Part shown: one piece after another, positions 1-35,451 of the stretch
Position numbering within the stretch: the stretch's first letter is position 1
Layout: the number at the start of each line of letters is the position of its first letter
Assembly (NCBI GenBank): GCA_014728015.1
Contig: WJMI01000019.1
Span: 1-35,451 of the forward strand
Reading direction: 5' to 3'
Source: Chitinivibrionales bacterium
Lineage (GTDB): Bacteria; Fibrobacterota; Chitinivibrionia; Chitinivibrionales; WJMI01
DNA length: 35,451 bases
The notes under the pieces: model-generated
What the model was told of the DNA's origin: nothing
Seen by the model: only the letters and a program-made list of their open reading frames with translations
Database searches by the model: none
Translations under genes and position numbers: made by a program

Positions 1-36
1 CCCCATGACTCCCGTGCCGCCGGTTATCAGGATCAT
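1..36 (-). CDS. N-terminus of a Rossmann-fold NAD(P)-dependent sugar epimerase/dehydratase (cut by window edge)
   Basis: Only the first 12 codons lie in the window. They read MILITGGTGVMG, the first beta strand plus the glycine-rich GGTGxxG dinucleotide-binding turn typical of extended short-chain dehydrogenases acting on nucleotide sugars. The ATG (36-34) overlaps the TGA stop of the upstream glycosyltransferase as ATGA, so the two are translationally coupled in one operon. The family is clear from the motif and from the ArnA-like enzyme two genes upstream. The substrate cannot be told from 12 residues. Confidence 0.72.
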   Translation of the reverse strand, partial: MILITGGTGVMG

Positions 37-770
37 CGCGGTCTCCCGTACCGTCCGAGCACGTACCGGCCCATCGACCGCAGCACGCGCAGGCCGTACG
101 TCACCGGATTCAGGTATGATCGCTCGGCGCCGTAATGCGTGGGAATAGGCAGCTCGCCGATTGCAAGCCCCAGCGCCCGCGCGGAAGCGATCATCTCCAG
201 GTCGAAATCAAAACTCCGGCTGAGCGTTTCAAACCGGATCGTATCAAGCGCCCGGCGGCTGTAAAACATGAACCCGCTGTGATAGTCGGACATTGACAGT
301 CCGAAGACACGATTTTCAAAGAACGTCAGAAACTTTCCCGCAACGTATTTATACCGCGGCATGCCGCCGGAAAGGGCGGCGCCGGATGCTATGCGCGATC
401 CCTGAAGGATATCGTATCCGCGGTCGCGCATCGTATCCATGAATTGCGGTATGACCTCGGGAGGATACTGCCCGTCGGCATGCAGGCATGCCGCCATATC
501 ACACCCATCGTTTCTGCACAACGATAATGCCTTTTGCGCGACAGCACCGTATCCCCTGTTCTGCTCATAATGGACCGCCCGGATCTTTCTGTTTGACTGC
601 GTGAGACTGTATACCACGCTCCCGGTCAGGTCCGTTGAACCATCGTTAATGATCCAGCATGATACGAGACGCGGCCATACTGTCTCGGGCACCCGCTTGA
701 TGACCCCGTACAGCGTAGCCGCCGCATTATACGCGGGCACGAATATCGACAGCCTCGCGTCACTCAGCAT
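33..770 (-). CDS. Family 2 glycosyltransferase, dolichol-phosphate-mannose-synthase/ArnC-like
   Basis: A 245-residue GT-A enzyme expected to transfer a sugar from a nucleotide donor to a lipid carrier or growing glycan at the cytoplasmic membrane face. Visible motifs are the N-terminal FVPAYN strand, the donor-binding NDGSTD, the metal-binding HADGQYPPE (variant of DADGQ), QGSR, and a late HSGFMFYSR acceptor loop. It has no C-terminal membrane helices, unlike ArnC/GtrB, so it is soluble or peripheral. I start it at the ATG at 770 because that gives the sequence MLSDARLSIFVPAYN and overlaps the stop of the upstream ArnA-like gene by a few bases; the longer frame to 863 reads back into that gene. 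It ends in an ATGA overlap with the next gene. The exact sugar and acceptor are unknown. Confidence 0.88.
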   Translation of the reverse strand: MLSDARLSIFVPAYNAAATLYGVIKRVPETVWPRLVSCWIINDGSTDLTGSVVYSLTQSNRKIRAVHYEQNRGYGAVAQKALSLCRNDGCDMAACLHADGQYPPEVIPQFMDTMRDRGYDILQGSRIASGAALSGGMPRYKYVAGKFLTFFENRVFGLSMSDYHSGFMFYSRRALDTIRFETLSRSFDFDLEMIASARALGLAIGELPIPTHYGAERSYLNPVTYGLRVLRSMGRYVLGRYGRPR

Positions 771-1858
771 GCCTCCCTTGGAGCACAATCGGCTCCGTAT
801 TCCCTGATATAGTGCGCCATGGTGTGGCGCAACGCCGTGTCGAGATCGGTTTTCGGTTCCCATTCGAGCAGCGACCGGGCCTTGGTAATATCGGGCATGC
901 GTCTATCCGAATCCTCGTATCCAGCGCCGTAAAACGACTCACCGCTGACACGATCCATGCACGGCGCCTCGGGGGCGATCCGCGGGCACAGCTCCCGGTA
1001 TATCGAGAGCATCTTTTCAGCCAGCCCGGCAATAGTGACTTCGTTGCCGGGATGTCCCACGTTGAAAATCCGGCCTTTCGCGGCATCGGGCCGCTCAAGC
1101 ATGCGCACTACCGCATCGACCGCATCGTCTATGTACGTAAAGCATCGCCTGGCGCGGCCCCCGTCGACAAGCTTCAGCGGTTTCCCCGTCATGAGCGCCT
1201 CCATGAAACACGCTAAAACGCGCGGCACCCCGGAACCGTCGATCCCGGGGATATAGTCCATGCGCGGCCCGATGAAATTGAACGGGCGCACGATGGTATA
1301 CTCAAGCCCCTGCTCGAACCCGTAGGCGTAAATGACGCGCTCCAGGAGTTGTTTCGCGGCGGCATAGCTCCACCGCTGCGCCCCCACCGGGCCCAGAATC
1401 ATGGGCGAGGTGTCTTCGGAAAGCACGAAACGTGCCGGGTCATCAGCCGCCTCGGGCGCATACCGCCCAATGGTCTTTCCGTACACTTCAGAGGTCGAAA
1501 AATGAATGAGCCACTTCCCCCGGGCCGCGCACATCCGGACCACCTCCAGCGGGCGATTGAAATTAATATCAATGACATCGAGCGGGACCGTGGTATAGAG
1601 CGAGGGATTGCAGAGGGCAACGAGCGAGATGACAATGTCCGCCCGCTCGATGTGCTCCGCAAGCCCGGGTGTGTCGTAGATATCCAGGTGGACAAAGGTG
1701 ATGTTGTCGCGGTCGAGCAGGCGCCGGATCTTGTCGGAGGTGATATCAATCGCGCGGATGTCGCGCCATGACTCGCGCACCAGTCGAGAAAGCAGGTGGG
1801 ATCCGATGAAACCACCTGCTCCGAGTATGCAGAGTGATGTGGTCCGAGGGTCGCGCAT
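764..1858 (-). CDS. NAD-dependent nucleotide-sugar dehydrogenase/decarboxylase, ArnA C-terminal-domain-like
   Basis: A 364-aa extended SDR enzyme. The N-terminal GAGGFIGS is the NAD-binding turn. The protein follows the E. coli ArnA dehydrogenase domain almost motif for motif: STSEVYG (S123, E124), RWSYAAAKQLLERVIYAYG (Y165, K169), LVDGGRARRCFTYI, FYGAGYEDSDRRMPD (R320) and a final LEWEPK. These correspond to the ArnA residues recalled as S433, E434, Y463, K467 and R619, which oxidise and decarboxylate UDP-glucuronate to UDP-4-keto-pentose. The N-terminal formyltransferase half of ArnA is absent, so this is a stand-alone dehydrogenase. The alternative is a UDP-xylose synthase or related 4-keto-sugar enzyme. 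The start at 1858 lies 2 nt after the stop of the preceding gene, and the end overlaps the GT2 gene. Confidence 0.85.
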   Translation of the reverse strand: MRDPRTTSLCILGAGGFIGSHLLSRLVRESWRDIRAIDITSDKIRRLLDRDNITFVHLDIYDTPGLAEHIERADIVISLVALCNPSLYTTVPLDVIDINFNRPLEVVRMCAARGKWLIHFSTSEVYGKTIGRYAPEAADDPARFVLSEDTSPMILGPVGAQRWSYAAAKQLLERVIYAYGFEQGLEYTIVRPFNFIGPRMDYIPGIDGSGVPRVLACFMEALMTGKPLKLVDGGRARRCFTYIDDAVDAVVRMLERPDAAKGRIFNVGHPGNEVTIAGLAEKMLSIYRELCPRIAPEAPCMDRVSGESFYGAGYEDSDRRMPDITKARSLLEWEPKTDLDTALRHTMAHYIREYGADCAPREAC

Positions 1859-1860
1859 GC

Positions 1861-2250
1861 TTACTGTTTGACAGTGAACTCGCCGGAAACCGCGAATACG
1901 GCATCATCCGTGTAATCATACACTTTGATCTGGCAGTCGGTGCCCACCTGATCGGCCGTCGGCGTCCATTTCATGGACGTGCTGTCGGCGGGATCGATGG
2001 ACCCGCTCGCGAGTTCCTCACTCACGATTCCGTCCTCCTTGAGGAACCGGACGCCTACCGCGCTGACATTGTCATCGTTGACTTTCCACCTGACCGTGTA
2101 TTCGGTGCCGACATCCCATGATTCTCCGCCCGAAGGATTTGTCACTTCGAGGGGATCATCATTGCCGTTGCCGTTGTCGTCATTACACAATGACCCCATC
2201 AGGACAAAACACAGGGAGCCCAGGCCCAGAATCGCTGCTATTCGTCTCAC
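1861..2250 (-). CDS. Small exported protein with one Kre9/KNH-like beta-sandwich module
   Basis: About 129 aa. A hydrophobic signal segment (residues 4-20) ends in GSLC, a poor lipobox because Leu sits at -1, so lipidation is possible but unproven. An acidic/Asn/Gly linker follows, then one module of about 95 residues starting VTNPSGGESWDVG and ending VSGEFTVKQ. The pattern NP.GGE.W..G....V.W matches the Ser/Thr-rich Kre9/KNH-type modules of bacterial surface proteins. The same module forms the C-terminus of the propeller lipoprotein two genes upstream. An excellent AGGAGG (minus strand, 2259-2264) precedes two tandem GTG codons at 2253 and 2250; spacing of 5 versus 8 nt favours 2250. Likely a periplasmic or surface accessory of the neighbouring barrel; function unknown. 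Confidence 0.75.
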   Translation of the reverse strand: MRRIAAILGLGSLCFVLMGSLCNDDNGNGNDDPLEVTNPSGGESWDVGTEYTVRWKVNDDNVSAVGVRFLKEDGIVSEELASGSIDPADSTSMKWTPTADQVGTDCQIKVYDYTDDAVFAVSGEFTVKQ

Positions 2251-2287
2251 CACACCAACCTCCTTTTTCTCAGGGTTTCGGATGTAT

Positions 2288-3463
2288 CTAGAACATGGTT
2301 GATTTCACACCAATTCCAACGGTCCATGACTGAAGGAAATCCTCCCAGTCGGGAGCGCCCCACTTCCCAAACGGCTCATCGTTGTATTTGTCGGCCCGAT
2401 CGGGATCGTTCTTGCTGTCGTTGATCGGCAGCGAGACCGCCACGAATATGGGAAACTTGTCTCTCGAGAATTCCAGGCCGTAGTTGAGCGATGCGGTCCA
2501 GGCCTTGTGATCGGGATCCGGGAATGGATCATAGCCGTCAATATCAGTCGTTGCGGTAAAGTTGGGGACCCACGCCACGCCGAACATCCCGGTGAACGTG
2601 ATGCCGAACGAGTGGACAAAGTGTTCGACTCCCCGGTAGCCATAGTACACCGCAAGCGTCAGGCTTGGCGGCGTATACGCGCCGAGCTTGTTTTCACCGT
2701 AGGGCTTGAAGACATAATCGAATCGCTTGCGGTCTTCAGCGGCCATGGCATCCAGCTGCTCATCCGTGTAGTCGAAATGCTCGTTTTCACCCCTCAAATT
2801 GAGCGCGACAGGATACGAAAACGTCAGGTCCCCTACCCACAAGCCGTCTTCCACGTCTCGTGTATACCCGAGCCCGAGGCTCAAGCCCAGGAGGCCGGAC
2901 CCTTTCTGAAGGCTGGTTGGAAGGTAGAGTTCTTCGTTCTCTTTTCCCCGCTTGATATCGTACTGACCCGTCGGGAGTGTTACCGAACCGAGAATCGAAT
3001 ACTGCCCCTGCATGCCGAAATTCTTGGTGATATCGATAATAACGTCCGCAAGCCCGCCCGTCACCTCGGTCTTGTCGTCGTAGTTGGTTTGCGGCTGAAG
3101 CGACCCGACTTTGGAAACGATGGGGACCGTTGCCCCGAGAATGACCGTCCATGTCGGCTTCCAGCTCAGCCGGGTCTTCACTTGTTTCTGGTTGTAATTC
3201 TGGCCCATGGTGGCGGTGTACATGATCTCGGCATCGATAAGGCCGCCGGAAACGCCCTTGCCGATCCATCTCACGCCGCCGCCGCCGCCGCCGGACCCGC
3301 CGGCGCCGCATCCGCCGACACTCACCCAGGGAAGCATTGCCACGTCCGCGGCCGCGGGATCGAATGCCTTCGCCCTGCGCGCGGAGGTTACCCAGCACGC
3401 GGCCGCACAAGCGGCAACAGCCGCGAGCCCGAGTCCAACGATGATCCTACTTCTCTTTGACAT
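2288..3463 (-). CDS. Outer-membrane beta-barrel protein with glycine-rich N-terminal segment
   Basis: 391 aa. An N-terminal signal (SKRSRIIVG then an Ala-rich core) could be cleaved after AKA near residue 33. A strikingly glycine-rich stretch follows (about residues 50-63), and then a long run of alternating amphipathic strands such as GLLGLSLGLGY, LTLAVYYGY and WTVGIGVK. The last residue is Phe, the usual C-terminal signal for BAM-dependent barrel insertion. I see no family motif that fixes a substrate. General resemblance is to transporter-like barrels of the MetA-pathway/OMP type, which is only a fold-level guess. An AAGGAG (minus, 3472-3477) lies 8 nt from the ATG at 3463 and 5 nt from a GTG at 3466, so I choose 3463. 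It sits between two exported proteins that share a module, suggesting a surface complex or secretion unit. Confidence 0.78.
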   Translation of the reverse strand: MSKRSRIIVGLGLAAVAACAAACWVTSARRAKAFDPAAADVAMLPWVSVGGCGAGGSGGGGGGVRWIGKGVSGGLIDAEIMYTATMGQNYNQKQVKTRLSWKPTWTVILGATVPIVSKVGSLQPQTNYDDKTEVTGGLADVIIDITKNFGMQGQYSILGSVTLPTGQYDIKRGKENEELYLPTSLQKGSGLLGLSLGLGYTRDVEDGLWVGDLTFSYPVALNLRGENEHFDYTDEQLDAMAAEDRKRFDYVFKPYGENKLGAYTPPSLTLAVYYGYRGVEHFVHSFGITFTGMFGVAWVPNFTATTDIDGYDPFPDPDHKAWTASLNYGLEFSRDKFPIFVAVSLPINDSKNDPDRADKYNDEPFGKWGAPDWEDFLQSWTVGIGVKSTMF

Positions 3464-3490
3464 CACGAGTACTCCTTCAATGCTTCGCGT

Positions 3491-4906
3491 TCAGTTCTGC
3501 GTGGCGAATTCTCCCGACAGCGCGTATGAAGACGGATTGATAAAATCGTACACCTTGATGTAGCACTCGTTGCTGACCTGATCGCCGGCCACTACCCAGT
3601 TGTACGACGTCGAATCGACCACCGCGATGCCGTGATCGAGAAAATCGGCATCGACCTGCGTGCCGCCTTCCAGAAACAAGGCAACGCCTACCGTCTTTAT
3701 ATTCGAGTCGTTCACCTGCCATTCGATCGTCACCGTGTCGCCCACGCTGAAGGCATCACCTGAATCGGGCTCGACAACGGTCAAGCTGCTCTGGGAAGAA
3801 CCTGTCCCCTGGTTGCCGTCCCAGACATAGGGCGTGGAAGTAATGTTAAGCCCCTCGGCGACTTTCACGATCTCTTTTGTGGTAAGATCTATCAGGATCG
3901 CATCGGCTGTCTCCACGTCAATCACGCCCAGGGCGGAAACGAGGTTACTGTTATTGGTCCATTCCGGATCCTGAAGCTGCGCATAGGGCGACATCACAGG
4001 GATGAAATCCTGGACCGTGTTGGTATTGTCCACGATAAACACCACATCGTGCTGTTCAATCCGGCCTTCCGCGTTGGTTTTCGGGTATGACGGGTCCGAG
4101 ACAAAGGAGCCGTCGAGGTTCTGCACGCCCTGGAAGTTAAGAAACAGCATTCTGTTCTCGTTATCAGGATCGGGCGATATCGAGGGATTGCACACCTGCA
4201 AGCCTTCGTTGATAAGCGTGAGCTGGTCTGACTGGAGATCATAGAACGCCGCATCGCCATAGCCGGTGGCAAGATATCTGCCGCTCGATGACAGTCCGCC
4301 GTTCATGGGATAGGGCGCAAGTTCGGATGAAGATTGCACGGTTGCGGATGCGCCGGAAAGCGTGACCTTTGCCTTGTAGGTCTTTCCGTCAACTGAAGCC
4401 AATTGTCCGGTGGTCACCAGAAACACGTCGGAGAAGATTACGTACAGGTCCCCGTTGGAATCCTGCCACCAGTGCGGTTCAACACCGCTTGCATCGACAA
4501 GGACCGGCTCCGCATTCTCGTCCAGGGCCTGTATATAGGCACCGTGTGAAGTGTTTCCTTGAAGCAGGGCATAGGCGACAAATCCGCCGTCCGGGGATAT
4601 GATCGGACTGTCGGCGTTGATGTTGTCCTTGCCGGACGGTTTCTTGAGGAGCACGGGCTCGGGATCGGGCAGCGTGAAATCCACGAAGTACACCCAGCGC
4701 GTTCCGCCCTTCTTGCGCGTGTAAGCGAGCTTGACCGTGCCGCCGCCCACAAAACTTCCGACCGCCCCTGCTGATGCCAGAGTGACAGGGTCTTCGGGTG
4801 GCTCAAACTGCGTCGGCTGGTAGCACGACCCCAGCACGAGCGCCAGAGCAATCGCCGCGATCAGAAATACTTTCCGGCAAGATTTTCCATCTGACGGATT
4901 TTTCAT
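3491..4906 (-). CDS. Lipoprotein: TolB/WD40-like propeller plus C-terminal Kre9/KNH-like module
   Basis: 471 aa. The signal peptide ends in the lipobox LGSC with Cys28 as the lipidated residue. Residues about 45-370 carry repeated ISPDGG and SSSGRYLATG motifs of a TolB/PD40-like beta-propeller. Residues about 376-471 are a Kre9/KNH-like module almost parallel to the whole mature part of the small protein at 1861-2250 (NDSNIKTVGV versus NDDNVSAVGV, IKVYD, SGEF). The propeller also shares GGLSSxGRxLATGY and CNxSISP with the middle of the giant lipoprotein at 13652-16711, so the two belong to one paralogous family, perhaps TIGR02171 of Fibrobacter (from memory). The start at 4906 is set by AAGGAG (4916-4921, minus) 9 nt upstream and by a normal signal peptide. 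First gene of its operon. Likely surface-exposed; ligand unknown. Confidence 0.85.
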   Translation of the reverse strand: MKNPSDGKSCRKVFLIAAIALALVLGSCYQPTQFEPPEDPVTLASAGAVGSFVGGGTVKLAYTRKKGGTRWVYFVDFTLPDPEPVLLKKPSGKDNINADSPIISPDGGFVAYALLQGNTSHGAYIQALDENAEPVLVDASGVEPHWWQDSNGDLYVIFSDVFLVTTGQLASVDGKTYKAKVTLSGASATVQSSSELAPYPMNGGLSSSGRYLATGYGDAAFYDLQSDQLTLINEGLQVCNPSISPDPDNENRMLFLNFQGVQNLDGSFVSDPSYPKTNAEGRIEQHDVVFIVDNTNTVQDFIPVMSPYAQLQDPEWTNNSNLVSALGVIDVETADAILIDLTTKEIVKVAEGLNITSTPYVWDGNQGTGSSQSSLTVVEPDSGDAFSVGDTVTIEWQVNDSNIKTVGVALFLEGGTQVDADFLDHGIAVVDSTSYNWVVAGDQVSNECYIKVYDFINPSSYALSGEFATQN

Positions 4907-4972
4907 GGATACGTACTCCTTACTTCGGTGTCTGCACGGCAACAGGAGACTTCACGTTCAAGGGAATTGGTT

Positions 4973-4988
4973 GTTTAACCAGTTAAAC
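4973..4988. promoter_or_regulatory. 16-bp perfect dyad, candidate operator
   Basis: The sequence GTTTAACCAGTTAAAC is a perfect inverted repeat with 7-bp arms around a 2-bp CA centre. It lies 67 bp upstream of the propeller-lipoprotein start and just downstream of the candidate minus-strand promoter, the usual position for a dimeric repressor site. Its AT-rich arms stand out in GC-rich DNA. The bound regulator is unknown. Confidence 0.45.
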
Positions 4989-4999
4989 CGCGGCAAAGC

Positions 5000-5028
5000 A
5001 CTCTAAGAGTTTCAGGCAAGTGTGCAAA
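5000..5028 (-). promoter_or_regulatory. Candidate sigma-70-like promoter for the lipoprotein/barrel/ArnA-like operon
   Basis: Read on the minus strand, TTTGCA (5028-5023) and TAGAGT (5005-5000) are separated by 17 bp; each matches 4 of 6 consensus positions. Transcription would start near 4993, placing the dyad at 4973-4988 at about +5 to +20. Weak matches, so tentative. Confidence 0.3.
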
Positions 5029-5294
5029 CACTCTGCCCGGCAGGACTGCTCGTGTAGATGCCCCTTTTCCCCTCGTGCCATGCTTCAAACGATAATCAAA
5101 ACCAAGATTTGCAATATACTACATCTCTCTGCCATTTCAGGGTCTTTTTAGGCTTGCCAAAGCTCGAATTTCGCCAAAATGGTACGCCTAACTTGAGCAA
5201 AACGCGCCACTTACCCGAGACGGCCCTACCGGGGGTTCCTCCACCCGGCCCGCGCACCACTCCCGCTTCTTCACGAGTGCGAGCCGCTCCGATA

Positions 5295-5323
5295 TGGACC
5301 TGCAGAACCTATTTTGGTATATA
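5295..5323 (+). promoter_or_regulatory. Candidate promoter for the CE3-like SGNH gene
   Basis: TGGACC (5295-5300) and TATATA (5318-5323) are 17 bp apart, each 4 of 6 to the sigma-70 consensus, in an AT-rich patch. The predicted start near 5330 coincides with the left arm of a nested hairpin, so the transcript would begin with that structure. Confidence 0.32.
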
Positions 5324-5327
5324 GTGG

Positions 5328-5367
5328 CGAGGGACCTCGACCGGAACGCTTCCGGCCTTTTCCCTCG
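5328..5367 (+). promoter_or_regulatory. Nested hairpin in the 5' leader
   Basis: An outer 7-bp stem, CGAGGGA (5328-5334) with TCCCTCG (5361-5367), encloses a 6-bp inner hairpin, CCGGAA (5341-5346) with TTCCGG (5350-5355) around CGC. The inner hairpin is followed by CCTTTT. It could be a leader structure or attenuator for the downstream gene. I do not recognise it as a known riboswitch. Confidence 0.45.
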
Positions 5368-5450
5368 TTGAGTCGGGGTACCAGAAAGACGCCTGAAGCA
5401 CGATCTTAATTTAATTGATGCCCGACGTTTTCAGCCATTCGGGAACGACC

Positions 5451-7304
5451 ATGCGCCGTTTTTGCGGCATGCGACGGAATGCTTCTTTGCCGGCCGCCGT
5501 ATTGAGTGCGCTACTCATGGGACTGGCCTCGCGCTGCATCCTCGAAAACCCGACAAAACCCCCATTCCCGAACCCGCGTATCGTCGCGATGTCCGACACG
5601 GTGGTCTCGGTACACGACACAATTACACTTCATGCCGCGCGCTGCAAGGGAAGCGACTCGATATATGCCTATATCTGGTCACTTGACGGCGGCGCGACAG
5701 CTTTTCCTGCTTCTGATAGTGCGATACCAGCATGGTGGATGCCGGCAGACACCGGCGAGAACACTGTCCTGGTGAGAGGACTGGGCGTGAACGGAAGCGA
5801 GTCCGATCCCGACACGATCATTGTGACGGTCCGGCTCAATGCCCCCTCGGTGAAGATTATCACCGGTGATACCACGATACACGCGCATGACACCCTCGTG
5901 ATCCGGGCGTCTGCCCGGGATTCGAACGGTACAGTGATCGAATGCCTCTGGTCAAGCGACATTGCCGGGGCGGACACGGCCCGCGCCGACTCGTTTGTCA
6001 TGGTTCCCTCCCTGGCGGACACCGGCATTCGCACGGTTACCGTGCGCTCGCGTGACGACGATTCGCTGGTTTCCGCGGCGGATTCCGTTCGCATAACGGT
6101 TTTCGCCGGGCATCCCTGGATCGCGCCAGTCAACGACACCGCGGTCTCGGCGCAGGACACGCTTCGCGTGTGTATATCCGCGGGCGATTCAAACGGCGCA
6201 ATCCAACACTACCTGTGGGACCTGGACGGCGGCGGATGGGACGATACACTCGCGGCCCCCTGTCGCAGCATCCCATACGGTGGCGCGGATTCACTGCGCG
6301 TGACAGTGGCCGCGGTCGATGCCGACGGGTTCACGGCGCCCGCGGAATTCATCGTGACATTCAACCTGGCACCCGCCATACCGTCGGTGTCCGCCCCTCC
6401 CGATACCGTATTGTTCCGGCTGCGAGACTCGACATTCATCCGCGGAGAGCTGGACTTCGCCTTCGCATCCACCGATCCGGACGGCCCCGATGACAGCCTG
6501 TACTATTCACTGTATCTCGGGCCCGGCCCGGGCTCGCTGTCCCGCATGTACGCCGGCCATGATACAACATACGCTCTTTCAAGTATCGATACCGGCCTGT
6601 ACTACTGGCGCCTGACCGCGCGTGATATCTACGGGAACACGTCTTTGCGCGAAGACTCCATGCGCTGCATGCTGGAGCATGATGTGTGTTTTATCGGGCA
6701 TTCGATTGTCAAGGGGCTGGGCGGCGCATCGGGGCACGGCGGGTTCAGGCAAAACGTCCTTGAAGGACTGCGGGACGACCCCGGCAGGTTCCGCGCGTTC
6801 AACGCCGCCGGCCCCCTTGTCACCGGCTCGATGGACAATGCTGACGACGATTCATGCTTGGCCGTATCGGGTGCCACCTCGTGGGAAATCCTCGACACAC
6901 TCGCGCTCCATCCCGAAACCGAATCCGATATATGGGTGCTCATGGTCGGGGTCAACGGCGACATGTACGGCTACTGGGAGCGCTACTACTCGCGCAAGCT
7001 CATTGACTCCGTGCTCGTGCGCAATACGGATGCGTTTTTGTATATACTCGGCGGTCTGCCGCTTCCGGACACCGTGGCAAGCTACCGGCACACCCGCCTG
7101 TACAGCTTCAACGACATGCTCGACAGCCTCGCCGGGGCCAGGCGGGATGAAGGATACAACACCCGCTATGTCGATGCATTCTCTGCAGTGGCCCCGGACT
7201 CCACATTCGACTCAACACTGTTCGTCGATATGCTGCACCCCAACCAAGACGGGTACGATCGTATCGCCGAAGAAATACTGCGGGTGATGCGTGATGATTT
7301 CTGA
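5451..7304 (+). CDS. Exported multi-domain protein: three PKD/Ig-like repeats, FN3-like domain, C-terminal CE3-like SGNH hydrolase
   Basis: 617 aa. A signal peptide (MRRFCGMRRN, then hydrophobic to residue 26) ends at ASRC, where Arg at -1 makes lipidation doubtful. Three repeats of about 90 residues follow, each with DT-x-S-x-DTL and a W-xLDGG or LW core, like PKD/Ig domains. An FN3-like segment ends in YYWRLTARD. The C-terminal 200 residues form an SGNH fold: block I is IGHSIVKG (S418), with GHS in place of GDS, then GGFRQN, VSGATSWEIL, VLMVGVNGD (block III) and DMLHPNQDGY (D593, H596). Order and motifs resemble CE3 acetyl-xylan esterases. I prefer the ATG at 5451 because it gives a normal signal peptide; TTG 5415 or ATG 5418 in the same frame are alternatives. 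Probably deacylates or acylates a polysaccharide outside the cell. Confidence 0.82.
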   Translation: MRRFCGMRRNASLPAAVLSALLMGLASRCILENPTKPPFPNPRIVAMSDTVVSVHDTITLHAARCKGSDSIYAYIWSLDGGATAFPASDSAIPAWWMPADTGENTVLVRGLGVNGSESDPDTIIVTVRLNAPSVKIITGDTTIHAHDTLVIRASARDSNGTVIECLWSSDIAGADTARADSFVMVPSLADTGIRTVTVRSRDDDSLVSAADSVRITVFAGHPWIAPVNDTAVSAQDTLRVCISAGDSNGAIQHYLWDLDGGGWDDTLAAPCRSIPYGGADSLRVTVAAVDADGFTAPAEFIVTFNLAPAIPSVSAPPDTVLFRLRDSTFIRGELDFAFASTDPDGPDDSLYYSLYLGPGPGSLSRMYAGHDTTYALSSIDTGLYYWRLTARDIYGNTSLREDSMRCMLEHDVCFIGHSIVKGLGGASGHGGFRQNVLEGLRDDPGRFRAFNAAGPLVTGSMDNADDDSCLAVSGATSWEILDTLALHPETESDIWVLMVGVNGDMYGYWERYYSRKLIDSVLVRNTDAFLYILGGLPLPDTVASYRHTRLYSFNDMLDSLAGARRDEGYNTRYVDAFSAVAPDSTFDSTLFVDMLHPNQDGYDRIAEEILRVMRDDF

Positions 7305-7390
7305 GCCACGAAAAGCGGCTCTGATCGCGCGGCCGCAGCGACTGGTTCGCAATTACGTATCGGGAGAATACTCTTGTTGGATAGCAGGCC

Positions 7391-8362
7391 ATGAAGAACG
7401 AGAATCGTAGAAAAAACCTGTACGCGCTTGTATTCGGATGCGCTTGCGCGCTCACGCTCCTCCTCGCGGCCGAGGGCATGGTCAGGGCGCTCGTTCCCCG
7501 CATTACCGCCCAGGGCCTTGACCAGGACCTGTTCTGCGACAGCCTGTTTGCCGCCAGCCCGGGATGGTGTCCCGGCAGCGCAGGCGTGTGTTTCGGGAAG
7601 ACCGTTCGCATAGATCAAAACGGCTATCGCGCGATTGCCGCGCCTGACAATACTTCGGTCTCCTGGCTGCTTCTGGGCGACTCCGTGACGTTCGGTATCG
7701 CGGTCGAAACGGACGGCACGTTCGCCGGCATGCTCCAGCGCGCCCATCCCGATGCCGCGATACGCAACAGCGCGGTGGTTGCCTACAAGACCGTGGATTA
7801 CCATGCAATCCTGCCGCGCCTGCTGTCGCGTCACGGGGATGCCGCGCGAGTCATCCTCTTCTATACGCTCAACGATATTTACAACAGGGATCAATCCCAG
7901 GTGAAGACCGAGATCAAGAACCCGATCATGTCCTTGCTCAGGAAACACTCGCGGCTGTACGTCTTCCTGAAAAGCGCGATTTCAGATCGCAGCAAGGCGT
8001 ATTTCACGAATGACTACCGGCGCTACGACGACGGCCATCTCGACGACATCGACACCACCGCCGCAATGATTTCATCCATGAATGCCCGCCTGGATTCAGC
8101 GGGCATCGATTTCCTCGTGGTATTGCTCCCCTACGAATATCAGATTCGCAAGGCTGACCGGCCCGCGCTGCGCCGTCCGCAGCGCCTCATGCACTCTCGC
8201 CTGACGGGCCTCGGTGTCCCCTGCATCGACCTGTTCGACGATCTCCGGAATGCCTGCCCGCGCAGCAAAGACTGCTACCTGTACGGAGACGGCATCCATT
8301 TCTCCGCCAAAGGGCATCGCGCGGTATTCGAGGCGGTAGAAAAACAGCTCGCGCTCCCCTAG
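7391..8362 (+). CDS. Membrane-anchored GDSL/SGNH-family hydrolase
   Basis: 323 aa with one N-terminal membrane segment (residues about 10-28) after a basic MKNENRRKN, so the catalytic part faces the periplasm. Block I is LLLGDSVTFGIAV (Ser98), block III is YTLNDI (Asn161), and block V is DGIHFSAKGH (Asp300, His303), so a complete Ser/Asp/His set is present. This group acts on acyl esters of lipids or polysaccharides; the substrate is unknown. It follows the CE3-like gene by 86 bp on the same strand and converges with the minus-strand polysaccharide cluster. Together with the C-terminal domain of the lipoprotein at 13652-16711 it makes three SGNH-type domains in 9.4 kb, pointing to acyl modification of the local glycan. 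Confidence 0.85.
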   Translation: MKNENRRKNLYALVFGCACALTLLLAAEGMVRALVPRITAQGLDQDLFCDSLFAASPGWCPGSAGVCFGKTVRIDQNGYRAIAAPDNTSVSWLLLGDSVTFGIAVETDGTFAGMLQRAHPDAAIRNSAVVAYKTVDYHAILPRLLSRHGDAARVILFYTLNDIYNRDQSQVKTEIKNPIMSLLRKHSRLYVFLKSAISDRSKAYFTNDYRRYDDGHLDDIDTTAAMISSMNARLDSAGIDFLVVLLPYEYQIRKADRPALRRPQRLMHSRLTGLGVPCIDLFDDLRNACPRSKDCYLYGDGIHFSAKGHRAVFEAVEKQLALP

Positions 8363-8404
8363 CGTGGTCTGACCGAATTACTTCGTGTGTTCGCGCCTTG
8401 GCGG

Positions 8405-10117
8405 CTATGCCTCGTTCGGGCCAAAGCCGGGCAGGAATTTCTTGTTGAATGCCTGCTGGAGCCAGATCTCCAGGGTGGCATATTTCGCCACTTCGGGGCC
8501 GGCGTCCTGTCCCGCAACAAGGCGGTCCCAGCAGTTCTTTGCCGCGGTGTTTCCCGTCAGATCCCCGTAGAGCACGTCTGTGCCGAACAGCAGGCGCTCG
8601 AAAAAGCCCTGGAAGGGCCCGGCGCGCATCAACGACGAGCAATCAATGGTCCGCCTCGGCTCATCGTACGGCACCCCGGCCGCGGCCAGCATTCTTCTTG
8701 CCCGGCGATACGCGCCGGCGCTCAGGGAAAACATGCGCGACCACGGCCACGGCACGCTGACAGGGACGCCTGTTTTCTGCCAGGGTATTCTGGAGAAATA
8801 CGCGGGGTAGTTGTGCAAGAGAATGCGATTATACGTTCGCGAGTGAGTTCGCTGCGCATCCGGAATGGTCAGCATGAACTCCACCAGCGCGTTATCGTAG
8901 AACGGCATACGCACGCGCATAAAGGACTCATCATACCGGAAGCCCTGCCGGATATACCGGCGGCCGCGGTAACCGTAGGGATCGCCTGACGGGTCACGGG
9001 GCTGCCCGCGCATGCCGAGATATGATCCGCCGTGGATGCCGTCGCCGCCAATACCGTTCATGCACGCGTCACACATGCCGCCGAGGTCTTTGAGAAACTC
9101 ATTCCCGCACGCATCGGCCAGACACAGCTCCCCGTCAGTGGCCCACACACCTTCCAGGGCGGCCCCAAGCCAGTGCCCGGACGGCGTCTCAAATACGTGA
9201 TGGTCCGCGCCGGCAGCGCGCGCCACGCGCGATGCTATGCGAATGTCCGCGCAGCCTTTGCGGCCGAACGTCACCGCGGGTACCGGTGTTCGAAGCGAGC
9301 TCGCGGCGGCAAGTATGGCCCGCGAATCGAGCCCGCCGCTGAGCGTCACCCCGACGCGTTCCTCCGTGCCGCATCGCCTTCGCACGGCATCAACAAAGAG
9401 TTCTCCCCAGTGTTCGGCGATATCGCGGCCGCCCATTGCCCGTGAGCTTCCGGTTATCGAATCCCATGTCCAGTAGGTGCGCGATTCCGTTTTGCCGGTG
9501 CGCAGATCCAGGGTCAGCAGTGATGCGGGCGGAAGCACCCGGACCCCTTCCAGGAGCGTCTGCCCCGCCGTAAGGTAGTTGTAACGCAGGAAGTCGTCCA
9601 CGGCTTGGGCGCTGACCTTTGGCGAAAAACCCGGCAAGTCGAGAAACGCCTTTGTTTCAGAAGCCCATGCGAACCAGCCGGCCTGTTGTGTCCATCGGAC
9701 ATGGCGGAGCCCATATCTATCCGTTATGAGCGTAAGTCGGCGGCGCTTCGTATCGCAAATGGCTGCCGCGAAAAACCCGTCGATCCGGCGCAGCCAGTCC
9801 GTACCGGGATGGGCCAGGAAAAGGGCCAGAAGCAGTTCGGGATCGGTCTGTGCCGCCGTGCCGCGCAGCGTGCTCTTGAGCTCTTCCGGGTTGTAAATCT
9901 CACCGTCCAGCCACAAAAAGACCCCGTCCTGTTGAGCGCCGAGGCAATGCGCGGGAACAAAGCCGGGTTGTGAGACTCCCGCGCATACGAGCCCGCCCTC
10001 CAGCGTGCGCTCGCGGGCAGTCCCGTCGCGGGTTTCGATGAAGCTCCGCATACGCGTAAAGGCGCGCGTGGTATCAGTGACATCCGATTGCGCGGCGATT
10101 CCGTACAGTCCCGGCAT
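8405..10117 (-). CDS. Asparagine-synthetase-like amidotransferase lacking the glutaminase cysteine
   Basis: 570 aa in two domains. Residues 1-200 follow the Ntn-type glutaminase domain (LWLDGEIYN, IDGFFAAAI, LITDRYGLR), and residues about 235-480 the ATP-pyrophosphatase synthetase domain with the P-loop SGGLDS. The protein starts MPGLYGI, where active enzymes start MCGI-x-GI: the nucleophile Cys2, which must become the N-terminus, is Pro. Hydrolysis of glutamine is therefore not expected. It may use free ammonia or another amine, or make an amide or adenylate on a non-aspartate carboxyl, as in beta-lactam synthetase, which also lacks Cys2. A purine-rich AGGGGA lies about 10 nt upstream of the ATG. 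It is the last gene of the cluster. Homologues are common in exopolysaccharide loci, so amidation of a uronic or amino acid is a reasonable guess. Confidence 0.88.
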   Translation of the reverse strand: MPGLYGIAAQSDVTDTTRAFTRMRSFIETRDGTARERTLEGGLVCAGVSQPGFVPAHCLGAQQDGVFLWLDGEIYNPEELKSTLRGTAAQTDPELLLALFLAHPGTDWLRRIDGFFAAAICDTKRRRLTLITDRYGLRHVRWTQQAGWFAWASETKAFLDLPGFSPKVSAQAVDDFLRYNYLTAGQTLLEGVRVLPPASLLTLDLRTGKTESRTYWTWDSITGSSRAMGGRDIAEHWGELFVDAVRRRCGTEERVGVTLSGGLDSRAILAAASSLRTPVPAVTFGRKGCADIRIASRVARAAGADHHVFETPSGHWLGAALEGVWATDGELCLADACGNEFLKDLGGMCDACMNGIGGDGIHGGSYLGMRGQPRDPSGDPYGYRGRRYIRQGFRYDESFMRVRMPFYDNALVEFMLTIPDAQRTHSRTYNRILLHNYPAYFSRIPWQKTGVPVSVPWPWSRMFSLSAGAYRRARRMLAAAGVPYDEPRRTIDCSSLMRAGPFQGFFERLLFGTDVLYGDLTGNTAAKNCWDRLVAGQDAGPEVAKYATLEIWLQQAFNKKFLPGFGPNEA

Positions 10118-10162
10118 GGCAGTGCTGTCCCCTGTGTCTGGCGCCCACCGGCATGCGCGGCT

Positions 10163-11914
10163 TTACCGGACGGTGAGCACTTTCGCGGCAAAGGATTCAC
10201 GCGTGCCGCGGACTCGCAGCACGTGAAGCGAACGCAAAATACTAGGCGGGAGAGGAATGGTACGTTCCCTGTGATGCGCGGCGGCGATACGGCGCTGGAT
10301 ACAGCGCCTGCCGCGGGCATCGAATATCTCGACAATGACCGGGCGCGCGGTTTCCCATCCGGAGGGCAGTGTCAGGAAAAAACGTGCGTCTTGCATGCGG
10401 ACACGGACGGTTTCGCGCGCCGGGAGCCGCCCGCGTGTCTTCTGTTCGGCAAGCACCTGTCCGTAGGTCACCGCCCCGAAAGCATTGAGCCGACCGTGGC
10501 CGTAGTACGGGTCCCATCCCTCGGTGTCCTCAGCCGGATCGCCGATTTGATCGTCGGCCGAACCCTCGATGATATCCTGAATCTCCCCGGGAGTACGGCT
10601 CGAATCCTGGGCCACGAGCAGCGATGCCACGCCGGCCACGAGGGGCGCGGAGTACGATGTGCCGCCGCTGGCCGCGTTGTAGGCGCTGTCGTTGTCGTGC
10701 TGTATGAAATACACAAAATTCCCCGGGGCGACGATATCGAGCGCATCGCCGTAGTTGCTGCCGCTGTCCTCGCTCTTGTGCAAAAACGAAATCGTCCTCG
10801 TATCATCGGGATCAGTGCTTCCCACGGCGATGACCTTGCTGTATCTGGCGGGAAAGGATATCGGCGTATCGTTATCGTTCCCGGCCGATACAACGATCGT
10901 GACATTGCGGGCCACGGCGTAGTCTATCGCATCTTCGACGGTCCGCGACCGGACCGGATTGCCCAGCGACATGTTGATGACATGCGCGCCGTTGTCGGCG
11001 GCATAGATGATGGCCTCGTACATGGCGGCAAAAGTCGCGCCTTCGTTCTGGAGTGTATCTGCGGTGACCACCTTGAGCGCCATGAGACGACAGTTCCAGT
11101 CCACGCCGGCAAAACCGATCTCGTTGTTCGCATTGCAGGCAAGAAATCCGGCCACCGCGGTGCCGTGACCCAGGGTGTCTTCCGGATCGTTATCATCATC
11201 AACAAAATCCCACCCGACCATATCGTCGATATACCCGTTGCCGTCATCGTCAATATTGTTATCCGGTATTTCGCCGGGGTTCGTCCAGAAGCGTCCTGCC
11301 AGCTCCGGATGGTTTCTCTTGCATCCCGAGTCGATAATCGCCACGATAACCGCGCTGTCTCCCTGCGCGTACGCCCACGCTTCGGTCATGTCGATATCAG
11401 CATCGTCCTCGAATATGTCCCTGCCTTCAAAATTGTTGCCCCCGTCGTTGAACATCTGCCACTGCGCAAAGAAGTTATAATCGTTGGGACGGATCGTGTC
11501 GGCGGCGAGGGCGTGCGGCGCGCACCTGCGATTCAGCTCCGCGTATTCGAAATGCCCTGATTCCGAGTATGCCTTTACCAACGCGCGCGGATCGCGTGCC
11601 GGCGAAACAGTGACCTGGATGAGCCCTCGTGGTGCAGTGGAAGACGGCGACCATGGGCGCAGCTTCCGCACGGGCCCGCCTCCGTATCGACGGTTGAGGG
11701 CATCGAGTACGGCAAACGCAGATTCGCCGCCGGTCCGCGCATTAAGGCTCACACCGGTCTTCAGCTTCGCCAGGATGCCGGCGCTGGCAAGTGCATCGCT
11801 TTCATGCGGCGCGCGACTATCCGCCCGTACGCTCACTGGTCCACACAAGAGCAATACGGGCAGGAATAGCATTCTCAACGGAAAACAGTTCTTTCGCACG
11901 GCATGTTCCTTCAT
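10163..11914 (-). CDS. Secreted subtilisin-like serine protease (S8) with C-terminal sorting domain
   Basis: Up to 583 aa. It has a signal peptide (hydrophobic core LFLPVLLLCG), then a propeptide of about 110 residues resembling fervidolysin-type inhibitor domains (ending EYAELNRR). The catalytic domain carries Asp195 (AIIDSG), His250 (GHGTAVAG), the oxyanion Asn346 (SAGND) and Ser420 (GGTSYSAP), so the triad is complete. An insert NNIDDDGNGYIDD looks Ca-binding. The last 80 residues (FDARGRR ... AKVLTV) resemble Por/type-IX secretion C-terminal sorting domains, as does the end of the protein at 24752-26944. The ATG at 11914 is used here. A GTG at 11899, preceded by AAGGAA, is an equally plausible start. 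Likely secreted or surface-anchored, possibly maturing neighbouring exported proteins. Confidence 0.9.
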   Translation of the reverse strand: MKEHAVRKNCFPLRMLFLPVLLLCGPVSVRADSRAPHESDALASAGILAKLKTGVSLNARTGGESAFAVLDALNRRYGGGPVRKLRPWSPSSTAPRGLIQVTVSPARDPRALVKAYSESGHFEYAELNRRCAPHALAADTIRPNDYNFFAQWQMFNDGGNNFEGRDIFEDDADIDMTEAWAYAQGDSAVIVAIIDSGCKRNHPELAGRFWTNPGEIPDNNIDDDGNGYIDDMVGWDFVDDDNDPEDTLGHGTAVAGFLACNANNEIGFAGVDWNCRLMALKVVTADTLQNEGATFAAMYEAIIYAADNGAHVINMSLGNPVRSRTVEDAIDYAVARNVTIVVSAGNDNDTPISFPARYSKVIAVGSTDPDDTRTISFLHKSEDSGSNYGDALDIVAPGNFVYFIQHDNDSAYNAASGGTSYSAPLVAGVASLLVAQDSSRTPGEIQDIIEGSADDQIGDPAEDTEGWDPYYGHGRLNAFGAVTYGQVLAEQKTRGRLPARETVRVRMQDARFFLTLPSGWETARPVIVEIFDARGRRCIQRRIAAAHHRERTIPLPPSILRSLHVLRVRGTRESFAAKVLTVR

Positions 11915-11974
11915 TCGAGCCTGAGAGCGTGCTGCCCCTCTTCCTGTCTCAAATCACTGTCTCGCAAAGAGGTG

Positions 11975-12004
11975 TCTATACCCCCTAAATGCAATATATC
12001 GCAA
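11975..12004 (-). promoter_or_regulatory. Candidate promoter for the subtilase gene
   Basis: On the minus strand TTGCGA (12004-11999) and TATAGA (11980-11975) are 18 bp apart, 61 bp upstream of the ATG at 11914. The 161-bp gap here is the largest inside the cluster, so an internal promoter is plausible. Confidence 0.35.
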
Positions 12005-12075
12005 GAATGACCGGAGCGGGCGGACAAATGCGGCTCGGCTTTTTAGTATTAACCCGCCCATCCGCACGCCGCAAC

Positions 12076-13623
12076 TCAGGCAATTTCGCGCACGGCAAAC
12101 ACCTTGAAACGACCGGCCCGGCCTATCTTGCGAAGGCGGAGATCGTTGAGCGTTCCGCTGTAAATAGCATGCAGCACCGGCGAAAGCCGGCGGCTTTCAT
12201 CGGTCAGAACGAGCATTCGTATCCCCAGGGCATAACAGTCACTGATGAAATCGTTAATATCGTCTACTGCAAGCTCGGGATACACGCGGCTGTACCCGTA
12301 TGCCGCAATCCGACCCCAGCCCCCGTTGTAGAGCGGACGCGGCGAGTCAAAGGCGGGAAAGTAGATATCGAAATCAGTGGCAAATACCTGCATACCACTT
12401 CGCACGCCATGCAACGCGACCAGTTCCCCGACCCGCCGATACACGTTCCTGTTCTCGAATATCCGTTTCACCTTGGGAACGTCTCTTCCTGCAAACATCG
12501 CGGCAGCCGCAATCAGAAGCACTGCGGGAATGATATGCGGCGCATTGCCGGAGCGGGGCACGCGCCGCCGGATAATGCCAGTCACTTCTGCGGCAAGCAT
12601 GCCGGCGAACACAAATGAAATGGGCACCACCAGGAGGACCGCCCGGGGGCTGGCGCTCATGCCGAACATGAGCGCATAGGTAGCGCAGAACATGAAACAT
12701 ATGCCGCTTGCCATCCTGGCCGGCTCGCCTCGCGCCCGGAGAAGCATGACCAGGCCGGGGATGGATGCCAGGCCGAGGCGTGCGGCCCCGCCCCCGTAGG
12801 AAACAACGAAACGCAGCGGATGGGAGGCGATCAGGGCGGGAATCGACATCCCGGACGGCAGTTCGCTCACACGGTGCCAGTTGACACCATACATCAGGTT
12901 GTACACGTTGATCCCGTGACACGTTTCAAGAAGGCCGTGGCCGGTTGCCGCGTTGATTGCAAACTGTGGTGCGTACACCGCAAGCATGGCCACGCCGCTG
13001 ATCAGGATTCGCAGCCAGTGGCCGGGACGGAATGCGAACACGGCCACGAGAAAAAGCACACCCGCGACCAGGGCATGATATCGCCACAACGCGGCCAGGC
13101 CGAAAAGGACCCCGCCAATCACATACACGCCGGTCCGTCCGCCGGTTTCGCGGGATGCAACGAGCTGCCCGAGGATGATTGCCGTGCCAAGGGTAAAAAA
13201 GCCCACGGCGCCCATGTCCGCACCCGCCGTGAATACATAGTGGAACATGCGCGGGTAGAGGGACACCAGTATCACCGGCACCACGGACCACCAGCCGGGC
13301 ATCATGCGGCGGCAGAGCCAGAAAGTCGAAGCCAGGACCAGGGCGGCACAAGCACAGTTGAGCAGGTAGGAAAAGGCAACAACATCCGTCAGAGAGGCGG
13401 CCGCGCGAAGCAGGAATGGATACCCCGCGGGAAATGCACCGCTGTAAAGCGATTCGGGAACATGGTCAAAGAGATGCATGGCAATGTACCAGTTCCCCCA
13501 GAAATCATTCGTCGATACAAGGAAGCCTGTGGATATGCCCAACACAACGCCGAACGCGACATATAATGCGATATACGCCGCGGCCGTGAAAGACCGGGGA
13601 TACCAGGTGAGCATCTTGATCAT
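12076..13623 (-). CDS. Polytopic GT-C-type membrane glycosyltransferase (PMT/ArnT-like)
   Basis: 515 aa with roughly ten hydrophobic helices spread over residues 12-395 and a soluble C-terminal tail of about 120 residues. After the first helix comes STNDFWGNWYIAMHLF; an acidic residue in this first periplasmic loop is the hallmark of GT-C enzymes, which use polyprenyl-phosphate sugars as donors. Length and layout fit the PMT_2/GT39-GT83 group that includes ArnT. The weak conservation outside the first loop means substrate assignment is not possible. A GGAG (13632-13635, minus) lies 8 nt from the ATG. It follows the FGE lipoprotein by 28 bp in the same operon. It could transfer the aminopentose or another lipid-linked sugar onto lipid A, glycan or protein at the periplasmic face. 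Confidence 0.75.
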   Translation of the reverse strand: MIKMLTWYPRSFTAAAYIALYVAFGVVLGISTGFLVSTNDFWGNWYIAMHLFDHVPESLYSGAFPAGYPFLLRAAASLTDVVAFSYLLNCACAALVLASTFWLCRRMMPGWWSVVPVILVSLYPRMFHYVFTAGADMGAVGFFTLGTAIILGQLVASRETGGRTGVYVIGGVLFGLAALWRYHALVAGVLFLVAVFAFRPGHWLRILISGVAMLAVYAPQFAINAATGHGLLETCHGINVYNLMYGVNWHRVSELPSGMSIPALIASHPLRFVVSYGGGAARLGLASIPGLVMLLRARGEPARMASGICFMFCATYALMFGMSASPRAVLLVVPISFVFAGMLAAEVTGIIRRRVPRSGNAPHIIPAVLLIAAAAMFAGRDVPKVKRIFENRNVYRRVGELVALHGVRSGMQVFATDFDIYFPAFDSPRPLYNGGWGRIAAYGYSRVYPELAVDDINDFISDCYALGIRMLVLTDESRRLSPVLHAIYSGTLNDLRLRKIGRAGRFKVFAVREIA

Positions 13624-13651
13624 GAGGTGTTCTCCACGCGCGGCGAAGCGC

Positions 13652-16600
13652 TCACGGAAGAAACGTCTGGAGTACGCTGTCTATCCGCGCGCTCAGCCTT
13701 GTCGCGCCGGTGTAGTTCAAATGGTTGCTGTCGAACGCATCGCCTGCCGTGTAGTCATGTTGGCCGCCGGCATGGGCATCATAAAAATGGAAATAGCTGT
13801 TTTGACTTTCGAGCGTTTCGAGCCGGGAAACGATCTGGGCATAGGTGGTCCATGACGGGCCGTACCGCCCCATGTGGCTGGTATTCGCATATGCCGGGCT
13901 CTGCGGGAAATTGACGACCAGGAGGTGAATCGCCCGCGCCGATGCCGAATCCGCGAGCGCCTCGACTGAAACGAGATTCTCCGCCACGATTGAATCACTC
14001 AGGCTGTAATCCCCCTGTTCCAGCGGCGCGCTGCCCCAGCTTTCGCCCGTGTAGCGACGTTGCAGGAATCCCAGCGTATCGTACCCTGTCCATGACGATG
14101 AATCAAATGCGCTGATTTTGCTCTTTATTTCGCCCGGCAGGGCGGTACGCCAGAAATCGTTGCCCGAGTCGAACGCATACCCCTTGCTGTCATACAGGCC
14201 GGTCATAAACGGCGGCTCCTCGGTAAAATCCCGATCCAGAAAGCCGGGATCGAGCGCCATGCCGATTACCTTCAGGTTGTCTAAATGCGGGAGCGCGTAG
14301 TTTCTGGCCACGGTCACGCTCGTGAACGGATCGCTTCCCTTGGTAGCCATGGAGAGCATGCGCACGCTCGACACGAACGCGGGGTTGACTCCATGATATG
14401 CCGGAGAGCTCCCGAAAAACACCGCATCGATTTCATCACGATACTTCCACATCAGCTTGAGTTTCTTTCCCAGAATATCCTGACCCGTGCACTGTATGGG
14501 CAGGTCGTATTTGGCGAAGTCGGCATAGGGATCGGGGAGTTCGGCAACCTCGGCCGGGTCTATCCACAGCCACGGATCGCGCAGTCCCCGCCCCCGCGCG
14601 ACCGGCAGGTACGCGGACGTTTTCAGGTTGATAAGATATACCCGGTCGTCCGCATCCGTGGTGCGCCCCTGCGCGACGGCCACGGCAAAATCAGGATGGT
14701 TGGTGTATTCCACGTGGTTCCACGAATCAAAGCCGGAGGGCGTCTCATACCAGGAAACCACGTGCTCATCGCTGAGCAGTTTCGAATTGCACTGGAAGAT
14801 GATCTCGTGCAGGCCATAGGAAGATCCCACGACCGAGCTCGTTTTCGAGTATCCGAAATCAAGCAGCAGGACATGATCGGTGAATTCCACGCTCGGAGAA
14901 ATCGACACGTTGCAGGTCTGCGGGTTGTCATCCCTGCCGTTGTACGGCGCGCGGAAATACAGAAGCGTGGTATCGCCCAGCCGCAGGTCGACCAGCCGCG
15001 CGGCAGTGTACCCCGTGGCAAGGAAACGCCCGTCACTGGACAATCCGCCATGGTACGAGCCGTCATCCCACAGCACGTGGGCATCGCCGTCAAATGACAT
15101 GCCGGTGATAGCGTGCTTGTATGTCTTCTCGTTGTGCCACCCGGCGCTCGAATTAATCGACGCGCCGTCGGAATAGACAAGAAACGTGTCGGCCGATGCC
15201 GAGTCGGTCCACCACCGGGGAATGTACGCCTTCCGGCTTGCGGAAGTCGCGAGCGCATTCTGCCCGGCGGGGTCGAATGGACGGACGATAACCCGCGAGG
15301 GGCTGCTGCGGCCCACCCCCTGGGTGCTGTACGCGATACGCGATCCATCGGGCGAGATCGTCGGATGAAAGCTCAGCGAGTCGTCCAGCACGAACGGCGC
15401 AATGTCGGCCCGCATGAAATCGACGGCATACAGCCGGGTACGCGCAGTGGTGCGCTGTACAAATACGAGTTTCACGTTGGCTGTTCCCACGAACGAAACG
15501 AAATCCGATTTCTCCGCCGTCCGGGTTACCGAAAGAGAATCCGGGACAGTATCCACGACCGGGCCGGCTGAATCCGGAACAAAAAACGCGCCCAGCACGG
15601 TGCGGAACCCGATCTCATGCATGCGCACCTTGGCCGGGGTCTCGTAGGGACCCAGGCGCCGCGCGCTCGCGCGCAAGTATGCCGTGCCCACGTCGAACGC
15701 CCCCCCGCGGACCGGGCGCTCCCACGAGGATTCGAACTCTTCGAGCGCGAGATGCGCCGGGCCGACCGGGTTTACCGCCAGGGAATCGTCGTATGCGCCC
15801 AGCCAGTCGTTGACCCATTCGGCAACATTGCCGCTCATGTCATACAAGCCGAATGCGTTCGGCTGCTTCAGGCCCACCGCGTGCGCGCGGTTGGCGGCAT
15901 TATCGAAGTACCATGCATAGGTGGCGGCATCGCCGGGCGAATCCCCCCAGTAGAAATCGGCTGCGCTGCCTGCCCGGCACGCGTATTCCCACTCCGCCTC
16001 GGTAGGAAGCCGGAAGCCGAAACGGTCGTAATGAATGGTCAGGTTCTCCAGCACGTAGGGGCAGCTCTGATCGTCCGCGCAGCACGCGGTGTAGCTGTAT
16101 ACCGTATCGTATCCTTCATCCTTGCTCCGCGCATTGCAGAACAGGACCGCTTCGTACCACGTGATGTCAAACACGGGAATACTGTCGCCCGCATCGACAT
16201 AACCGCCCGCAGCCGCCGGATCATGACCCATCAGGTCCCGGTAGTGCTTCTGGGTAATCTCGAAGGGATCCATGTGGAAATCATAGGTGAAGGAAACTTC
16301 GTGCACGGGATCTTCTATCCCGGCCACAGCCGGGCCGCTGTTCGATCCCATCTCGAACACGCTGTCCCGCGCGGGAACGAGGATCATCGCATCGGGACGG
16401 GCGGCAAACCGGCCTTCGATGCTCATGGACCTTCGGGCCACGATGACAAGCGGGTTTTCGGTAGACTGCGTATCGCCGAACCACCCGACAAATACATTGC
16501 CGCTGTCCGGCGCGGCCGACAGTACCACCACGGCGCCCGGTTGTACGCTCGAATCCGGCGGTATCATGGAGACGGTGCCCTGCCCGTCGGGAGCAACGGA

Positions 16601-16711
16601 AATGGTGACTCTATCTGAGCCGACCGGCGGGAAGTCCCGGCAGCATGCGAGAAACAGCAGGCACATGCCGGCGACAGCGGTTCTGGGCACAATAGAAAAA
16701 CGGGTATTCAT
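13652..16711 (-). CDS. Giant lipoprotein: InlB-type repeat, cysteine-less FGE-sulfatase domain, beta-propeller, C-terminal SGNH-like domain
   Basis: 1019 aa. The signal peptide ends in FLACC (Cys23/24, lipoprotein). Residues 34-105 form one bacterial InlB/Flg_new-type repeat (VGWFGD ... NPLVIV ... MSIEGRF). Residues about 107-375 are an FGE-sulfatase fold: FEMGSN, LPTEAEWEYACR, GLYDMSGNVAEWV, RPVRGGAF and IGFR. Both FGE catalytic cysteine positions are replaced, so oxidase activity is not expected and a binding role is likely. Residues about 400-720 are a propeller sharing GGLSSDGRFLATGY and CNVSISP with the lipoprotein at 3491-4906. The last 255 residues begin FFGSSPAYHG (S768/S769) and end DSNHLNYTGA (D994, H997), recalling block I and block V of DltD/AlgJ-type SGNH domains. 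Domain set and size suggest the Fibrobacter family TIGR02171, recalled not searched. ATG 16711; a GTG at 16714 is adjacent. Confidence 0.85.
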   Translation of the reverse strand: MNTRFSIVPRTAVAGMCLLFLACCRDFPPVGSDRVTISVAPDGQGTVSMIPPDSSVQPGAVVVLSAAPDSGNVFVGWFGDTQSTENPLVIVARRSMSIEGRFAARPDAMILVPARDSVFEMGSNSGPAVAGIEDPVHEVSFTYDFHMDPFEITQKHYRDLMGHDPAAAGGYVDAGDSIPVFDITWYEAVLFCNARSKDEGYDTVYSYTACCADDQSCPYVLENLTIHYDRFGFRLPTEAEWEYACRAGSAADFYWGDSPGDAATYAWYFDNAANRAHAVGLKQPNAFGLYDMSGNVAEWVNDWLGAYDDSLAVNPVGPAHLALEEFESSWERPVRGGAFDVGTAYLRASARRLGPYETPAKVRMHEIGFRTVLGAFFVPDSAGPVVDTVPDSLSVTRTAEKSDFVSFVGTANVKLVFVQRTTARTRLYAVDFMRADIAPFVLDDSLSFHPTISPDGSRIAYSTQGVGRSSPSRVIVRPFDPAGQNALATSASRKAYIPRWWTDSASADTFLVYSDGASINSSAGWHNEKTYKHAITGMSFDGDAHVLWDDGSYHGGLSSDGRFLATGYTAARLVDLRLGDTTLLYFRAPYNGRDDNPQTCNVSISPSVEFTDHVLLLDFGYSKTSSVVGSSYGLHEIIFQCNSKLLSDEHVVSWYETPSGFDSWNHVEYTNHPDFAVAVAQGRTTDADDRVYLINLKTSAYLPVARGRGLRDPWLWIDPAEVAELPDPYADFAKYDLPIQCTGQDILGKKLKLMWKYRDEIDAVFFGSSPAYHGVNPAFVSSVRMLSMATKGSDPFTSVTVARNYALPHLDNLKVIGMALDPGFLDRDFTEEPPFMTGLYDSKGYAFDSGNDFWRTALPGEIKSKISAFDSSSWTGYDTLGFLQRRYTGESWGSAPLEQGDYSLSDSIVAENLVSVEALADSASARAIHLLVVNFPQSPAYANTSHMGRYGPSWTTYAQIVSRLETLESQNSYFHFYDAHAGGQHDYTAGDAFDSNHLNYTGATRLSARIDSVLQTFLP

Positions 16712-16738
16712 CACTAGGAATACGTGAATCCGGCGGCA

Positions 16739-17587
16739 TTATGCCTTTCGCGCCACAATGACATCCTGAAAATTCGTGTTCGTCGTCTCGCGGCACCAGC
16801 GGCCATACAGGACAGGTTGTTCCACGACCAAACCTGCCGCGGCGTATGCTTCCAGAAGCCAGTCTTCTTCAAGACCGATATTGAACTCGGGGGTCTTCAG
16901 GCTTACCGTCCGGTAATGCTCACCGGTGTATTTCATGTCGAGTGACGTGGTCCCGGCTTCGATGCGGGCCGCCGAGTGGCCGTTGATCAGGTTCGCCGTA
17001 GCCACGCACGTCCCCCCGCGCTTCAGGACACGGCATAACTCTTCCAGGTAGTGCTTTACATCAGGAGGAAGCATGTGCGTGAATACCGATGTGAGAAACG
17101 CGAAGTCAAAAGCTTCATTCTCAAAGGGAAACCGGTAGTCAGCCGGCATGACGGACCCTTTTCGATTGTACATCCTGTTGTAGATATCGGCATGATGGAA
17201 CCGGAAATGCGGGTATCGCGACGTGATATGCCGCGTGCACCAGGAAACACCCGCGCGCACGATTTCCAGGCCGTGATACCGGGCATCCGGCGAAAGGTAA
17301 TCGACGAGCCCGACCGCCATCCGGCCCATCCCGGAGCCGACATCGAGCACGGCATCATCGGGTTTCAGGCCGCAATCTTTGAACAGCGCGCTGAAACGCT
17401 CCCCTATCTCGCGATAGTTCCCCCTGCCGGTAAACACCTTCCACCGCGGCGGCACCAGCGGATCCCGTTTTCCGGAAAGCAGGTCGGCGGCCGTTGCCGG
17501 AAGATGATACACGAACCTGCCGGCGGGCGTATTGTACAGCCACCGGGCGAACGAATTGTTGTAGAACGTTCTACTCAGCGTATTCAT
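16739..17587 (-). CDS. Class I SAM-dependent methyltransferase
   Basis: 282 aa. The SAM-binding motif I is VLDVGSGMGRMAVGL, followed by an acidic LEIV (motif post-I), DFAFLTSVFTHM (motif II region) and LKRGGTC (motif III), all typical of Methyltransf_11/25 enzymes. A preceding region of about 80 residues (ARWLYNTPAGRFVY, PPRWKVFTGRGNYREIG) is family-specific and probably forms the lid. The ATG at 17587 is chosen because it follows the FemAB-like gene's stop by only 4 nt; an in-frame ATG at 17632 lies inside that gene. Placed between FemAB and the FGE lipoprotein, it is likely to methylate a sugar or glycan substituent. S-adenosylhomocysteine produced here would be cleared by the ahcY product at 33916-35346. 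Confidence 0.85.
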   Translation of the reverse strand: MNTLSRTFYNNSFARWLYNTPAGRFVYHLPATAADLLSGKRDPLVPPRWKVFTGRGNYREIGERFSALFKDCGLKPDDAVLDVGSGMGRMAVGLVDYLSPDARYHGLEIVRAGVSWCTRHITSRYPHFRFHHADIYNRMYNRKGSVMPADYRFPFENEAFDFAFLTSVFTHMLPPDVKHYLEELCRVLKRGGTCVATANLINGHSAARIEAGTTSLDMKYTGEHYRTVSLKTPEFNIGLEEDWLLEAYAAAGLVVEQPVLYGRWCRETTNTNFQDVIVARKA

Positions 17588-17591
17588 ATTT

Positions 17592-18569
17592 CTACGCGCC
17601 TGAAGCAGCGATGCGTTTTGCCGCACCGACAAGTTTCTGTATCCCGCTGCGCCGTATGACCACCCTGCTGGGCAGCTCCCTGCATCCCAGATGCTCCTTG
17701 AAGCTCGCTACTCCCGGGCTCCCGCCGCTGGGATTCATGTCGAACCAGTGGTATCCGCGCGCCGCGGCATCGCGCATGATTTCGTAGTACATGTAGTGGT
17801 TTGCCCGGATGCCGAAATCCTCCCTGGATGCGGCGGCATGCCACGCGACCGCGTGGGTATTCCAGTAGAAGCATATCACGCTGGCAAGCTGCCTGCCGTC
17901 GCGCTGGGCCGCCCACAGCACAATGTGATCCGACTGGTTCTCGCGCAACGCCTCGAAGAGCCGCCACCGGTAATCGGTAGAAGGTTTGCGCCACCGATGC
18001 CGGAGCTGCCGGTATGAGTCGAAATGCCGCCGCCAGTCTTCCACCGCCCCGGCCCGGCCAACGACCACCCCGCCGCGTTTTGCCTTGTTCACCGCGTTGA
18101 CATGGCCCCGGGACCAGCGAGCATATACCGGATCAAACCCCTCCCGAAGGTCTACCGCGTGCGTGTTGTCAGTGGCGCTGCCGGGAATATCGATTTCTCC
18201 CAGCAGCGGATCGTAGGGATTCTCCCGCCAGATGAGATTCGGAAGCCGCACCAGATGCGCGGCCGCCGCCCGGGCGTGTCCCGCGTTCAACGAATCGGCG
18301 GTGACCCAGCCGCCGAACGTGCCTGCGGGCGACGATACAAGTCGCGTTATCCCCAAACGCAAGCGTTTGCGGCACATCGCTACCACCAGCGCTGCGCCGT
18401 CGTCAAATGCAATCCATACGGGCTCCGGCATCACAGCGCCCCGGGTGTAGGCGGAAAATGCTTCGGCCCACATCGGCGTGTGAAAAAAAGTCGCATACGG
18501 ACACGCTTCGGCGGCACGAAGCCACTCATCCCGGGTTGCCGATCGTGTTTCCGTGATTGCCGCGCTCAT
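17592..18569 (-). CDS. FemAB-like/GNAT-fold aminoacyl- or acyltransferase
   Basis: 325 aa of the FemAB-related acetyltransferase (BioF2-like, PF13480) type. It starts with the usual WLRAAEACPYATFFHTPMW segment (x-FxTPxW). The second GNAT half reads HVNAVNKAKR, DSYRQL, LASVICFYWN, then NHYMYYEIMRDAAARGYHWFDMNPSGGSPGVASFKEHLG; F-D-x-x-S-G-x-x-x-G-V-x-x-FK is the conserved end of the family. FemAB proteins transfer an aminoacyl group from aminoacyl-tRNA onto an amino group of peptidoglycan, and relatives occur in exopolysaccharide loci. Here it sits after a radical SAM enzyme and before a methyltransferase, in an operon that also makes an amino sugar. An amino acid or acyl addition to the glycan is therefore the favoured inference. 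Confidence 0.83.
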   Translation of the reverse strand: MSAAITETRSATRDEWLRAAEACPYATFFHTPMWAEAFSAYTRGAVMPEPVWIAFDDGAALVVAMCRKRLRLGITRLVSSPAGTFGGWVTADSLNAGHARAAAAHLVRLPNLIWRENPYDPLLGEIDIPGSATDNTHAVDLREGFDPVYARWSRGHVNAVNKAKRGGVVVGRAGAVEDWRRHFDSYRQLRHRWRKPSTDYRWRLFEALRENQSDHIVLWAAQRDGRQLASVICFYWNTHAVAWHAAASREDFGIRANHYMYYEIMRDAAARGYHWFDMNPSGGSPGVASFKEHLGCRELPSRVVIRRSGIQKLVGAAKRIAASGA

Positions 18570-18596
18570 GCGATTTTCTGGCCCCGCCCGTTTCCG

Positions 18597-19688
18597 TTAC
18601 ACCGCGGCATCCACCCGCTTCCGGAATGCCGCGATGTCGAAATCCGGATTGATGTTCGTCTTCACGAATTCCTCAAGCCCGGCATAATCCCTATCACCGA
18701 GCCGCCCGTGCAGGCCGCGAAGGTACACCGGCGCCGCATTGCTCTCCATGCCGAGGAACAGCATGTCAAGCCAGCTCTCGCAGTTGCAGATGGTCGAGCA
18801 TGAAAAATCGATGTCACGTCCGAACCGGGCCTTGGCCGCCTTGACAGTCTCCGCGAGCGCATGTTTGAGCCCGCGGATCGAAACAAGCTTGCGCACGGGC
18901 ACGTGCGCGACAGCCGCCTTCAGGGGTACGTTCATGGGACATGCCGAAATGCGTCCTTCGGGACTCACCCGAATCGTGAAGAACTGGTTAAAGCATTCGA
19001 TGCACGAAAACGTTGTGTGCCTGCGCACGCTGTCAAAGGTATGCATGACATGCACGCCCCGTTCGCGCAGTCCCTGATACGTGCACTCGAATTCCTCGAG
19101 AAGATCGTCCCGCAGGAGAATTGAAAGCGGCCCGTCAGGCGGCATGACCGGCGTCAGCGACAGCACGATCGAGGGCGCAACCCGATGGATCCTGTCGGCC
19201 AGCTCGCCCAGACTGCCGAGATTGTTTTTGGTAACCACCGTGTTCACCGCGAGTTCGACACCGTTCATGGCTGCATCATCCACGATAGCACCGAGTTTGT
19301 CGACCACGCGGTTACCATCGATGCCCCGCGTTGCCCGGTTCACGTCGCCGGGACCGTCAACGCTCACCACGAGCCTGTCGATATACGGGAATGCCGGGAC
19401 AGCCTTGTGCGGCTGCGTCCCGTTGTGCACGATCCGGATAAAGGGATTGAAACGTGATTTCAGGTCCCGCACGATATCGGGAAGTCCGGCAACCAGGGTC
19501 GGTTCCCCGCCGGAGATATTGACTATCTTGGGAGCGAATCGCTCGAGGCCGGCGGCGATCCGTCTATAGTCGACACGTTCGTTCGCGCCGGCAGGACGCA
19601 TGACGGTGTGGTCGCAATACGTGCACGACAGGTTGCACCGGTGCGTGATTTTCCACGTGCATATCCAGGCAAAGTTATCCCTCGCCAT
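18597..19688 (-). CDS. Radical SAM enzyme with extra C-terminal cysteines (SPASM-like)
   Basis: 363 aa. The radical SAM cluster motif is C18-NLS-C22-TY-C25, followed by the SAM-binding ISGGEPT (residues 59-64) and an SVDG strand. Further cysteines at 229, 232, 250, 297, 301 and 303 could hold an auxiliary iron-sulfur cluster as in SPASM/twitch proteins, although the spacing is not textbook. The first ATG overlaps the end of the flippase gene by 14 nt and has AAGGGG 7 nt upstream, so start and coupling are well supported. No known subfamily is recognised. The context (flippase before, FemAB-like after) argues for sugar, amino-acid or peptide modification in the polysaccharide pathway. No small precursor-peptide gene was found next to it. 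Confidence 0.87.
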   Translation of the reverse strand: MARDNFAWICTWKITHRCNLSCTYCDHTVMRPAGANERVDYRRIAAGLERFAPKIVNISGGEPTLVAGLPDIVRDLKSRFNPFIRIVHNGTQPHKAVPAFPYIDRLVVSVDGPGDVNRATRGIDGNRVVDKLGAIVDDAAMNGVELAVNTVVTKNNLGSLGELADRIHRVAPSIVLSLTPVMPPDGPLSILLRDDLLEEFECTYQGLRERGVHVMHTFDSVRRHTTFSCIECFNQFFTIRVSPEGRISACPMNVPLKAAVAHVPVRKLVSIRGLKHALAETVKAAKARFGRDIDFSCSTICNCESWLDMLFLGMESNAAPVYLRGLHGRLGDRDYAGLEEFVKTNINPDFDIAAFRKRVDAAV

Positions 19689-21216
19689 TCGACGGCCCCT
19701 TGCTGAAAGCCGAGTGCAGCAGCCGGTTTACCGTATGCCATGCTTCCCTGAAAACAATATACAATACAAGGAGATAGGCGCCTGTGCCCGCGGCGCCGGC
19801 GGCCAGGACCCGCGATACATGGGCCGCAGGAGATCCGCCCGGCACAAGCCCTGCAACGGCAAGCACTACGCCAAGCATTGCCGCTCCGCACGCCACGGCG
19901 GGGACCAGCGATCGCAGATAGCGCAGGGGTGACAGGCCCACAACGTGTTGCGTAACAAACAACACGACCGGAAACAGGAGTATGGCACGGATGAGGAGCG
20001 CCCAGCACACGCCCATCATGCCGAATACGCGCCCGATAAGCACCGCGGCGCAAACAGTGACCAGCGCGAGAAGCGCCCAGCCTACGCGAAGCCAGGCCCG
20101 TCCCTTGGCGATCCAGAGTATGCCCGGATAGCTCGTGAACGAGTAGAGAATTCCCACCGGGACAAGTACGCGCAGCGGCCCGGCCGCGGGGAGCCATTTC
20201 GTGCTGGGCTTGAGGAATGTCACGGCATGCATCAGGTCCGGCGCCATGCCGCCGACCAGCACCAGAAACGGTGTCGCGGCAATCGAGACCACCACGGTGA
20301 GACGGATAAACCACACGTTCAGGCGATCGTTGTCATCCTGGAAACGCGACAGGGCAGACAAGGCGACGTTTGCAAGCACGACACCAAGCGCAAGCTGCGG
20401 CAGTGTAACAATATCGTACGCCACGCCGTAGACACCGAGCGCTGTCGCCCCGAATGTCTTGCCCACCACAAGGTAGTCTACGTTGCGCGCGCCGTAATCG
20501 ATGATGCGCTGGCAGACCATGGCAACGCCGAAGGCGAACAGGGGAAGGGCGCGCTCAACCGCCGTGAAATATCCTCCGAACCACGGTCCGTTTACAAAGA
20601 GAAGCGTGGTCGACAGGCCGAAGAACGTAACGGTCCCCCAGACGAGCGACCAGACGCCAAACCCCGCAAAGGCGAGGGCGAGAGAAACGGATGCCCCCGC
20701 GATCGCGCCCGCGACTTCGATCCCCGCGAGACGGCCGTAGCGGAACCGTCGCTGGAGCATCGCCCGGTGCACGACCGAAACACCGCTCACTGGGACCGCA
20801 ATCGCCCCCACCCGTATCAGATCGGTCAATTGCTTTTCCCCAAAGAATGATGCGAATACCGGCGCGAGCACGAATGCGATGCAATACAGGCCCATGCTCA
20901 AGACAAGGTTGAGCGTGAATACCGGCGCCAGCTCGGCTTTGCCCAGTTTCTTTTTCTGGACTATCGCAACACCCAGGCCGGCCTCGTTGACAAGATTCAG
21001 GACACCCAGCACAATAGTCACATAGCGTACCAGGCCGAAATCGTCCGGGTCCAGAAGATTCATCAGAAGCACGTGAACCACGAACACGAACGCGTACCGG
21101 ATTGCCTTGGCAAGACCCACCGCCATGCTCGAGCGCGCCGCTATCCTGCCCAAACCTTCGCCGGCACGCGGCACGGGATCGAATTCCGTTTGCGGTATTT
21201 GGCTGGTGTCAATCAT
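19675..21216 (-). CDS. Wzx-type oligosaccharide flippase (MOP superfamily)
   Basis: 513 aa with about 12-14 hydrophobic helices from residue 30 to the C-terminus. The N-terminal segment IAARSSMAVGLAKAIRYAFVF and then LLDPDDFGLVRYVTIVLGVLNLVNEAGLGVAIVQ are the typical first two helices of Wzx/polysaccharide biosynthesis proteins (LxPxDFGxxxxxxxxxxxxxxxxDxGLxxAxxQ). It would move the undecaprenyl-linked repeat unit across the inner membrane. The ATG at 21216 overlaps the TGA of the upstream GT4 gene as ATGA, which decides the start; the frame continues further upstream only as antisense-like noise. Its end overlaps the radical SAM gene by 14 nt. No Wzy polymerase is obvious in the window, though the GT-C protein at 12076-13623 is another polytopic candidate. 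Confidence 0.9.
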   Translation of the reverse strand: MIDTSQIPQTEFDPVPRAGEGLGRIAARSSMAVGLAKAIRYAFVFVVHVLLMNLLDPDDFGLVRYVTIVLGVLNLVNEAGLGVAIVQKKKLGKAELAPVFTLNLVLSMGLYCIAFVLAPVFASFFGEKQLTDLIRVGAIAVPVSGVSVVHRAMLQRRFRYGRLAGIEVAGAIAGASVSLALAFAGFGVWSLVWGTVTFFGLSTTLLFVNGPWFGGYFTAVERALPLFAFGVAMVCQRIIDYGARNVDYLVVGKTFGATALGVYGVAYDIVTLPQLALGVVLANVALSALSRFQDDNDRLNVWFIRLTVVVSIAATPFLVLVGGMAPDLMHAVTFLKPSTKWLPAAGPLRVLVPVGILYSFTSYPGILWIAKGRAWLRVGWALLALVTVCAAVLIGRVFGMMGVCWALLIRAILLFPVVLFVTQHVVGLSPLRYLRSLVPAVACGAAMLGVVLAVAGLVPGGSPAAHVSRVLAAGAAGTGAYLLVLYIVFREAWHTVNRLLHSAFSKGPSNGEG

Positions 21217-22343
21217 GCGAGCACCGCCCTGTATGCCCCGGTGATTTCCTTCACGCGGACACGGATATCGTGCCGCGCGGGGGCGACCGCAAACGCCCGT
21301 TCCGCCATGCGCCGGCGCATCCCGGCATCGCGAGCAAGCCGCGCGAGGTTCTCGGCGAGCATGCCGGTATCTCCCTCGGCGCATACCAGGCCTGTTTCTC
21401 CGTGAGACACTATGTGCGGGATATCGCAGTGGGTCGTGCCGACCACCGGCACGCCGGCAAGCAGCGACTCTATCACGCACACGGGCGCGCCGCCCTCGGT
21501 ATCGCCGTCGGGCGCCGTGATGCTGGGCGCGAGGAGGATATCGCTCGAGCCGAGCAGTTCGAGGTACCGCCCGGGATCGACGTAGCCGTGATACGTGACG
21601 CGTTTCCGCATGCCGGCCCGGGAAAGAATTCGCTCCGTCACCCGCCGAAACGGTCCGTCGCCAACGATGTGCAGTTCCAGGGAAGGCGCCTTCCGGGCCG
21701 CATCCGCGAATGCCCTGACCGCGTGCACGGGGCCCTTCTTGCGTCGGGCAAGCCCGACATACAGTACTCGGACAGCTTCGGAAGATGCGTTTCTTTTTGC
21801 ATGGCGCCGCACGCGTTCAGCATCCGCCGCCTGGTATATCACCCTGATCTTATCGCGCGGGCATCCCAGCGCCGCGATACGCGATGCCATGTGCGGACCC
21901 TCCGCAATGAAAAGCCGTCCCAGATCAAACAGCCTGAGATACCGGCGCTGCCAGGCGCGCCGGCGCGCCAGCTTGTCCACGTCGACCCCGTAGAACGTCA
22001 CGACCAGCGGCAGCCCTGTTGCCCGCACGAGATCGATGCTTCGCCAGGCCTCGGGCGCGAAATGGCCGTGCAGCAGATGCGGTTTCTCACGACGGATCAT
22101 TTCCAGGTAAGGTCCTGACGGGTACCTGGCGCGGATGCGCGCCAGGAGCATGCTGAGCGAGGCAAACATGCCGTATGTATCGAAAACCGGGTACACGCTG
22201 TCGAGCGGGAAGAGATCCCCATGCTGCCGGTACCGGCACAGCACGCATGCATCACATTCGGTGTTGCAGGCAATCTCGTTGTGCATCCACCCCTGGGTGA
22301 GGGGAAGATAGGAATTGATGAGATGCGCTACCTTGATTCGCAT
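21213..22343 (-). CDS. Family 4 glycosyltransferase (GT-B)
   Basis: 376 aa. The N-terminal MRIKVAHLINSYLP and LLHGHFAPEAWRS are typical of the acceptor domain. The C-terminal donor domain shows VLYVGLARRKKG, LHIVGDGPFR, VTYHGYVD, LAPS and EGGAPVCVIESLLAGVPVVGTTHCDIPHIV, the conserved E-x7-E region of GT4 retaining enzymes. Just after the first domain starts, four Cys residues (CNTECDACVLC) are crowded between residues 26 and 36, an oddity that might bind a metal. Coupled to wzx by ATGA and only 3 nt after the second GT4 gene. It probably adds one sugar to the lipid-linked repeat unit. Confidence 0.92.
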   Translation of the reverse strand: MRIKVAHLINSYLPLTQGWMHNEIACNTECDACVLCRYRQHGDLFPLDSVYPVFDTYGMFASLSMLLARIRARYPSGPYLEMIRREKPHLLHGHFAPEAWRSIDLVRATGLPLVVTFYGVDVDKLARRRAWQRRYLRLFDLGRLFIAEGPHMASRIAALGCPRDKIRVIYQAADAERVRRHAKRNASSEAVRVLYVGLARRKKGPVHAVRAFADAARKAPSLELHIVGDGPFRRVTERILSRAGMRKRVTYHGYVDPGRYLELLGSSDILLAPSITAPDGDTEGGAPVCVIESLLAGVPVVGTTHCDIPHIVSHGETGLVCAEGDTGMLAENLARLARDAGMRRRMAERAFAVAPARHDIRVRVKEITGAYRAVLA

Positions 22344-22346
22344 GGT

Positions 22347-23504
22347 TCACCCGTCGAAAAGCCCGGCATAAATCCGTTCTATCGCGGCAAAATGGCCCGC
22401 GTACGAGAATTTTCTGGCAAGCTCCCCGCGTGCCGAACGGCCCATCGCGCGGCGGCGTTCTTCATTCGATATAAGCTCGACGACCCGACGCGCGGCCGAG
22501 TCGATATCCCCGTGCGGCACGAGATAGCCCGACATGCCCGAAGTAAAGCATTCGGCCACCCCGCCGCTTGCGAACGCGACAACAGGAACTTCCATGGCCA
22601 TGGCCTCGAGCACCACGCCGCCGAGGCCCTCCTGCCAGCGGGGAACGTGCACGAATACGCCGGTATGCGCAAGCAACCCGGGCACCTCCCAATGCGGGAC
22701 CGGTTGGAGCACGGACACCGCGCGCTCGAGATCGTGCTCGCGTATCATGGCCATGACGCGATCGTAGTATGACTCGTGGTGGGGCGCCCTGTTCCCGAGA
22801 ATCACGAACTGCGCGCGCCCGGGAAGGTCGCGTTGAACGCCGGCGGCCAGCCGGACGAAATTGTCATGGCCCTTTACTTCCACGAATTTCGCGATGCTGA
22901 GCACGCAGATGCGCCCGCTGTCCAGTGCCGGGTGGCGTTCGTAGCGACGTTTCGGATCGAACACTGCCGGGTCGGGGCCGGGATTATACACGGTAGATGC
23001 CCTGGCGCTTTGACGGCCGTAGTACCCCCGCACCGCTTCGGAGATGCATACGACCCGATCGACAAACAGCGCTGTCCATGCGCGGTACAGCACGCGGACC
23101 GGGGCGCGCTCGAGACTCACCCGCAGATGCGCGACCGCCCGGCATCCCGCCAGCCGTGCCGCCGGATAAAACGGCATATCGATGACATCAGAGAAGTGCA
23201 CGAGCCGGATGCCGTTTCCGCGCAGATACCGCACGAGGGCGGGTACAGCCGCGACGGTGCTGCAAAGGGATGCCAGAAACAAGGCCGGTCTCGCCGGGGA
23301 GCGCAGCCGGGCGAACGGGAGTATCTTGACTGTTACGTGAAGATCGCGCAGGCGCGCCGCCAAGGAGCCCTCGCCGGGAAGCACGGCATGGACGTCCCGG
23401 CCGTGACGGCCGCTGAAATGCTCGATAAGCTTGAGCGTGCTTATCGGCATGCCGGTATCCAGCTCCGTAAGGGAGCAGAAAAAACAGAGTGCGCGTGGCT
23501 TCAT
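22347..23504 (-). CDS. Family 4 glycosyltransferase (GT-B)
   Basis: 385 aa. It opens with KPRALCFFCSLTELDTGMPISTLKLIEHF and has HFSD in the acceptor half. The donor half carries SIAKFVEVKGHDNFVRLA, FVILGNR, VHVPRWQEGLGGVVLEAMAMEVPVVAF and GGVAECF, the E-x7-E nucleotide-sugar pocket of GT4 enzymes. The ATG at 23504 is chosen because homologues begin near the first beta strand. An ATG at 23552 in the same frame would add 16 Arg-rich residues and bring the gene within 7 nt of the aminotransferase stop, so it remains possible. Neither site has a good Shine-Dalgarno sequence. Substrates are unknown. Confidence 0.9.
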   Translation of the reverse strand: MKPRALCFFCSLTELDTGMPISTLKLIEHFSGRHGRDVHAVLPGEGSLAARLRDLHVTVKILPFARLRSPARPALFLASLCSTVAAVPALVRYLRGNGIRLVHFSDVIDMPFYPAARLAGCRAVAHLRVSLERAPVRVLYRAWTALFVDRVVCISEAVRGYYGRQSARASTVYNPGPDPAVFDPKRRYERHPALDSGRICVLSIAKFVEVKGHDNFVRLAAGVQRDLPGRAQFVILGNRAPHHESYYDRVMAMIREHDLERAVSVLQPVPHWEVPGLLAHTGVFVHVPRWQEGLGGVVLEAMAMEVPVVAFASGGVAECFTSGMSGYLVPHGDIDSAARRVVELISNEERRRAMGRSARGELARKFSYAGHFAAIERIYAGLFDG

Positions 23505-23558
23505 AGAGCTGTCGCGATGCCTGGTCCGCGCGCGTGCCCGCCGGCGCGGCATCGCTGG

Positions 23559-24743
23559 TTATTTAGCGAAACAGTCGGCAACGTTGGTGACCGCGTGAAT
23601 GACATCTTCCACGTCGCCGTCGCCGAGTTTCGGCGACAGCGGAAGCGACAGCGTCCGTTGCGAGATGTCGGCCGCTCGGGGAAACCGGTCCGGCGCGAAC
23701 CCGAAACGCTCCCGGTAGTACGGGTGCAGATGGACCGATACGTAGTGTACGCCGCTGCCGATGTTTTCACGTGTCAAGGCATCCATGAATGCATCTCTGG
23801 TGCATTTCAAATCCGGCAATGACAGGAGCACGGTATACAAATGCCGCGCGTGCACGGTGTCCGGCTCTTCCGGCGCGGGGGTGCTCAGCGGCAGCTCCCG
23901 GAACGCATCGTCATAAGCGCGCCAGATTTGCTTTCTGCGCTCGAGGTTCTTCTCGATGTCCGGCATCTGGACCAGTCCCATGGCGGCCTGGATATCCATC
24001 ATGTTGTACTTGTATCCCGGCAGCACGACCTGGTAGTGACGGAACCCCTCGTCGGAGTACCGCGCCCACGCATCCTTGGTCATGCCGTGCAGGCCGTACG
24101 TCTTGATCCGCGCGGCCGTCGCATCGTCGGCGCACGTGACCATGCCGCCCTCGCCCGTAAACAGGTTTTTGGTGACATAGAAGCTGAAGCAGGTCATGTC
24201 GCCGATAGTCCCGATCTTGCGACCGTGATACGCCGCCTCGATGGCATGCGCGGCATCTTCGATGACGAGAAGCTTGCGCCGGGCCGCGATGCGGGTAATG
24301 GCATCCATGTCGCACGGCCGGCCGGCGAAGTGCACGGGAAGGATGGCGCGCGTGCGCCCGGTGACCGCCGTTTCGATCTGCGACACATCGATATTCTGTG
24401 TTGCGGGATCCACGTCAACGAACACGGGCGTTGCGCCGGTATGCAGGATTGCATTCACGGTCGCGCAGAATGTCATGGGCGTGGTGATGACCTCATCACC
24501 GGGGCCCACACCGGCCGCGAGCATGGACAAATGAAGCGCGGCGGTGCATGAGTTGAGCGCCAGCGCGTGCCGGGCGCCCGTGTACCGCCGGAACTGCTCT
24601 TCGAATGCGGCGACGCGCGGCCCGGTGCCGATCCAGCACGAGCGCATGACCTCGGTGACCGCATCAATCTCGCGCTGGGTCACCGCGGGACTTCCGAATA
24701 CCAGAAATTCCCGGCGAACCGGTCGGGAGGGGGAATACTGCAT
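23559..24743 (-). CDS. DegT/DnrJ/EryC1 PLP-dependent sugar aminotransferase, ArnB-like
   Basis: 394 aa. The PLP-binding lysine is K192 in FSFYVTKNLFTGEGG. Other fold-type-I marks are SCTAALHL, GDEVITTPMTF, PVHFAGRPCDMDAI, VIEDAAHAI and PGYKYNMMDIQAAMGL. The whole order matches ArnB (UDP-4-keto-pentose to UDP-4-amino-4-deoxy-L-arabinose), including GWI-like CWIGTGPR near the start and GSGVHYVSVHLHPYYRERF near the end. Relatives aminate other 4-keto sugars (PseC, PglE, QdtB types), so the sugar is not certain. The ATG at 24743 lies 8 nt after the upstream gene's stop; the longer in-frame extension to 24860 overlaps that gene. With the ArnA-like enzyme at 764-1858 it would complete amination of a UDP-4-keto-pentose. 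Confidence 0.92.
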   Translation of the reverse strand: MQYSPSRPVRREFLVFGSPAVTQREIDAVTEVMRSCWIGTGPRVAAFEEQFRRYTGARHALALNSCTAALHLSMLAAGVGPGDEVITTPMTFCATVNAILHTGATPVFVDVDPATQNIDVSQIETAVTGRTRAILPVHFAGRPCDMDAITRIAARRKLLVIEDAAHAIEAAYHGRKIGTIGDMTCFSFYVTKNLFTGEGGMVTCADDATAARIKTYGLHGMTKDAWARYSDEGFRHYQVVLPGYKYNMMDIQAAMGLVQMPDIEKNLERRKQIWRAYDDAFRELPLSTPAPEEPDTVHARHLYTVLLSLPDLKCTRDAFMDALTRENIGSGVHYVSVHLHPYYRERFGFAPDRFPRAADISQRTLSLPLSPKLGDGDVEDVIHAVTNVADCFAK

Positions 24744-24751
24744 GGGCCGTC

Positions 24752-26944
24752 CTAAGGAATGATAAGCAGTTTCTCCACGGCCGAAGTGCTGTTCGTGCGG
24801 GCCGCGCAGAAATAGGTTCCCGGCGTGAGCCTCCGGCTCGGCCGCCAGCTGAATGTCCACTCGTGCCGGTTCTGGCTCGCCGGCGACAGCTTCTCAACCA
24901 GAGTCCCTCTGGCATCATAGACATGCACGCTTGACTGAGGGGCCAGCTTCCTGATGACAACTTCGGCGTGCGCGGCATCCGAAAACGAAAAGGGATTCGG
25001 GTAGACCTCCATGCCTCTGTTTTTCGTGATAGTCTCCGCGGTGTGGCCGAGATCATACCGCGACATGCCGTTATCGGAAGCTACCCACAGATACCCGCGT
25101 TCGGGATCGGCGCTCAGGTCAACAATCGTGTTGGATGCCAGCCCGTGGTTCTGATCGCGTACCAGCATGGACTTGCTTTGCCAGTCGTAGCGGATAAGCC
25201 CGTCGCCCGAAGTGCCCAGCCAGACAAAATCATTCGATTCGGCCTCGACCGCGGTCAGGTTTTGCGGCACAATCTCATCTTCAACGAGCGAATCTGTTTT
25301 CGCATCGTAGCGATACAGGCCCTTGCCGGTGACAATCCACGTGAGCCCGTTCTCCGTCGATACCATGTCCAGAACAGTCACGAGGTTTGTAATGAAGCCG
25401 TGTACCGTGATGTCCCCCTGCAGGGGCTCCCCGCCGTCATGGCTGAAAACCAGCAGCTGTCCCGATTCGCTTCCGGCAAAGATGGTGCCGTTCACATCCG
25501 TGTTGAGCGCCACCACATTCTCCATATAGTACTGCGATTGGACCGGTTCCTTGGCGAAATAGCGGTAGTAGGTGGTCGCAACCGTATCGGGCGGGTTCCC
25601 GGGATCCCGGTAGCGGGGGTCGTAGCAGACAAGGCACCCGGCGGGATTCTCCCAGCTCGATACCCACAGGTAGCCCGCGGAATCCAGGCAGAGGGCATCG
25701 CATTTTGACCACGGGTCGCTCCATCCGTCACCCTCAAGCAGACGCCACCCGCCGAACCCCTCGTGGGCGCCGCCGTAATACCGCCGCCATTCGTTCCTGT
25801 CTTTGTCAAAGGCCTTCACGCCGCCGCCCGGCGTCCCCACCCATACATCGCCGTTGTTTTGAATGGCCCCGCCGTTGAAATTCTCGTTGTCGCCGAACGT
25901 TCCGATACCTTCGGTGAAATAGCTGTTGTATATCCTCCAGCTCTCACCACCGTCATGGACCCCGACGCCTTGCCACCAGAGGTTCTTGCCAGGGGTGATT
26001 TTCGAGAACATCCAGACACGTCCCCATTCGTCGTTGAAAATGCGGTTGATACTCTTGAATGTCAACCCTCGTATCCTGTGCTGATGGAGGGAGTCGTCAA
26101 GGGACCATTGGTAAAAATAGTCGTCCTGAGTACCGATCCAGCACGTATCGCCATCCGTCCTGATGCGTGTTACCATGCTGGGCAGACCGGCTACCTCGAC
26201 ACTGTCAAGATAGAGCGTGGTGGAGTCCGCGTGCAGGATGTGCGTGCCGTACACCGCAGCGGGCACGCTCATTGGCACCACAGTGCCGTCCGTGACCACG
26301 AAACCGGTCACCGGCCGGGAGGTTTCCTTCGTTGTCCAGATTTCGCGTTCCAGGAGGTTCACCCCGTCGAGGCGGTTCCCGGCGATGTTCAGTGTCGCGA
26401 TACCATCCTCACACCCGAGATACAGCGTGTCGTCATGAACCAGGAGAGCATTTACAATAGGTGATTTCAGATCGCCCAGCCGTGTCGCGTTTTCGTCCGC
26501 CTCGCCCTTCCCGGGGTCAAAGATACTGAATCCGTTGAGGGAGCCGACCAGGAGATAGCGCTGATAAGGGTAGAGCGCCCGGATTTCCCATCCCGCGGAG
26601 AAATAGCCCGTGTAGGTCGTATGAGCACCCCCGGCCCCGATCTTGTACAGGTAGCCTTGCCGTGAACCGGCCCAGAGATTTCCCTTTTCGTCCACTACCA
26701 GCGTGGTAAGCTTCAAATCGGGGAACCGGAAGGCATCGTGCGCCAGCTCGCCCGGACTCCCGTCAGCCGGCATGCGATACAGCCCGCCGGTCGTGGCAAC
26801 ACTGACGGTGTCGCCCCGGCGCGCAATGTCGTTTGCGGTTATGACCGAGCCGTAGTTCTTGAAGCGCTGGAATCCCCCGCTCTGCACGGCCCACGCACAG
26901 AGTAGTGCCGCGGCAATGCCGCCTGCATATGGGCGCATTCTCAT
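24752..26944 (-). CDS. Secreted double-propeller (two-component-regulator-propeller) protein with C-terminal sorting domain, PorZ-like layout
   Basis: 730 aa. After a signal peptide ([18 protein letters not shown]) come many propeller blades with Reg_prop features such as [52 protein letters not shown] and [15 protein letters not shown]. The last 85 residues ([10 protein letters not shown] ... [14 protein letters not shown] ... [10 protein letters not shown]) are a FlgD/Por-secretion-tail-like domain. Propellers plus a sorting tail recall PorZ, the type IX component that reads the anionic LPS, but no transmembrane helix or histidine kinase is attached. An ATG at 26944 is preferred; the frame runs further back through the tRNA gene, which cannot be coding, and ATG 26938 or 26971 are alternatives. 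It is the first gene of the polysaccharide operon. Confidence 0.82.
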
Positions 26945-27048
26945 AGTATGATTACGGTGCCTCTCATGCATTATTTGCGCGAGCAGGAGGGTCGAAAACG
27001 GTGTGCGTCCCCGTGCGTGACAGGGCCGGCGCGTATCGAAGCACGAGT

Positions 27049-27124
27049 TGGTGGAGCTGAGGGGGATCGAACCCCTGACCTCGGCATTGCGAACGCCGCG
27101 CTCTCCCAGCTGAGCTACAGCCCC
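27049..27124 (-). tRNA. tRNA-Ala(CGC)
   Basis: A 76-nt cloverleaf with encoded CCA (27051-27049). The acceptor stem GGGGCTG/CAGCTCC contains the G3-U70 wobble pair that identifies alanine tRNAs. The D stem is GCTC/GAGC, the anticodon stem CGGCG/TGCCG with loop TTCGCAA (anticodon CGC at 27091-27089), and the T arm AGGGG-TTCGATC-CCCCT. All stems pair, with one G-U closing the anticodon stem. It reads GCG codons. Confidence 0.97.
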
Positions 27125-27134
27125 AACATGCACC

Positions 27135-27163
27135 AAAATACATAAACGACCGGCGGCCTTCAA
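27135..27163 (-). promoter_or_regulatory. Candidate promoter for tRNA-Ala
   Basis: On the minus strand TTGAAG (27163-27158) and TATTTT (27140-27135) are exactly 17 bp apart, and the -10 box ends 10 nt before the tRNA 5' end, as expected for a short-leader tRNA transcript. It may also feed the downstream polysaccharide operon, since I see no clear terminator between the tRNA and 26944. Confidence 0.5.
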
Positions 27164-27213
27164 GCGCGGGGGCGCCAATTCCGCGCCCGGTCATGCGCGA
27201 AAACGGCATGCTG

Positions 27214-27242
27214 TTGACTTGCCATCGGAACCAATATATCAT
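27214..27242 (+). promoter_or_regulatory. Strong sigma-70-like promoter for the HTH-STAS gene
   Basis: TTGACT (27214-27219) and TATCAT (27237-27242) each match 5 of 6 consensus positions with ideal 17-bp spacing, the best promoter seen in the window. Transcription should start near 27249. This rules out the upstream in-frame ATG at 27193 as a start for this transcript and supports 27295 (or 27274). Confidence 0.65.
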
Positions 27243-27294
27243 TAGGTATCGGCCGGTATTCTTCCAGCCGGGCATGCACCAGGAATCCGATGCC

Positions 27295-27873
27295 ATGCAG
27301 AAAAAGCCACACGAACTGCCCATGCACATGTATCACCGGATCTACCGGTTCGCCCAGCGCAACGTGGAGCCGGACAGGATCGCATTGACTCTTGATCTCC
27401 CGCTCAGAACGGTGCAGCGCGTGCTTGACCGTTTCGCGCAGGCACAGGAACGCGGTGAAGAAATCCATCAGGGCGGCAACGGCGGAGACCAGGGTCAACC
27501 TGAAACATTCCTCGACGTGTATGTCGTGCCCAAGGTTCGCTATGTGGTTGCCGACATGTCCGGCTGGATTACGGCCGAGCATCGGGAACGGTTGCGCGAG
27601 CAGTTGAACGAAGTTTCGAAATCATCATTCAAAGTAGTCGCCCTGCTCATGCGGGATGCTCTCGCCATGGACGAAGAAGGGGCTGAAGAGCTCGTCTCCT
27701 TTCATGACGGCATGCGCCGTCGCGGGCGCTATGCCGCCATTCTCGACCCCTCACGGCATATCGAGTCCTTTATCGGCACATACGGGCTCGAAGAGAAGAT
27801 ACCCGTTTTCGGCACGGAAAAAACGTTCGAGGACGAGGCTTTTTCGACCCGGCGCGCGGCCGGGGGACGCTGA
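27295..27873 (+). CDS. HTH plus STAS-domain regulator with Glu replacing the phospho-serine
   Basis: 192 aa. Residues about 12-50 (HRIYRFAQRNVEPDRIALTL, DLPLRTVQRVLDRFA) look like a helix-turn-helix of the sigma-region-4/MarR type. After a Gly/Gln linker, residues about 72-182 match the STAS fold of anti-sigma-factor antagonists: VADMSGWITAEHRERL, FKVVALLM, then MDEEGAEELVSFHDGMRRRG and AILDPS, GLEEKIPVFGT. SpoIIAA has D-S-S-G at the phosphorylation site; here it is D126-E-E-G129, so switching by kinase at that position is not possible and the acidic pair may mimic phosphorylation. An AGGA (27281-27284) lies 10 nt from the ATG at 27295; an ATG at 27274 is the alternative. It is divergent from the tRNA and heads a plus-strand gene run. 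Role inferred only: partner-switch or DNA-binding regulation. Confidence 0.78.
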   Translation: MQKKPHELPMHMYHRIYRFAQRNVEPDRIALTLDLPLRTVQRVLDRFAQAQERGEEIHQGGNGGDQGQPETFLDVYVVPKVRYVVADMSGWITAEHRERLREQLNEVSKSSFKVVALLMRDALAMDEEGAEELVSFHDGMRRRGRYAAILDPSRHIESFIGTYGLEEKIPVFGTEKTFEDEAFSTRRAAGGR

Positions 27874-27945
27874 GCGCGCTTCGTATTATATTCCCTACTG
27901 CATACGGCCGTTTTCACGTACGCGGACCCGGTTTATCCCACGCGC

Positions 27946-28176
27946 ATGGCTTATATCGGCATTGGTTATCAAGGCAGCGACCCCTCGTTCCTCAGGAACC
28001 TGGTCGAGAAGCACATCGCATGGCTCAAGGGAGACCGTGTTCCGCGTTTCTACGGCGATAACTTCATCGTGCTCTACGACTCCAACACCGCGCGCGAATT
28101 CGCCGGCAAGTGCAAACGGGCCGCGCCCGAGAATTCGATTCTCGTGTACCCGATGGACAGGCCGATTGAACTGTAG
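27946..28176 (+). CDS. Small protein of unknown function (76 aa)
   Basis: A 76-residue frame beginning MAYIGIGYQGSDPSFL, containing HIAWLKGDRVPRFYGDN and FIVLYDSN, and ending YPMDRPIEL. No signal peptide, helix-rich membrane segment or known motif. Codon use matches neighbours, and it fits exactly between the STAS gene (72 bp gap) and the 677-aa gene (15 bp gap), which argues that it is real. No Shine-Dalgarno sequence is visible before the ATG. I do not recognise the family. It may be a partner of either neighbour. Confidence 0.55.
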   Translation: MAYIGIGYQGSDPSFLRNLVEKHIAWLKGDRVPRFYGDNFIVLYDSNTAREFAGKCKRAAPENSILVYPMDRPIEL

Positions 28177-28191
28177 CCGCCAATCACACCA

Positions 28192-30225
28192 ATGATCCAA
28201 TTCGGCGACACACTCGAGCCCGACAAAGTCCTCCAGCTTCTTTCTTCATCACTGCCTTACTATCTCGCATCGTGGCACGATGACGGCCCGGATGCCGGAC
28301 TGTTCGGCACGGTGGATCCCGTCTCGTTCAACATGCGCAAAGTTGGATCGTCGTCGCCGGTCATCGAGTATGTCATGCGGCCGCACGCGCAGATCCTGTG
28401 CATCCTCGCCGTCCTCGTTCGCCGGGACAGTCCCGCAGGCATTGACGAAGGGCAACGGGAAGAGCTTGTCGAAAAAATCACAAAAGGGCTTCGGTGGGCC
28501 TGCGACACGCACCTGACCGGTTCCCGGGACGTCGAGCCTTTCCTGGGCCGCAAGCGATGGGGAGAGAACTGGCGCAGCGGCCTGTGGGCCGGCATGCTCG
28601 GCATGGCTGCGTTCTTCGCGCGGGATGCCCTTCACGCGGACCTGTTCGCGCGCGTCTGCGCCGTGCTGGCGTTCGAGGCTGACCGGTTCATCGGCGTGCT
28701 TCCGCCCAGCGGCTGCGAGATTGACACGAAAATGGAAGAGAACGCCGAAGATGCCATGGCCATGGCATGGGCCGCCAACCTGATGCCGGATCACGAGCAC
28801 GCGGCACAATGGGAAGAGTCACTTCGGCGATGGGGCATAAACATCGCCAGCAGCTTCTTCGATGCGGCCGACCACAAGCCATACTACGGCCGCTCGGTTG
28901 CCAAATGGGTGACCACCCGGACATTGTATCCGGACATGACAGCGGAAAACCACGGTTTCTTTCATCCGCATGCGCTCACCTATGCCGCCTGGGTGGTGCT
29001 GGGCATGGCGGCATACGCGCTGCACGGGCGCGAAGAGCCGCTGTTCTTCAGGCGCAAGAACCACCAGGACACGTTTGACGTGCTGCTCCGATTCTGTCTT
29101 CCCAACGGCATGCTCTACGAGCCGGGCGCCAACGATCTGCCCCTGTTCGTCCCGCGGCCATTTGCCCTGGCATGGGGATTGTGGAACAACGATCCGCGGG
29201 CCGCGCACATGACCGTGCGGCTGCTCAACTGGATGAGTTCGGTGCTGGCCGGGAAGGGCGCGGCCCCGACGCCCTGGGTACTCGGGTTCGAGGCGCATCA
29301 CGAAGGTTGGGAGCTTCTGTTCCAAAGCCAGGTCGGCTTCGAGCTGGCCATGCTCGCGGTCTTACCTTTTGCAAAGGAAGCCCGTTTCTACAGCTCCGGT
29401 CAGATAGAAAGCGCGGTCGACACGTGCCAGATATACCCCTACGTGGAAGTATGCTACCGTCGCAATACCCGGGCGACACGGAGCGTGGCCTGGAAAGCCC
29501 TCGGCAAGCACCCCATTGTCGGATTCAGTGTCCACACGTATCCTGAGCTCATCGTTCCATCCAGGGCCGCCATGCTCGGCATTCCGTCAACCGAACCCGC
29601 GATCAAACGGTGGGAAGTCGCGTTCCATGCGGACCGGCTCCAGCGCGAAGGGTTTGACACATGCGGGCGTATCCTCTATTTGGGCGCAGACGGCTTGGAG
29701 GTCCTCCACCGTGATGTCCGCGTGCTGACCTGGGGTGATGACGGCCTCCTCGTATTCGATCAGATCAAGGCCGCCGCGCCGGTCCGGTTCGAGGAGCAGT
29801 ACCTGTCGAACGTGCACCTGGCAAACGACCACTGGACGAACAACCGCCTCGACCTTTTCAGCGGCTCGCTGCGCGAAACCATAAAGACCGCGAGCACTAC
29901 CGGCCGCATACTCAGCTGCCCCTCGTTCTGGGCCAGTCTCGAAGCTCAGTTTCTCTTCCAGTTTGTATGGGGGCGCTCCAAAGGATTGTATTTCCTTCCC
30001 GGAAACGGGCGCAACGCGCCCCGCTACTGGAAAAACTGCCGTCTGGACATGCTCGGCGTGCATGTCGAGCAGCAGGAATGCGGGGCCGGTGAGACGCCCT
30101 ACGAAGTCGGATTCTACGTTGGCGCGGGCAAGGGGCCCAAACCGTTCAAATGCGCCGGCTCATGCGGGGAGTTCTTCAAAGGGCTCGTTATCATGGACGG
30201 CAAGAGCACGGTCGGCCTGAGCTGA
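28192..30225 (+). CDS. Large cytoplasmic protein, likely alpha/alpha-toroid plus beta-sandwich (polysaccharide-lyase/heparinase-like)
   Basis: 677 aa with no signal peptide. The first 400 residues are helical and Trp/Leu-rich, with segments typical of (alpha/alpha) toroids: GENWRSGLWAGMLGMAAFF, DTKMEENAEDAMAMAWAANLMPDH, then NHGFFHPHALTYAAWVVLGMAAYAL (N253, H254, H258, H260, Y264). This last block recalls the Asn/His/Tyr catalytic region of PL8 lyases and heparinase II/III-like proteins. Residues 400-677 look beta-rich (WHxDRLQREGFDTCGRILYLGADGLEVLHRD, FEEQYLSNVHLANDHW). Without a leader the protein would act in the cytoplasm on imported oligosaccharides or on a biosynthetic intermediate. The family call is a fold-level inference. 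No neighbouring transporter is present. Start ATG 28192; no clear ribosome site. Confidence 0.8.
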   Translation: MIQFGDTLEPDKVLQLLSSSLPYYLASWHDDGPDAGLFGTVDPVSFNMRKVGSSSPVIEYVMRPHAQILCILAVLVRRDSPAGIDEGQREELVEKITKGLRWACDTHLTGSRDVEPFLGRKRWGENWRSGLWAGMLGMAAFFARDALHADLFARVCAVLAFEADRFIGVLPPSGCEIDTKMEENAEDAMAMAWAANLMPDHEHAAQWEESLRRWGINIASSFFDAADHKPYYGRSVAKWVTTRTLYPDMTAENHGFFHPHALTYAAWVVLGMAAYALHGREEPLFFRRKNHQDTFDVLLRFCLPNGMLYEPGANDLPLFVPRPFALAWGLWNNDPRAAHMTVRLLNWMSSVLAGKGAAPTPWVLGFEAHHEGWELLFQSQVGFELAMLAVLPFAKEARFYSSGQIESAVDTCQIYPYVEVCYRRNTRATRSVAWKALGKHPIVGFSVHTYPELIVPSRAAMLGIPSTEPAIKRWEVAFHADRLQREGFDTCGRILYLGADGLEVLHRDVRVLTWGDDGLLVFDQIKAAAPVRFEEQYLSNVHLANDHWTNNRLDLFSGSLRETIKTASTTGRILSCPSFWASLEAQFLFQFVWGRSKGLYFLPGNGRNAPRYWKNCRLDMLGVHVEQQECGAGETPYEVGFYVGAGKGPKPFKCAGSCGEFFKGLVIMDGKSTVGLS

Positions 30226-30238
30226 CCGGTCAGGGACC

Positions 30239-30802
30239 ATGACCCGCATACAGGACGTTCTCCTTCAGTACCGCGAAATCTGCTCGTTCTGCGACAGCTT
30301 TGACGTTCGTGTCCGCACCGCGTTCCCCTCGCAGATAGCATGCCGCCCCGGGTGCGCGCACTGCTGCACCCTGAAGACCGTGTGCGCGCTCGAGGCATTC
30401 GGCATCAGGCTGCACCTGAAACGCGCGGGATGCCGCCTCGTTCCCGCAGCACAGGCATACACCTCGGACGGCGAACCGTTGTGCCCGTTTCTCGCGGACG
30501 GCCGGTGCGCCGTGTACGCGGCGCGCCCGGTAATCTGCCGCACCCACGGGCTCCCGCTCGTGGTGCCGGGCGAGAAAGAACCCGACTGCTGCCCGCTCAA
30601 TTTCACGGCACACAGCGTGCGAGCGCTGGACACATCGTACCTGCTGGATGTCACGCGCTTGACGAAAAACCTGATCCGGCTGAATATCGCGTTCTGCATG
30701 CTGCTCGACGATCGCGGGCTGTCCGGCATGCGGTATCGCATGACCGATGTACTCGCCGGCGCGCTCCCGGGCGTACTTCTGCGTGCGGCCGCGCTCTCCT
30801 GA
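30239..30802 (+). CDS. YkgJ-type cysteine-cluster protein
   Basis: 187 aa. The CxxCxxCC-type pattern is present as CRPGCAHCCT near residue 35, followed by LCPFLADGRCAVYAARPVICRTHGLP and CCPLN, the arrangement of PF03692 (YkgJ/flagellin N-methylase-like zinc or iron-sulfur cluster) proteins. Function of most members is unknown; an Fe-S or Zn site is inferred from the family. An AGGGA lies a few nt upstream of the ATG, and the gap to the preceding gene is 13 bp, so it is probably cotranscribed with the 677-aa gene. The pairing with a lyase-like protein is unusual and has no obvious explanation. Confidence 0.82.
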   Translation: MTRIQDVLLQYREICSFCDSFDVRVRTAFPSQIACRPGCAHCCTLKTVCALEAFGIRLHLKRAGCRLVPAAQAYTSDGEPLCPFLADGRCAVYAARPVICRTHGLPLVVPGEKEPDCCPLNFTAHSVRALDTSYLLDVTRLTKNLIRLNIAFCMLLDDRGLSGMRYRMTDVLAGALPGVLLRAAALS

Positions 30803-30896
30803 GTGGTGTACCGCATGGCTGCCGGGGAAATGTATTTTTTTTTGTCGGAGAAATCCACGCTATCTATGTCAACCAGCTTGTACGAAGGACCACCCG

Positions 30897-31346
30897 ATGG
30901 CATCCGAAATCATGAATCGCATCCAGGAAGACATCAAGATCGCGATGAAGGCCGGCAAAAAGGACGATCTCCTGGCCCTGCGCACGCTCCTGTCGGAAAT
31001 CAAGAACCTCGGCATCAACGAGCGGCGGGAATTGTCCGATGAGGACGTGGCCGCGGTTATCGCCAAGGCGATCAAGCAGCGGCGCGACTCGATCGAGCAG
31101 TTCAAGAATGGCGGGCGCCACGACCTTGCCGCGAAGGAGCAGGAACAGATCGACTTGTATACGGCCTACCGACCCGCGCAGCTCGAGCGCGCCGAAATAG
31201 AGCAGATTGTCGCAAAGGCCATTGCCGACACGGGCGCTTCGAGCAGGAAGCAGATGGGGATGGTCATGCAGCAGGTCATGCCGCAGGTCAAGGGCCGCGC
31301 CGACGGCGCGCTCGTGAACCGGATTGTATCGGAAAAACTTCCCTGA
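30897..31346 (+). CDS. yqeY: GatB/YqeY-domain protein
   Basis: 149 aa covering the whole YqeY family: an N-terminal helical part (MNRIQEDIKIAMKAGKKDDLLALRTLLSEIKN) and the C-terminal tail GASSRKQMGMVMQQVMPQVKGRADGALVNRIV with the conserved MGxVMxxxxxxxxGRADG motif. YqeY resembles the tRNA-binding tail domain of the amidotransferase GatB, although no amidotransferase partner is next to it. The start at 30897 is fixed by AAGGA (30885-30889) 7 nt upstream and by family alignment; the frame reading upstream overlaps the preceding gene. A run of nine T (30835-30843) lies in the 94-bp gap before it. Confidence 0.93.
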   Translation: MASEIMNRIQEDIKIAMKAGKKDDLLALRTLLSEIKNLGINERRELSDEDVAAVIAKAIKQRRDSIEQFKNGGRHDLAAKEQEQIDLYTAYRPAQLERAEIEQIVAKAIADTGASSRKQMGMVMQQVMPQVKGRADGALVNRIVSEKLP

Positions 31347-31376
31347 CATGCCCCTCAAACTTCCCGCGTCGGGCGC

Positions 31377-32342
31377 ATGAGAACGCTGGTCTATCACGCC
31401 GGCGCCCTCGGCGATTTTATCACCATCCTGCCCGCGCTCGCCGAATGGCGCCGCCGGAATCCGGACTGCACGCTGGTACTGCTGGGCAGGCCGGCCTTTG
31501 CCCCGCTCGCCGCGATACCGCCAGCGCATGTATGGGATATCGACCGGGCGGGATACGCGCCGCTGTTTCGCGAGAGCGGCAATCTGCCCCCCGCACTGGC
31601 GGCATCACTCGGCTCGTTTCCCAGCGCGCTTCTGTTCGCGCGGGACGATTCGCCTCTAGTCAAGCACGTGCGTGCATTCGTGCCAACCGTCCATCACCAG
31701 CCCCCCTTCCCGGATTCCAGAATCCCGATCGGCGCGTACCGCGAATCCTTGCTGCCCGGCCCGTTTGGAGTGTCGCGCATACCGGCGCTGCCCTCCGGTT
31801 TCTCGAGCCGCGATCAGGCCCGTGAGCTCATCCCGCCGGGACAAAGAAAAAGAACAGTCGTGATACATCCTGGCAGCGGAAGCGCGCGTAAGAACTGGCC
31901 GTTCGAGCGGTTCCTTGCGTGCGCAGGCAGTTTCAGATCGCAGGGGCTTTCCGTGGCGTGGATCGCGGGTCCTGCGGAGGAAGCGTGCCCGGTTCCGCCG
32001 GGCGATATCCTGCTGCGAAACCTTCCCCTTCCGGCTATCGCGGAAGTCTTGCGGGGAAGCTGTCTGTACCTGGGCAATGATTCGGGCATCTCGCACCTGG
32101 CCGCGGCCGCCGGCTGCCGGTCGGTAGTACTGTTCGGCGCATCGGATGCCATGGTCTGGCGTCCTGCCGGACAGCATGTGACAGTTGTGTCAAACACACC
32201 CGCGTGTTCGCCGTGCCACCCCGGAACGCGGCCGCAATGTGACAACAGATGTATGCACGGAATTCCGGCGGATCAGGTGCTTGAGGTAATCCGCGAACTC
32301 CTGAACGCGGACAATCCGGGCGATACAATCTATTTTGCGTAG
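31377..32342 (+). CDS. Family 9 glycosyltransferase (ADP-heptose:LPS heptosyltransferase-like)
   Basis: 321 aa. It begins RTLVYHAGALGDFITILPAL, the GT9 N-terminal signature with the G-x-GD loop, and has VVIHPGSGSARKNWPFERF, then YLGNDSGISHLAAAAGCRSVVLFGAS (the D-S-G-x-x-H-L donor site) and SNTPACSPCHPGTRPQCDNRCMHGI, whose Cys-rich tail is common in this family. GT9 enzymes add heptose to the LPS inner core at the cytoplasmic face, which supports a Gram-negative LPS-bearing cell. Shorter than E. coli WaaF/WaaC by about 20 residues. Gap of 30 bp to yqeY. Could use another heptose-like donor. Confidence 0.92.
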   Translation: MRTLVYHAGALGDFITILPALAEWRRRNPDCTLVLLGRPAFAPLAAIPPAHVWDIDRAGYAPLFRESGNLPPALAASLGSFPSALLFARDDSPLVKHVRAFVPTVHHQPPFPDSRIPIGAYRESLLPGPFGVSRIPALPSGFSSRDQARELIPPGQRKRTVVIHPGSGSARKNWPFERFLACAGSFRSQGLSVAWIAGPAEEACPVPPGDILLRNLPLPAIAEVLRGSCLYLGNDSGISHLAAAAGCRSVVLFGASDAMVWRPAGQHVTVVSNTPACSPCHPGTRPQCDNRCMHGIPADQVLEVIRELLNADNPGDTIYFA

Positions 32343-32354
32343 TATCGCAAACCG

Positions 32355-32381
32355 CTGCCGGCCGGCCCCTGCTGCCGGCAG
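32355..32381 (+). terminator. 8-bp GC hairpin between GT9 and ferredoxin genes
   Basis: CTGCCGGC (32355-32362) pairs perfectly with GCCGGCAG (32374-32381) around an 11-nt loop. It lies 12 bp after the GT9 stop codon and 26 bp before the ferredoxin start. The following AATCATCCTTTCG is only weakly T-rich, so it could be a terminator, attenuator or mRNA-processing boundary. Confidence 0.4.
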
Positions 32382-32406
32382 AATCATCCTTTCGAGGTCA
32401 CGCGCA

Positions 32407-32595
32407 ATGCCCGCCTTTACCATAGATCAGTCAGTCTGCACGTTTTGCGCCGGATGCTCGTCGGTGTGTCCCCGGCAGGCCGTGATGATCCGCGACGATT
32501 GTGCCGAAATCACCGATGCCTGTACCGGCTGCGGCCATTGCTTCCAGTTCTGCCCGGTCTCCGCGGTCACCAGGGTCGAAGGAGACGCGCCGTGA
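32407..32595 (+). CDS. Two-[4Fe-4S] ferredoxin
   Basis: 62 aa, almost entirely two bacterial ferredoxin repeats: CTFCAGCSSVCP (with first Cys near residue 11) and CTGCGHCFQFCP. Each CxxCxxCxxxCP repeat binds a low-potential [4Fe-4S] cluster. GAGGT lies 8 nt before the ATG. Its TGA overlaps the GTG start of the geranylgeranyl reductase gene as GTGA. This strict coupling makes it the probable electron donor for that reductase. It is distinct from housekeeping ferredoxins only by this context. Confidence 0.93.
   Translation: MPAFTIDQSVCTFCAGCSSVCPRQAVMIRDDCAEITDACTGCGHCFQFCPVSAVTRVEGDAP
32579..32594 (+). promoter_or_regulatory. Ribosome binding site and GTG start of geranylgeranyl reductase
   Basis: AAGGAG (32579-32584) lies 7 nt before GTG (32592-32594), inside the end of the ferredoxin gene. 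The next bases give KYDAVIVGAS, the expected start of a flavin-binding fold, so GTG rather than any upstream ATG is the start. Confidence 0.8.
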
Positions 32596-33764
32596 AATAC
32601 GATGCCGTCATTGTGGGGGCCAGTGTCGCGGGGCTGTACCTGGGAATGCGCCTCGCACGCAACCGGTGGCGTGTATGCATTGTCGACCGCCGCCGCGAAA
32701 TCGGCCTTCCCGTGCGATGCGCCGAGGCCACGGGGAATCGGGCCGAGCTGGCCCGGCTGCTGCCGGTTGACGAGGCCTGGATTGCCCGCGAGGTTTCGGG
32801 CATTTCGGTCCAGCTCAACAGAACAACCGTTGTCCGGCGCGACATTCCTGATGCAGGCATAGTGCTGAGGCGCGACACATTCGAGCAGTATCTCGCCCGT
32901 CTGGGTCTCCAGCACGGCGCAGAACTGAGGCTGAACACTCCCGCAGTCGGCCTGACACAGGACGACAATGGATATACGGGAATTCGCCTCGAGGATGGTT
33001 CCCGGATTGAGGCGTCGCTGATTGCGGGCGCTGACGGTTGCGAGAGTCTTGTCGGCCGGTGGGCCGGGATCACAGGCCCGCTGCATCCCGCCGAAGCATT
33101 CACGGCGGCGCAGTACACGCTCAAGAGCGATTTCTGCAATGACGGCCTCATGCATTTTTTCGTAGGGGCCGGAAACATTCCAAGGGGATACATCTGGGTA
33201 TTTCCCAAGGCCGACGGGCTCATTTCGGTGGGCGCGGGTTTGTACGGCTGCAACCACGATCTGCCCAAGGCGGGCTGGTACCTCGATCGCTTTGTTTCCA
33301 GCCACCTCCCCGAGGTGAAGCGCGGTCCGAAAAGCGCCGGGTGCGTGCCGATCGCGCTGTGCCCGCACGCGCTGTGCCGGAAAAATGTCATGGTGGTCGG
33401 CGATGCAGCCAGGCAAGTCAACCCGCTCACTGCGGGCGGCATCATGAACGCGCTTGAAGCATCCCTGCTTGCGGCAGAGAAACTCCTGAGCTCGCGGGGA
33501 TCCCTTGAAGCGCGCCTCCGGAGTTACTCCAAAGCATGGTACCGCCGGTTCCGGCTCGAACAGAAAGTGTTCATGATGCTCAAGGAAACCTATCTGGGCC
33601 TTCCCGACGCCGGCATCGAATCGGTCCTCACCGCGGCATCGTCGGCATTTTCAGGATCGGTTGACCGTTCCCGCCCGTTCATATTCCCCTACCTTCGGCT
33701 CCTCGGACTCGGCATCCGGTTCCTGCCGCACCTGCGCCCGCATCTTCGTATCCTGGCCGGCTAG
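32592..33764 (+). CDS. FAD-dependent geranylgeranyl reductase-family oxidoreductase
   Basis: 390 aa. The N-terminal KYDAVIVGASVAGLYLGMRLA is the FAD Rossmann motif, GLPVRCAEATG is the usual GGR loop, then LIAGADGCESLVGRWAGI and VVGDAARQVNPLTAGGIMNALEAS (the second flavin motif) follow in order. GGR enzymes saturate isoprenoid double bonds in archaeal-type lipids, menaquinone side chains or undecaprenol-like carriers, often with ferredoxin as reductant. The GTG start has AAGGAG 7 nt upstream and overlaps the ferredoxin stop (GTGA). FCB-group bacteria are thought to carry parts of an archaeal-like ether lipid pathway, so this pair deserves attention, but the substrate cannot be deduced here. 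Confidence 0.9.
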   Translation: MKYDAVIVGASVAGLYLGMRLARNRWRVCIVDRRREIGLPVRCAEATGNRAELARLLPVDEAWIAREVSGISVQLNRTTVVRRDIPDAGIVLRRDTFEQYLARLGLQHGAELRLNTPAVGLTQDDNGYTGIRLEDGSRIEASLIAGADGCESLVGRWAGITGPLHPAEAFTAAQYTLKSDFCNDGLMHFFVGAGNIPRGYIWVFPKADGLISVGAGLYGCNHDLPKAGWYLDRFVSSHLPEVKRGPKSAGCVPIALCPHALCRKNVMVVGDAARQVNPLTAGGIMNALEASLLAAEKLLSSRGSLEARLRSYSKAWYRRFRLEQKVFMMLKETYLGLPDAGIESVLTAASSAFSGSVDRSRPFIFPYLRLLGLGIRFLPHLRPHLRILAG

Positions 33765-33813
33765 AGATTCCGGCTGCCCCGCATCCCAACAGCCCGCCAT
33801 GCCAGGGCGGTAT

Positions 33814-33840
33814 GACTGGCTCCGGTTGAATAGACTGGCT
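33814..33840 (+). repeat. 8-bp direct repeat flanking the ahcY -35 region
   Basis: GACTGGCT occurs at 33814-33821 and again at 33833-33840, 19 bp apart (close to two helical turns), so both copies face the same side of the DNA. They bracket TTGAAT (33826-33831), the candidate -35 box of ahcY. Candidate tandem binding site for a regulator. Confidence 0.4.
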
Positions 33841-33855
33841 TCATACACGTATTTT
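33826..33855 (+). promoter_or_regulatory. Candidate promoter for ahcY
   Basis: TTGAAT (33826-33831) and TATTTT (33850-33855) are 18 bp apart. Predicted transcription start is near 33861, the first base of the hairpin described next. Confidence 0.45.
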
Positions 33856-33860
33856 CAGTA

Positions 33861-33891
33861 GCCCCTTTATTGTCGAAGCGATGCAAGGGGC
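33861..33891 (+). promoter_or_regulatory. 5'-terminal hairpin in the ahcY leader
   Basis: GCCCCTT (33861-33867) pairs with AAGGGGC (33885-33891), and inside it TTGTCG pairs imperfectly with CGATG around AAG. If transcription starts near 33861 the mRNA begins with this stem, ending 12 nt before the AGAGGAG ribosome site (33904-33910). I could not match it to the SAH (ahcY-motif) or SAM riboswitch consensus. It may protect the 5' end or regulate translation. Confidence 0.45.
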
Positions 33892-33915
33892 ACACTACTT
33901 TCCAGAGGAGATACA

Positions 33916-35346
33916 ATGGCGCCACACGTTGATATCTGGGCCAAGACCCCGTATCAAGTCGCCGACATCGGCCTGGCTGACTGGGGACGTCGGGAAATAG
34001 AGATTGCCGAAAAGGAAATGCCCGGCCTCATGGCTGTGCGCGAGAAGTATGCATCGGAGAAGCCGCTGGACGGGGTCCGTATCAGCGGATCGCTTCACAT
34101 GACTATCCAGACCGCGGTGCTTATCGAAACCCTGAAGGCCCTGGGCGCATCAGTCAGGTGGGCATCGTGCAACATCTTTTCCACGCAAGACCACGCGGCC
34201 GCGGCAATCGCCAAAACAGGCACGCCGGTGTTTGCCTGGAAAGGCGAATCCCTTGAAGACTACTGGCCGTGCACGTTCCAGGCGCTGATCCATGACGGCG
34301 GAAAAGGACCGCAGCTTGTCGTGGATGACGGCGGCGATGCCACGCTCTTAATCCACAAGGGGTATCAGCTCGAAGAAGGCGACGACTGGATCAGGAGCAC
34401 ATCGGAGAGCCACGAAGAAGAAGTCATCAAGAAGCTGCTGGTCAGGGTGCACGAAAAAAAGCCCGCCCTGTGGCACGATATCGCCGGAGACTGGAAAGGC
34501 GTATCCGAAGAAACCACCACGGGGGTGAACCGGCTGTATCAGATGCAGGCGGCGGGCAAGCTTCTCGTGCCCGCAATGAATGTCAACGATTCGGTGACCA
34601 AGTCCAAGTTTGACAACATCTACGGGTGCCGTCATTCGCTGGTCGACGGGATCATGCGGGCGCTGGATGTCATGATCGCGGGGAAGGTCGCGGTGGTATG
34701 CGGCTACGGTGATGTGGGAAAGGGCTCGGCCGAATCTCTCGCCGCCCAGAAGGCCCGGGTGTGGGTGACCGAGATCGACCCGATCTGCGCGCTCCAGGCA
34801 TGCATGGCGGGGTACAAGGTGTCTACCGTGGAAGATGCCCTTCCGTACGCGGACATCTATGTGACGGCCACGGGGAACTGCAACGTGATTACCGCCGAGC
34901 ATATGGCCGGGATGAAAGACCAGGCAATCGTGTGCAACATCGGCCATTTCGACAACGAAATAGAGGTAGACAAGCTCAACGCTTATCCCGGTGTCACGAA
35001 AGAGAACATCAAGCCGCAGCTCGACCGGTACACGTTCCCCGACGGTCATTCTATCTATATGCTTGCCGAAGGACGGCTCGTGAATCTGGGTTGCGCGACC
35101 GGCCACCCGTCGTTCGTGATGTCCAATTCGTTTGCCAACCAGACCCTGGCGCAGATAGACTTATGGAGCAATCGCGATTCGTATACGCCCGCGGTGTACC
35201 GGCTGCCCAAGCAGCTCGACGAGGAAGTTGCCCGGCTGCACCTTGGTAAGCTCGGCGCGAAGCTCACGAAGATGACGCCGAAGCAGGCGGGGTATGTCGG
35301 CGTGCCGGTCGAGGGGCCGTACAAGCCGGAGCACTATCGGTACTGA
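33916..35346 (+). CDS. ahcY: S-adenosylhomocysteinase
   Basis: 476 aa, full length for the longer bacterial form. It catalyses reversible hydrolysis of S-adenosylhomocysteine to adenosine and homocysteine, using bound NAD+. Signature elements are [15 protein letters not shown] (His61), [21 protein letters not shown], the [14 protein letters not shown] loop, [11 protein letters not shown] with its catalytic Lys/Asp, [15 protein letters not shown] as the NAD-binding motif (about residues 261-275), [10 protein letters not shown], and the C-terminal KPEHYRY with Lys and Tyr that close over NAD of the partner subunit. AGAGGAG lies 5 nt before the ATG. It has its own candidate promoter and leader hairpin. 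It clears the product of methyltransferases such as that at 16739-17587. Confidence 0.98.
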
Positions 35347-35451
35347 ATGAGCGATTGGGTCGGACCGGGGGTAATTCTTTTATGTTCAACATGTTATTAC
35401 TACTTCGCCCCCTGGTTTGAACCGCTTAAGTCTTTACTCGTAAGAAATACA
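35347..35451. other. Downstream tail, no gene seen
   Basis: 105 bp after ahcY. It turns AT-rich towards the end of the window. A GGGGG/CCCCC pair about 40 nt apart could form a weak terminator stem, but there is no T-tract. Nothing else supported. Confidence 0.4.

Follow-up and report, generated by a model that had tools for sequence, protein, structure and literature searches.

The window analysed here is a 35,451-nt contig (WJMI01000019.1) of a Chitinivibrionales bacterium in the phylum Fibrobacterota, whose genome is a 4.2-Mb draft in 428 contigs. The gene at the centre of this study occupies positions 13652..16711 on the negative strand and encodes a TIGR02171-like lipoprotein of 1,019 amino acids, with an ATG start at 16711 (a GTG one codon upstream is a possible alternative) and the stop codon at 13652-13654. 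In line with the first-pass annotation, which had described a four-part lipoprotein, the product begins with a signal peptide and lipobox, LFLA-C23 (16643..16711, negative strand), whose cysteine is invariant in seven aligned orthologues. Residues 36-102 (16406..16606, negative strand) match the InlB B-repeat family of Pfam as had been proposed (PF18998, E value of 5e-7); this repeat is present in all five orthologues scanned and missing from the four TIGR02171 relatives scanned. The closest orthologue, L038, carries two such repeats. An FGE/C-type-lectin-fold domain follows at residues 108-372 (15596..16390, negative strand), then a probable beta-propeller at about residues 409-717 (14561..15487, negative strand) and an SGNH-fold domain at residues 742-1019 (13655..14488, negative strand). 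The InlB, FGE and SGNH parts of the proposed layout thus stood, while the propeller is weakly supported by TolB and PD40 matches, the PD40 match at residues 448-463 being under the Pfam cut-off, and by a beta-rich secondary structure. The latter was all that we took from the full-length AlphaFold2 model, which was poor (pLDDT 46, pTM 0.34).

The FGE-fold part was confirmed as one that lacks the FGE active site. It matches PF03781 with an E value of 5e-37, yet the columns of the catalytic cysteine pair, which we presume from the human FGE motif, are occupied by V341 and the Y345/L346 region, and neither holds a cysteine; nor are cysteines usual at these columns in the family. Among solved structures in the PDB, the Treponema variable protein Tvp1 is closest in sequence; next come an entry labelled CotH, the PorK/GldK lipoproteins and FGE. 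GldK/PorK and Tvp1 share the FGE/C-type-lectin fold with this part and employ it without FGE catalysis, and we know of no SGNH or propeller part in these proteins. A binding or structural role is therefore a reasonable reading of this domain from its sequence.

Residues 131-1016 match the NCBIfam family TIGR02171 over nearly its full length (profile positions 59-910 of 912, E value of 7e-139), with a score of 464 bits against a curated cut-off of 544 bits; by NCBI's own rule, and judged by this score, the lipoprotein is a related subfamily and not a TIGR02171 member. TIGR02171 is an uncharacterised paralogous lipoprotein family of Fibrobacter succinogenes, and its NCBIfam entry names no SGNH domain. 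Both are lipoproteins in which FGE, propeller and tail follow one another, but the protein studied here has the additional InlB-like repeat and a D-x-N-H motif in place of N-x-D-H, and its genome holds two long TIGR02171-type members only, in contrast to the larger paralogue sets of Fibrobacter. Since TIGR02171 already spans FGE, propeller and tail as one family, the arrangement is of a known kind, contrary to the earlier suggestion that such a fusion had not been described. Our literature search found no paper naming TIGR02171 and, for the combination of SGNH, FGE, propeller and lipoprotein, no title describing such a fusion. The TIGR02171 profile has matches in 165 of 168 Fibrobacterota genomes, many of them apparently through the FGE part only, and the C-terminal domain itself occurs in 104 of the 168. 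Related loci were found in Chitinivibrionales, Chitinispirillaceae and Fibrobacter MAGs, and an orthologue-seeded scan of genome contigs, which reaches no more than close relatives, returned matches in Fibrobacterota only. Three short relatives (L127-L129) combine FGE and tail without a propeller, and the parts are therefore modular. A further TIGR02171 relative, L130, is split across two frames, which points to a disrupted gene or a misassembly. The window also contains a second lipoprotein gene (3491..4942, negative strand) whose product is akin, by profile and blastp matches, to the propeller part of TIGR02171 (positions 279-624, E value of 2.8e-9); the match is confined to that part, and the product has a further C-terminal domain.

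The tail had been proposed to be an SGNH-like domain that starts with FFGSSP and finishes with DSNHLNYTGA, and these motifs indeed lie from residues 764 and 994, respectively. An AlphaFold2 model of residues 720-1019, built on a seven-sequence alignment, predicted an alpha/beta SGNH-type domain and not an unrelated fold (pTM 0.79, mean pLDDT 72.8, with most of the core exceeding 70). In support of this, most top matches in a PDB fold search with the model were SGNH/GDSL acylhydrolases; PatB was among the first five (E value of 9e-4), and carbohydrate esterases were found as well. In the predicted topology, strand 1 leads into G-S-S769, and D994-x-x-H997 stands ahead of the final helix, the arrangement known from SGNH enzymes. 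A profile of the tail found no match among PDB sequences at E values up to 10, and no Pfam SGNH family exceeded its cut-off in the tails of 23 members scanned, ALGX, Lipase_GDSL and SGNH giving weak matches. According to the model, the tail is an SGNH domain in the canonical S...DxxH order, an assignment that is new here.

Conservation narrows the set of catalytic residues suggested earlier (S768/S769, D994 and H997). The predicted nucleophile Ser769 (codon 14405..14407, negative strand), within the G-S-S motif, and the predicted base His997 (codon 13721..13723, negative strand) are invariant in 42 of 42 sequences, and S768 is replaced by N or C in three orthologues. The predicted DxxH acid, Asp994 (codon 13730..13732, negative strand), is invariant in this orthologue group only: all 11 orthologues keep it, and with it the Block I serine and the Block V D-x-x-H, while 26 of 31 paralogues have N at this position. 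Across the wider family the acid varies, with D-x-N-H in 10 of the 11 orthologues and D-x-S-H in the remaining one, N-x-D-H in 24 of the 31 paralogues (nearly all from Fibrobacter), and D-x-D-H in the second copy of the source genome. H985, D986 and D848 are also invariant among the tail relatives. A clear Block III Asn was not found in the tail alignment, which shows an N-x-A/G-like stretch at 787-789. One could argue that the SGNH fold serves binding or scaffolding only, given that the FGE part is already inactive, that most relatives have shifted or lost the acid of DxxH, and that no Pfam SGNH family was detected above its cut-off. However, the invariance of S769 and H997 extends to paralogues that are only about 25 to 28% identical to the tail, and we regard a non-catalytic protein as unlikely.

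The likeness to DltD/AlgJ drawn in the first-pass annotation implied transfer of acyl groups from an MBOAT partner. AlgJ and AlgX have the SGNH superfamily and polysaccharide acylation in common with the tail and its proposed role, but they are circularly permuted, with H before S and a DxH motif (PMC9487903), in the order H-S-G-N. Because S769 precedes H997 in canonical order, the tail is not AlgJ/AlgX-like. The DltD family gave no match among the Pfam or NCBIfam results for the protein. DUF1574/DltD-type SGNH proteins encoded beside MBOAT genes share the GSSxxxxG-x-x-P, LN-x-A/G and HLxxxGA motifs with the tail; unlike the tail, they are stand-alone proteins, and one of them clearly has a hydrophobic helix at its N-terminus. 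The tail profile retrieved such stand-alone relatives of 311-422 amino acids with the same motifs from other Fibrobacterota genomes (G036, E value of 8e-15; G006, 2e-6; G153, 3e-4); the DUF1574 match of one of them is under the cut-off. In G006 and G153, an MBOAT gene directly adjoins the tail relative, and its product ends in FIYFQF, which places a Tyr close to the C-terminus; in PatA, the acyl group is carried by an invariant Tyr within the C-terminal hexapeptide (PMC12148441). The simplest history would be one in which an MBOAT-coupled SGNH domain was fused onto an FGE lipoprotein.

These relatives, together with the place of PatB among the best fold matches, speak for an acyltransferase that, like PatB with its partner PatA, receives acyl groups from an MBOAT and places them on a glycan of the periplasm or the cell surface. 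PatB resembles the tail in fold and in its canonical S...DxxH order, with no detectable sequence similarity, but it pairs with the MBOAT PatA, whereas the lipoprotein has fused FGE and propeller parts and no linked or dedicated MBOAT. The window yielded no MBOAT, and the two MBOAT genes of the source genome (G000:C276 and G000:C225; L143 and L144) each directly adjoin an ALGX-type gene. G015, a genome that is 97% complete, carries the orthologue but lacks an MBOAT. MBOAT genes are present in 12 of the 13 genomes with the orthologue versus 11 of the 27 without, a correlation which may reflect genome size and which we rejected as confounded support. Moreover, an outer-membrane lipoprotein would sit far from an inner-membrane donor. 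Despite the MBOAT neighbours of the remote tail relatives, MBOAT-dependent transfer thus lacks gene-neighbourhood support here, and we consider it unlikely.

The lipoprotein gene lies within a same-strand cluster (8405..24860, negative strand) that encodes an Asn-synthase-like amidotransferase, a subtilase, a membrane protein, the lipoprotein, a methyltransferase, a FemAB-like protein, a radical SAM protein, a flippase, two glycosyltransferases and a DegT aminotransferase, and that is, as far as predicted functions tell, a glycan biosynthesis cluster. The Asn-synthase-like (8405-10117, negative strand) and FemAB-like (17592-18569, negative strand) products resemble the XrtA/PEP-CTERM-cluster families TIGR03108 or TIGR03019, far under the cut-offs. 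The surroundings bear on the idea that the lipoprotein is a cell-bound carbohydrate esterase acting on external substrates, such as plant or algal polysaccharide esters. Carbohydrate esterases among the fold matches would fit it, as would the degradation of plant fibre by cultured Fibrobacter (PMC3079729), but the gene is surrounded by genes for glycan synthesis, and the scanned proteins included no glycoside hydrolase; we find this idea highly improbable.

Close to the cluster, on the positive strand, lies a gene (5415..7304) for a protein with PKD repeats and a C-terminal GDSL/SGNH domain that keeps the GHS, G-x-N and DxxH motifs. Among 40 genomes of the order, 13 have the lipoprotein orthologue (in G003 and G021 as fragments at contig ends). 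The PKD-SGNH protein, matched via its GDSL domain, was found in 12 of these 13, whereas the 27 genomes that lack the orthologue gave no match (Fisher 2e-9, with no correction for kinship). Orthologue and partner share a contig, in either order, in nine genomes (G000, G002, G003, G016, G020, G021, G022, G032 and G038). They are scattered within genera and families, with both in G016 and neither in its congener G017, and common descent alone therefore does not explain the association. Genomes with the lipoprotein thus nearly always encode a further protein of its predicted enzyme class. Adjoining the PKD-SGNH gene is one for a third SGNH protein (7391..8362, positive strand), with a GDSL_2/ALGX match and intact GDS, ND and DxxH motifs. 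Profile-profile comparison of the tail with these two neighbouring SGNH proteins gave no match, the same result as with an unrelated control.

A PorZ-like T9SS protein with a Por secretion tail is encoded 8 kb from the lipoprotein gene (24752..26947, negative strand; NF052228, 77 bits against a cut-off of 260; TIGR04183 over its cut-off). Its start is probably near 26947, because the open reading frame 24752-27178 would overrun the tRNA-Ala gene just upstream (27049-27124, negative strand). In 7 of the 13 genomes, a PorZ-like homologue is encoded no more than about 10 kb from the orthologue, although two of these homologues are only 25-27% identical. As a specific co-occurrence partner the PorZ-like gene was rejected, since it has matches in all 40 genomes, and its proximity alone is informative. 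In Porphyromonas gingivalis, PorZ hands A-LPS to the T9SS sortase (PMC8545088); with the PorZ-like gene nearby, a link of the lipoprotein to a cargo-anchoring glycan is possible but unproven. Taken further, the lipoprotein and the PKD-SGNH protein might form an outer-membrane editor of acyl groups on a T9SS cargo-anchoring glycan of Fibrobacterota, A-LPS-like and handled by the PorZ-like protein, with an SGNH domain derived from an MBOAT-coupled transferase whose MBOAT was lost, a scenario that we deem decidedly speculative.

The computational results establish the domain layout, the SGNH fold, the conservation of the active-site residues, the co-occurrence with the partner and the setting in the cluster. 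On this basis, we give an even chance to the lipoprotein being an envelope O-acyl esterase, or an MBOAT-independent transferase, that acts with the PKD-SGNH partner on the cell's own surface glycan. The protein would be anchored in the envelope by its lipid, and its FGE/lectin-fold and propeller domains would probably bind the surface glycan or a partner protein. The SGNH domain, which conservation and model suggest to be catalytic through Ser769-Asp994-His997, would strip ester-linked acyl groups from the cell's own surface polysaccharide, presumably the glycan that the cluster synthesises, and the dedicated PKD-SGNH protein would work together with it. We lean toward hydrolysis, or else transfer without an MBOAT, because no MBOAT turned up in the window, both MBOATs of the genome have ALGX-type neighbours, and G015 has none; of the two activities, transfer seems the less likely. 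The surface-anchored acyl-transfer or esterase device proposed earlier thus holds as a likely esterase or acyltransferase, though less so in the MBOAT-dependent form that DltD/AlgJ would imply.

These findings point to an enzymatic function for the tail in a large, uncharacterised family of lipoproteins, one that is common throughout a single phylum and has expanded in Fibrobacter, a fibre-degrading rumen genus. The alternation of D-x-N-H and N-x-D-H within the family amounts to a natural experiment on the SGNH active site. Finally, the analysis names a dedicated partner protein and connects the family with glycan synthesis and perhaps also with type IX secretion.
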